From: Comamonas sp. lk
Lineage (GTDB): Bacteria; Pseudomonadota; Gammaproteobacteria; Burkholderiales; Burkholderiaceae_C
Assembly: GCA_945865675.1 (NCBI GenBank)
Contig: CAMBFO010000004.1
Location: 1 to 51,501, forward strand
Reading direction: 5' to 3'
Length of the DNA: 51,501 nucleotides
Shown here one piece after another: positions 1-51,501 of this stretch (position 1 is the first letter of the stretch; each line of letters begins with the position of its first letter). The notes below the pieces were generated by a model, which had not been told where the DNA came from, ran no database searches, and saw only the letters and a program-made list of their open reading frames with translations. Position numbers and translations under genes: made by a program.

Positions 1-302
1 TTCGTTGGCACCACGTACTTGACGCGGTTGTCCTGGCTATCCAGGTTCAGGTCGATCATTCCCTTTTTGCGCAAAGCCTTTAAACGGCGATGCGCAGTAG
101 TGGTCGAAATCTCGGGCAGCATCACCATGGCCTCCAGCACCGTAATCGGCTTGTCTTCGTGCCACGCGGACGCGAAGACATTGAGCATGCGCGACTCGAC
201 AGCGTCGAGTTGCGGAAAGCTCGGCAAGCTGCGGACAGCTTGCACCAAATTGAGGTACTTGGTGTACATCTGCGAAAAATTCGCTACCTTAGTTTTTGAC
301 AT
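1..302 (-). CDS. Winged-helix / MarR-like DNA-binding protein, C-terminus truncated by window edge
   Basis: Reverse-complement reading from ATG at 302 gives MSKTKVANFSQMYTKYLNLVQAVRSLPSFPQLDAVESRMLNVFASAWHEDKPITVLEAMVMLPEISTTTAHRRLKALRKKGMIDLNLDSQDNRVKYVVPT..., with a wHTH-like 'STTTAHRRLKALRKKGMI' recognition region. Not in the ORF track because the stop lies outside the window. Confidence 0.75.
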   Translation of the reverse strand, partial: MSKTKVANFSQMYTKYLNLVQAVRSLPSFPQLDAVESRMLNVFASAWHEDKPITVLEAMVMLPEISTTTAHRRLKALRKKGMIDLNLDSQDNRVKYVVPT

Positions 303-342
303 GATCGACTCCAACGGTTGAAATATGAATTTTTATTGAAGC

Positions 343-370
343 ATTTCAGTTCAACATCTGAAATTCAACA
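343..370. promoter_or_regulatory. Candidate operator: 7-bp inverted repeat ATTTCAG-N8-CTGAAAT with overlapping direct repeats TTCAACA
   Basis: ATTTCAG at 343-349 and CTGAAAT at 358-364; TTCAACA at 350-356 and 364-370. Lies in the AT-rich region upstream of the wHTH gene. Confidence 0.4.
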
Positions 371-474
371 ATATTCTCGCAAAAAATTAAATTTATGTCG
401 AATTTCGCACAAGCTTAAATTTTTTGTGATTTTAAACCATATTTTTCAATAAAACAATATATTTACCAAAAAAG

Positions 475-1980
475 TTATTTGCTAGATGGAAAACTGAACA
501 TGGTTCCATCCCGTACGCCAGCGGAAGGCCAGCGTTGGGTGATGGTTTTGCGCTTGGTATAAAAACGCGCAGCATCGGGTCCATAGGCATGCAAGTCGCC
601 GAATAAAGAGCGCTTCCATCCCCCAAAAGAGTGGTAAGCCACTGGTACCGGTAGGGGTACATTGACACCTACCATGCCCACCAAAATGTTGTCGGTGAAG
701 TAGCGCGCGGCTTCGCCGTCGCGGGTAAAGATGCAGGTGCCGTTGCCGTATTCATGGGCGTCAATCATGTCCATGGCTTCTTGCAATGTTTTGACGCGCA
801 CCACGCCCAGCACCGGCCCAAAAATTTCTTCCTGGTAGGTCACCATGCCGGGTTTGACGTTGTCAAACAGGCAGGGCCCCAGGAAATAGCCTTGTTCGTG
901 GCCCGGTACCTGTACGCCGCGTCCATCGACCACCAAAGTGGCGCCCTCGGCTACGCCCTGGTCCACATAGCCCTTGACTTTCTCAAAATGGGCCTTGGTC
1001 ACCAGCGGGCCCATGTCCATACCGGCGGTGGTGCCGGGGCCGACTTGCATCTTGGCAATTTCGATTTTCAGGCCGGCAATCACCGCGTCTGCGGTGGCGT
1101 CGCCCACCGCGACAACCAGCGGGATGGCCATGCAGCGCTCGCCGCAGGAGCCATAGGCCGCGCCCATCAGTGCATTGACGGCGTTGGCTACATCGGCGTC
1201 GGGCATCACCACCGCATGGTTTTTTGCGCCGCCCAGGGCTTGCACGCGCTTGCCATGGGCGCAACCGGTGGCGTAAATGTACTCAGCGATGGCGGTGCTG
1301 CCGACAAAGCTAATGGCTTTGACGCGCGGGTCGGTCAGCAGCGTGTCTACCGCTTCTTTGTCGCCATTGACCACATTGAGCACGCCCGGTGGGAGGCCCG
1401 CTTGCAGCGCCAACTGCGCTACCAGGAGGGTGCTGCTGGGGTCGCGCTCTGAGGGCTTGAGCACAAAGGTGTTGCCGCATACCACCGCCATGGGCCACAT
1501 CCACAAGGGCACCATGATGGGAAAGTTAAAGGGCGTGATGCCGGCAGTCACACCGAGCGCCTGAAATTCGCTCCAGGAGTCTATAGACGGGCCTACGTTT
1601 TTGCTGTGCTCGCCTTTGAGCAATTCGGGCGCGTAGCTGGCGTATTCCACGTTTTCAATGCCGCGTTGCAACTCGCCCATGGCATCGGGCAGTACTTTGC
1701 CATGCTCCGCGGTCACCAGGGCGCACAAGGCGTCAGCATGCTCTTCTAGCAGCACCTTGAGCTTGCTCATTACCCGCGCGCGCTTGAGCGGCGGCGTGTT
1801 ACGCCACTCAGGGTAGGCGGCCTGGGCGTTGGCGATGGCTTGCTCTACAGTCAATTTGTCTGCCAGCAAGAGCTTTTTTTCAGCTTTGCCGGTGGCCGGA
1901 TTGAATACTTCCGCGCTGCGGCTTCCGCCTAGGGTGAGTTGGCCGCCGATCAGGTGGCCGATAGTGGGCAATGGGGACAT
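475..1980 (-). CDS. mmsA: CoA-acylating methylmalonate-semialdehyde dehydrogenase
   Basis: ORF 475..2202 trimmed to MSPLPTIGHLIGGQLTLGGSRSAEVFNPATGK. ALDH family signatures: GVTAGITPFNFPIMVPLWMWPMA, YGSCGERCMA, EEIFGPVLGVVRV. Confidence 0.92.
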   Translation of the reverse strand: MSPLPTIGHLIGGQLTLGGSRSAEVFNPATGKAEKKLLLADKLTVEQAIANAQAAYPEWRNTPPLKRARVMSKLKVLLEEHADALCALVTAEHGKVLPDAMGELQRGIENVEYASYAPELLKGEHSKNVGPSIDSWSEFQALGVTAGITPFNFPIMVPLWMWPMAVVCGNTFVLKPSERDPSSTLLVAQLALQAGLPPGVLNVVNGDKEAVDTLLTDPRVKAISFVGSTAIAEYIYATGCAHGKRVQALGGAKNHAVVMPDADVANAVNALMGAAYGSCGERCMAIPLVVAVGDATADAVIAGLKIEIAKMQVGPGTTAGMDMGPLVTKAHFEKVKGYVDQGVAEGATLVVDGRGVQVPGHEQGYFLGPCLFDNVKPGMVTYQEEIFGPVLGVVRVKTLQEAMDMIDAHEYGNGTCIFTRDGEAARYFTDNILVGMVGVNVPLPVPVAYHSFGGWKRSLFGDLHAYGPDAARFYTKRKTITQRWPSAGVRDGTMFSFPSSK

Positions 1981-2301
1981 GGTGCGTGTGCTCTGGTTAA
2001 AAAAATGAGGTGTTAAAAAAGCTTGGCAGCGGCCCGGCCGCAAGGTGGTGAAGTATCGCAAATGCGCGCTAAGCGCCAAGCGCATGCCATTGGCAGTGGG
2101 CAGTGCAAAGGCCTGCCTGGGCAAACTTGGCACCCACCACCCAAGTGCCCGCCAGCCTAGTTTGAGGGAAGGCGGGAGGCCTAGCAGGGTGGACCAGGCC
2201 ACGCAGCTGCGCTGCGGGTCCTACGACCGACGCGTACGGCCATGGGGCGCTAAGCAAGCGCGAGTGCAGCGGGCGCCTGTGCGCCTGGCAGCCTTGCGTC
2301 C

Positions 2302-3672
2302 TTAGTCGACCTCGTTCATCGATTCGCCCAAGGCATTGATCAGGCTGTCGATTTCGGATTTTTCTATGATGAAAGGCGGTGCCAATTGCATGGTGTCGCC
2401 GCCGTAGCGCACGTAAAAGCCTTTTTCCAGGCAGCGCATGGCAATTTCATAGGGTCGGCGCGCGGGCTCGCCGGGAACGGCAGCGATAGTGAACCCTGCT
2501 GCCAAGCCCACGTTACGAATGTCCGTGATGTGCTTGCTGCCTTTGAGGCTGTGCACCGCTTGCTCAAAATAAGGCGCCATGGCGGCCACGCGTTCAATCA
2601 TGTTTTCCTTGACCAGCACATCCAGGGCAGCGATGCCGGCTGCGCAGGCCACAGGGTGCGCCGAATAGGTGTAACCGTGGAGAAACTCGAGCAAGTACTC
2701 CGGGCCGCCCGCGTCCATAAAGGTATCGTAAATTTCTTTCTTAGCCACCACCGCGCCCAGGGGCTGGGCGCCATTGGTCACTTGCTTGGCGATGTTCATG
2801 ATGTCCGGTGTCACGCCAAAGGCAGCGGCTCCGGTGTAGGCCCCGCAGCGGCCAAAGCCGGTGATGACTTCATCAAATATCAGCAAAATATTGTTGGCGG
2901 TGCAAATCTCGCGCAAGCGTGCCAGGTAGCCTACGGGCGGCACCACCACGCCACCCGAGCCCGACATAGGCTCGACGATGACCGCGGCGATATTAGATGC
3001 GTCATGCAGCGTAATCAGACGCAGCAATTCGTCCGCCAACTCGACGCCGTGGGCCGGCATGCCGCGCGAATAGGTGTTTTGAGGCAACTGGGTGTGCGGC
3101 AGGTGGTCGGCCTCAATGCCCTGGCCAAAGGTTTTGCGGTTGGCACCGATACCGCCTACCGAAATACCACCGAAATTGACACCGTGGTAGCCTTTTTCGC
3201 GGCCAATCAGGCGCGTCTTGGTGCCCATGCCTTTGGCGCGCCAGTAGGCGCGTGCCATCTTCAGCGAGGTGTCGGCGCACTCCGAACCTGAACCGGCAAA
3301 AAACACGCGTTCCAAACCCTCGGGCATGAGCTGGGTGATTTTGTTGGCCAGTTCAAAGGACAGCGGATGCGCGTACTGAAACGCGGGGGAATATTCCATG
3401 GTGCCGATCTGGCGGCTGACCGCATCGGTGATTTCCTGGCGCCCGTGGCCCAGGCCGCAGCACCACAGGCCGGATAAGCCGTCGAGCACCTTTCGGCCAT
3501 TGGAGTCGGTGTAATAAGCGCCTTTGGCGCTGACCATCATGCGCGGATTGGCTTTGAAATTGCGGTTGCCGGTGTAAGGCATCCAGTGCGCATCCATCCA
3601 GGCGCTGTCGCGCGGGTAGGGGGAGGTGGTGGTCACGACCGGTGCGTGGGTGGCGGTGTCATGGGGTTTCAT
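2302..3672 (-). CDS. Class III aminotransferase, omega-amino acid (beta-alanine)--pyruvate type
   Basis: DSAWMDAHWMPYTGNRNFKANPRM..., PLP-binding region LLIFDEVITGFGR, and AKQVTNGAQPLGAV containing the Lys. Confidence 0.9.
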   Translation of the reverse strand: MKPHDTATHAPVVTTTSPYPRDSAWMDAHWMPYTGNRNFKANPRMMVSAKGAYYTDSNGRKVLDGLSGLWCCGLGHGRQEITDAVSRQIGTMEYSPAFQYAHPLSFELANKITQLMPEGLERVFFAGSGSECADTSLKMARAYWRAKGMGTKTRLIGREKGYHGVNFGGISVGGIGANRKTFGQGIEADHLPHTQLPQNTYSRGMPAHGVELADELLRLITLHDASNIAAVIVEPMSGSGGVVVPPVGYLARLREICTANNILLIFDEVITGFGRCGAYTGAAAFGVTPDIMNIAKQVTNGAQPLGAVVAKKEIYDTFMDAGGPEYLLEFLHGYTYSAHPVACAAGIAALDVLVKENMIERVAAMAPYFEQAVHSLKGSKHITDIRNVGLAAGFTIAAVPGEPARRPYEIAMRCLEKGFYVRYGGDTMQLAPPFIIEKSEIDSLINALGESMNEVD

Positions 3673-3774
3673 GGCGGTCTCCTAGGTGGTAGAGGTCTAC
3701 AAAAAATTCGCTGCGGCTTAGCGCGCCGCCCAGCATTTACCGGGGAAGGCACAGAAATCAGCTGTTGAGCAGGC

Positions 3775-3811
3775 ATTGTGGCTTGCGCTCTTACTCTTAT
3801 ATAGCCACAAT
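3775..3811. promoter_or_regulatory. 9-bp perfect inverted repeat ATTGTGGCT-N19-AGCCACAAT, candidate LysR-family operator
   Basis: ATTGTGGCT at 3775-3783 and AGCCACAAT at 3803-3811, with an overlapping ATAGC-N10-GCTAT at 3801-3820. Located between the divergent aminotransferase and LysR genes. Confidence 0.55.
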
Positions 3812-3834
3812 TATCGCTATTCACTTGCCTATTT

Positions 3835-4767
3835 ATGAAATTAAATCCCCCTTCACGCCCAGCGCTAGGACAGCTCAGCGACATGGACTTGCGCTTGCTG
3901 CGGGTGTTCCGGGCGGTAGCCGACTGCGGCGGTATGGCCGCTGCCGAGCTGGAGCTCAACATCGGCAGCTCCACCATCAGCCGCCACATCAAAGACCTGG
4001 AAACCCGCCTGGGCTTGCGCTTGTGCCGCCGTGGCCGCGCCGGCTTTGCCTTGACGCCTGAAGGTCAGAAAATTTACGCGCAAACCACCCAGCTGCTGGC
4101 CGCTACCGACGCATTTCGCAGCAGTGTCGATGAGATTCACCAGCGCATGGGTGGCCAACTGCAAATAGCCGTGTTTGACAAAACTGCCAGCAATCCCAAG
4201 TCCCGGGTAGCGCAGGCGATTGCGCGCTTTCATGCGCGGGCGCCGGACGTTGCGCTCAACCTGCATGTGGCTACGCTTAACGCCATAGAGCGCGGCGTGC
4301 TCGACGGCCAGTTTCACCTAGGCATCATCCCCGGCCACCGTACCTCCAGCACCTTGCACTACGCACGTCTGTTTGACGAGCATATGTGCTTGTACTGCGG
4401 CCCCGGTCATGCATTGTTTGGTAGCGCGCACAGCAGCATGGATTGGGATGCGCTGCGCGCGCTGCCTTTTGCCGGCCTGGGCTACCACTCGCCCAATTTG
4501 CAGGTCAGCCAGCAATTGCGGCTGACGCGCAGCGCCACCGGTTTTGACCAGGAGTCAATTGCCACCCTGATTTTGTCGGGCCGCTTTGTCGGCTTTTTGC
4601 CCGACCATTATGCGCATAGCTTTGTGCAGCAAGGCCAGATGCAGGCCGTCCTCCCGGATGTGTTTTTTTACGACTGCGAGTTCTTCGCTATCACCCGCCG
4701 CTCACCGCAAGCCTCGCGTGCCACCCGCGCGTTCTTGCAATGCCTGGAACAGGCGCACGCGGCCTAG
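3835..4767 (+). CDS. LysR family transcriptional regulator
   Basis: N-terminal LysR HTH: MDLRLLRVFRAVADCGGMAAAELELNIGSSTISRHIKDLETRLGLRLCRRGRAGFALTPEGQ. Confidence 0.92.
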   Translation: MKLNPPSRPALGQLSDMDLRLLRVFRAVADCGGMAAAELELNIGSSTISRHIKDLETRLGLRLCRRGRAGFALTPEGQKIYAQTTQLLAATDAFRSSVDEIHQRMGGQLQIAVFDKTASNPKSRVAQAIARFHARAPDVALNLHVATLNAIERGVLDGQFHLGIIPGHRTSSTLHYARLFDEHMCLYCGPGHALFGSAHSSMDWDALRALPFAGLGYHSPNLQVSQQLRLTRSATGFDQESIATLILSGRFVGFLPDHYAHSFVQQGQMQAVLPDVFFYDCEFFAITRRSPQASRATRAFLQCLEQAHAA

Positions 4768-4794
4768 TGGCGGTCTGCGGTTGACAGCACCTTC

Positions 4795-6126
4795 CTAAGC
4801 GCCGAAAAACGGGAAACCGGTAATCGGGTTTTCGCCGTCCATGCGCGCGGCCAGGGCCTTGCCCGAGCCGGCCCCGTGCGTCCAGCCCAAGGTGCCGTGG
4901 CCGGCGTTGACCCACAGCCCGCGCACCGGCGTTTGGCCGATAAATGGAATATTGGTCGGCGTGGCCGGACGCAAGCCGGCCCAGAACTGCGGATGTCCCC
5001 CTACATGCGGTAATCGCGTGTCGCACATGCCGGGCCAGATTTCCTCGACCCGGCGCGCCAGCATCTGGCAACGCGCTTGGGACACCGCACTGTCAAGGCC
5101 CAGGTCATAGCCGCCTACCTCGATCGTGCCGGCCACCCGGATCTGGTCGCCCAGGCGGGTGATGGCAATCTTGCGCGAGTCGTCGATTACCGATACCGAA
5201 GGCGCCCGTTCGGGCCGCAATATCGGAAACGTGGCGCTATAGCCTTTGCCTGGGTAAATTGGCAAGTCCACGCCCACACGGCGTAGCAAGGGCGCGCTAT
5301 AGGAGCCGCAGGCCACCACCACCGCATCGGCAGCTAGCCAGCGCACACTGCCGCCTGCGCTTGCTCCCTCAGTTGCGCCCTCATTGGCCAGCGGGCGCAC
5401 GCCTACCCCGCGCACCGTGGCGCCCGTCACTTCCAGCCGCTCCAGGCGGTGGGAAAACAAAAACTCCACGCCGCGTGCCGCACATTCACGCGCCAAGGCC
5501 TGGGTAAACACACACGCATCGCCCGACTCATCGCTAGCGGTAAATGTGGCGCCCACGATGCGCTCGCCAAAGGGCGCCAGGCTAGGCTCCAGGCGCAGTA
5601 ACTCGGCCGTGCTGATGACCTCGCGCTGTACGCCAAACTGCTGCATCAAGCGGGCCAGTTCGCAGGCGCCATCAAAAGCGGCTTGGGTAGCAAAAAAATG
5701 CGAGATGCCGCGCTCCAAGCGGTGGTAGTCAATGCCGGTTTGCCTTACCAAGTCTTGGAGTGCCGCATGGCTGTACGCGCCCAAGGCCACGATGTGGCCC
5801 ACGTTGCGGTGGAAAGCCGCATCGTTGCATTCGGCCAGAAAGCGCAAACTCCATCGGTATTGCTGCCAGCCTTCGCCCACAGGCCACTGCGGCCTAAATA
5901 AAAGCGGTGCTTCTTTGCTAAACATCCATTGGAGCGCTTTCAGCGGCGCATCGCGGTTAGCCCAAGGTTCGCAATGGCTGACCGATATTTGCCCGGCATT
6001 GGCAAAACTGGTTTCCAGCGCCGCATCGGCCTGGCGTTCCACCACCGAGACACGGTGGCCGCGTTCGGCCAGGTACCAGGCGGTGCTGGTGCCGATGATG
6101 CCGGCACCCACCACAACAATATGCAT
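4795..6126 (-). CDS. dadA: D-amino acid dehydrogenase (FAD-dependent oxidoreductase, DadA type)
   Basis: MHIVVVGAGIIGTSTAWYLAERGHRVSVVERQADAALETSFANAGQIS...; C-terminal LWVNAGHGTLGWTHGAGSGKALA. Confidence 0.9.
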   Translation of the reverse strand: MHIVVVGAGIIGTSTAWYLAERGHRVSVVERQADAALETSFANAGQISVSHCEPWANRDAPLKALQWMFSKEAPLLFRPQWPVGEGWQQYRWSLRFLAECNDAAFHRNVGHIVALGAYSHAALQDLVRQTGIDYHRLERGISHFFATQAAFDGACELARLMQQFGVQREVISTAELLRLEPSLAPFGERIVGATFTASDESGDACVFTQALARECAARGVEFLFSHRLERLEVTGATVRGVGVRPLANEGATEGASAGGSVRWLAADAVVVACGSYSAPLLRRVGVDLPIYPGKGYSATFPILRPERAPSVSVIDDSRKIAITRLGDQIRVAGTIEVGGYDLGLDSAVSQARCQMLARRVEEIWPGMCDTRLPHVGGHPQFWAGLRPATPTNIPFIGQTPVRGLWVNAGHGTLGWTHGAGSGKALAARMDGENPITGFPFFGA

Positions 6127-6259
6127 AACAAAACCCCTTGTGTGCGCCCGCCAGGGATGCCGTCAATGGACGCAGATAATGAGGGCGCAGAACTTGAACC
6201 GTGTAGTCGCAAATTGGCCCGAATCGAATACAAAAAAACCCAAAGGCTAAAATTCAGAC

Positions 6260-6874
6260 ATGCCTTCCAAATCGCTGCCCAAAGTGTCGTTTAAAACCCA
6301 GATGCTACAGGCGCGCGAGGATGCCATCATCCAGACCGCCAGCGCACTGCTCGCGCAAAAAGGTTTTGAGGCCATGACGGTCGATGAAGTTGCCGCCACC
6401 GTGGGCATCGCCAAAGCCAGCTTGTACAAGCATTTCCCCAGCAAAGAAGACCTGGCGGCGGCGGCCATGGTCAAGCTGATGCAAAGAGCCCAAGACTATT
6501 TGCGCGAACTGCCGGTGCAAAACGCTATGGTCCAATTGCGGGCGGTGGCGCGCTGGACTATGGAGTTGCAATTGCTAGGCCAGATGCCCTCCCTGCCCAG
6601 TCGCAATTCCACCTTGCGCGCCAAGCTCATGGCCAACGCGCAGTACATGGATGGCCTGATTGAAGTGAGCGACCGCTTGGGCGCCTGGATTGAAGAGGCG
6701 CAAGCGCAAGGCCATTTGCAAACCAGCCTACCGCCCATTGCCGTGCTCTACACCTTGTACGCCCGCGCCTGCGACCCGGTGCTGGAGTTCTTAAAAATGG
6801 GCGGCCAGCACAATGATGCGCAAATTATCGACCTGGTCATGAGCACCTGCTTTGATGGATTAGCGGCCCGCTAA
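6260..6874 (+). CDS. TetR family transcriptional regulator
   Basis: AREDAIIQTASALLAQKGFEAMTVDEVAATVGIAKASLYKHFPSKEDLAAAAM is a canonical TetR_N HTH. Confidence 0.9.
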   Translation: MPSKSLPKVSFKTQMLQAREDAIIQTASALLAQKGFEAMTVDEVAATVGIAKASLYKHFPSKEDLAAAAMVKLMQRAQDYLRELPVQNAMVQLRAVARWTMELQLLGQMPSLPSRNSTLRAKLMANAQYMDGLIEVSDRLGAWIEEAQAQGHLQTSLPPIAVLYTLYARACDPVLEFLKMGGQHNDAQIIDLVMSTCFDGLAAR

Positions 6875-7692
6875 ATTTCAATCACCGCTTGGGCGCGAAA
6901 TTGTGCCTGTTCTTTTTTGTGGGCATAGCCCAGCGGATTGGCCACGACGCGGCAGCCCCGGTGCACATAGTCTTGCGCGAGATGCAAATGTCCATGCAGC
7001 CAGAGCGCGGCCTGCGGTAGCAAGTCATCGAGCGCATTGCAAAAACCGGCGGTGCCGGGTACCCGGCCATAGCGCGGGTCAGCGCTGTGCAGGCTGGGCG
7101 CAAAGTGCGTCACCACGATGGTTTTGCCTTCAAAGGCTTGTCCTAAAGCATGGCGTAACCAGGTCTGGCATTGCAGGCCTTCCTCGCGTATCGCTGCGGA
7201 TAGAAAAGGCAGCCCATGGCGCTGCGTGCCGGTTTTCTTGAGGTAGTAGTCGGCGGCGCGAAAGGCTTTTTCGCGCGCTTTGGGGTCGGGTGCGCCACCC
7301 TCGTGAACGGCGAGCGCATCGAAATCGGTCCAGAGCGTAGTGCCCAGCAGACGCAGCGCCTGGCCATCGGCACTGCGGCCCGGTAGCATGAGCAACTCGC
7401 GGTCCAGCCAGGTAATGCCCAGGCGCACACAGCTCTGGCGCAATCGCGCTTGGCCGGCATCCAAATCGAGTTGGTCGTACTCATGGTTGCCCGGCACAAA
7501 ATACACCGGCACCGGCCATCCGTGCAGCGGAGAAAACCGCGCCAGGCCGAAATCCGTGTCCTGTAATTTAGAGCCGTTTTGGTAGGAGCCAATATCCCCG
7601 GCCAGCACCAGAAAATCCGCCTCTGGGGCTGGGCGTGGCGCAAACTCGGGCTGCGATTCCAGATGCAAGTCGGAGAGCAATTGCAGCTTCAT
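6871..7692 (-). CDS. Metallophosphoesterase (calcineurin-like)
   Basis: MKLQLLSDLHLE, VLAGDIG, VPGNHEYD, VTHFAPS, LHGHLH motifs. Confidence 0.9.
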   Translation of the reverse strand: MKLQLLSDLHLESQPEFAPRPAPEADFLVLAGDIGSYQNGSKLQDTDFGLARFSPLHGWPVPVYFVPGNHEYDQLDLDAGQARLRQSCVRLGITWLDRELLMLPGRSADGQALRLLGTTLWTDFDALAVHEGGAPDPKAREKAFRAADYYLKKTGTQRHGLPFLSAAIREEGLQCQTWLRHALGQAFEGKTIVVTHFAPSLHSADPRYGRVPGTAGFCNALDDLLPQAALWLHGHLHLAQDYVHRGCRVVANPLGYAHKKEQAQFRAQAVIEI

Positions 7693-7856
7693 GCGGCAGC
7701 CCTCGGCGCGCGCAGGGGCACGGCCTGGGCCACGGCCTGTACCTGGGCGCGCAACCAGATTTGCGCGCTGTCCGCATCATGGCGTTGGTGCCAGAGCGCA
7801 TCGCCATGAATCGGGGGTACCTGCAAGCATGGGCGGGCTTGTTTTTGCCGAGTCAT
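7689..7856 (-). CDS. Small hypothetical protein (55 aa), ATGA-overlapping with the downstream metallophosphoesterase
   Basis: ATG at 7856 to TGA at 7691-7689: MTRQKQARPCLQVPPIHGDALWHQRHDADSAQIWLRAQVQAVAQAVPLRAPRAAA*. Stop overlaps the metallophosphoesterase start as ATGA. Below the ORF-track size cutoff. Confidence 0.5.
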   Translation of the reverse strand: MTRQKQARPCLQVPPIHGDALWHQRHDADSAQIWLRAQVQAVAQAVPLRAPRAAA

Positions 7857-7896
7857 TGATGCGCTCCCCTGCTCGATGCTTTCTTAGGCGCGCGCA

Positions 7897-8532
7897 TTAG
7901 GTCAGGACGAGCCGTTCGGGGTCGCGCTGGGCTTGTAAAAAAGCCAGGCTATCGCGCGCCGGCATGGACAGCCAGTCTCCGTAGTGCTGTGGCGGCAGCA
8001 CCACGACCATGCGCTTTTCCTCCCCCGGCTTGTGCATCAGGCGCATCACGGGATGCTCGTCGGCATTCACCGTCAGCATGGTGAAGCTGAAAATTTCTTG
8101 CTCCTGCGCACGCCAGCAAGACCACAAACCGGCCACGCCCAGCGGCGCACCGTCGGCGCTGCCAATGCGTGCCGCTACCGCCCGGCCGCTGCGCCAATCC
8201 GGTTCAAACAAGGCCTCAGCGGCAATGATGCAATGCTGGCCGCGCCGCCAGGCATCGCGAAAGCTGGGTTTTTCGAAGGCGGTTTCACTGCGCGCGTTAT
8301 AGGTGTGGCGCGTCATGCGCAAGTCGGTAGACCAATGCGGCACCAGGCCAAATAAACCGGTTAGCGCCTGCCAATGGGGCGCAGTCGGGGGCGCTCCCGC
8401 CGGTGTGTTGCGGATAAACAGCGCCCGGTAGCCCGGCCACACATCGGCCTGGCCCGCGTCCTCGGGCAGGGCGGTGCCGAAATGGCGCTCAAACCGTTCG
8501 CGCCCCTGAATGCCTTGGTAATGGCTGCACAT
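7897..8532 (-). CDS. yedK: SOS response-associated peptidase (SRAP / YedK / HMCES family)
   Basis: ORF 7897..8571 trimmed to MCSHYQG (catalytic Cys2). Also TYNARSETAFEKPSFRDAWRRGQHCIIAAEALFEPD and HKPGEEKRMVVVLPP. Confidence 0.9.
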   Translation of the reverse strand: MCSHYQGIQGRERFERHFGTALPEDAGQADVWPGYRALFIRNTPAGAPPTAPHWQALTGLFGLVPHWSTDLRMTRHTYNARSETAFEKPSFRDAWRRGQHCIIAAEALFEPDWRSGRAVAARIGSADGAPLGVAGLWSCWRAQEQEIFSFTMLTVNADEHPVMRLMHKPGEEKRMVVVLPPQHYGDWLSMPARDSLAFLQAQRDPERLVLT

Positions 8533-8714
8533 AAGCGCTATTGTCTGCCGGACGGCGATTGAGGCGGCCAAGGCTAAGAATCAGGCCATGCGCTGGTGAC
8601 ACCGCGGAAGATGGCTGCGTTTGCGGTGCGCGCCTGCGGGGGCGCTGCTAGTGCGCTTCAGGTAAGCTTGGGCCGCTTGGCGTAGGCCGCACAGCACAAC
8701 CCAGGAGCCCCTCC

Positions 8715-9359
8715 ATGAGCACTTCAGATACTGCAGGATTCGGCAAATTCGTGCCTGGTTTTGATTTTCTGCAAAACCTGGCCAAGGCCGCCGGTGGCGC
8801 GGGAGGCAGCCCATCGGCCATGCCTAATATGGCGCAGTGGCTGGTGCCCAGCCTCAAAGTCGAGGACCTGGAAAAGCGCATCGAAGAGCTCAAGCATGTG
8901 CAGTTCTGGCTGGACCAAAACGCCCGCGCCCTCAGCGCCACCATCCAGGCGCTGGAAGTGCAAAAAATGACCATGGAAACCTTAAAGGGTATGAACTTCA
9001 CCATGGGCATGCCCGGCGCCGCGCAAGCCGCTGCCGCCCCCAAGCCCGCACCGGCAGCTCCCGCGGCACCGCCACCCGCGCCCGAACCAGAGCCCGCTGC
9101 CCAAGCGCAGACCGATGCCAGCAAGGTGATAGACCCGATGCAGCTATGGGGCGCGCTGACCCAACAATTCCAACACATTGCCAGCACAGCGCTGCAAGAT
9201 GTGGCCAAGCACAGTGCGGCCGTTGTTGGTAGTGCGAAAGCCGCTGGCAAAACCGGCGCCACCAAATCAAAGGCCGCTGCTGCCAAAACCACAGGCAAAG
9301 CGCCACGCAAAACTACGGCGGCTAAAAAGAGCGTCAAGCCGCGGCGCAGCGCCACCTAA
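8715..9359 (+). CDS. phaM: PhaM-like polyhydroxyalkanoate granule multifunctional regulatory protein with Lys/Ala-rich tail
   Basis: FGKFVPGFDFLQNLAK...WLVPSLKVEDLEKRIEELKHVQFWLDQNARALSATIQALEVQKMTMETLK; C-terminal AKAAGKTGATKSKAAAAKTTGKAPRKTTAAKKSVKPRRSAT. Confidence 0.8.
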   Translation: MSTSDTAGFGKFVPGFDFLQNLAKAAGGAGGSPSAMPNMAQWLVPSLKVEDLEKRIEELKHVQFWLDQNARALSATIQALEVQKMTMETLKGMNFTMGMPGAAQAAAAPKPAPAAPAAPPPAPEPEPAAQAQTDASKVIDPMQLWGALTQQFQHIASTALQDVAKHSAAVVGSAKAAGKTGATKSKAAAAKTTGKAPRKTTAAKKSVKPRRSAT

Positions 9360-9389
9360 AACGGCGTATGCGCGCCCAGTCAATCAACT

Positions 9390-10658
9390 ATGCAAACTTT
9401 TTCTTACGCGCACGCTACGCACCCCCAGTGGCAAAGCGCTAGCGCTCTGGTGCTGGCGCAGTTGCGCGGCCAGATGTCAAGCTCGCTGCATGCGGTGACG
9501 CCCACCTTAGCGCTGCTCTACATCACCGACCATTACGCGCAGGACGCGCAGGAAATCTTGGACCACTTGAGCGCCGAGCTGCCCTCGGTTACCGACTGGT
9601 CGGGCACAGTTGGCATTGGCATTGCTGCCAACAATGTGGAGTATTTCGACGAACCGGCCATGGCGGTCATGCTACTGGATTTGCCCTCTGACCAGTACCG
9701 CGTGTTTTCCGGTGTCTCGCCCCTCAGCATGGGCTTTGAAGCGCATACCGCTTTGGTGCACGCTGACGGCGCCACGGCGGATTTGCCCGAATTGTTGGCC
9801 GAAATGTCGGGTCGTACCGAAACTGGCTATTTGTTTGGCGGCCTGGCCAGCAGCCGGGGAAAGAGCGTGCAGTTTGCGCTGGCGGCCGATGGCAACCTGA
9901 GTGGCCAAGGCCTAGCCAAGGGCGTATTCAGTGGTGGCTTGAGCGGCGTGGCTTTCGGTCCTGAAATTGCCCTGGTATCGCGCGTCACCCAAGGTTGCAA
10001 ACCAGTGTCGCGCGCCCGCGTGATTACCGAGGCACATAACAACTTGGTGCTCAGCCTGGACGGTGAACCGGCTTTGGATGCATTGCTCTCAGATTTATCG
10101 ATTTCGCTGGAGCGGCCCCAGGAAGCCTTGCAAGCGGTACGCAACACCTTGGTCGGCCTAGCCAATCCGCCCACGGGCAGCGACAGCGCTGCGGTTCGTA
10201 AAACGGGCAACTTCGGCAGCGACGTGCTGGTCCGCCACATCGTCGGCCTAGACCCCGGCCACCGGGGCATCGCGCTGAGCGACCATGCGCGCGTCGGTGG
10301 ACAACTGGCTTTTTGCCAGCGCAATGTGCAGGCTGCGCGCGCCGATTTAACGCGCATTTGCGCCGAAATACGCGAAGAACTCAGCCCAGAGGAGATGCTC
10401 GAGCCGCAGGCCGTCGGCGCCACAGCTTCAAGCGCTGGCGCGTCCGCGCCGGGGCAAAAAGGCATTGCCGGCGCGATATACACCAGCTGCACCGGGCGCG
10501 GCGGCCCCCACTTTGGTGGCGCAAGCGCCGAAATGCAGATCGTGCGCCACGCTTTGGGCGACGTACCCTTGGTTGGATTTTTTGCTGCCGGAGAAATTGC
10601 CCATCAGCATTTGTACGCTTATACCGGTGTTTTAACGGTTTTTACCGTAGATAAATAG
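9390..10658 (+). CDS. FIST N/C-domain signal transduction protein
   Basis: FIST-like architecture; C-terminal AIYTSCTGRGGPHFGGASAEMQIVRHALGDVPLVGFFAAGEIAHQHLYAYTGVLTVFT is typical of FIST_C. Confidence 0.82.
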   Translation: MQTFSYAHATHPQWQSASALVLAQLRGQMSSSLHAVTPTLALLYITDHYAQDAQEILDHLSAELPSVTDWSGTVGIGIAANNVEYFDEPAMAVMLLDLPSDQYRVFSGVSPLSMGFEAHTALVHADGATADLPELLAEMSGRTETGYLFGGLASSRGKSVQFALAADGNLSGQGLAKGVFSGGLSGVAFGPEIALVSRVTQGCKPVSRARVITEAHNNLVLSLDGEPALDALLSDLSISLERPQEALQAVRNTLVGLANPPTGSDSAAVRKTGNFGSDVLVRHIVGLDPGHRGIALSDHARVGGQLAFCQRNVQAARADLTRICAEIREELSPEEMLEPQAVGATASSAGASAPGQKGIAGAIYTSCTGRGGPHFGGASAEMQIVRHALGDVPLVGFFAAGEIAHQHLYAYTGVLTVFTVDK

Positions 10659-10669
10659 GGTTTTAGCGC

Positions 10670-11767
10670 TTAGGCAATGCTGGCGCGTTGCAGGCGGTCG
10701 GCTACGCCGGCCCATTCCAGGCTCTGGGGTGTGGCCTCTACCCAAATTTCCTGTGCACCGGCCTGGTCGAGCGCGCGCAAGGCGGCAAACAAGTGCTGCG
10801 CCGCGCGCGTCGCGTCCTGGGGCATGGCGCGCAGCAGCAGTTGCGGCGCCTGGCCTTCTAAGCCGCCATGGGGCTGGGCCGCCGCGTGCGATGAAACGCC
10901 GGGCCGCGAGCGCATATAGACACCAATGCGCCCCGCGACCGCCTGGCGTTGCCCAGAGCCAGGCTGCAAGGCTTGTTGCAAGGCGGCGGTCTCCATCAGA
11001 CGCAATGTGGCATCCGGCGCGTAGTGCGCGGCCAAAGTGCCCGAGGCGCGCGGCGCGGCCTGGCTGCTTGGCATCTCGTGCGCAAGGTAAACGGCTTGGC
11101 CGCAGGCCAGCGCCAGCGCTTCTAGGCTGATCGCCCCCGGGCGCAAAAGCACCGGCGCGCCGCGTGTGCAATCGACTATCGTCGATTCAATACCCACGTC
11201 GCAGGGCCCGCCGTCCAGAATCAGCAATGCGCCAGCGTCATCGGCGTCCCGCCCGGTGTTGAATTCGCTGTGGACGTGCTGCGCCGTGGTCGGGCTGACG
11301 CGTCCGAAACGGTTGGCGCTGGGCGCAGCCAGGCCCCAGACCACGCCGCCTTGCGCGCTGTGGCGCAGGGCGCGCAGCAGGGCTTGGGCGGCCGGGTGCG
11401 CCGGGCAGCGCAGGCCCACCGAGTCCTGACCGCCGGCAGCGGCAGCAGCCACCCCGTCGCGGCGCGGCAGTATCAAGGTCAGCGGCCCAGGCCAAAAGGC
11501 TTGCATCAGGCGCATGGCAAATTCAGGAATTTCGCGGGCGTAATAGCGCGCGCCGCTCAGGCCGCCGTCCATATCGGCCACATGCACGATCAGCGGATGG
11601 TCCGCTGGCCGACCTTTGGCCGCAAAAATCGCCGCCACCGCTTGGGCATGGTCCGCATCCGCTGCCAGGCCATAGACGGTTTCGGTGGGCAGGCCGAGCA
11701 AACCTCCTTGGCGCAACACCCGCTCACAGTGCGGCAGACTGGAGCTTTCATGGACTTGCAAAATCAT
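10670..11767 (-). CDS. L-threonylcarbamoyladenylate synthase (Sua5/YrdC/YwlC family, with C-terminal Sua5 domain)
   Basis: ORF 10670..11848 trimmed to MILQVHESSSLPHCERVLRQGGLLGLPTETVYGLAADA; KGRPADHPLIVHV; VLLRPGAIS; ASGTLAAHYAPD. Confidence 0.9.
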   Translation of the reverse strand: MILQVHESSSLPHCERVLRQGGLLGLPTETVYGLAADADHAQAVAAIFAAKGRPADHPLIVHVADMDGGLSGARYYAREIPEFAMRLMQAFWPGPLTLILPRRDGVAAAAAGGQDSVGLRCPAHPAAQALLRALRHSAQGGVVWGLAAPSANRFGRVSPTTAQHVHSEFNTGRDADDAGALLILDGGPCDVGIESTIVDCTRGAPVLLRPGAISLEALALACGQAVYLAHEMPSSQAAPRASGTLAAHYAPDATLRLMETAALQQALQPGSGQRQAVAGRIGVYMRSRPGVSSHAAAQPHGGLEGQAPQLLLRAMPQDATRAAQHLFAALRALDQAGAQEIWVEATPQSLEWAGVADRLQRASIA

Positions 11768-11810
11768 GGGTATAAGCGGATAAATGGGCGCCAAAATTAC
11801 GCAAAAGCTT

Positions 11811-13001
11811 TTAAAACGCTTCAATCCCCAAAATCCGGGCCGCCTCAAGCGCGCTGGCGCGCGCCGCGTGCGGGCTGTTGGCGGTCAGCGTCAGGTGACC
11901 CATCTTGCGGCCGGGCCGCGCCTGGCGCTTGCCGTACAAATGCAAATGCGCACCGGGTAGCGCCAGCACCGCGTTCCAGGGAGGGGTCGCCTCCAAGCCC
12001 GGGCCCCAGAGTTCGCCCAGGAGGTTGAGCATCACCGCAGCACTGTGCTGGCGCGGTTGCGTCAGGGGCAGGCCCGCCAGGGTGCGTACTTGCAGCGCAA
12101 ACTGCGACTGGTCGCAAGCGTCTAGGCTGTAGTGGCCGCTGTTGTGCGGGCGCGGGGCGATTTCATTGACTACCAGGCTGCCGTCTTGCAATACAAAAAA
12201 CTCCACGCACAGCACGCCCACATAGGAAAGCCCTTGGGCGATAGCGCGGGCTGCTTGCACCGCTTGCGCGGCCAGCGCCGCCGGGACATTGCCCTCAAAT
12301 ACTTCGGTAACTGCCAAAATCCCCGCACGGTGCACATTGCTTTGTACCGGGAAATGCACCATGGCGCCGTCCGCACCGCGCGCCAGGATGACCGAGCACT
12401 CCAAGGCCAGCGGCAGCATTTTTTCGAGCACGCAAACCTGCTGTTGCAGATCGGCAAAAGCCTGGCGCAATTGCGCCCGGTCGGCTACCCGCACCTGCCC
12501 TTTGCCGTCATAACCCATGCGCGCGGTTTTGAGAATGCCAGGCAGCAAATCCGCAGGCGCTGCCTCGAGATCGGCCCGACTCGCGATCGCGGTAAAGGGG
12601 GCGCAGGGCACGCCGCAGCGGCCGAAGTGGGCTTTTTCGGCCAGCCGGTCTTGCGCAATGGCCACAGCCTTGGCGCCTGGCGCAACCAGCCGCGTGGTGG
12701 CCAGCGTGGCCAGCGCGTCGGCGGGCACATTTTCAAATTCGGTGGTGATGCCGCTGCAAATGGCCGCTAGCTGCGCCAGCCCTTGCGGGTCCTGGTAGGC
12801 GCTTTGGATGTGGTGGTGGCTGACGCGCCCGGCCGGGCTGTTGGCATCGGGGTCCAGTACCGCCGTCTCATAACCCATGGCTTGGGCGGCATGCACAAAC
12901 ATGCGGCCTAATTGACCGCCGCCCAACACCCCCAGCGTCACCGGCCCGGTGCCCGGCCCGCGGGCCTGCGCCCCAGGTAACAGCCCAGCGCTTGCGCTCA
13001 T
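11811..13001 (-). CDS. purK: 5-(carboxyamino)imidazole ribonucleotide synthase
   Basis: LGVLGGGQLGRMFVHAAQAMGYETAVLDPDANSPAGRVSH...; FVLQDGSLVVNEIAPRPHNSGHYSLDAC. Confidence 0.95.
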   Translation of the reverse strand: MSASAGLLPGAQARGPGTGPVTLGVLGGGQLGRMFVHAAQAMGYETAVLDPDANSPAGRVSHHHIQSAYQDPQGLAQLAAICSGITTEFENVPADALATLATTRLVAPGAKAVAIAQDRLAEKAHFGRCGVPCAPFTAIASRADLEAAPADLLPGILKTARMGYDGKGQVRVADRAQLRQAFADLQQQVCVLEKMLPLALECSVILARGADGAMVHFPVQSNVHRAGILAVTEVFEGNVPAALAAQAVQAARAIAQGLSYVGVLCVEFFVLQDGSLVVNEIAPRPHNSGHYSLDACDQSQFALQVRTLAGLPLTQPRQHSAAVMLNLLGELWGPGLEATPPWNAVLALPGAHLHLYGKRQARPGRKMGHLTLTANSPHAARASALEAARILGIEAF

Positions 13002-13516
13002 AAGCCGACCAGTCCGTCAGACAAGCCTGTCACTGGCAAGCTCTGCTCGCGGGCAGCGCGTGTTTGCTCTGCGCGATAGGCATCCAATTGCTTGCCCAGC
13101 CCCGCATCGTGCGCAGCCAATAGGGCCACCGCAAACAAAGCTGCATTGGCCGCGCCCGCTGCGCCAATGGCGAAGGTGGCCACCGGTATGCCTTTGGGCA
13201 TTTGCACAATGCTGTGCAGAGAATCAACACCTTGCAAATGCTTGCTCGGCACCGGCACGCCTAGCACCGGCACCGTGGTTTTGCAGGCCAGCATGCCTGG
13301 CAAATGCGCGGCACCGCCAGCACCGGCGATGATGGCACGCAGGCCCCGACCCTGGGCCGCTTGTGCAAATGCGAACATTTCGTCCGGCATGCGGTGCGCT
13401 GAAAGTACACGCGCTTCAAAGGCGATGCCAAACTGTTGGAGAATCTGCACTGCGTGTTGCATGGTGTCCCAGTCGGAACTGGAACCCATGACGACCGCGA
13501 TAGGTGTGGTGCTCAT
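12998..13516 (-). CDS. purE: 5-(carboxyamino)imidazole ribonucleotide mutase
   Basis: MSTTPIAVVMGSSSDWDTMQHAVQILQQFGIAFEARVLSAHRMPDEM; AGAGGAAHLPGM. 4-nt overlap with purK. Confidence 0.95.
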   Translation of the reverse strand: MSTTPIAVVMGSSSDWDTMQHAVQILQQFGIAFEARVLSAHRMPDEMFAFAQAAQGRGLRAIIAGAGGAAHLPGMLACKTTVPVLGVPVPSKHLQGVDSLHSIVQMPKGIPVATFAIGAAGAANAALFAVALLAAHDAGLGKQLDAYRAEQTRAAREQSLPVTGLSDGLVGL

Positions 13517-13618
13517 AGGGTTGGAAACAGCGCTTGGCACCTGCGCCCGAGGATCAGGCGGCAGCCGTGCCGCAAGGCTAGAACCTTAATTTTACGTTTT
13601 CACCCCGAGTATCTTTTC

Positions 13619-14569
13619 ATGATCAACGTCACCCTGCAAAATTTTGAAACCGAAGTCATAGCCGCCTCGCACGACATTCCGGTGCTGCTGGACTTTTGGG
13701 CTCCCTGGTGCGGGCCCTGCAAAGTGATAGGGCCGCTGCTGGAAAAGGTCGAAACCGATTACGCCGGGCGCTTCAAATTGGTCAAGATCGACTCGGACCA
13801 GGAGCAAGAGCTCTCCAAAGCCTTTGGCATCCGCAGCATCCCCACTTGCGTGCTCATGATCGCCGGCAAGCCGGCCGATGGCTTCATGGGCGCCGTGCCC
13901 GAAAGCCAAATCAAGACCTTTTTGGACAAACACCTGCCGCCCGAAGGCGCCTCCCTCACCGACGCCGAAGACGCGCAGGCCTTGTTGGCGGCGGGCGACG
14001 TAGAAGCGGCGCTGCACAAATTGCAAGAAACCCTGGCCGCCGACCCGGCTAATGACGATGCGCGCCACGAACTGGTCAAACTGCTGATCCACCACAACGC
14101 CCTGGAAGAGGCCAAGGCGGCGTTGGCCCCTGCGCTGGCCGCTATCCCCCGCCAGATCCGCTTTGACGCTTTGCACCATTTCTTGAGCGCCATCGAGTAC
14201 GTGCATACCGACCCGCGTGGCAACTGGGAACTGGCGCAGTTTGACGAAGCCATTGCGGCCAACAAGCGCGACTTTGATACCCGCCTGGCCAAAGCCCGGG
14301 TCTTGATGGTGGAAGGCCAGTGGACCGTGGCCATGGACGAATTGCTGGAAATCATCATGCGCGACAAAGCCTGGGGCGATGCGGTACCGCGCAAAACCTT
14401 TGTGGCGATTCTGGAACTGCTCACCCCGCCCAAACCCAAGGGCGCAGCGCAAGACACGAGTAAGACCGCTGGCGGCATCGAAATCGCCGGCAAAGTCGTC
14501 GCTGAAACCGACCCGCAAGCGCAAATGGTGGCTACGTACCGACGCAAGCTGAGTATGGCGTTGAATTAG
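13619..14569 (+). CDS. cnoX: Thioredoxin-domain protein with TPR-like C-terminus (YbbN/CnoX co-chaperone-like)
   Basis: MINVTLQNFETEVIAASHDIPVLLDFWAPWCGPCKVIGPLLEKVE... with WCGPC motif, followed by helical repeat C-terminus. Start set at ATG 13619. Confidence 0.85.
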   Translation: MINVTLQNFETEVIAASHDIPVLLDFWAPWCGPCKVIGPLLEKVETDYAGRFKLVKIDSDQEQELSKAFGIRSIPTCVLMIAGKPADGFMGAVPESQIKTFLDKHLPPEGASLTDAEDAQALLAAGDVEAALHKLQETLAADPANDDARHELVKLLIHHNALEEAKAALAPALAAIPRQIRFDALHHFLSAIEYVHTDPRGNWELAQFDEAIAANKRDFDTRLAKARVLMVEGQWTVAMDELLEIIMRDKAWGDAVPRKTFVAILELLTPPKPKGAAQDTSKTAGGIEIAGKVVAETDPQAQMVATYRRKLSMALN

Positions 14570-14632
14570 TATTGCGCCACTGTGGATGGAGTGCTTGGTA
14601 GCGGCTTCGCCACGCACTAACGCGCAGCCGCG

Positions 14633-15541
14633 CTAAGCGGTCAGCCGCTGAAATGCTTCTTGGTATTTCGCCGCAGTTTGCGCAATCACCGCGTCTGGCA
14701 CGCGGGGTGCAGGCGGCGTTTTGCTCCAGGGTTTGCCATCGACTTGCGCGGCCTCCAGCCAGTCGCGTACAAACTGTTTGTCGTAGCTCGGCGGGTTGCT
14801 GCCTTCGGCATAACTCTCCAAAGGCCAGTAGCGCGAGGAGTCGGGCGTCAGCACCTCGTCCATCAGTGTGAGCGTGCCCGCATCGTCCAGGCCGAACTCA
14901 AACTTGGTATCAGCAATGATGATGCCCTTGGTCAGTGCAAAAGCGGCCGCCGCTTGGTACAGCGCGATGCTGATAGCGCGTATGCGGGTGGCCAGGTCCA
15001 GGCCTATCATGTCCACGGTTTGCGCGAAGCTGATGTTCTCGTCGTGTTCGCCTACGGCGGCTTTGGCCGCAGGGGTGTAAATCGGCGTGGGCAAGCGCGA
15101 GGCATTGCGCAGGCCCGCGGGCAAGGTCACCCCGCATACCGCGCCATGGGCCTGGTACTCTTTCCAGCCGCTACCGGCCAGGTAGCCGCGCACGACTGCT
15201 TCGACGGGCAAAGGCTGGAGCCGTTTGACCAACATGCTACGCCCTTGCACTTGCGCCACCTCATCGGGCGCCACAACGCTTTCGGGTGCTTCGCCGGTGA
15301 GGTGAATCGGGCACAGGTTCAGTCCCCGGGGGCCGAATTTGTCAAACCAGAACAAAGCCATTTGCGTGAGCAAAGCGCCCTTACCGGGAATAGGCTCGCC
15401 CATGATCACGTCAAAAGCGCTGAGCCGGTCGCTGGCGACCATCAAGATGCGGTCAGTACCGACGGCGTAGTTATCGCGAACTTTGCCGCGTGCCAGCAAA
15501 GGCAGGGAATGCAGGGTGGAGGTGTGCAAGGAAGAGGCCAT
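14633..15541 (-). CDS. purC: Phosphoribosylaminoimidazole-succinocarboxamide synthase
   Basis: [84 protein letters not shown]. Confidence 0.96.
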
Positions 15542-15574
15542 AAGCCGCACTGTAGCGCAGCGCGGGCCGCGCCG

Positions 15575-16639
15575 TCAGTGCACTACTTGCGCCAGTTCGC
15601 CCTTGCTGTAACGGGCTGCAACCACGCTCAGCGTATCGCCTCTGACTTTCGCGCCCTGGCCTTCGCAGCCGAATTCGATATAGCGCGCTTTGACCAATTG
15701 CTTGGCTGCTTCGCGCGCCGGTTTGAGCCAGTCGCGGGCATCAAATTTGTCGGGGTTTTCGGCCAAAAATTTGCGGCAGGCGGCCGTCATGGCCAGACGG
15801 ATATCGGTGTCGATATTGATCTTTCGCACACCGAATTGGATGGCTTTTTGGATTTCGGCCACCGGTACGCCATAGGTCTCTTTCATTTTGCCGCCAAAGG
15901 CATTGATGGTGGCCAGCATCTCCTGCGGTACGCTGCTCGAGCCATGCATTACCAGGTGCGTATTGGGCAGGCGGCGGTTGATTTCTTTGATGCGGTCAAT
16001 CGCCAAAATATCGCCCGTGGGTTGGCGCGTGAATTTGTAGGCGCCGTGGCTGGTGCCAATCGCAATAGCCAACGCGTCCAGTTGGGTGCGTTGAACGAAA
16101 TCTGCCGCCTGCTCCGGGTCGGTGAGCAACTGCTCGCGTGTCATGGTAGCGTCGGTGCCGTGGCCGTCCTCTTTGTCGCCCTTCATGGTTTCCAGTGAAC
16201 CCAGGCAGCCGAGCTCGCCTTCCACGGTGACGCCTAGCTTGTGCGCCATATCGACCACCTGGCGCGTCACGTCCACGTTGTACTCGTAGCTGGCAATGGT
16301 CTTGCCGTCGCCTTCCAAGCTGCCGTCCATCATCACCGAGCTGAAACCCAGGTTGATCGCGCCCTGGCAGACTGCCGGACTTTGGCCATGGTCCTGGTGC
16401 ATGACCACCGGGATATGCGGATAGGTTTCGATGGCCGCTTGGATCAGGTGTTTGAGAAAGGCCTCGCCCGCGTACTTGCGCGCACCGGCGCTCGCTTGCA
16501 TGATGACCGGGGCGCCCACTTCATTGGCGGCCTCCATGATGGCCTGGACTTGCTCCAGGTTGTTGACATTAAAAGCAGGGATGCCGTAGCCGTGGGTGGC
16601 AGCGTGGTCCAGCAATTCGCGCATTGAGACGAGGGCCAT
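15575..16639 (-). CDS. fba: Class II fructose-bisphosphate aldolase
   Basis: [82 protein letters not shown]. Confidence 0.95.
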
Positions 16640-16772
16640 GGGAGTTCTCCGGGGGGTTGGTAACCGCTTGGTAATTTGTACCGATATGCGATTCTATTGA
16701 GATTTGCGAGGCCTGCCCCCAGAGTGTGCCGCAAGGCTCCCCCGGTGCGGCAAACGCGCCACACAGCCGCAT

Positions 16773-18206
16773 TTATGCGACGCGGCAAACCTTCATCATG
16801 TTGGTGCCACCCGGCGCGCCCATGGGTTCGCCGCAGGTGATGGCATAGACATCGCCGCTGGAAACAATGCCTAGTCTTTTGAGCTGTGCTTCGGCATCGT
16901 TCAGCGCGGTATCGCGGTCTTTGCTGCTGCTCATCAGCAAAGGGCGCACGTTGCGGTACAAGGTCATGCGGCGCTGGCTGGCCACATTGGGCGTGAGCGC
17001 ATAAATTGGCACCTGAATCAAATGGCGGCTCATCCACAAAGCCGTCGATCCGCTGTCGGTCATGGCCACAATCGCTTTGGCGCCCAGGTGGTGCGCGGTA
17101 AATAGCGCGCCCATAGCGATGGACTGGTCGATATGGTCAAAGGTCTTTCCGATGAAGTCGGTTTCCAGCTTCACCGATTCGCCCGCTTCGGCTGCGACGC
17201 AGATCTGCGCCATTTCACGCACTGTCTCTAGCGGGTAGTTACCGGCAGCCGTTTCCGCTGACAGCATGACGGCGTCGGTGCCGTCAAGCACCGCATTGGC
17301 CACGTCGCTCACTTCGGCGCGTGTGGGCACCGGGCTGCTGATCATGGATTCCATCATTTGCGTGGCGGTGATGACAATCTTGTCAAACTCGCGAGCCATT
17401 TTGATCATGCGCTTTTGCAGCGCAGGAACTGCGGCGTTTCCCACTTCCACGGCCAAGTCACCGCGTGCCACCATGATGCCGTCCGAGGCCCGCAAAATTT
17501 CTTCCAACTTGGGGATAGCCTCAGCGCGCTCGATCTTGGCGATCAAGCCGGGCTTATGGCCGAACTCGGCAGCGGCCACGTTGCACAACTGACGCGCCAT
17601 TTCCATGTCGGTGGCGCATTTGGGGAAACTTACCGCCACATAGTCGGCTTTAAAGGCCATGGCCGTGCGGATGTCTTCCATGTCCTTGGCTGTCAGCGCC
17701 GGCGCTGTCAGGCCGCCGCCTTGCTTGTTAATGCCTTTGTTGTTGGACAGCACGCCGCCTAGCTTGACGGTGGTGTGTACTTGCTGGCCCTGCACCTTGT
17801 CCACCACCATAACGATGATGCCGTCGTTGAGCAGCAGCACGTCGTCAGCCTTGACCTCTTGCGGCAGCGATTTGTAGTCCAGTCCAACGCCATGTACATC
17901 GCCCAGCTCTGTGCGGGCGGCATCCAAAATAAAGGCTTGACCATGCTCTAAGAAAACCTTGCCCTCTGCAAACTTGCCAACTCGGATTTTCGGACCTTGC
18001 AAATCAGCCATGATGGCTACTTCGCGCCCTACACGGTGGGCCACTGCGCGCACCATGGCGGCACGGTCGATATGGTCTTGCGCCGTGCCATGGCTAAAGT
18101 TCAGCCGCACCACATCCACGCCTTCGCGTATCAGGGCTTCCAACATGGCAGGGTCGCTGGAAGCGGGCCCCAAGGTGGCTACGATTTTGGTGGCGCGACG
18201 GATCAT
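16773..18206 (-). CDS. pyk: Pyruvate kinase
   Basis: MIRRATKIVATLGPASSDP; VDVVRLNFSHG; LIAKIERAEAIPKLEEILRASDGIMVARGDLAVEVG; TATQMMESMISSPVPTRAEVSDVANAVLDGTDAVMLSAETA. Confidence 0.97.
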   Translation of the reverse strand: MIRRATKIVATLGPASSDPAMLEALIREGVDVVRLNFSHGTAQDHIDRAAMVRAVAHRVGREVAIMADLQGPKIRVGKFAEGKVFLEHGQAFILDAARTELGDVHGVGLDYKSLPQEVKADDVLLLNDGIIVMVVDKVQGQQVHTTVKLGGVLSNNKGINKQGGGLTAPALTAKDMEDIRTAMAFKADYVAVSFPKCATDMEMARQLCNVAAAEFGHKPGLIAKIERAEAIPKLEEILRASDGIMVARGDLAVEVGNAAVPALQKRMIKMAREFDKIVITATQMMESMISSPVPTRAEVSDVANAVLDGTDAVMLSAETAAGNYPLETVREMAQICVAAEAGESVKLETDFIGKTFDHIDQSIAMGALFTAHHLGAKAIVAMTDSGSTALWMSRHLIQVPIYALTPNVASQRRMTLYRNVRPLLMSSSKDRDTALNDAEAQLKRLGIVSSGDVYAITCGEPMGAPGGTNMMKVCRVA

Positions 18207-18276
18207 AGTGACAGCTTTCTCAATCAAACCGCTCTTTTCAAAAGGACCTTATTGTCCCACGGGGCGAGGCTTTGGG

Positions 18277-19458
18277 TTACAACACAGCATCAGGGGCTGG
18301 CACGCTGTCAATCACGCCACCGCCCAGGCATACCTCACCGTCGTAGAGCACTGCGGATTGACCGGGTGTGACCGCCCATTGCGCTTGGTTAAAGTCCAAA
18401 CTAAATGCTGCGCCATCGCTGGCGCGCAGCGCGCAGGGGCTATCGCTTTGGCGGTAGCGCGTTTTTGCGGCCAGGGGCAGGCCGCATGCGGGGGCTTTGC
18501 CGGCGACCCAGCTCGCATCGGCAGCGCTGAGCGACTGCGATAGCAACCATGGATGCGCATGCCCTTGCACCGCCCACAAGGTGTTGGTCTGCATGTCTTT
18601 GCGCGCCACAAACCAGGGCGTATGTTCACCGCCGCCCTTTTGTGCGCCGCGCACCTTCAGGCCGCCAATGCCCAAGCCCTGGCGCTGACCCAAGGTATAA
18701 AAAGACAAGCCCACATGCTGGCCAATGGTGTGGCCTTTGGGATTTTTAATCGGACCGGGTTCTTTGGCGATGTAGCGGTTGAGGAATTCGCGGAACGGCC
18801 GCTCGCCGATAAAGCAAATGCCGGTCGAATCTTTCTTCTTCGCATTGGGCAGACCGATCTCGTCGGCGATGCGACGCACCTCGGTTTTGTGTAACCCCCC
18901 CACCGGGAAAAGGGTTTTGGATAATTGCGCCTGGTTCAGACGGTGCAAAAAATAGCTTTGGTCTTTGGAAGCGTCCAGCCCTTTGAGCAAGGCAAACAAA
19001 CCAGTGATTTCATTGTGCCGCACGCGCGCGTAGTGACCGGTGGCAATGCAGTCCGCCCCCAGTCGGATGGCATGGTCTAAAAAGGCTTTGAATTTAATTT
19101 CGGCATTGCACAAAATATCCGGATTGGGCGTGCGCCCGGCCTGGTATTCGCGCAAAAACTCGGCAAACACCCGGTCTTTGTAGTCTGCGGCAAAGTTGAC
19201 GTGTTCAATCTCCATACCCAGCACATCGGCTACTGCGGCGGCGTCGATAAAGTCTTCTTTGGAAGTGCAATAACCGGGGTCGGTATCCACTGCGTATTCG
19301 TCTGGCGCACGGTCGTCGTCTTCCCAGTTCTTCATGAAGATGCCGACCACCTCATGGCCTTGCTGCTGTAGCAGGTAAGCACTGACGGCGGAGTCCACAC
19401 CACCGCTTAAGCCCACCACAATGCGTTGCTTTTTAACGTGCTTGAGTGTGGCGTGCAT
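18277..19458 (-). CDS. mnmA: tRNA 2-thiouridine(34) synthase
   Basis: [86 protein letters not shown]. Confidence 0.97.
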
Positions 19459-19540
19459 GTTCGGATTTTAGGCCTGCACCTGCAAGCGGCCCGCAACAGC
19501 AGCACAGGCGCAGCCAGGCGCATGTGCAAGTGCATGTTCT

Positions 19541-20050
19541 TTAGCTGCGCTGGCGCTTGCCGTACACGCCCGCGTGGGTGTGCAGCAGCTCCAAGGGGTA
19601 GCGCTGCCCGGCCAAATAGTCTTCTATGCATTGCCATACCAAGGGGCTACGGTGCTGCAGTGCGCTGGCGCGCACTTCTTGCGGTGTTAACCACAGTGTG
19701 CGCACAATGCCGGTATCGAGGACGCGCTGCGTATCAAAGGCGCCTAGCGCGCCACAAAACGCGAAGCGCACATAGCTCAGGTCCGCGCCACCCGGCCTGC
19801 CCGGTCCGTCGGGCAATTGCACGCGGGCCAGGTAGATGCCGACCAGTGCCTCGGGCGTGAAAGCAAACGCGGTTTCCTCCAGCGTCTCGCGGGCACAGGC
19901 TTGCGCCAGCGATTCGCCGGGGTCCAGGTGGCCGGCTGGGTTGTTCAGGCGCAGGCCTTCGGGCGTTAGCTCTTCGACCAGCAAAAACCGCCCCTCGCGC
20001 TCAATAATGGCCGCCACCGTCGTCGAAGGCTTGTAGCGCAATTCGTCCAT
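19541..20050 (-). CDS. NUDIX hydrolase
   Basis: NUDIX box GHLDPGESLAQACARETLEETAFAF within MDELRYKPSTTVAAIIEREGRFLLVEE. Confidence 0.92.
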   Translation of the reverse strand: MDELRYKPSTTVAAIIEREGRFLLVEELTPEGLRLNNPAGHLDPGESLAQACARETLEETAFAFTPEALVGIYLARVQLPDGPGRPGGADLSYVRFAFCGALGAFDTQRVLDTGIVRTLWLTPQEVRASALQHRSPLVWQCIEDYLAGQRYPLELLHTHAGVYGKRQRS

Positions 20051-20103
20051 AAGGATGCGAAGGCGGCTTGGCTGCTGTCGATGCGGGTGGCGGCAGCGGC
20101 GCT

Positions 20104-20592
20104 TTAGGCCCCGGCCGCGCTGCTTGGGGTGCTGGGGCTGGGGGCGGGCAAGGCATGCGCATCCGGCGCTTGCGCCTTGGGTCGCGACCCTTCGGTGGCG
20201 CGCTCGGCATATCTATTAAAGCGCCAGGCGCTGCCGTTCAGAGTGATGCGCCTCCAGGTGGCACGCTTCTCTGCGGGGCTCATTTGCGGCCAGTGTTGGA
20301 CTTCCAAAAAACTGCGGCCGCAGCCTTTGCAGGTTTCGTCGCCCTGGCTGGTGGAGCAAATCGCGATGCAAGGCGTATCTGGCGTGCTGCCATACCAGGC
20401 CATCCAAGCCTCGTGCGCCGCACGCGGCATGCTGCGCTCGTCGGCCTCAGCCTCGCGGTAATAGACCAGCAAGGCATAAATCTCGGCCAGCGCGCGCGTG
20501 GGGCCGGACAGGGACACACCATCAGGCGAAGGGCTTTTGCCGCGCCAATAGTTGATAGCCGATTCGATATCGGTAATGTGAATGCCTGCCAT
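20104..20592 (-). CDS. Hypothetical protein with DUF3717-like N-terminus and DUF1289-like Cys motif
   Basis: MAGIHITDIESAINYWRGKSPS (DUF3717-like) and TPCIAICSTSQGDETCKGCGRSFLEVQHWPQMSPAEKRATWRRI (DUF1289-like). Confidence 0.75.
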   Translation of the reverse strand: MAGIHITDIESAINYWRGKSPSPDGVSLSGPTRALAEIYALLVYYREAEADERSMPRAAHEAWMAWYGSTPDTPCIAICSTSQGDETCKGCGRSFLEVQHWPQMSPAEKRATWRRITLNGSAWRFNRYAERATEGSRPKAQAPDAHALPAPSPSTPSSAAGA

Positions 20593-20707
20593 GGGGGTGG
20601 ATAGAGAAGAGGCGCGATGATAGCCTTACTGGCGGCGCACATGGCGCCAATTGCGTGCAGGGCGCGTCGGCCTTGCCTACGCCCTCTGGGCGTTAGCGTA
20701 GCTTTGT

Positions 20708-20713
20708 TATAAT
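20708..20713 (+). promoter_or_regulatory. Candidate -10 element TATAAT upstream of riboswitch
   Basis: TATAAT at 20708-20713, about 7-12 nt before the conserved GGGGAGTAGC of the riboswitch; no convincing -35. Confidence 0.5.
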
Positions 20714-20721
20714 GAAGTTGC

Positions 20722-20890
20722 TGAAGGGGAGTAGCCCCCTGTTGTCGGGTCGTCAATACGGACACTTGCTGTCCCGGCCCCACAGATGCCAGTGCTTTGC
20801 GCGCTGCGCCATCGGGCAAGACCTTCGCCGCACGTGGACGGTTTCGTCCGAACGCGCGCGACAGGTGTCTTATGCCCGCTTCTGGGCCTC
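20722..20890 (+). promoter_or_regulatory. yybP-ykoY (Mn2+-sensing type) riboswitch, approximate bounds
   Basis: Conserved GGGGAGTAGCCCC...GTCGTCAATACGGAC...GGGCAAGACCTTCGCCGCACG...GGACGGTTTCGTCC, directly upstream of a TerC-family gene, a classic yybP-ykoY context. Confidence 0.82.
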
Positions 20891-20909
20891 ATTACAGGAA
20901 TAATAAACC

Positions 20910-21620
20910 GTGGAATTCTTTTCAAATGCCTGGTGGTCCGCTTTGCTGGCTATCGTCTTGATCGACTTGGTGTTGGCTGGCGACAACGCCATCGTCATCG
21001 CCCTGGCTGCGCGCAACGTGCCCCAACACTTACGCAAAAAAACCATTCTTTGGGGTACGGCGGGAGCTATCGTTGTGCGCATCGTCATGACGCTGGGCGT
21101 AGTCTGGTTGCTGCAAATACCCGGTTTGATGCTGGTGGGTGGCTTGGGCCTGGTATGGGTGGCTTACAAATTACTGGCGGACCAAGGGGATGGTGGTCAT
21201 GAAGAAGGCGGCGCCAACACCTTCTGGGGCGCCATGAAAACCATCATCGTGGCCGACGCGCTCATGGGCATCGACAACGTACTCGGCGTGGCCGGTGCGG
21301 CCCACGGCGCCATGGATTTGGTGGTGATTGGTCTGCTCATCAGCGTGCCGATTGTGGTGTTTGGTAGTTCGGTAGTGCTGCGTTTGGTGGAGCGTTTCCC
21401 CTGGATCATCGGCGTAGGCGCTGCCGTGTTGGCGCTTACCGCCGCGCAAATGATCGCCAACGAGCCTTGGTTGAAGGACTTCTTCGGCGCGGCCAAAGGT
21501 GAGATCGAACAGCAGCAGCAATTGGCGCGCTGGGGCTTGTATGCGCTGGTGACAGCGGGTGTTTTGCTGGCGGGTTGGCGCAGCAAGCGCCGTGCATTGC
21601 AAGCGGCGGACCCGGTTTAA
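20910..21620 (+). CDS. TerC family integral membrane protein (GTG start)
   Basis: MEFFSNAWWSALLAIVLIDLVLAGDNAIVIALAARNVPQHLRKKTILWGTAGAIVVRI...; TIIVADALMGIDNVLGVAGAAHG. Confidence 0.92.
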   Translation: MEFFSNAWWSALLAIVLIDLVLAGDNAIVIALAARNVPQHLRKKTILWGTAGAIVVRIVMTLGVVWLLQIPGLMLVGGLGLVWVAYKLLADQGDGGHEEGGANTFWGAMKTIIVADALMGIDNVLGVAGAAHGAMDLVVIGLLISVPIVVFGSSVVLRLVERFPWIIGVGAAVLALTAAQMIANEPWLKDFFGAAKGEIEQQQQLARWGLYALVTAGVLLAGWRSKRRALQAADPV

Positions 21621-21648
21621 CGCACCAGGGCCAGGCCGGGGCATTCAA

Positions 21649-23328
21649 TTAGCGTTGCTGGTTGGCTTGCTCGCGAAGCAGCTGCACGATCTCGCGCGCA
21701 CGCGTGTCAACGATGGCCGCTTCAATATAGTCCGGCCCTTGGCTGCCCCATTGGCCCTTGCGCACCAGGTCCTGGGCGGCGCGCAAACGCCCCAGCGCCG
21801 ACGTCCAGTCCTGCTGCAGCCCATCGGCTTGCGCTTGTGCGCGTATCGCTGCCACCGCCCGCCCTTGGGCTTCATAGGCAGCCCCCAAAGCGCGCCAGGC
21901 GCCTAGGTCGCGCGGGTGGTCCACCGTCCACAGGTGCAAAGCGGTGGCTGCGCGGGCCGCCTCATTGCCTCGTACCTGCACCTGGGCGCGCTGCAAAAGC
22001 TCTGCGCGGTCTAAAGACATCTCTTTGGTACTAGCAGCGCGCACCGGCGTCCTCAGACTGGCCTGCGCCTGAGGCAGCTGATCCTGGCTGAGCGCGATTT
22101 CCGTGTTGAGCAGGCGTACCAAGCGATCGACCAAGGGCGGCGCACCACCCATGCCCGCCAGTTGTGCAGCCAAGGTGCCGGCTTGGTCAAAAGCGCGCAG
22201 CTTGAGCGCCGCCACTGCTGCGCCATATAAAGCGGCTGCTTGTTGCGCCGGCGCCTTCGCCGCCAAGACCGCTGGCTGCACATCCGCTTGCCAACGCTGC
22301 AATCCATCGACACCGCTATCGGAGAGTACCCGCGCGCGCGCCGCCATGAGCAGCGCTTCCCAGTCGCTTTGCACTGCTTTGTTTTGGGCCTGCTCCGGGC
22401 CGATGCGGCTTTGCATATCGGCAATACGATCGGTGCTCAGAGGATGGCTGCGCAAATAAGGAAAGCCACCGCTGTCATTGTTACGGCTGGACTGCTGCAA
22501 TTTTTCAAACATGCCGACAAAGCCTTGCGGTGCAAAGCCTGCTTCACTGGCTAGGCCAAAGCCGGTACGGTCAGCCTCGCGTTCCATGTCACGCGAGTAG
22601 TTCAAGCTACTTTGCATAGCAAGGCCCTGGCTGCCCATAATCAAGGCATTGGCCGCGTCGTAACCGCTGTTGGTGCACTGGTTGAGCGCATTGCAACTGG
22701 ACTGGCTTTTACTCGCCGCAATCAGGCCCAAAATCATGCCGCCAATCATCCAGGGCGTTCGGGCCGCGTCTTTGTCTGTCTTACGGGCGAAGTGCCGCTG
22801 CGTTACGTGGCTCATTTCATGGCCCAGTACCGAGGCCAACTCGTCGCGGGTTTGTACGATTCCCACCATACCCAGGTACAGGCCGAAATAACCACCTGGT
22901 AGTGCGAAAGCATTGATGGCACGTTCGCGGGATAAGAGTATTTGCCAGGCGAAGATCTCGTCCAGTTCTGGCCGCAGGTCGCCGCGCGCGCGCGCGGCCC
23001 TGAGCAGCGGCTGCCACAGGCTTTGCACATAGTCGCTCAAAATGGCGTCATCGATATAGTCCGGGTCGCGGTACAGGCTGCGCACAATCGAGTCGCCCAA
23101 GCGCCGCTCGGCAGCGGGGGATATCTCCGTGCCATCGCCTAAATCCGGTAGGCCCATGCTTCGCGCAGCCAGCGGCGGCATGTCACTGGCGGCGCTGGCG
23201 CAAAGCCCCACGATCGGCCAACAGGCCGCAGCGCTGAGCCAAGTGGCGAGCAGCGTTCGAGAGAGGGCAGGCAATGGCGCGGTGCGGCGGCAGGTACGAG
23301 TCATACCCGTATGATGCACGGGAACCAT
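21649..23328 (-). CDS. M48 family metalloprotease (BepA-like, beta-barrel assembly-enhancing protease) with TPR-like C-terminus
   Basis: LASVLGHEMSHVTQRHFARK (HExxH), READRTGFGLASEAGF, FPYLRSHPLSTDRIADMQSR. Confidence 0.9.
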   Translation of the reverse strand: MVPVHHTGMTRTCRRTAPLPALSRTLLATWLSAAACWPIVGLCASAASDMPPLAARSMGLPDLGDGTEISPAAERRLGDSIVRSLYRDPDYIDDAILSDYVQSLWQPLLRAARARGDLRPELDEIFAWQILLSRERAINAFALPGGYFGLYLGMVGIVQTRDELASVLGHEMSHVTQRHFARKTDKDAARTPWMIGGMILGLIAASKSQSSCNALNQCTNSGYDAANALIMGSQGLAMQSSLNYSRDMEREADRTGFGLASEAGFAPQGFVGMFEKLQQSSRNNDSGGFPYLRSHPLSTDRIADMQSRIGPEQAQNKAVQSDWEALLMAARARVLSDSGVDGLQRWQADVQPAVLAAKAPAQQAAALYGAAVAALKLRAFDQAGTLAAQLAGMGGAPPLVDRLVRLLNTEIALSQDQLPQAQASLRTPVRAASTKEMSLDRAELLQRAQVQVRGNEAARAATALHLWTVDHPRDLGAWRALGAAYEAQGRAVAAIRAQAQADGLQQDWTSALGRLRAAQDLVRKGQWGSQGPDYIEAAIVDTRAREIVQLLREQANQQR

Positions 23329-23408
23329 GAACGCGCGGTAAATGTCGGCGTTTTTTTATTGGCGGCGCCTGCCGCTTTGCCAGCAAACCCCAGCTTGACT
23401 TAATCACC

Positions 23409-23903
23409 ATGAGCAATCTCACCCATTTTGACGCCCAGGGCCAGGCCCATATGGTCGATGTGGCCGCCAAAGCCAGCACCCAGCGCCGCGCCATCGCCAG
23501 TGGGCGCATTCACATGCTGCCTGCGACCCTGGCTTTGATCGAGAGCGGCACGGCGAAAAAAGGCGATGTACTGGGCATTGCCCGCGTGGCAGCCATCATG
23601 GCAGCCAAAAAAACCGGCGAACTCATCCCCTTGTGCCACCCCTTGGCGTTGACCCATGTGTCGGTAGTTTTTGACATCTTGCATGCCGCCACCGACCCGC
23701 ATGTGCAAGACGGCGTGCGCTGCACCGCCACCGTCGAAACCGTCGGCCCCACCGGCGTGGAAATGGAAGCCCTTACCGCCGTGCAGGTGGCGCTACTCAC
23801 CATCTACGACATGTGCAAAGCGGTGGACCGAGGCATGGTGATGCACGACATCACTTTGCTGGAAAAGCACGGGGGCAAGAGCGGGAGTTTTGTGAACCGC
23901 TGA
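23409..23903 (+). CDS. moaC: Cyclic pyranopterin monophosphate synthase
   Basis: [75 protein letters not shown]. Confidence 0.96.
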
Positions 23904-23978
23904 TGGATAGCGGCTACCGTTTCGGTGCTAATTCCATCGCTGAAACGCTTGCCGACCTTGCTCAAAATAGAGGCCGAC

Positions 23979-24152
23979 TTATTTTTTGTCTGATTTGCTA
24001 TCCGGTGTGACAGCGTCTATGACGGCACCCGCAGCCTTTGCGGTGGTTTTGACCACAGTAGCCCCAACCGCAACGGCAGCGTCTGCCACCGCGTACACCG
24101 CGCAGCCAGTGCAGGAGAGGGAAATGAGTAAGGATAGATAAATGGTTTTCAT
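23979..24152 (-). CDS. Small putative lipoprotein (57 aa)
   Basis: MKTIYLSLLISLSCTGCAVYAVADAAVAVGATVVKTTAKAAGAVIDAVTPDSKSDKK, lipobox-like SCTGC. Confidence 0.75.
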   Translation of the reverse strand: MKTIYLSLLISLSCTGCAVYAVADAAVAVGATVVKTTAKAAGAVIDAVTPDSKSDKK

Positions 24153-24251
24153 AGGTCTTTCGCAGTGTGGCAAAGATGGGGCAGGTGAAAACCCGTGTCC
24201 CATAGCGCCATATTAGACCTCACCGATGGAGCGCAAAACTGCTAATTGACT

Positions 24252-25826
24252 TTAGGGCAATGCCAGTTGCACATGGGCCGCACGCCAGCGCTGGTAATCC
24301 TCTGGAAAAGCAGCGGCAAAACGCGGCGCGTACTGCGCGATCTTGTCTGCCCGTTGCAGCACGATGGCCGCATCGAGAATCTTTTCCACCACTTTGGCTT
24401 CGGGCGAAAAATGCAGCAGATGCTCACCTAGCTGCAGCAAATACGGCGCCGTCTGCTGGGACACCGGCGTGACCGACAGCACCGCAAAATCGATATGGCC
24501 GCTGAAAAACCAGGCGCCTTGTACTTTGTTATGGGTGTCTTCGCGGTAGGCGGGCGCGCGGTTTTCTGCGGCCATGTACAGCTGGCTCATGCGCCAGTAA
24601 TTCCAAGACACCATAGCGCAAACCAGCGCAAGCAATGGGACGGCAAACCAGCGGGCGTACAGGGCAAGGCGGAGTCGCAAGCTTAGGCCCGCCCTGGGTG
24701 CGGACGCGGGCGTGTCGGCCACTGCGTGGCCGGGCGTCTGTTGCGCCGGGTAGGCGTGTAATACCCACAGGCATAGCACGATGGCCACCTGAAACGGCCC
24801 GTACCATAGCGGGTACTCCAGCAAACTGTGCAGCGCCACCATGGCCAGCAGGCCCCAGGCCAGTTGGCGCTGGGGCACCCGCTCGGCCCAGGGCTTGTTT
24901 TGCAGCAGCCACCATAGAAGCAGCGTGCAGATCAACAACGCCAGTGGCAGCCCCAGCTCCACGGCCAATTGCAAAGGTAGGTTGTGGGCATTGTCCAAAA
25001 TGGCGCAAAAACGTACACCCGCCAGCGGCGTGGTGTACAGGGTCATGAAATGCGCAAAGTCCAGTTCGCCCCAGCCCCAGCCGGCAAGCGGTTTTTGCGC
25101 GATCAGGTCTAGCACGTTGCGGTACAAAGCCATGCGACTTTGGCAGCCCTGCGGCGGCTCGCGCATGCGTTCAAACACCGATCCGTCCACCCCCGCCGCA
25201 ATCGGCAACCATACGGCTGCCAGCGCATAGGCCAACAACATAAAACCGACGGGAAACAGGCCATGCCAGCTGCGGCCCGATGCGCCCGCACCGGCTCGCC
25301 AGCACCAGGCAAGCCCCATCAGCAGTAGCAATTGGAGAAAGCCGGTGCGCGAACTCGATGCCGCCGAGGCAGCGCACACCACGGCCGCAGCTGCCAGCCA
25401 TGCCAAGGTCTGCGCGGCGCTCATTTTTCCCGCCCGCGTGTGCTGCGCCCACCACCACAGCAGCACCAAGCCCATGCTGCATAAAGTAGCAAACTGGTTA
25501 CGCTGGCGCAAATTGCCAAAGGCCTCACCCCGCCCGGCGTAATTCACCCAAGTCCCCAGCAACTGCGACTGGTCAAAGTACTGCAGCAGTCCCATCAGCG
25601 CACTCGCACCCGCTGCCAGCGCCCAGCCCGCCAGCAGCACGCGCCAGCGCGCTTCGCGGTCGGTAAGCAGGGTGATGAAACACAGCCCCAATCCAGCGGC
25701 CCCCCACCAGGCGACCAGGCCAGAGACGACGTTTACGGAGGGGCCAAAGTTAAATGGATTGAGCCAGGGGTAGGCCAGGCACACTATGGCGAGGCAGTAG
25801 GCAAAGAATTGGGGTAGGAGCGGCAC
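24252..25826 (-). CDS. PglL/Wzy-type O-oligosaccharyltransferase (O-antigen ligase-like membrane protein)
   Basis: Multi-TM protein with GRGEAFGNLRQRNQFATLCSMGLVLLWWW, KPLAGWGWGELDFAHF, DNAHNLPLQLAVELGLPLALLI and LLEYPLWYGPFQVAI, hallmarks of PglL/Wzy_C. Confidence 0.88.
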   Translation of the reverse strand: MPLLPQFFAYCLAIVCLAYPWLNPFNFGPSVNVVSGLVAWWGAAGLGLCFITLLTDREARWRVLLAGWALAAGASALMGLLQYFDQSQLLGTWVNYAGRGEAFGNLRQRNQFATLCSMGLVLLWWWAQHTRAGKMSAAQTLAWLAAAAVVCAASAASSSRTGFLQLLLLMGLAWCWRAGAGASGRSWHGLFPVGFMLLAYALAAVWLPIAAGVDGSVFERMREPPQGCQSRMALYRNVLDLIAQKPLAGWGWGELDFAHFMTLYTTPLAGVRFCAILDNAHNLPLQLAVELGLPLALLICTLLLWWLLQNKPWAERVPQRQLAWGLLAMVALHSLLEYPLWYGPFQVAIVLCLWVLHAYPAQQTPGHAVADTPASAPRAGLSLRLRLALYARWFAVPLLALVCAMVSWNYWRMSQLYMAAENRAPAYREDTHNKVQGAWFFSGHIDFAVLSVTPVSQQTAPYLLQLGEHLLHFSPEAKVVEKILDAAIVLQRADKIAQYAPRFAAAFPEDYQRWRAAHVQLALP

Positions 25827-25949
25827 GCGCAGAATTATCGGCTGGCTTTGGCAAGTCCAGCGCGGGGCGTTCTTTGGGCCTGCGATTTGGATGGAGCAAT
25901 AAAAGCCAATACGCGCCGCGGCTGTTTATTGGTTTGGTCGAATTCGATA

Positions 25950-26432
25950 TTAAGGATTCGTCGGTGCAGACGTGCTGGAGGTACAGGTTTTCGGCGCATG
26001 TTTCGCATCAGCATCAGTTTTGCAACTCCAAGTGCCGCTTACTACGCTGCCAGCGGTAGTGGTGTCTGCCGACCGATAGTATTGGAGGTACTTATCTTTT
26101 ACCGCATTAGAGCCTTTGATTTGGCAAAGAATGCCAGCTTCCCCAGTGGTTTTAACTGTCGCAGTGACTGTCGCGCAGCGTTCGGTACCGCTCTTTAAGC
26201 CAATCTCACCCACAGTTGAAGTCGTATAAGTCAGCGCAGTGGTCACACCTTCCACAATCTTTGTTTCTACTTGATTTTTCGCAGACTGTATTTCAGCCAA
26301 GGCCGATGCCACTTGCGCCTTCGCAATATAGTCTTGGTACGCCGGCACCGCCACCGCTGCCAGAACTCCGATGATCGCGATCACGATCATCAACTCAATC
26401 AGGGTGAAACCCTTTTGCAGGCTATTTTTCAT
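25950..26432 (-). CDS. Type IV pilin (major pilin-like, PilA/PilE family)
   Basis: Prepilin leader and N-terminal helix [40 protein letters not shown]; Cys-bounded C-terminus [27 protein letters not shown] 25950..26486 trimmed to ATG at 26432. Confidence 0.95.
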
Positions 26433-26563
26433 AAAGAACTCCCTATCAAAAAGTAAATAAGTAGATCTACCAGGGTCAATTGACAAACTCAGGCTTCAAA
26501 AAATTTCTGAGAATAGTTGTCAAATGGTATATCAAATGGGTACGGCAGGGGTTTTACGTATCG

Positions 26564-26719
26564 TCAAAAGAGATCAGCTAGTGCTGGCCAAGCATAGCCA
26601 TTGCCCTTGTATCCCAGCACGGCGCAACCGGTCTGCACGACTTGCTGCCAAGTATTGTCGGTGCAGACTGCCCTGCCCTGCCCTGCGCCAGCGCTTAGGG
26701 CGCGGGTACTTCGTCCTTG
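26564..26719 (-). pseudogene. Orphan open frame (C-terminal gene fragment?) lacking an ATG
   Basis: Reverse-strand reading QGRSTRALSAGAGQGRAVCTDNTWQQVVQTGCAVLGYKGNGYAWPALADLF*, 52 codons stop to stop, no ATG start. Confidence 0.35.
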
Positions 26720-26736
26720 TCATGGCGCTTTTGCAG

Positions 26737-27160
26737 TCAGCGTCCTAGTAGCAGCACCAGCGCTGCGCCCAGGGCCGGGCCGGCTTGGCGCAGCCAATGG
26801 GCGTTTTCAAGCAGCGGACCCAGCACTTTGTCGCTGACCACAGTTTCGCCGCCTACCCAGCCAATCAGCGCCGCGCCAAAAGTCACCACAATGGGGAAGC
26901 GCTCCATCAGGCGGATCATCATTTCTTCACCGGCATCGCCGCCGTCTTCGGCCAGCAATTGCACCGCGACCAGAGTCAGCACGATACGCAAGACCACTGC
27001 CGCCCCCGAGCCAAACAAGACGACCTGTTTTTGCTGTTGTGGCGGAAGGCTGCGCGCTGCCAGGGCAATTACGACGGCGTTATCGCCTGACAGGATGATG
27101 CTGATCCAGATGATTTTCAGCAGACCGAGCCAGAGCTGGGGGTTTAGTGTATTTCCATGC
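26737..27160 (-). pseudogene. Decayed TerC-family paralog: no in-frame ATG/GTG start upstream and missing central segment
   Basis: Open frame ...NPQLWLGLLKIIWISIILSGDNAVVIALAARSLPPQQQKQVVLFGSGAAVVLRIVLTLVAVQLLAEDGGDAGEEMMIRLMERFPIVVTFGAALIGWVGGETVVSDKVLGPLLENAHWLRQAGPALGAALVLLLGR*. The nearest upstream ATG (ATG GAA ATA CAC TAA) is out of frame, and the middle TM segments of TerC are absent. Confidence 0.7.
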
Positions 27161-27179
27161 TTTTCTTACTTTGGCTGGC

Positions 27180-28073
27180 TTAGAGCATGGCTTTGAGTAG
27201 CTTGGCCATTTCTGACGGATTGCGCGTCACTTTGAAGCCACACTCCTCCATCACCGCCAGCTTGGCGTCCGCCGTGTCGGCGCCACCGCTGATCAACGCA
27301 CCGGCATGGCCCATGCGCTTGCCCGCAGGCGCGGTGACACCGGCGATAAAGCCGACGATGGGTTTTTTCATATTCAGCTTGCACCAGCGCGCTGCTTCGG
27401 CTTCGTCGGGGCCGCCGATTTCGCCAATCATGATGACGGCGTCGGTGTCCGGGTCGTCGTTGAAGGCGCGCATGATGTCGATGTGCTTGAGTCCGTTGAT
27501 CGGATCGCCGCCAATGCCCACGGCGCTGGACTGGCCCAGGCCGATTTCGGTGAGTTGCGCCACCGCTTCATAGGTGAGCGTTCCCGAGCGCGAGACCACG
27601 CCGATGCGGCCCTTGCGGTGGATGTGGCCGGGCATGATGCCGATTTTGATTTCTTCGGGCGTGATCAATCCCGGGCAGTTGGGCCCGAGCAGCAAGGTTT
27701 TCTTGCCCCCGGCGGCTTCTTTGGCGCGCATTTTGTTGCGTAATTCCAACATGTCGCGCACCGGGATGCCTTCGGTAATGCAGATAGCCAGGTCCAGGTC
27801 GGCTTCGACGGCTTCCCAGATGGCCGCTGCCGCGCCAGGGGGCGGCACGTAAATGACGGACACCGTGGCGCCGGTTTCGTGCGCGGCTTCTTTGACGGAG
27901 GCGTAAATCGGGATACCTAGCACCGACTCACCGGCCTTTTTAGGATTGACGCCGGCTACAAAGCAGGCTTTGCCATTGGCGTATTCCTGGCACTTTTCGG
28001 TGTGGAATGCGCCGGTTTTGCCGGTAATGCCCTGGGTAATAACGCGGGTGTCTTTATTGATGAAGATCGACAT
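27180..28073 (-). CDS. sucD: Succinate--CoA ligase subunit alpha
   Basis: [87 protein letters not shown]. Confidence 0.97.
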
Positions 28074-28103
28074 GGCGGTTTCTTTCTGACGGTGGCGTGG
28101 GCT

Positions 28104-29273
28104 TTAGGCGTGGGCTTGGACGGCGGCGACGACTTTTTGCGCCGCTTCTGCCATGGTGTCGGCGCTGATGATGGGCAGGCCCGAGTCGGCCAACATTTTT
28201 TTGCCGATGTCCTCGTTGGTGCCCTTCATACGCACCACCAGCGGCACTTGCAGGTTGACCGCTTTGCACGCGGCGATAACGCCGTGGGCAATGGTGTCGC
28301 ACTTCATGATGCCGCCAAAAATGTTGACCAAAATCGCCTTGACCTTGGGGTTTTTCAGCATGATCTTGAAGGCCTCGGTCACTTTTTCTGGGGTGGCGCC
28401 GCCGCCTACGTCCAGGAAGTTGGCCGGCTCAGCGCCAAACAGCTTGATCGTGTCCATAGTGGCCATGGCCAGACCGGCGCCGTTGACCAAGCAGCCGATG
28501 TTGCCATCCAGGCTGATATAGGCCAGGTCAAACTTGGAGGCCTCGATCTCGGCCGCGTCTTCTTCGTCCAGATCGCGGTAGGCCACGATTTCGGGGTGGC
28601 GGTAGAGCGCGTTGGCATCAAAATTGAACTTGGCGTCCAGCGCTTTGATATTGCCATTGCCTTCCAAAATCAGCGGGTTGACTTCCACCAGGCTGGCGTC
28701 GGTGTCCATATAGACCTGGTAGAGCTTTTGCAGCACATCGACCGCCTTGGCGGTGGAAGCGGCAGGCACGCCAATGGCGTCGGCCAGTTTTTTGGCTTGC
28801 GCCTCCGTCAGGCCCAGGGCCGGGTCCACAATTTCGGTGATGATTTTTTCCGGCGTGTCATGTGCCACGCCTTCGATATCCATGCCGCCTTCGGAAGAGA
28901 CGATCATGGCTACGCGCTGGCTGGCGCGGTCGGTGACGGCAGAGACGTAGTACTCTTTTTGAATGTCGGCGCCGTCTTCGATCAGCAAGCGGCGCACCTT
29001 CTGGCCCATCGGCCCGGTCTGGTGGGTGATCAGCTGCATACCCAATATCTCGGTCGCCAGTTGTGTGACTTCCTCAATCGAGCGGGCCAGCTTGACGCCA
29101 CCGCCCTTGCCGCGGCCACCGGCATGGATTTGCGCCTTGACCACCCAAACCGGGCCGCCGAGTTTTTGCGCTGCTTCGACTGCTTCTTGCACCGTGAACG
29201 CGGGGATGCCGCGCGGTACGGGCACGCCGGCGTTGCGCAAGATTTCCTTGCCTTGGTATTCGTGGATTTTCAT
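28104..29273 (-). CDS. sucC: ADP-forming succinate--CoA ligase subunit beta
   Basis: [88 protein letters not shown]. Confidence 0.97.
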
Positions 29274-29462
29274 GGCTTTTCTCGTTTGAAACAGGTTGCG
29301 CGGTGACTGGCGTTACCGCGCGCAAACCGGGGTGCCACAGCGGGCAGCGCTAAGACGCGGAACTGTATCATGGTGCGGCGCGTCAATCTTGCCCCCTGCT
29401 TACGAGGCGCCTGTATCACGCGCGCCCCAGCCTTGCCCGCATTGAATGCCTTTTTAAAGCCC

Positions 29463-30383
29463 ATGAAAAAAATCTTTATCGACGGCGAAGCCGGAACCAC
29501 CGGCCTGCAAATCCGCGAGCGCCTGCAAGCCATGGGGCACCTCGAGATGCTGCGCATAGACCCTGCCTTGCGCAAAGACGATGCCGCCAAGCGCGCGCTG
29601 ATGGCCCAGGCCGATGTGGTGATTTTGTGTTTGCATGACGATGCGGCTATCGCTTCGGTCGCCATGATCGATGCGCTGCGCCGCGACACCGGCAAGGCCC
29701 CGCGCATCATCGACGCCTCTACCGCGCACCGCACCGCGCCGGGTTGGGTCTATGGTTTTGCTGAACTGTGCGCCGGCCAAAGTGCTGCCATCGCTGCAGC
29801 AGACCGCGTGGCCAACCCCGGCTGCTACGCCACCGGTGCGATTGCGCTTTTGCGCCCCTTGATCGACGCGGGGATATTGCCTCCCGACTTCCCCGTGTGC
29901 CTGCCCTCGGTCAGCGGTTATAGCGGCGGCGGGCGGAGCATGATCGAAGCCTACGAAGCCGGTAGTGCCGCGCCTTTTGAGCTGTATGCGCTGGGTTTGC
30001 AGCACAAGCACATCCCCGAAATCATGCATTGCAGCGGCCTGACGCGCCGCCCGCTGTTTGTCCCCTCGGTAGGCAATTTCGCGCAAGGCATGCTGGTGCA
30101 ACTGCCGCTGCATCTGGACAGCCTGCCGGGCCAGCCCAGCGCACAAGCCCTGCATGAAGCCTTGGCCGCGCACTATGCGGGCAGCCGCACGGTATCGGTG
30201 GAGCCGCCCACCGCCGACGGCAAGCTCGACGCCGTGGCTTTGGCGGGTAGCAATCAGATGGAGTTGCGCGTCTTCGCCAACCCAGTCGCCGGCCACGCCC
30301 TGCTGGTCGCCCGCCTGGACAATCTGGGCAAAGGCGCTAGTGGCGCGGCGGTGCAAAACTTGGAGCTGATGTTGGGGCTGTGA
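29463..30383 (+). CDS. argC: N-acetyl-gamma-glutamyl-phosphate reductase (common type 2)
   Basis: [76 protein letters not shown]. Confidence 0.94.
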
Positions 30384-30445
30384 GAGGCTCAGTCCCCATC
30401 CGCATCAAAAGCCCCCAAAACCGGACTGCGCCGGTCACCAGGTTT

Positions 30446-31114
30446 TCAGGACAGCGGCATGCCAAAGCGCTCCCAGCGTGGCAGCCAGTTTTCTTTGAAT
30501 GCCACCGAAAGTACCAGGTGGTGCGCGCGGCCCACCAGTAGATGTCGGGCCACGGGGCCGATGTAGCGAGAGTCGGCGCTGTTATCGCGGTTGTCCCCCA
30601 TCATCCAGTAATGGCCTTCGGGTACCCGAAAGGCGGGCATCGAGCGCAGGGATGGCACGCTAGGCAACCATTGCCCCGCGTTGTCCCGCTCGCCTAGATG
30701 CTCACGCAGACGCAATGCGGGCAAAGGCGATGCCCCGTCGATGGGCTCTTGCACTTGAACACCCTCCGAGTACTGCGCCGCTTCGCCATTGATGATGAGC
30801 ACGCCCTTACGCATCTGAACCGTGTCACCCGGCAGTGCGACCAGACGCTTAATCAAACGGGTGCCGTCTTTGGGCGAGTAAAAAACCACGATGTCACCTC
30901 TTTGTGGCTCACCCATTTGCACAAGGGGGATATTGGTCAGCGGGATTTTTAGATCGTAGGCCACGCGGTTGACCAGTACCACATCGCCTTCGAGCAAGGA
31001 GGGGCGCATGGAGCCGGAGGGAATCGGGTTCCAGTCGGCGATGGCGGTGCGAAAGAGCCCGAATAAAAACAAGAAAAGAATGAAGCCCCGGTTTTCGACC
31101 CACAACTTTTTCAT
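30446..31114 (-). CDS. lepB: Signal peptidase I (S26 family)
   Basis: NPIPSGSMRPSLLEGDVVLVNRVAYDLK; GDIVVFYSPKDGTRLIKRLVALPGDTVQ; GHYWMMGDNRDNSADSRYIGPV. Confidence 0.9.
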   Translation of the reverse strand: MKKLWVENRGFILFLFLFGLFRTAIADWNPIPSGSMRPSLLEGDVVLVNRVAYDLKIPLTNIPLVQMGEPQRGDIVVFYSPKDGTRLIKRLVALPGDTVQMRKGVLIINGEAAQYSEGVQVQEPIDGASPLPALRLREHLGERDNAGQWLPSVPSLRSMPAFRVPEGHYWMMGDNRDNSADSRYIGPVARHLLVGRAHHLVLSVAFKENWLPRWERFGMPLS

Positions 31115-31156
31115 CGCGCCAACTCCTATTTAGCTACACATTTGGAGAAGCTTATC

Positions 31157-31624
31157 TTAATCTTCATAGAAGGCGCCCGACATCACGCGGGCGATCGCCT
31201 CGCCGCCAAAGCCGCGACTGGCTAGAAAGCGCACTTGCTTGGCGCGTTCGGCTGGGGTGCTGGCGGGGCCGCCAAATTTTTTGCGCCAGACTTCAAGGGC
31301 GCGGGTCTGTTCGCTGGCGCGTAGCTGGTCTAGGGCCTGGGCCATGGCCTCGGGCTCCATGCCTTTGGCCTGCATTTCTTGGCGGATGCGCGCGCTACCG
31401 AGCTTGGCGCTGCGCCGGTGGACGAGCGAATCGACCGCGCGCTGCTCGCTTTGCAGGTCTTTGGCGGCGAGTTTGTCCAGTACGGCGGCCAACTCGCCGG
31501 GCGCCACTTCAAAGGGAGCGAGCTTGCGCTGCAGCTCAGCGCGCGAATGTTCGCGGCTGCTTAGCAGGCGCAGCGCGCGGCCGGTGAGGGAGGGTTTGGG
31601 GCCGGTGGCCATGGTTCGCGTCAA
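31157..31624 (-). CDS. recX: Recombination regulator RecX
   Basis: SLTGRALRLLSSREHSRAELQRKL...; RRSAKLGSARIRQEMQAKGME; VRFLASRGFGGEAIARVM; directly downstream of recA. Confidence 0.92.
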   Translation of the reverse strand: MTRTMATGPKPSLTGRALRLLSSREHSRAELQRKLAPFEVAPGELAAVLDKLAAKDLQSEQRAVDSLVHRRSAKLGSARIRQEMQAKGMEPEAMAQALDQLRASEQTRALEVWRKKFGGPASTPAERAKQVRFLASRGFGGEAIARVMSGAFYED

Positions 31625-31653
31625 ACAAGCGGGGCAAACTGCGAATAATCCGT

Positions 31654-31684
31654 CAGCGCCCCACCCTGCGAGGGCGGGGCGCTG
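31654..31684 (-). terminator. Strong GC-rich hairpin in the recA-recX intergenic space
   Basis: CAGCGCCCCACCCT-GCG-AGGGCGGGGCGCTG: 14-bp arms with a single non-WC position; weak U-tract. Confidence 0.55.
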
Positions 31685-31692
31685 ATTGGGCT

Positions 31693-32781
<1,089 letters not shown>

Positions 32782-32846
32782 GGCTATCTCCTGTGCATAA
32801 AGGGTGGGGTTACTGGAGCAAACCAACCTCTGGGGTTAACTACAGG

Positions 32847-32862
32847 CTGGATGCTTGAACAG
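32847..32862 (-). promoter_or_regulatory. LexA/SOS box upstream of recA
   Basis: On the recA strand: CTGTTCAAGCATCCAG (CTG-N10-CAG), in TACTGTTCAAGCATCCAG context, closely resembling E. coli recA SOS box TACTGTATGAGCATACAG; 66 bp from the recA start. Confidence 0.8.
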
Positions 32863-32927
32863 TAGTTTATACGGATATTGAAACCTGTAAATAGAAATAT
32901 TGGTCAGTTTGTATTACCATATCCGAA

Positions 32928-33413
32928 ATGTCCGACACCCTGAACCTGACGCAAGATGCCTGGCGCTACAGCCATGTAGGCCATTGGCTGCGCTTGGCTT
33001 TGGAGCGCTTTGACGCGCGGGTGATGGCGCTGATGGCGCGCCACCCTGGTGTTTCCCTGGGTTTGTCCAATCTGGCGCAGCGCGGCCAGTTGACGGCGGC
33101 ACATTGGCATATCAGCCGCCACCTGCCGCCCCAGGGCGCCCGCCTGACCGAGTTGGCGCAGCGCGCGGGTATGCGTAAGCAGGCTATGGCCACGCTGGTC
33201 AAGCAGTGCGAGGCCTGGGGCATGGTGTTGCGCGAAGGCGATGCGCACGACGCACGGGCGCGCCGCGTGTGTTTTACACCCACCGGCCTGGCCTGGCTCG
33301 CGGCCTACCAGGAGAGCGTGGCCCAGGCCGAAGCCGAGTTGCGATACGCCGTGGGTGAGGAGGTAGCTACCGTGGTGGCGCTGGGCTTGGAAGCCTACGG
33401 CGCTGCCGCCTAG
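32928..33413 (+). CDS. MarR/winged-helix family transcriptional regulator
   Basis: QRGQLTAAHWHISRHLPPQGARLTELAQRAGMRKQAMATLVKQCEAWGMVLREGDAHDARARRVCFTPTGLAWL, MarR wHTH and wing. Confidence 0.85.
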   Translation: MSDTLNLTQDAWRYSHVGHWLRLALERFDARVMALMARHPGVSLGLSNLAQRGQLTAAHWHISRHLPPQGARLTELAQRAGMRKQAMATLVKQCEAWGMVLREGDAHDARARRVCFTPTGLAWLAAYQESVAQAEAELRYAVGEEVATVVALGLEAYGAAA

Positions 33414-33469
33414 AATGGGTTCACCAACGCACTGACCACACATAGCGCGCACAGCGCAAGGAGACAAGC

Positions 33470-34144
33470 ATGCGTATATTGATCGCCGAAGATGATCAGG
33501 TACTTGCCGACGGCTTGTTGCGTGCCTTGCGTAACGCCGGCGCCGCGGTAGACCATGTGGCCAACGGCAGCGAAGCCGACGCGGCCTTGATGACCAATTC
33601 CGAGTTTGATTTACTGATTCTGGACCTGGGCCTGCCCAAGATGCACGGCCTGGAGGTGCTCAAGCGCTTGCGCGCGCGTGGCTCCTCGCTGCCGGTTCTA
33701 ATTTTGACGGCTGCCGACAGTGTGGAAGAGCGCGTCAAAGGTCTGGATTTCGGCGCCGACGACTACATGGCCAAACCCTTTAGCCTGCAAGAGCTCGAAG
33801 CACGGGCGCGGGCCCTGGTGCGCCGCGGCATGGGAGCGGCCAGCAGCAATATCAAGCACGGTCCGCTGGTGTATGACCAATCGGGGCGGGTGGCGACCAT
33901 CGACGGCAAGATGGTGGAGCTGTCGGCGCGCGAGCTGGGCTTATTGGAAGTTCTGTTGCAACGCACAGGTCGGCTGGTGAGCAAAGACCAGCTGGTCGAG
34001 CGCCTGTGCGAATGGGGCGAAGAGGTGAGCAATAACGCCATTGAGGTCTATATCCACCGGCTGCGCAAGAAAATTGAAAAAGGCCCCATCCGCATCGCCA
34101 CCGTGCGCGGTTTAGGCTATTGCCTGGAAAAAATTCCGAATTGA
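33470..34144 (+). CDS. OmpR-family two-component response regulator
   Basis: MRILIAEDDQVLADGLLRALRNAG; LLILDLGLPKMHGLEVLKRLR; DDYMAKPF; C-terminal winged helix NAIEVYIHRLRKKI...VRGLGYCLEK. Confidence 0.95.
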   Translation: MRILIAEDDQVLADGLLRALRNAGAAVDHVANGSEADAALMTNSEFDLLILDLGLPKMHGLEVLKRLRARGSSLPVLILTAADSVEERVKGLDFGADDYMAKPFSLQELEARARALVRRGMGAASSNIKHGPLVYDQSGRVATIDGKMVELSARELGLLEVLLQRTGRLVSKDQLVERLCEWGEEVSNNAIEVYIHRLRKKIEKGPIRIATVRGLGYCLEKIPN

Positions 34145-35580
34145 AAGTCTTCCAAAGCGAGCAGCGATCGCTGTTCGGCGAAATTCTGGACTGGATGCTC
34201 ACGCCCATCCTGCTGCTGTGGCCGATCAGCCTGGTTCTGACTTGGCTGGTGGCCCAGGGCATCGCTGGCAAGCCGTTTGACCGTGCGCTGGAATACAACG
34301 CGGGGGTGCTGGCGCAATACATCACGGTCCATCACGAGCAATTGCAGTTCTCCTTACCCCAGCCCGCGCGTGAGTTGCTGCGCACCGAAGACAGCGACAC
34401 GGTGTACTACCAGGTGCTAGGGCCCCAAGGGCAGGTGCTAGCGGGTGATCCGGATTTACCAGCGCCCGTCCAGGATGAGCGCAACCCGGTGGGTGAAGTG
34501 CGTTTGCGCGATGTGACGCTGGCTGGTGTAGACCTGAAAGTCGCTTCGATGTGGGTGCGCCTGGACTTGCCGGGCCATCAGCTGGCGCTGGTACAGGTGG
34601 CCGAAACTATGGACAAGCGCGCCGTGCTGGCTACCGAGATCGTCAAGGGCGTGATGCTGCCGCAGTTTGTGGTCTTGCCGGTTGCGGTGCTGCTGGTGTG
34701 GCTGGCTTTGGCGCAAGCGATCAAACCACTCAACCGCCTGGAAGAAACCATACGCGCGCGCAAGCCCGATGACCTGAGCCCTCTGGACGCGCAGGCCGTA
34801 CCCATGGAGGTGGTGCCGCTGGTGGCCTCGGTGAACGATTTGCTTTTGCGTTTGAAAGATTCCATTGCCACGCAAAAGCGGTTTTTGGCCGATGCGGCGC
34901 ACCAGCTCAAAACACCGCTAGCTGGTTTGCGCATGCAGGCGGATTTAGCGCAACGCCAGGACGCCAGCGCCGATGAGCTCAAACAATCCTTGCGCCAGAT
35001 TGGCCGCTCCAGTATCCGTGCTACCCACACCGTCAACCAATTACTCGCCTTGGCGCGCGCAGAGAGCAGCGCTGCCGTATTGGCCCATCAGCCCTGCGAT
35101 ATGGCTCGACTGACCATGGACGTGGTGCGTGACTGCGCGCCGCGTGCGGTGGAAAAACAGATCGACATTGGCTACGAAGGGGCACAGCCGGGCAGCGCGG
35201 GCGTGAAGATCAACGGCAATGCCACGCTCTTACAAGAGATGGTCCGCAACCTGGTGGATAACGCGATCAACTACAGCCAATCGCGCACCGATGTTGCCGC
35301 CGTGATTACCGTGCGGGTGCTGGCCGACGCGGTGGCCAAGACATTGACCTTGCAAGTGGAAGACAGCGGCCCTGGGGTGGCGTTGAACGAGCAAGAGTTG
35401 GTGTTCCAGCCTTTTTACCGCGCCCTAGGCAATGAAGCCGACGGTTCGGGTCTGGGCCTACCCATTGTGCTGGAGATCGCCAGGCAACACCGCGCCAGCG
35501 TGGGCTTGAGCGACAGCCGCCCCGGCCATACGCCCCCAGGGGCCTGTTTTACGGTGCGGTTTGTCGATGTACTGCCGTGA
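34141..35580 (+). CDS. Two-component sensor histidine kinase (TctE/QseC-like); probable TTG start overlapping the response regulator stop
   Basis: FLADAAHQLKTPLAGLRMQADLA (H box), EMVRNLVDNAINYS (N), DSGPGVAL, GSGLGLPIVLEIARQH. Confidence 0.92.
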   Translation: MKVFQSEQRSLFGEILDWMLTPILLLWPISLVLTWLVAQGIAGKPFDRALEYNAGVLAQYITVHHEQLQFSLPQPARELLRTEDSDTVYYQVLGPQGQVLAGDPDLPAPVQDERNPVGEVRLRDVTLAGVDLKVASMWVRLDLPGHQLALVQVAETMDKRAVLATEIVKGVMLPQFVVLPVAVLLVWLALAQAIKPLNRLEETIRARKPDDLSPLDAQAVPMEVVPLVASVNDLLLRLKDSIATQKRFLADAAHQLKTPLAGLRMQADLAQRQDASADELKQSLRQIGRSSIRATHTVNQLLALARAESSAAVLAHQPCDMARLTMDVVRDCAPRAVEKQIDIGYEGAQPGSAGVKINGNATLLQEMVRNLVDNAINYSQSRTDVAAVITVRVLADAVAKTLTLQVEDSGPGVALNEQELVFQPFYRALGNEADGSGLGLPIVLEIARQHRASVGLSDSRPGHTPPGACFTVRFVDVLP

Positions 35581-35618
35581 ACGGCGTGGATAATCCGGCG
35601 TTTATTTAGGGGCCATGC

Positions 35619-36221
35619 ATGAAGCAAGACAGTAGCAAGCCGACCCGCAAGCTAAAGCCAATCCCCGGCCTGATATTTGCCAGCCGCTGGCTACAACTGC
35701 CGCTGTACTTGGGCCTCATTCTTGCGCAGGGCGTTTATGTCTACCACTTCTGGTTCGAGCTGCTGCACCTATTGGAGGCCGCTTTTGGCAACCAAGCGGC
35801 CTTACAGGCCCTGGTCACTAACATGGGGTACCAGTCGGAGGTGCCGCTGACTGCGCTCAATGAAACGCTCATCATGTTGGTGGTCTTGGCGCTGATTGAC
35901 GTCGTGATGATCTCCAACCTGCTCATCATGGTCATTGTGGGCGGCTACGAAACCTTTGTCAGCCGCATGCACCTGGAAGGCCATCCCGACCAGCCCGAGT
36001 GGCTAGACCATGTCAATGCCTCCGTGCTCAAGGTCAAGCTGGGCACGGCCATTATCGGCATCAGCTCCATCCATTTGCTCAAGACCTTTATCAACGCTGC
36101 CAACACCCCGCCCCACGTCATGATGTGGCAAACCATCATTCATGTGACTTTTTTGCTCAGCGCGCTGGCGATTGCCTACACCGACAAAATTTTAAGCAGC
36201 ACCAACAAGGCCTCTCACTAA
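35619..36221 (+). CDS. YqhA/UPF0114 (TIGR00645) family membrane protein
   Basis: [34 protein letters not shown]...[29 protein letters not shown]...[20 protein letters not shown]. Confidence 0.93.
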
Positions 36222-36242
36222 GCCTGTGGTGGCTTGGGCGGA

Positions 36243-36824
36243 TTAAAACTGGTCCGGGTTTTTACCCTTAAATGGCGCGTAAAAAGCCTTGATGCGAACC
36301 ATATCGGCCTCGATGTCGCCGGTGGGCTCAAATGCCGGGCCCAGGCCGCTGACCTTATTGCCGTAGTCCAGAAATGACATCACGATAGGCACTTGCGCGC
36401 CCAGGGCGATGTAATAAAAGCCGGTTTTCCAGTAGCGCACTTTGCTGCGCGTGCCCTCAGGCGGCACCACCAGTTGCACGGGCCCGTTTGCCGATTTCAG
36501 GGCCTCTGCCGAGGCTGCCACCAGATTGTTCGCGTTGGCGCGCTGCACCGCAATGCCGCCCAGCCAGCGCATCAGTGGGCCAAAGGGGAAGCGGAAAAGC
36601 TGCACCTTGCCCATCCAGTAAATATTCAAACCCAGCGCGAAGCTCACCATCAACATATAGGGCAAATCCCAGTTACTGGTGTGGGGCGCCGCAATCAGCA
36701 CGCTTTTGTGCCCATTGGGCGGCAGTTCGCCGACAATTTTCCAGCCCGTGGCCTTCAAAAAGCTTATCGAAATGACACGTAATAGGGTGTTAACCACCGG
36801 TGTATCAAAAATTGTGCGATGCAT
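36243..36824 (-). CDS. 1-acyl-sn-glycerol-3-phosphate acyltransferase-like (PlsC family) protein
   Basis: KSVLIAAPHTSNWDLPYMLMVSFALGLNIYWMGKVQLFRFPFGPLMRWLGGIAVQR; VPPEGTRSKVRYWKTGFYYIA. Confidence 0.88.
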   Translation of the reverse strand: MHRTIFDTPVVNTLLRVISISFLKATGWKIVGELPPNGHKSVLIAAPHTSNWDLPYMLMVSFALGLNIYWMGKVQLFRFPFGPLMRWLGGIAVQRANANNLVAASAEALKSANGPVQLVVPPEGTRSKVRYWKTGFYYIALGAQVPIVMSFLDYGNKVSGLGPAFEPTGDIEADMVRIKAFYAPFKGKNPDQF

Positions 36825-36850
36825 CGGTGGCCTAATCGGTGTATTGAAAG

Positions 36851-37801
36851 CTAAGGGGGTGGAGCGACCTCGTGGTCACCATCGGGGCGGTGGGCGGGGT
36901 CCACATGGGTCATGAGATTGAGTACGCGGTGGCGCTGCATGACGGCCTGGCGGGCAGCTACAGCAATGTTGTGGCCCTCTTCGACGGTAAGCATGGCATG
37001 GACTTCGATGTGCGCGTCGGCCACTACCATATCACCCATCTTACGGGTGCGTACATCATGCACACCGGCCACGCCGGGCGTGTCCAGCAGGGTTTGGCGG
37101 ATGGCCTGTACTTCATCCTCGTCCACCGCCCGGTCCATCAGGTCGTGCAAGGCGTCCCAGCCAAAGCCCCAGCCTATTTTGGCGACCATCAGGCCCACGA
37201 TCAGCGCCGCAATCGGGTCCATGAGCGGGTAACCCATCAGGTTGCCGATCAAACCCAAAGCCACCACCAGGCTGGAAGCCGCATCCGAGCGCGCATGCCA
37301 GGCGTTGGCCACCAGCATGCCCGACTTAACGCGCTTTGCGACGCGCAGCATATAGCGAAACAAGAGCTCTTTTGACACCAGGGCCGCTAGCGCCACCCAC
37401 AAGGCCGCCACATGGGCAGTGGGGATGGATTCGGGGGTTTGCAATTTACCCACTGCCGACCAGACCATGCCTACGCCCACAACCATCAGCAAGAGGCCCA
37501 GCGCCAGCGATGCCGCATTTTCAAAACGCTGGTGGCCGTAGGGGTGGTCTTCGTCGGCATCCTTTTGGCTGTGCCTTCCCGCCAGCAGCACCACAAAGTC
37601 CGACACCAAATCCGAGAGCGAATGGATGCCGTCCGCCACCAGGCCCTGGGACTTGGCCCCGATACCGACCACGATTTGCACAATGGAGAGCAGCACGTTG
37701 ACGACCACGCTCACCCAGGTACTGCGCGACGCCGCCGCCGCGCGTTGCGCCGGTGTGTACGTGCTGTGTTCTGAGTCGTCGTCTATTTCGGTGAAGTTCA
37801 T
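36851..37801 (-). CDS. Cation diffusion facilitator family transporter
   Basis: GLVADGIHSLSDLVSDFVVLLAGRHSQKDADEDHPYGHQRFEN; ANAWHARSDAASSLVVALG. Confidence 0.93.
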   Translation of the reverse strand: MNFTEIDDDSEHSTYTPAQRAAAASRSTWVSVVVNVLLSIVQIVVGIGAKSQGLVADGIHSLSDLVSDFVVLLAGRHSQKDADEDHPYGHQRFENAASLALGLLLMVVGVGMVWSAVGKLQTPESIPTAHVAALWVALAALVSKELLFRYMLRVAKRVKSGMLVANAWHARSDAASSLVVALGLIGNLMGYPLMDPIAALIVGLMVAKIGWGFGWDALHDLMDRAVDEDEVQAIRQTLLDTPGVAGVHDVRTRKMGDMVVADAHIEVHAMLTVEEGHNIAVAARQAVMQRHRVLNLMTHVDPAHRPDGDHEVAPPP

Positions 37802-37907
37802 AGTGGCTTAACAAGCACCACAGCGACGGCCCGCAAAGGCTCGCCGCTCGGGGTTTCCAAGCTGCTTGCTGCGCCAGAGCTTAGCAGTGTTGCTTGACGG
37901 GGGCCTT

Positions 37908-40892
37908 TCACCCCAGGTGCTTGCCAACAATCCCCGCCAGTTCAAACATATTGATGCTGGGTTTGCCAAATACCACCTGCAATTTGGCGTCGGCCAGGAT
38001 GGTGCGTTTGTCTTTGGGGTCTTGCAGGCCCTGGGCCTTGATGTAGTCCCACAGCTTTTTAACCACCTCGGGCCGCGACACCGCTTCACCGCCAATGACG
38101 GCCGCCAAGGCCGCACTGGGCGCTTTGCCTGCGGCCGTGCTGGCTTTACGCGGCGCCTTGGGCTTGGCGGTTTTGGTCGCCGCGCTTTTCTTGGCTGCAA
38201 CGCTCGCTTTTTTGGCCGCCGCTTTCGCCGCAGGCGATGCCGCCACAATGCGGCTGCGCGCCGCAGCCGCTTTGGCCACTGCACCGGGGCGCGGCGGGAA
38301 TTTACTAGGCGCAAACTCAAAATTCACTTTGCCTGCTTCAGCGTCCCAGGCCAGCATGGCCTTGAAGGCCCGGCGCGTGCGCATGCTGACAAACTTGTCC
38401 AGCAAATCGGTTTTGCCACTGGCCAGCAGCTTGCTCATTTGCTCGCGTGCGATCGGCTGTTGCAAGATGATCTGCCCACTTTTGAAGTCGCAGCTGGGAA
38501 CGGTTTGCACCAGGCTGGCGACCGCATGGTCACAGACATAGTTTTTACCGTGTTCAAACACCAGGCCGCCGGATTGGGCACCGCACTTGGGGCAGCCACC
38601 CAGCGGCTCTTGCGCGCTGAAATCGGCGAGCTCGCCGGACTCTTGCCCCGCTTTGTCGTCGCCGAAGTCAAATTCAAGTTTGAAGTTTTTGCTGTCTTCA
38701 TCAAACTTGAGCACGATCTCGGAAGTGAAAGGCCAACCCGCTTTGGAGCGAAAGCCATCGAGCGGACCGATTTTTTTCTCGCGCATGAATTGCTCTACTT
38801 CGGCCAGTTCAAAAGTGCGGCCTGCCGGTGTTTTGCCGAAGGAAAAACCGCAGCCCTCTTCGCTACCGGACTTGCCGGTGCAGGCGTAGCGGCGGTAGTT
38901 TTCTTTCACGATGCCGCCGCAATTGGGACAGGCGCTTTGCAAGGTGGCGTAGTCGCCGGGGATGGTGTCGCGGTCGTACTCTTTGGCTTTTTTCACCATG
39001 CGCTCGGTCATGGCGGCGATTTCGGCCATAAAGGTCGCACGCCCCATCTTGCCCTGCTCCATCAGCGACAGTTTGTATTCCCATTCACCGGTCAGTTCGG
39101 CCTTGGACAACTCTTCCACACCCAGGCCGCGCAAGAGCGTCATCAGCTGAAAGGCCTTGGCCGTCGGAATCAGCTCGCGGCCCTCGCGCAGCATGTATTT
39201 TTCGTTGAGCAAACCTTCAATAATGGACGAGCGCGTCGCGGGTGTGCCCAGACCTTTTTCGCGCATGGCTTCGCTGAACTCTTCGTCTTCTACGGTTTTG
39301 CCCGCGCCTTCCATAGCGCCTAGCAAAGTCGCTTCGGTGTAACGCGCTGGAGGCCGGGTTTTCAGGCCTTTGGCCTCGGCGCTGTCGGTGCGTACTTTTT
39401 CGCCGGGCTGCACCGGCACCAGGTTTTGGCCTTTGTCGCCGTCTTTGGCGTCATCGATTTCGGCGGCGGCTTCTTTGCCATAGACCGCCAGCCAGCCGGG
39501 TTCGACCAAGACCTTGCCCGTGGTTTTGAACTGGTGGCTTTGGTCGCCTCGTGTTACGGTGCTGATGCGCGTGGTGACTTGGTATTCGGCAGCGGGGAAA
39601 AACACGGCGATAAAGCGGCGCACCACAAAGTCATAGAGCTTTTGCTCGGCATCGGACAAGCCGCTGGGCGCTTCTAGCGTGGGGATGATGGCAAAGTGGT
39701 CGCTCACCTTGCTGTTGTCAAACACTTTTTTGCTGGGCTTGATGTAGTGCTTGGCGATCGCGGTGCGCGCAAATGGGGCCAGGTGGCCCATGCTGCTTTT
39801 GGCGAGCATGGCCATGGTGTCATTGACTGTGGGCAAATAGTCTTCGGGCAGGTGGCGCGAGTCGGTACGCGGGTAGGTCAGGGCTTTGTGCCGCTCGTAC
39901 AGGCTTTGCGCCAGCGCCAGCGTGGTCTTGGCGGAAAAGCCAAAGCGCCCGTTGGCCTCGCGCTGCAAAGTGGTCAGGTCAAACAGGCCGGGGCTGCTTT
40001 TATTACTGGGCTTGCTTTCTTCCTGCACACTGGCGGGTTGGCCGCGCACCGCATCGGCAATCGCCTGGGCCTGTGCTTGCGACCAGAGGCGGTCTTCTTT
40101 TTTCTCGGCGTCGTCAGTATCTTTTTTATGCGCCGGGTCAAACCATTTGGCCGGGTAGCTGCCCGCCTGCGCGGCGAACTCAGCATGGATTTCAAAATAA
40201 TCGCGGCTGATAAATTTGCGAATCTGCTCCTCGCGCTCCACTACCACCGACAGCGTGGGCGTTTGCACCCGGCCCACGGTGGTGAGAAAAAAACCGCCGT
40301 CGCGCGAATTGAAAGCCGTCATGGCGCGCGTGCCGTTGATGCCCACCAGCCAATCGGCCTCCGAGCGGCAGCGCGCAGCGTCGGCCAGGGGCTGCATTTG
40401 GGCGTTGGTGCGCAAATGCGCAAAGCCGTCGCGTATGGCTTGCGGCGTCATGGACTGCAGCCACAAACGGTTGACCGGCTTGCCCAAAGGCTTGGCACCG
40501 CCGGCGTATTGCTCAATCAAGCGGAAGATGAGCTCACCCTCGCGCCCGGCGTCGCAGGCGTTAATCAGCCGCGCCACGTCTTTGCGTTTGGCGAGTTTGA
40601 CGACTGCGTTGAGCCGCGTCTTGGTTTTGTCCACCGGCTTTAAATCAAAGTGCGGCGGAATCACGGGCAGGTGCGCAAAACTCCATTTGCCGCGCTTGAC
40701 GTCATAGGCCTCGGGCGCCTGTATCTCCACCAGATGGCCTACGGCACTGGAGACAACGTAGCTTTCGTTTTCAAAATACTCGTCGTGCTTCTCAAATTTG
40801 CCTGCGCTGCTTGTGAGCGCACGCACGATGTCCTGTGCAACCGACGGCTTTTCTGCAATGACCAAGGTCTTACCTGCAATATCGTTTTTCAT
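37908..40892 (-). CDS. topB: DNA topoisomerase III with H1-like Ala/Lys linker and C-terminal SWIB domain
   Basis: ORF trimmed to MKNDIAGKTLVIAEKPSVAQDIVRAL; DAGREGELIFRLI; TVGRVQTPTLS; LTYPRTDSRHLP; Zn-finger-like CPNCGG...; linker AKAAAKKASVAAKKSAATKTAKPKAPRKAS (38082-38294) and SWIB-like SRPEVVKKLWDYIKAQGLQDPKDKRTILADAKLQVVFGKPSINMFELAGIVGKHL (37908-38081). Confidence 0.94.
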   Translation of the reverse strand: MKNDIAGKTLVIAEKPSVAQDIVRALTSSAGKFEKHDEYFENESYVVSSAVGHLVEIQAPEAYDVKRGKWSFAHLPVIPPHFDLKPVDKTKTRLNAVVKLAKRKDVARLINACDAGREGELIFRLIEQYAGGAKPLGKPVNRLWLQSMTPQAIRDGFAHLRTNAQMQPLADAARCRSEADWLVGINGTRAMTAFNSRDGGFFLTTVGRVQTPTLSVVVEREEQIRKFISRDYFEIHAEFAAQAGSYPAKWFDPAHKKDTDDAEKKEDRLWSQAQAQAIADAVRGQPASVQEESKPSNKSSPGLFDLTTLQREANGRFGFSAKTTLALAQSLYERHKALTYPRTDSRHLPEDYLPTVNDTMAMLAKSSMGHLAPFARTAIAKHYIKPSKKVFDNSKVSDHFAIIPTLEAPSGLSDAEQKLYDFVVRRFIAVFFPAAEYQVTTRISTVTRGDQSHQFKTTGKVLVEPGWLAVYGKEAAAEIDDAKDGDKGQNLVPVQPGEKVRTDSAEAKGLKTRPPARYTEATLLGAMEGAGKTVEDEEFSEAMREKGLGTPATRSSIIEGLLNEKYMLREGRELIPTAKAFQLMTLLRGLGVEELSKAELTGEWEYKLSLMEQGKMGRATFMAEIAAMTERMVKKAKEYDRDTIPGDYATLQSACPNCGGIVKENYRRYACTGKSGSEEGCGFSFGKTPAGRTFELAEVEQFMREKKIGPLDGFRSKAGWPFTSEIVLKFDEDSKNFKLEFDFGDDKAGQESGELADFSAQEPLGGCPKCGAQSGGLVFEHGKNYVCDHAVASLVQTVPSCDFKSGQIILQQPIAREQMSKLLASGKTDLLDKFVSMRTRRAFKAMLAWDAEAGKVNFEFAPSKFPPRPGAVAKAAAARSRIVAASPAAKAAAKKASVAAKKSAATKTAKPKAPRKASTAAGKAPSAALAAVIGGEAVSRPEVVKKLWDYIKAQGLQDPKDKRTILADAKLQVVFGKPSINMFELAGIVGKHLG

Positions 40893-40911
40893 ATGACTAC
40901 AATCCATTTCC

Positions 40912-40960
40912 TCGCGCACGCACGGGCGCGCACCCACACGGGCGCACACATGCGCGCCCA
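40912..40960. repeat. Alternating purine-pyrimidine GC/CA-rich tract in the topB/SET divergent intergenic region
   Basis: TCGCGCACGCACGGGCGCGCACCCACACGGGCGCACACATGCGCGCCC. Confidence 0.6.
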
Positions 40961-40986
40961 TACGATCCACCATACCAAATTTTTCC

Positions 40987-41478
40987 GTGTCTCCAAAATC
41001 TGCCGCCTCGCCCCCTAAGCGCCGACTTGCAGTGCGCACCTCGGGCATCCACGGCAAAGGCGTTTTTGCATTGCGTGATTTTGCAGAAGGCGAAACCCTG
41101 ATCGAGTACCTGGGTGAAATCATCAGCTGGGAAGAAGCGCAAATACGCCATCCGCATGACCCCGCCAATCCCAACCACACGTTTTACTTCCATATCGATG
41201 ACACGCGTGTGATCGATGGCCTGCAACAGGGCAATGCGGCTAAGTGGATTAACCATTCCTGCGATGGTAATTGCGAAGCTGACGAGGTGCGGGGTCGCAT
41301 CTTCATCAAAGCGCTGCGCAACATCCAGGCTGGCGAAGAGCTGACCTACGACTACGGCCTGGTGACCGACGAGCCGCTCACGCGCAAGCTCAAAGCCCAA
41401 TACCCCTGCTGGTGCGGCAGCAAGCCATGCCGCGGCACCATGCTGGCCCCCAAACGCGCCAGTTGGCGCAAACGCTAA
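40987..41478 (+). CDS. SET domain-containing protein-lysine N-methyltransferase (GTG start)
   Basis: VRTSGIHGKGVFALRDFAEGETLIEYLGEIISWEEA; TFYFHIDDTRVIDGLQQGNAAKWINHSCDGNCEA; GEELTYDYGL; post-SET-like CWCGSKPCRGTML. Confidence 0.93.
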   Translation: MSPKSAASPPKRRLAVRTSGIHGKGVFALRDFAEGETLIEYLGEIISWEEAQIRHPHDPANPNHTFYFHIDDTRVIDGLQQGNAAKWINHSCDGNCEADEVRGRIFIKALRNIQAGEELTYDYGLVTDEPLTRKLKAQYPCWCGSKPCRGTMLAPKRASWRKR

Positions 41479-41484
41479 GCGGCC

Positions 41485-42273
41485 ATGGCAGGCGGAGTAC
41501 CCGCTGACAAGGCATTGCGCTGGCCGGCCGAAGCGGTCTGGGAGGCTGTGGAACCACTGCTGCTGGGCTTTAGCGTCGAGATCCTGCCCACCCTGCCTTC
41601 CACCAACACTGCGCTCATGGAGCGCGCACGCGCGGGCCGCGTCGATCCCATAGCCCTGGTGGCCGAGCAGCAAAGCGCAGGGCGTGGCCGCATGGGGCGG
41701 CAATGGCTAAGTGAGACGCAGGGCACGGGCCCGCTGCCCCTGACTTTTTCTATCGGCCTGCCCCTGGCGCCTCGTGACTGGTCGGGCCTGTCCTTGGCTG
41801 TGGGCCTGGCCGTAGCGCAAAGCCTGCACGCAGATATCCAATTGAAATGGCCCAATGATTTGTGGCTGCACGAGCGCAAGCTTGGCGGCATCCTCATTGA
41901 GACAGCCAGCATGGGCGCGCTGCGCTATGCAGTCATCGGCATAGGCATCAACATCGGACCGCGTGAAGCACAAGGCTTGCGCACCCCGCCGGCCTGGCTG
42001 CAAGAGCTCATACCGGATGCCGACGCGGCACAGGCATTCGGCCTGATTGCGCCGGCGGTGATCAAAGCGGTCTTGGATTTTGCCGACCAGGGCCTAGGCC
42101 TCTTGCATAGTGCCTACCGGGCGCGCGATGCGCTGCACGGGCGCGAGGTCCTGTGCAGCGATGGCCGCAACGGTGTTGCGCGCGGTGTGGATGCGCAAGG
42201 CGCTTTATTGTTGGAGACGGCGCAGGGCCTGCAAAAAATCAGCAGCGCTGAAGTCAGCGTGCGTCCTGCCTGA
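41485..42273 (+). CDS. birA: Biotin--[acetyl-CoA-carboxylase] ligase
   Basis: LPSTNTALMERARAG; VAEQQSAGRGRMGRQWLSETQGTGPLPLTFSIGLPL; LKWPNDLWLHERKLGGILIE; YAVIGIGINIG. Confidence 0.93.
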   Translation: MAGGVPADKALRWPAEAVWEAVEPLLLGFSVEILPTLPSTNTALMERARAGRVDPIALVAEQQSAGRGRMGRQWLSETQGTGPLPLTFSIGLPLAPRDWSGLSLAVGLAVAQSLHADIQLKWPNDLWLHERKLGGILIETASMGALRYAVIGIGINIGPREAQGLRTPPAWLQELIPDADAAQAFGLIAPAVIKAVLDFADQGLGLLHSAYRARDALHGREVLCSDGRNGVARGVDAQGALLLETAQGLQKISSAEVSVRPA

Positions 42274-42283
42274 AGCCTAGCAA

Positions 42284-42322
42284 GGCGCTCCGCCCGCAGC
42301 CTAAGCGGGCAGCAGGGCGCTT
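42284..42322. terminator. Bidirectional hairpin between convergent birA and gap
   Basis: CGCCCGC-AGCCTAA-GCGGGCA core with outer AAGGCGCT...AGGGCGCTT arms in the convergent intergenic region. Confidence 0.55.
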
Positions 42323-42331
42323 GTTATGAAC

Positions 42332-45440
<3,109 letters not shown>

Positions 45441-45555
45441 GAAACGACTCCGAGAGGGGCTGGGGGCATTGCGCCGGTCTGGCGCGCGAAAAAACATTTT
45501 AGCGGCGCATTGGCCGGCAGGACTTGAATGCTTGGCCAAGCTTAAGGCTGCGGTT

Positions 45556-45936
45556 TTAGCCGCGCCGCGCCATCGCTAGCGCATAGACTTGGCGCACGGC
45601 CTGGGCCAGTGCGCCTGGCGCAACGGGTTTGGCCAGCTGCAGGTCGGCTATTGCAGCTTGCGGATCCAAAGGATCGCCTTTCACGCGGGCCGACAAAATC
45701 AAAATACCAATAGCGGGGAACGATTGCCGCACACGCTTTGCAATCGCATATCCGTTTTCATGGGGAAGGTTCAAATCCAGTATTAGCGCGTCGGCAACCT
45801 GCGCTTGCAAGAGCAGATCCAAGGCAGCGCCATCGCTGGCGCTACGCACTGCAAAGCCCTCATCAAGCAAATACTCGGCAAGTGCTTCCCGGACGGCGGG
45901 GTTGTCTTCTACGATGATGATGTCGGCGAGCGGCAT
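45556..45936 (-). CDS. Receiver-domain-only response regulator
   Basis: [58 protein letters not shown]; ends after alpha5 with no output domain. Confidence 0.88.
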
Positions 45937-45978
45937 AGCACGAACTTGTGGTGTGGATCCCTACGCATGGCTTGCTTG

Positions 45979-47922
45979 TCAGGCACTTGTAGCCCCAGCG
46001 CTATCGACTGGCAAAGTGAACCAAAACACCACCTGTTCGGCTTCCAGGCTGAGTTGGATTGTGGTGCCAAGCCGCCAGGCCAGTTGCTGCGATAACCACA
46101 GCCCTAGACCGGTGCCAGAAATACTGCTAGTGGTGGGTGAGCGGTAGTAGCGTTCAAAAACTTTGGCCGGATCCGGATGGCCGGCGGGCCCTTTAACATT
46201 GCGGATGGCGAACTGGACCATGGGCGCGCCTTGCCCGCTTGCAAATTGGCTCACTTGCAAAAGGACGGGGCTGCCTTGCGCTGAATACTTCAGCGCATTA
46301 CTCAGCAGATTATTGAGAATGATCTGTAAATAGCTTGCATCACTGTGCAAGCGCAGATCGTCCATCGGCTTTTCAATGCGCAATTGCAGTAACTCGGATT
46401 GCGCACTGGAATGCACCCATGCCTGGCCCATGACCAAGTCCAGGGTATCTGTCAGTAAAAAATGACTGAGCGACACTGCCATCACACCGCCCTCGTAGCG
46501 ATCCGCCTGACTGCAGTTGTCCAAAACGTGCACCATGCTATTGATCGCCGTATGCATGCGCACATCCCAGGCTTGCTTACGCTCGGGAGCGATGTCCTTT
46601 TTCACCAACGCGCTGGTGCCCAATTGGACAACCGTCAAGGGAGTTTTGATTTCATGCACCAGCATCGAAATGAATAGCTGCTGCAAAAAGCGGATGCTGC
46701 TTTGTTCTTGCAGTTTTTGTACATTGGCCTGTCGCCTGCGGTCTTTCACTGATTGCGCCCTTTGCTGGCGCCAAAGCAGTGTCAACATCAAGCCAAAGGA
46801 GATCAGCGCCACGTTAATGGAGCGCAAGGGCTCGGCCCAGGCCAAGGGTATAGAGGACGCAAATAAATGGCTCCAGAGGCCCAGGTTGGTAGCCACCATA
46901 AGTAAAAACACGGCGACCAGTAGGTGGTTTAAGAAGCCTTTGCGCCAAGCGGGCGCTTGCAGCCACTGCCTCGCGCAATCCCAGCAAAAGCCGTAAAGCG
47001 CCACCGATAGCAAACCCACTGCAGCGAGATGGAACACGCCTTGCTGGGTGCTGTAGGCCAGGGCCGTCATCAGCAAGCTGCCCCCTAAGAGGGCAGAAAA
47101 GCCGCGCGCGTAAAGTAGCTTGAATCTCGGGGAAGCGAGCACCTTAGCGCTGGCATACAGTCCCGCACAGTCCAGGACCACCGTCATCGATGCATTGAGC
47201 TTGACAAAAGCACGCAAATCATCGCCCAGCAGGCCGGTAAAGGCGCCGCCCAGTTGTAAGTGGTAGAGCCCCGTAAGCAAGCCTAGCAAGCCCATCAGAA
47301 AAAAAGCCTTTTTCCCGCTTTGCCAGTACAGCAGGGTACTGGCTGCAAGCAGCAGCATAGAAAACGTCAGTTGCATTGCGTGCATGGCGCCGTCCGCAAG
47401 GCGCTGCTGCGCGAGTTCGCCGGCGTCTAAAACATCGGCTTCGAACCAGCCCATGCGATTACCGCTTACCCGGATCCAAATGAGAGCTTCGCCAGCGGGC
47501 ACGTCAAACCCGCGTAGCAAGCGCTTTCCCGTACGAACATCCTTTGCGTTCAGGGTGGTCATCGCTGGGGGAACTGTTTGCAAAGCTGGGTTGCCGTCTG
47601 CCACAGCGGGGTACTGCACGCCGACCGAGAGATCTTCGACATGGACCTGGCGCAGCGCAAGGTAGAGGTCTTCCCTTTCATGGCTATGGACACGCAGGCG
47701 CACCCACAGGGTGCCGGCGTCCAAGTCGCGCCGTATTACTTTGTCCGCTGCTTGCCACGCGGCGCTGTCAGCTGGCGGCAGGATGCCGGTATTGAGCTTG
47801 TCCTGCCATTGCAGGCGCTCTGTCACGCTGGCAGCGTGCACGGCTGTGAATGGGCACACCAACAAAGCGGCAAGCAGGAGGTGGGTCCAAAGTTTCATCA
47901 TGGTGAACGCGATTCTTGGCAA
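45979..47922 (-). CDS. 7TMR-DISM-type sensor histidine kinase
   Basis: Signal peptide, extracytoplasmic domain, seven predicted TM segments, then MLVHEIKTPLTVVQLG (H), ILNNLLSNALKYS (N), SGTGLGLWLSQQLAWRLG (G2). Confidence 0.87.
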   Translation of the reverse strand: MPRIAFTMMKLWTHLLLAALLVCPFTAVHAASVTERLQWQDKLNTGILPPADSAAWQAADKVIRRDLDAGTLWVRLRVHSHEREDLYLALRQVHVEDLSVGVQYPAVADGNPALQTVPPAMTTLNAKDVRTGKRLLRGFDVPAGEALIWIRVSGNRMGWFEADVLDAGELAQQRLADGAMHAMQLTFSMLLLAASTLLYWQSGKKAFFLMGLLGLLTGLYHLQLGGAFTGLLGDDLRAFVKLNASMTVVLDCAGLYASAKVLASPRFKLLYARGFSALLGGSLLMTALAYSTQQGVFHLAAVGLLSVALYGFCWDCARQWLQAPAWRKGFLNHLLVAVFLLMVATNLGLWSHLFASSIPLAWAEPLRSINVALISFGLMLTLLWRQQRAQSVKDRRRQANVQKLQEQSSIRFLQQLFISMLVHEIKTPLTVVQLGTSALVKKDIAPERKQAWDVRMHTAINSMVHVLDNCSQADRYEGGVMAVSLSHFLLTDTLDLVMGQAWVHSSAQSELLQLRIEKPMDDLRLHSDASYLQIILNNLLSNALKYSAQGSPVLLQVSQFASGQGAPMVQFAIRNVKGPAGHPDPAKVFERYYRSPTTSSISGTGLGLWLSQQLAWRLGTTIQLSLEAEQVVFWFTLPVDSAGATSA

Positions 47923-48100
47923 GTTCTGAGGTGCTGCAAGCGCTGCTAGCGCGTCCCGGCGTTCTAGGTGCTAACTGTAGCGTCAATCGCTCTGCGCCAT
48001 GTTGGCCGCTATCGCAGCTAAAGCCCAGGCAAGCCCGGGCCGGCCGCCTTGTAGGGCAAATCATTGCAAAATGCGCCTGATACCACTTTCGACCCATTGC

Positions 48101-49222
48101 ATGAGTACCTTGTTCTCCCCCTACACGCTGCGCGGCCCCGATGCCACACTGGTTTTGCCCAACCGCATCGTAGTTGCGCCCATGTGCCAATACGCTTGCA
48201 CAGAGGGCCAGGCAAATGACTGGCATTTGATGCATTGGGGCAATTTGCTCAATAGCGGCGCAGCCATGTTCACCATTGAGGCCACAGCCGTCGTACCCGA
48301 AGGCCGCATTACCCCGGCTTGCCTGGGTTTGTGGGACGAGGCCACCGAAGCGGCTTTGCGCACCCATTTGCACCGCGCCCGCAAGCTCGCGCCCGAAGTG
48401 GCGGTGTGCATTCAGCTGGCGCATGCCGGGCGCAAAGCTTCCAGCGCGGTGCCCTGGGCCGGTGGGCAGTTGCTGGCGAGCGCGCAGGGCGGCTGGCCCA
48501 CGCTTGGCCCTTCTGCACGGCCCCAATTGCCCCAAGAGCCGCCGCCCCAAGAAATGGACCGTGCCGCCATGGACCGGGTGCGTGATGCGTTTGTCCTGGC
48601 CGCCCAGCGTGCGCATGCCATGGGTGTCGACGCAATTGAAATCCACAGCGCGCATGGTTATTTGCTGCACGAGTTTTTGTCCCCGATCGCCAACCAGCGC
48701 CCTGACGCCTATGGCGGCAGTCTGGAAAACCGTATGCGCTTTCCGCTGGAAGTATTTGCGGCAGTGCGCAAGGCCTACGGCGGCGTGCTGGGTTTGCGCG
48801 TATCTGCCTCGGATTGGCTGGAGGGCGGCTGGGATTGCGCCCAAAGCACCGAGTTTGCTAGGCAGCTGCAGGCCTTGGGCTGCAGCTTTATCCACGTCTC
48901 CAGCGGCGGCGTGTCGCCGCAGCAAAAAATTGCGCTGGGGCCCAATTACCAGGTTGACTTTGCCTCGGACATTCGCAAAGCCGTGGGCATGCCCACCGTA
49001 GCGGTCGGCCTCATCACCCAGGCGCAGCAGGCCGAGGCGATATTGCAAGGAGGGGACGCCGATTTGATTGCGCTGGCACGTGCCTTTTTGTACCAGCCGC
49101 GCTGGGGCTGGCAGGCCGCTGCCGAGCTCGAAGGCCAAGTCGCCGCGCACCCGGCGTATTGGCGCTGCCTGCCGCGGCAGGCGCAATCGGTGTTTGGCAA
49201 GGTCAGTGTTGGCGGGCGCTAA
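48101..49222 (+). CDS. NADH:flavin oxidoreductase/NADH oxidase (Old Yellow Enzyme, YqjM-like)
   Basis: MSTLFSPYTLRGPDATLVLPNRIVVAPMCQYACTEGQANDWH; IQLAHAGRKAS; GVDAIEIHSAHGYLLHEFLSPIANQRPDAYGGSLENRMRFPLEV. Confidence 0.94.
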   Translation: MSTLFSPYTLRGPDATLVLPNRIVVAPMCQYACTEGQANDWHLMHWGNLLNSGAAMFTIEATAVVPEGRITPACLGLWDEATEAALRTHLHRARKLAPEVAVCIQLAHAGRKASSAVPWAGGQLLASAQGGWPTLGPSARPQLPQEPPPQEMDRAAMDRVRDAFVLAAQRAHAMGVDAIEIHSAHGYLLHEFLSPIANQRPDAYGGSLENRMRFPLEVFAAVRKAYGGVLGLRVSASDWLEGGWDCAQSTEFARQLQALGCSFIHVSSGGVSPQQKIALGPNYQVDFASDIRKAVGMPTVAVGLITQAQQAEAILQGGDADLIALARAFLYQPRWGWQAAAELEGQVAAHPAYWRCLPRQAQSVFGKVSVGGR

Positions 49223-49253
49223 GTCTTTGCGCGTGGCCCCGCGGGTACACGCC

Positions 49254-50048
49254 ATGCTGCTGGCGGCCGGGCGCGGCGAGCGCATGCGCCCGCTCACCGA
49301 TAACTGCCCCAAACCTTTGTTGGAGGTGCAAGGCAAAGCGTTAGCGCTTTGGCATCTGGACGCGCTGGCCCGTGCCGGCGTAGCGCGCACCGTGATCAAC
49401 ACTGCCTGGCTGGGCGGGCAGTTTGCGCCGCGCTTGGGTGCGCAGCACGAACCTCAGGGTGCCGCACCGCAAGCGCCCATGCCATTGTTGTATTCCCATG
49501 AAGGGCAGGATTTTGGTCAGGCCTTGGAAACTGCAGGCGGCATTGCGCGTGCACTGCCCCTGCTGTGCGAGGGCCTGGGCACCGACCCGATTTTTTGGGT
49601 GCTGGCCGGCGATGTGTATGCGCCAGACTTTGCCTTTGACGCCCAGGCCGTGGCGCGCTTTGCCGCCAGCGACAAGCTGGCCCATATTTGGCTGGTGCCC
49701 AATCCGCCGCACAACCCCCAAGGCGACTTTGGTTTAGGACTGGTCGATGCCAGTGACGCGCAGGCATCCGCATTGGCACTGAATGTGCCCGCCGATAGCC
49801 TTGAACCGCGCTCTACCTACAGCACCATCGGCCTGTACCGCTGCGCTTTGTTTGCGCCTCCTTGGTGCAATATTGCGCCGGGCAATCCGCAGGGCCTCAA
49901 AGCGCCGCTTGCGCCCCTGTTGCGCGCTGCGATGGACCAGGGCCTAGTGAGCGCCAGCCTGTACACCGGCCTTTGGACGGATGTGGGCACGCCAGAGCGC
50001 CTGCAAGCGCTCAACCATTCATCCACCTTGACACCTTCACACCTATGA
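49254..50048 (+). CDS. murU: Nucleotidyltransferase, N-acetylmuramate alpha-1-phosphate uridylyltransferase (MurU)-like
   Basis: MLLAAGRGERMRPLTDNCPKPLLEVQGKALALWHLDALARAGV; AGDVYAPDF; STYSTIGLYRCALF; GLWTDVGTPERLQAL. GTG at 49233 is an alternative start. Confidence 0.85.
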   Translation: MLLAAGRGERMRPLTDNCPKPLLEVQGKALALWHLDALARAGVARTVINTAWLGGQFAPRLGAQHEPQGAAPQAPMPLLYSHEGQDFGQALETAGGIARALPLLCEGLGTDPIFWVLAGDVYAPDFAFDAQAVARFAASDKLAHIWLVPNPPHNPQGDFGLGLVDASDAQASALALNVPADSLEPRSTYSTIGLYRCALFAPPWCNIAPGNPQGLKAPLAPLLRAAMDQGLVSASLYTGLWTDVGTPERLQALNHSSTLTPSHL

Positions 50049-51430
50049 ACACCATGCTGTACCACAACCGGCGCACCCAGGTGGCCGCCCAGATCGGCCC
50101 GCGCGGCCTGGCCATCGTGCCGACTGCGCCCGAGCAGCCACGCAACCGCGATGCCGATTTCCCCTACCGCTTTGACAGCTACTTTCACTATCTGTGCGGC
50201 TTTGCAGAGCCAGGGGCCTGGCTGGTGCTCACCGGCACAGGCAAAAGTATTTTGTTTTGCCAGCCCAAAGACTTGGAGCGTGAGACTTGGGACGGTTACC
50301 GCCTGGGGCCGCAAGCGGCACCTATCGAGTTGGGCGTGGACGAGGCCTATGCACTGTCCGAACTGGATGCCCGTCTGCCCGCCTTGCTCGATGGTTGCGA
50401 CAACGCCTGGTACCCGTTTGCCACGCATAGCGGCTTGGAAGCGCGTGTGCAAACCGCTTTGCAAAATCTGCGCGACCGCGTGCGTTACGGGACGCTGTGC
50501 CCCGGCGGGCAGCAAGACTTGTGCAGCGTGCTGGACGAAATGCGCTTGGTCAAAGACGCGCACGAGCAAGACACTATGCGCCGGGCTGGCCACATCAGCG
50601 CAGGCGCCCACATACGCGCCATGCAAACCAGCGCCCGCATGTTGCGCGCTGGCCAGGAGGTGCGCGAATACCACCTGGAGGCCGAGTTATTGCACGAGTT
50701 CCGCCGCCATGGGGCACAGTCGCCGGCCTATACCTCTATCGTGGCCGCCGGAGCTAATGCCTGCGTCTTGCACTACCGGGCCGATACCGCACTGGTGAGG
50801 GCTGGCGAACTGGTCTTGATCGACGCCGGTTGCGAGCTCGATGGCTATGCCTCGGACATCACCCGCACTTTTCCGGCCAACGGCAGCTTTACCGGACCGC
50901 AGCGCGCGCTCTACGAACTGGTACTAGCTTCACAAGTCGCGGCGATTGCTGCAACGCATGCTGGCGCGCGCTTTACCGATCCGCACGAGGCCAGCGTGGC
51001 GGTACTGGCCCAGGGTATGCTCGATGTGGGCTTGCTCGATAAAGACAAAGTGGGAACGGTGCAGGACGTGATTGAAAAGCGCGCCTATTTCCAGTTTTAC
51101 ATGCACCGCACCGGCCACTGGCTGGGGCGCGATGTGCACGACTGCGGCGCGTATACCGAGCCTTCGCAATTGGGTCACACCAGTATCCGCAAAGACGCGC
51201 TCACCGGCCAAGCGATTGTGGACCGGCCTGCGCGCATCTTGCGCCCGGGTATGGTCTTGACGATTGAGCCGGGCATTTATGTGCGGCCTGCGCCAGGCGT
51301 GCCAGAGCAGTTCCACCACATCGGTATCCGCATCGAGGACGATGCGATCGTGACCGAGCAGGGTTGCGAGTTGATCAGCCGTGGCGTGCCCGTCGAGCCC
51401 GATGCCATCGAAGCTTTAATGCGCGCCTAG
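50045..51430 (+). CDS. pepP: Xaa-Pro aminopeptidase (aminopeptidase P)
   Basis: MNTMLYHNRRTQVAAQIGPRGLAIVPTAPEQPRNRDADFPYRFDSYFHYLCGFAEPGA; IDAGCELDGYASDITRTFP; HRTGHWLGRDVHD; LTIEPGIYV; IGIRIEDDAIVTEQGCELIS. Confidence 0.95.
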   Translation: MNTMLYHNRRTQVAAQIGPRGLAIVPTAPEQPRNRDADFPYRFDSYFHYLCGFAEPGAWLVLTGTGKSILFCQPKDLERETWDGYRLGPQAAPIELGVDEAYALSELDARLPALLDGCDNAWYPFATHSGLEARVQTALQNLRDRVRYGTLCPGGQQDLCSVLDEMRLVKDAHEQDTMRRAGHISAGAHIRAMQTSARMLRAGQEVREYHLEAELLHEFRRHGAQSPAYTSIVAAGANACVLHYRADTALVRAGELVLIDAGCELDGYASDITRTFPANGSFTGPQRALYELVLASQVAAIAATHAGARFTDPHEASVAVLAQGMLDVGLLDKDKVGTVQDVIEKRAYFQFYMHRTGHWLGRDVHDCGAYTEPSQLGHTSIRKDALTGQAIVDRPARILRPGMVLTIEPGIYVRPAPGVPEQFHHIGIRIEDDAIVTEQGCELISRGVPVEPDAIEALMRA

Positions 51431-51433
51431 ACC

Positions 51434-51501
51434 ATGGCGTGCAGGCAAACCCGTTTTTGTTGTGGCTTGCTGGTCTTGCTGGCAGCGCACTTGGGTGCGC
51501 A
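51434..51501 (+). CDS. Putative exported protein, partial (N-terminus only, runs off window)
   Basis: ATG at 51434: MACRQTRFCCGLLVLLAAHLGA..., signal-peptide-like hydrophobic stretch. Confidence 0.35.
   Translation, partial: MACRQTRFCCGLLVLLAAHLGA

Follow-up and report, generated by a model that had tools for sequence, protein, structure and literature searches.

Bacteria that carry a SET-domain protein together with SWIB proteins and a type IA topoisomerase fused to SWIB have been described in the Chlamydiae, in which cpnSET/NUE, the SWIB proteins and the TopA-SWIB fusion have already been proposed to act as a chromatin-modifying set (PMC6426960). SET proteins have also been described from Burkholderia. 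BtSET of Burkholderia thailandensis is reported to mono- and dimethylate H3K4 on free histones and to be a type III (secreted) effector (PMC3980110), and BurB, an enzyme of 172 amino acids, converts methionine to S-methylmethionine (PMC12542666). As for the topoisomerase, the fusion of TopB to SWIB is a known NCBI family (PRK14724/NF011313), whose description covers the fusion but neither a link to SET nor a tract in the adjacent spacer. Near promoters, where divergent transcription is expected to concentrate supercoils, alternating CG/CA tracts that can form Z-DNA are also known (PMC3024258); in beta-proteobacteria, tracts of this sort are under-represented in general (PMC4060949).

The locus described here lies in a window of 51,501 nucleotides from Comamonas sp. 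lk (the whole stretch of DNA that was analysed). Like the Chlamydiae, it brings together SET, SWIB and the fusion of SWIB to a type IA topoisomerase, but the topoisomerase is TopB and not TopA, the genes are adjacent, SWIB is dispensable for the linkage, and there is no demonstrated substrate of the Hc1 type. Its features are as follows.

37908..40892, minus strand: topB, DNA topoisomerase III, 994 aa (NF011313; Topoisom_bac, Toprim, Toprim_Crpt and SWIB)
37914..38120, minus strand: SWIB domain of TopB, residues 925-993 (Pfam, E 2.9e-25)
38121..38279, minus strand: Ala/Lys-rich, H1-like linker of TopB, approximately residues 872-924 (read from the translation)
40893..40986, no strand: intergenic spacer of topB and SET, kept as non-coding DNA in relatives
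40898..40903, plus strand: TACAAT, -10-like box toward SET (sequence match only)
40913..40957, no strand: alternating purine/pyrimidine (Z-DNA-prone) tract (alternation scan)
40973..40983, no strand: TACCAAATTTT box (TASCAAANTT), putative topB promoter or operator (sequence match only)
40987..41478, plus strand: SET-domain protein of MLL1/BtSET type, predicted protein-lysine methyltransferase, 163 aa, GTG start (PF00856)
41053..41358, plus strand: SET domain core, with NHSC (residues 89-92) and ELTYDY (residues 118-123) (motifs)
41407..41430, plus strand: post-SET cysteine cluster C141/C143/C148, with C96 a predicted zinc site (203/203; C96 200/203)
41485..42273, plus strand: birA, biotin protein ligase, third conserved member of the block (profile match; neighbourhood comparison)

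The conserved block of topB, SET and birA

The initial annotation had described a TopB ending in an Ala/Lys-rich linker and a SWIB domain, and across about 94 bp a divergent, compact SET protein with GEELTYDYG and post-SET cysteines. Both descriptions hold: NF011313 matches TopB over its full length, SWIB included (1892.6 bits against a cut-off of 1088), so that the protein itself does not differ from that family; PF00856 matches the SET protein (E 1.3e-24, 87.1 bits against a gathering cut-off of 22.4), whose translation contains the motifs named; and the two start codons lie 94 bp apart. The nearest solved structure to the SWIB domain is yeast UAF30. The annotation further inferred that the two genes form a functional unit and called for the conservation of the neighbourhood to be checked. 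We examined 151 genomes of the window's family, from 112 genera, and collected TopBs across the family with the family model. SET was present in 142 of these genomes, and topB and SET were divergent neighbours in 138 of the 139 scorable genomes carrying both, as well as in all 77 testable named loci of Comamonadaceae type. The pairing thus extends far beyond close relatives, the named members including Rhodoferax, Limnohabitans, Ramlibacter, Variovorax, Curvibacter and Polaromonas, and many of the named relatives with SET are free-living freshwater or soil genera.

SWIB, on the other hand, is missing from 71 of the 138 TopBs that adjoin SET, and because about half of the linked TopBs do without it, the coupling of SWIB to SET has to be rejected; the locus thus does not show the linkage of these two that a chromatin module like that of Chlamydia would call for. 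Outside the family, standalone SWIB is common, with SET located elsewhere, and no TopB-SWIB fusions were found there. SWIB is entirely missing from one group that has both SET and topB. SWIB on TopB is a later addition. In the PRTRC element of one relative (L038), a single SET stands beside a standalone SWIB. No plasmid record appeared in both the SET and the SWIB matches, among the matches listed (for SET, the best 25 of 47).

The birA gene, which the initial annotation did not mention, begins 6 bp past the stop codon of SET, with which it is likely co-transcribed. It lies downstream of SET in 89 of 89 cases, a linkage as tight as that of topB, and in genomes that have cleanly lost SET, topB directly abuts birA, while the outer neighbours of the block are only loosely kept. 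In our reading, the family has inherited this block vertically, with topB divergent from SET-birA. Since SWIB is so often absent, birA is equally fixed, topB abuts birA after SET loss, and the lysine-rich tail of TopB is found whether or not SET is present (see below), the conserved unit is topB with SET-birA and not SWIB with SET. What survives of the proposed functional unit is the adjacency of topB and SET, the preserved catalytic residues of SET and the shared, conserved 5′ spacer. We found no report of the topB/SET pair in the open-licence literature.

The same observations bear on another explanation, to which we give close to even odds, namely that SET is an accessory lysine methyltransferase of an ordinary kind, with a different cytosolic substrate, and that only a shared regulatory region and an operon keep it between topB and birA. 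The constant birA linkage and the clean losses agree with this, as do the many unrelated gene contexts in which SET occurs elsewhere in the order and its retention under purifying selection (dN/dS = 0.076). It accounts less well for the repeated occurrence of SET near topoisomerase genes, in three arrangements. In other families SET directly follows gyrB and/or adjoins topB, and in 15 of 46 non-family genomes it lies within approximately 13 kb of topB.

The SET enzyme and its possible substrates

The window SET is predicted to be a catalytically intact lysine methyltransferase of the MLL1/BtSET kind. Its NHxC SAM-binding motif, catalytic tyrosine and post-SET cysteines are invariant in 203 homologues, and its nearest solved structure, by sequence and by fold, is MLL1/KMT2A, with which it shares the catalytic and post-SET residues. 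Unlike KMT2A/MLL1, it is a single small domain without MLL complex partners, and the Pfam and NCBIfam profiles reveal no domain beyond SET. It probably acts on one or several lysine-rich proteins of the cell itself.

Two described SET proteins suggest other roles, both of which we consider most unlikely. The first is that of a secreted, host-directed effector, as in BtSET, which we liken to the window SET by description, or LegAS4. A weak match to the NCBIfam AnkI/LegAS4 family (NF043024) points in this direction, as does the reported secretion of BtSET, but the score of 34.7 bits is far under the equivalog cut-off of 550, there are no extra domains, and a gene found in nearly all family genomes, many from free-living genera, is hardly what one would expect of an effector. 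The second is that of a small-molecule methyltransferase like BurB, which is of similar size. Against it, the complete post-SET cysteine cluster and the MLL1-like fold are as in peptide-lysine methyltransferases, and BurB was absent from the 60 best PDB sequence matches to the window SET.

The initial annotation had proposed that SET methylates lysines in the TopB linker or in another H1-like tail, tuning topoisomerase III and nucleoid topology. The TopB tail is a candidate target: TopBs beside SET commonly have lysine-rich tails, SET and topB are nearly always adjacent in the family, SET lies after gyrB and/or beside or near topB in some genomes outside it, and the tyrosine at the F/Y switch of SET predicts mono- or dimethylation. 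Nevertheless, we regard this explanation as improbable. Within the family, the lysine-rich tail is found both with and without SET (in five of seven SET-less TopBs lacking SWIB and in both SET-less fused ones), and such tails are widespread outside it, while in another family, in which SET is convergent to topB, the TopB tail has a single lysine. Joint loss of tail lysines and SET was seen in one genus only (G354/G451) and was set aside, as the tree shows no association of the two, with too few pairs for power. The equal linkage of birA and the SWIB-less group with SET and topB also argue against it.

An alternating tract in the spacer

No other 45 bp of the window alternate as strongly as the tract between the two start codons, although it is interrupted (86% alternating, longest strict run 16). 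Tract scores of at least 15 were found in 182 of 191 topB-SET spacers of the family, but in just 1% and 8% of the regions used as controls; the strict alternating run has a median of 21 bp, compared with 7 bp for random sequence, and it reaches at least 16 bp in 172 of the 191 spacers versus 0.3% of random sequences. The tract is also rare in the genome. In 23 of 28 genomes, preselected for a spacer run of at least 26 bp, no strict run of that length occurs outside the spacer, and 44 of 50 non-family genomes have no such run. Outside the family, the tract was absent from nearly all the regions checked upstream of SET or topB. Its presence is independent of SET and SWIB, being kept upstream of topB in six of eight SET-less genomes, and on the TopB tree it shows five changes in all, with the tract missing from the basal lineages and lost in about four lineages.

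The tract is under selection for alternation. In 48 disjoint pairs of sister genomes, its letters diverge while the alternation is preserved, with a transition to transversion ratio of 133:31 within the tract versus 102:124 in the flanks (p 5e-13). The ratio at fourfold-degenerate sites was 513:1027, and at those in alternating context 236:190 (p 3e-9). CpG-type mutation bias is only partly controlled. Of the properties that we ask of a Z-DNA regulatory element, the tract thus shows alternation beyond chance and selection for it.

Two promoter-like boxes, both sequence matches only, face each other across the tract. Of the 182 family spacers, 130 have the -10-like box to the left of the tract (1.5% expected from shuffles), and 63 have the TACCAAATTTT box, at 15 bp from the core of the tract (IQR 15-16). 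A standard consensus promoter scan found no promoter. A long upstream extension of SET was rejected, given that the spacer frame is broken by indels among relatives. The conserved boxes, at near-constant spacing, are compatible with a degenerate binding site, a hairpin or cruciform, or an RNA element where the 5′ leaders overlap, in place of a B-Z switch, as is the excess of words such as GGCACGC over alternation-preserving shuffles. We think such an element somewhat unlikely, since alternation is kept while the sequence diverges, and since RNA folding gave z values of only -0.5 and -0.2 versus alternation-preserving shuffles; an RNA hairpin in the leader was rejected on the latter ground.

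A possible response to chromosome torsion

The reading that we prefer, with a probability of about 0.45, is that the spacer tract is a promoter element through which topB, SET-birA or both respond to supercoiling. At high negative superhelicity, it would flip from B- to Z-DNA and absorb supercoils, and the flip could alter how transcription from one or both promoters starts or first elongates. Topoisomerase III, and perhaps SET-birA too, would thereby respond to the torsional state. With energies of the Z-Hunt type, the threshold for the window tract is estimated at about sigma -0.041 for a domain of 5 kb. A (CG)7 run at 22983, within a gene, has a similar estimated threshold, and the window tract is therefore not thermodynamically unique here. 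More tentatively, the spacer may be a dedicated supercoiling sensor, that is, a B-Z switch between facing promoters that would couple topoisomerase III and a histone-methylase-like enzyme to chromosome torsion, and that the family would have gained once and retained through selection for alternation and not for sequence. The unusual pattern of the spacer suggests such a sensor of DNA twist in preference to the chromatin-like methylation unit of the initial annotation.

The window spacer resembles the promoter-proximal alternating tracts already known (PMC3024258), but in this family the tract is conserved family-wide, nearly unique in the genome and placed upstream of a topoisomerase gene. We found nothing in the open-licence literature on Z-DNA at topoisomerase promoters. 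Whether Z-DNA has a regulatory role in bacteria has long been asked, and a natural tract of this kind, in which selection on alternation is measurable from sequence, makes the question directly testable in culturable Variovorax, Limnohabitans and Ramlibacter. The locus also points to a free-living lineage of about 100 genera in which a predicted SET lysine methyltransferase has stayed next to a topoisomerase gene, and which is a better hunting ground for the native substrate of a bacterial SET protein than an obligate pathogen.

Conservation of the topB and SET neighbourhood

The locus comprises the following features:

37908-40892, minus strand: topB, topoisomerase III, 994 aa, a full-length match to NCBIfam NF011313/PRK14724
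TopB residues 925-993: SWIB domain (Pfam), C-terminal to an Ala/Lys-rich linker
40987-41478, plus strand: SET gene, 163 aa, GTG start, containing a SET domain, the NHSC and ELTYDY motifs and post-SET cysteines

Family and Pfam matches, the motifs and the 94 bp between the two start codons bear out the coordinates and domains proposed for both genes in the initial annotation. The TopB-SWIB fusion is not new, as it is already a curated family (NF011313/PRK14724). The birA start lies 6 bp after the SET stop.

Among 80 named loci from the genome collection, by title mostly Comamonadaceae-type organisms, topB was divergent from and adjoining SET in all 77 testable cases, SWIB was fused to TopB in 55 of 55, and birA lay downstream in 79 of 79. 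A wider family sample of 151 genomes (112 genera), in which adjacency was scored on the match coordinates of SET and TopB, contained TopB in every genome and SET homologues in 142. The two genes were divergent neighbours in 138 of the 139 scorable genomes having both (135 directly and three with split TopB hits), the sole exception being the divergent genome G440. The pairing is real and old, reaching well beyond close relatives. SWIB was present on TopB in 67 of the 138 SET-adjacent cases and absent from 71, a tally that includes one genome assigned from its TopB sequence, and therefore the proposed SWIB-SET "chromatin unit" does not hold as a conserved entity. All 89 loci examined have birA after SET, and topB abuts birA in the seven SET-less genomes where both lie on one stretch. 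This makes topB|SET-birA the conserved unit, and SET is cleanly removable from it; on the TopB tree its loss takes a minimum of four changes. Outer neighbours are only loosely kept among the family loci compared, and the block thus holds together more closely than the genes around it.

Within the order sample, the window's family alone showed TopB-SWIB fusions, and standalone SWIB is common elsewhere. Neither topB nor birA lay beside SET in 20 non-family SET loci with 1.5-kb flanks. Of 46 non-family genomes carrying both genes, 15 had SET no more than about 13 kb from topB, two of them counted across the origin with the chromosome taken as circular. In one other family, SET is immediately 3′ of gyrB and convergent with topB (in locus L037, G041:C2, 4846-10344, the three genes mutually adjoin), and in a group of small genomes SET directly follows gyrB, beginning a few bases past it in L143. 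That SET recurs near topoisomerase genes in differing arrangements is suggestive, but part of the proximity can be explained by a common origin-proximal neighbourhood. Separately, a PRTRC-type mobile region (L038, G015:C99, 4631-12541; PRTRC A, ThiF, D and a XerC-like recombinase) harbours a divergent SET gene facing a standalone SWIB gene in convergent orientation.

The window is one entire contig of a 2.7-Mb assembly of 169 contigs. Another contig of that assembly (L041, G000:C7:1-19126) is a syntenic copy of 32179-51501, 92.5-93% identical, so that these genes occur in redundant copies; the simplest explanation of the second copy is another strain binned together with the first. The same genome encodes a standalone SWIB protein (G000:C48:13239-13457) and a third, distant SET-domain gene (G000:C64:1158-1466).

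The SET enzyme and the TopB tail

The catalytic and zinc-binding residues of SET are invariant or nearly so among 203 homologues, and dN/dS between the window strain and the second strain is 0.076. The predicted fold (pLDDT 85) is nearest MLL1, also in its histone-peptide-bound form (TM about 0.7, identity up to 39%). A Tyr at the F/Y switch of SET enzymes leads to mono- or dimethylation, and since the window protein has this Tyr, we infer the same products for it. This predicted state matches the mono- and dimethylation reported for BtSET, the SET protein of Burkholderia thailandensis (PMC3980110). BurB, a Burkholderia SET enzyme, methylates free methionine (PMC12542666), and the domain alone thus leaves the substrate class uncertain.

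A Lys/Ala-rich C-terminus is old, being found on most TopBs across the order irrespective of SWIB and of SET. In one SET-less genus (G354, G451) the tail is Arg-rich and has no Lys; lysines are retained in other SET-less lineages. In family f6, TopBs convergent with SET carry just one Lys in the tail. Independent-pair counts on the TopB tree, with too few pairs for power, gave no association between tail and SET. Methylation of the TopB tail by SET is therefore possible, as judged from these sequences, but is not favoured by the distribution of the tail.

An alternating tract in the spacer

Purine/pyrimidine alternation in the window peaks within the spacer, over the 45 bp at 40913-40957 (86%, against a mean of 54%), and this copy of the tract is less perfect than those of most relatives. 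Of 191 family spacers, 182 reach a Z-DNA-type score of 15 or more, compared with 1 of 89 control regions after the SET stop and 8% of those after the topB stop. The median length of the longest strictly alternating run is 21 bp, and runs of at least 16 bp occur in 172 of the 191 spacers versus 0.3% of random sequences. A whole-genome search found no second run of at least 26 bp in 23 of 28 genomes with such a run in the spacer, which, as these were picked for tract length, shows rarity elsewhere and not long-tract frequency; 44 of 50 non-family genomes had no run of this length.

Transitions preserve purine/pyrimidine alternation. In 48 disjoint sister pairs, transitions and transversions numbered 133:31 in the tract and 102:124 in its flanks (p 5e-13), compared with 513:1027 at topB 4-fold sites and 236:190 at 4-fold sites in alternating context (p 3e-9). 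This excess points to selection on the alternating pattern rather than on the letters.

The tract is kept upstream of topB in six of eight SET-less genomes; outside the family, nearly all regions checked upstream of SET or topB lacked it. On the TopB tree, where five changes in all suffice for its history, basal family lineages do not have it, though topB and SET already adjoin in all but G440. Of 182 spacers, 130 have TACAAT flanking the tract on the side nearer topB, and 63 have TASCAAANTT on the opposite side at a near-constant 15 bp; these motifs may be two facing promoters. RNA folding did not exceed that of alternation-preserving shuffles.

A possible response to supercoiling

Alternating CG/CA tracts are known to convert to Z-DNA under negative superhelicity, a stress that divergent transcription concentrates (PMC3024258). 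Such patterns were found in one survey to be suppressed in beta-proteobacteria (PMC4060949), which makes the upkeep of the tract here more notable. An approximate estimate with Z-Hunt-type dinucleotide energies places the flip of the window's tract near sigma -0.041 for a 5-kb domain, behind only a (CG)7 run elsewhere in the window, which suggests a plausible, not exceptional, Z-former. That run lies at 22983-22996, inside an M48 peptidase gene (21649-23328), and its estimated B-Z threshold is lower than any other in the window.

The simplest reading of the tract is that of a putative supercoiling-responsive element, in which divergent topB and SET transcription would concentrate superhelical stress at the spacer and the tract would convert to Z-DNA under the resulting negative superhelicity. 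The alternating tract, apparently under selection and lying in the putative promoter region shared by topB and SET-birA, is the new finding, and is better supported than the SWIB-SET "chromatin unit".
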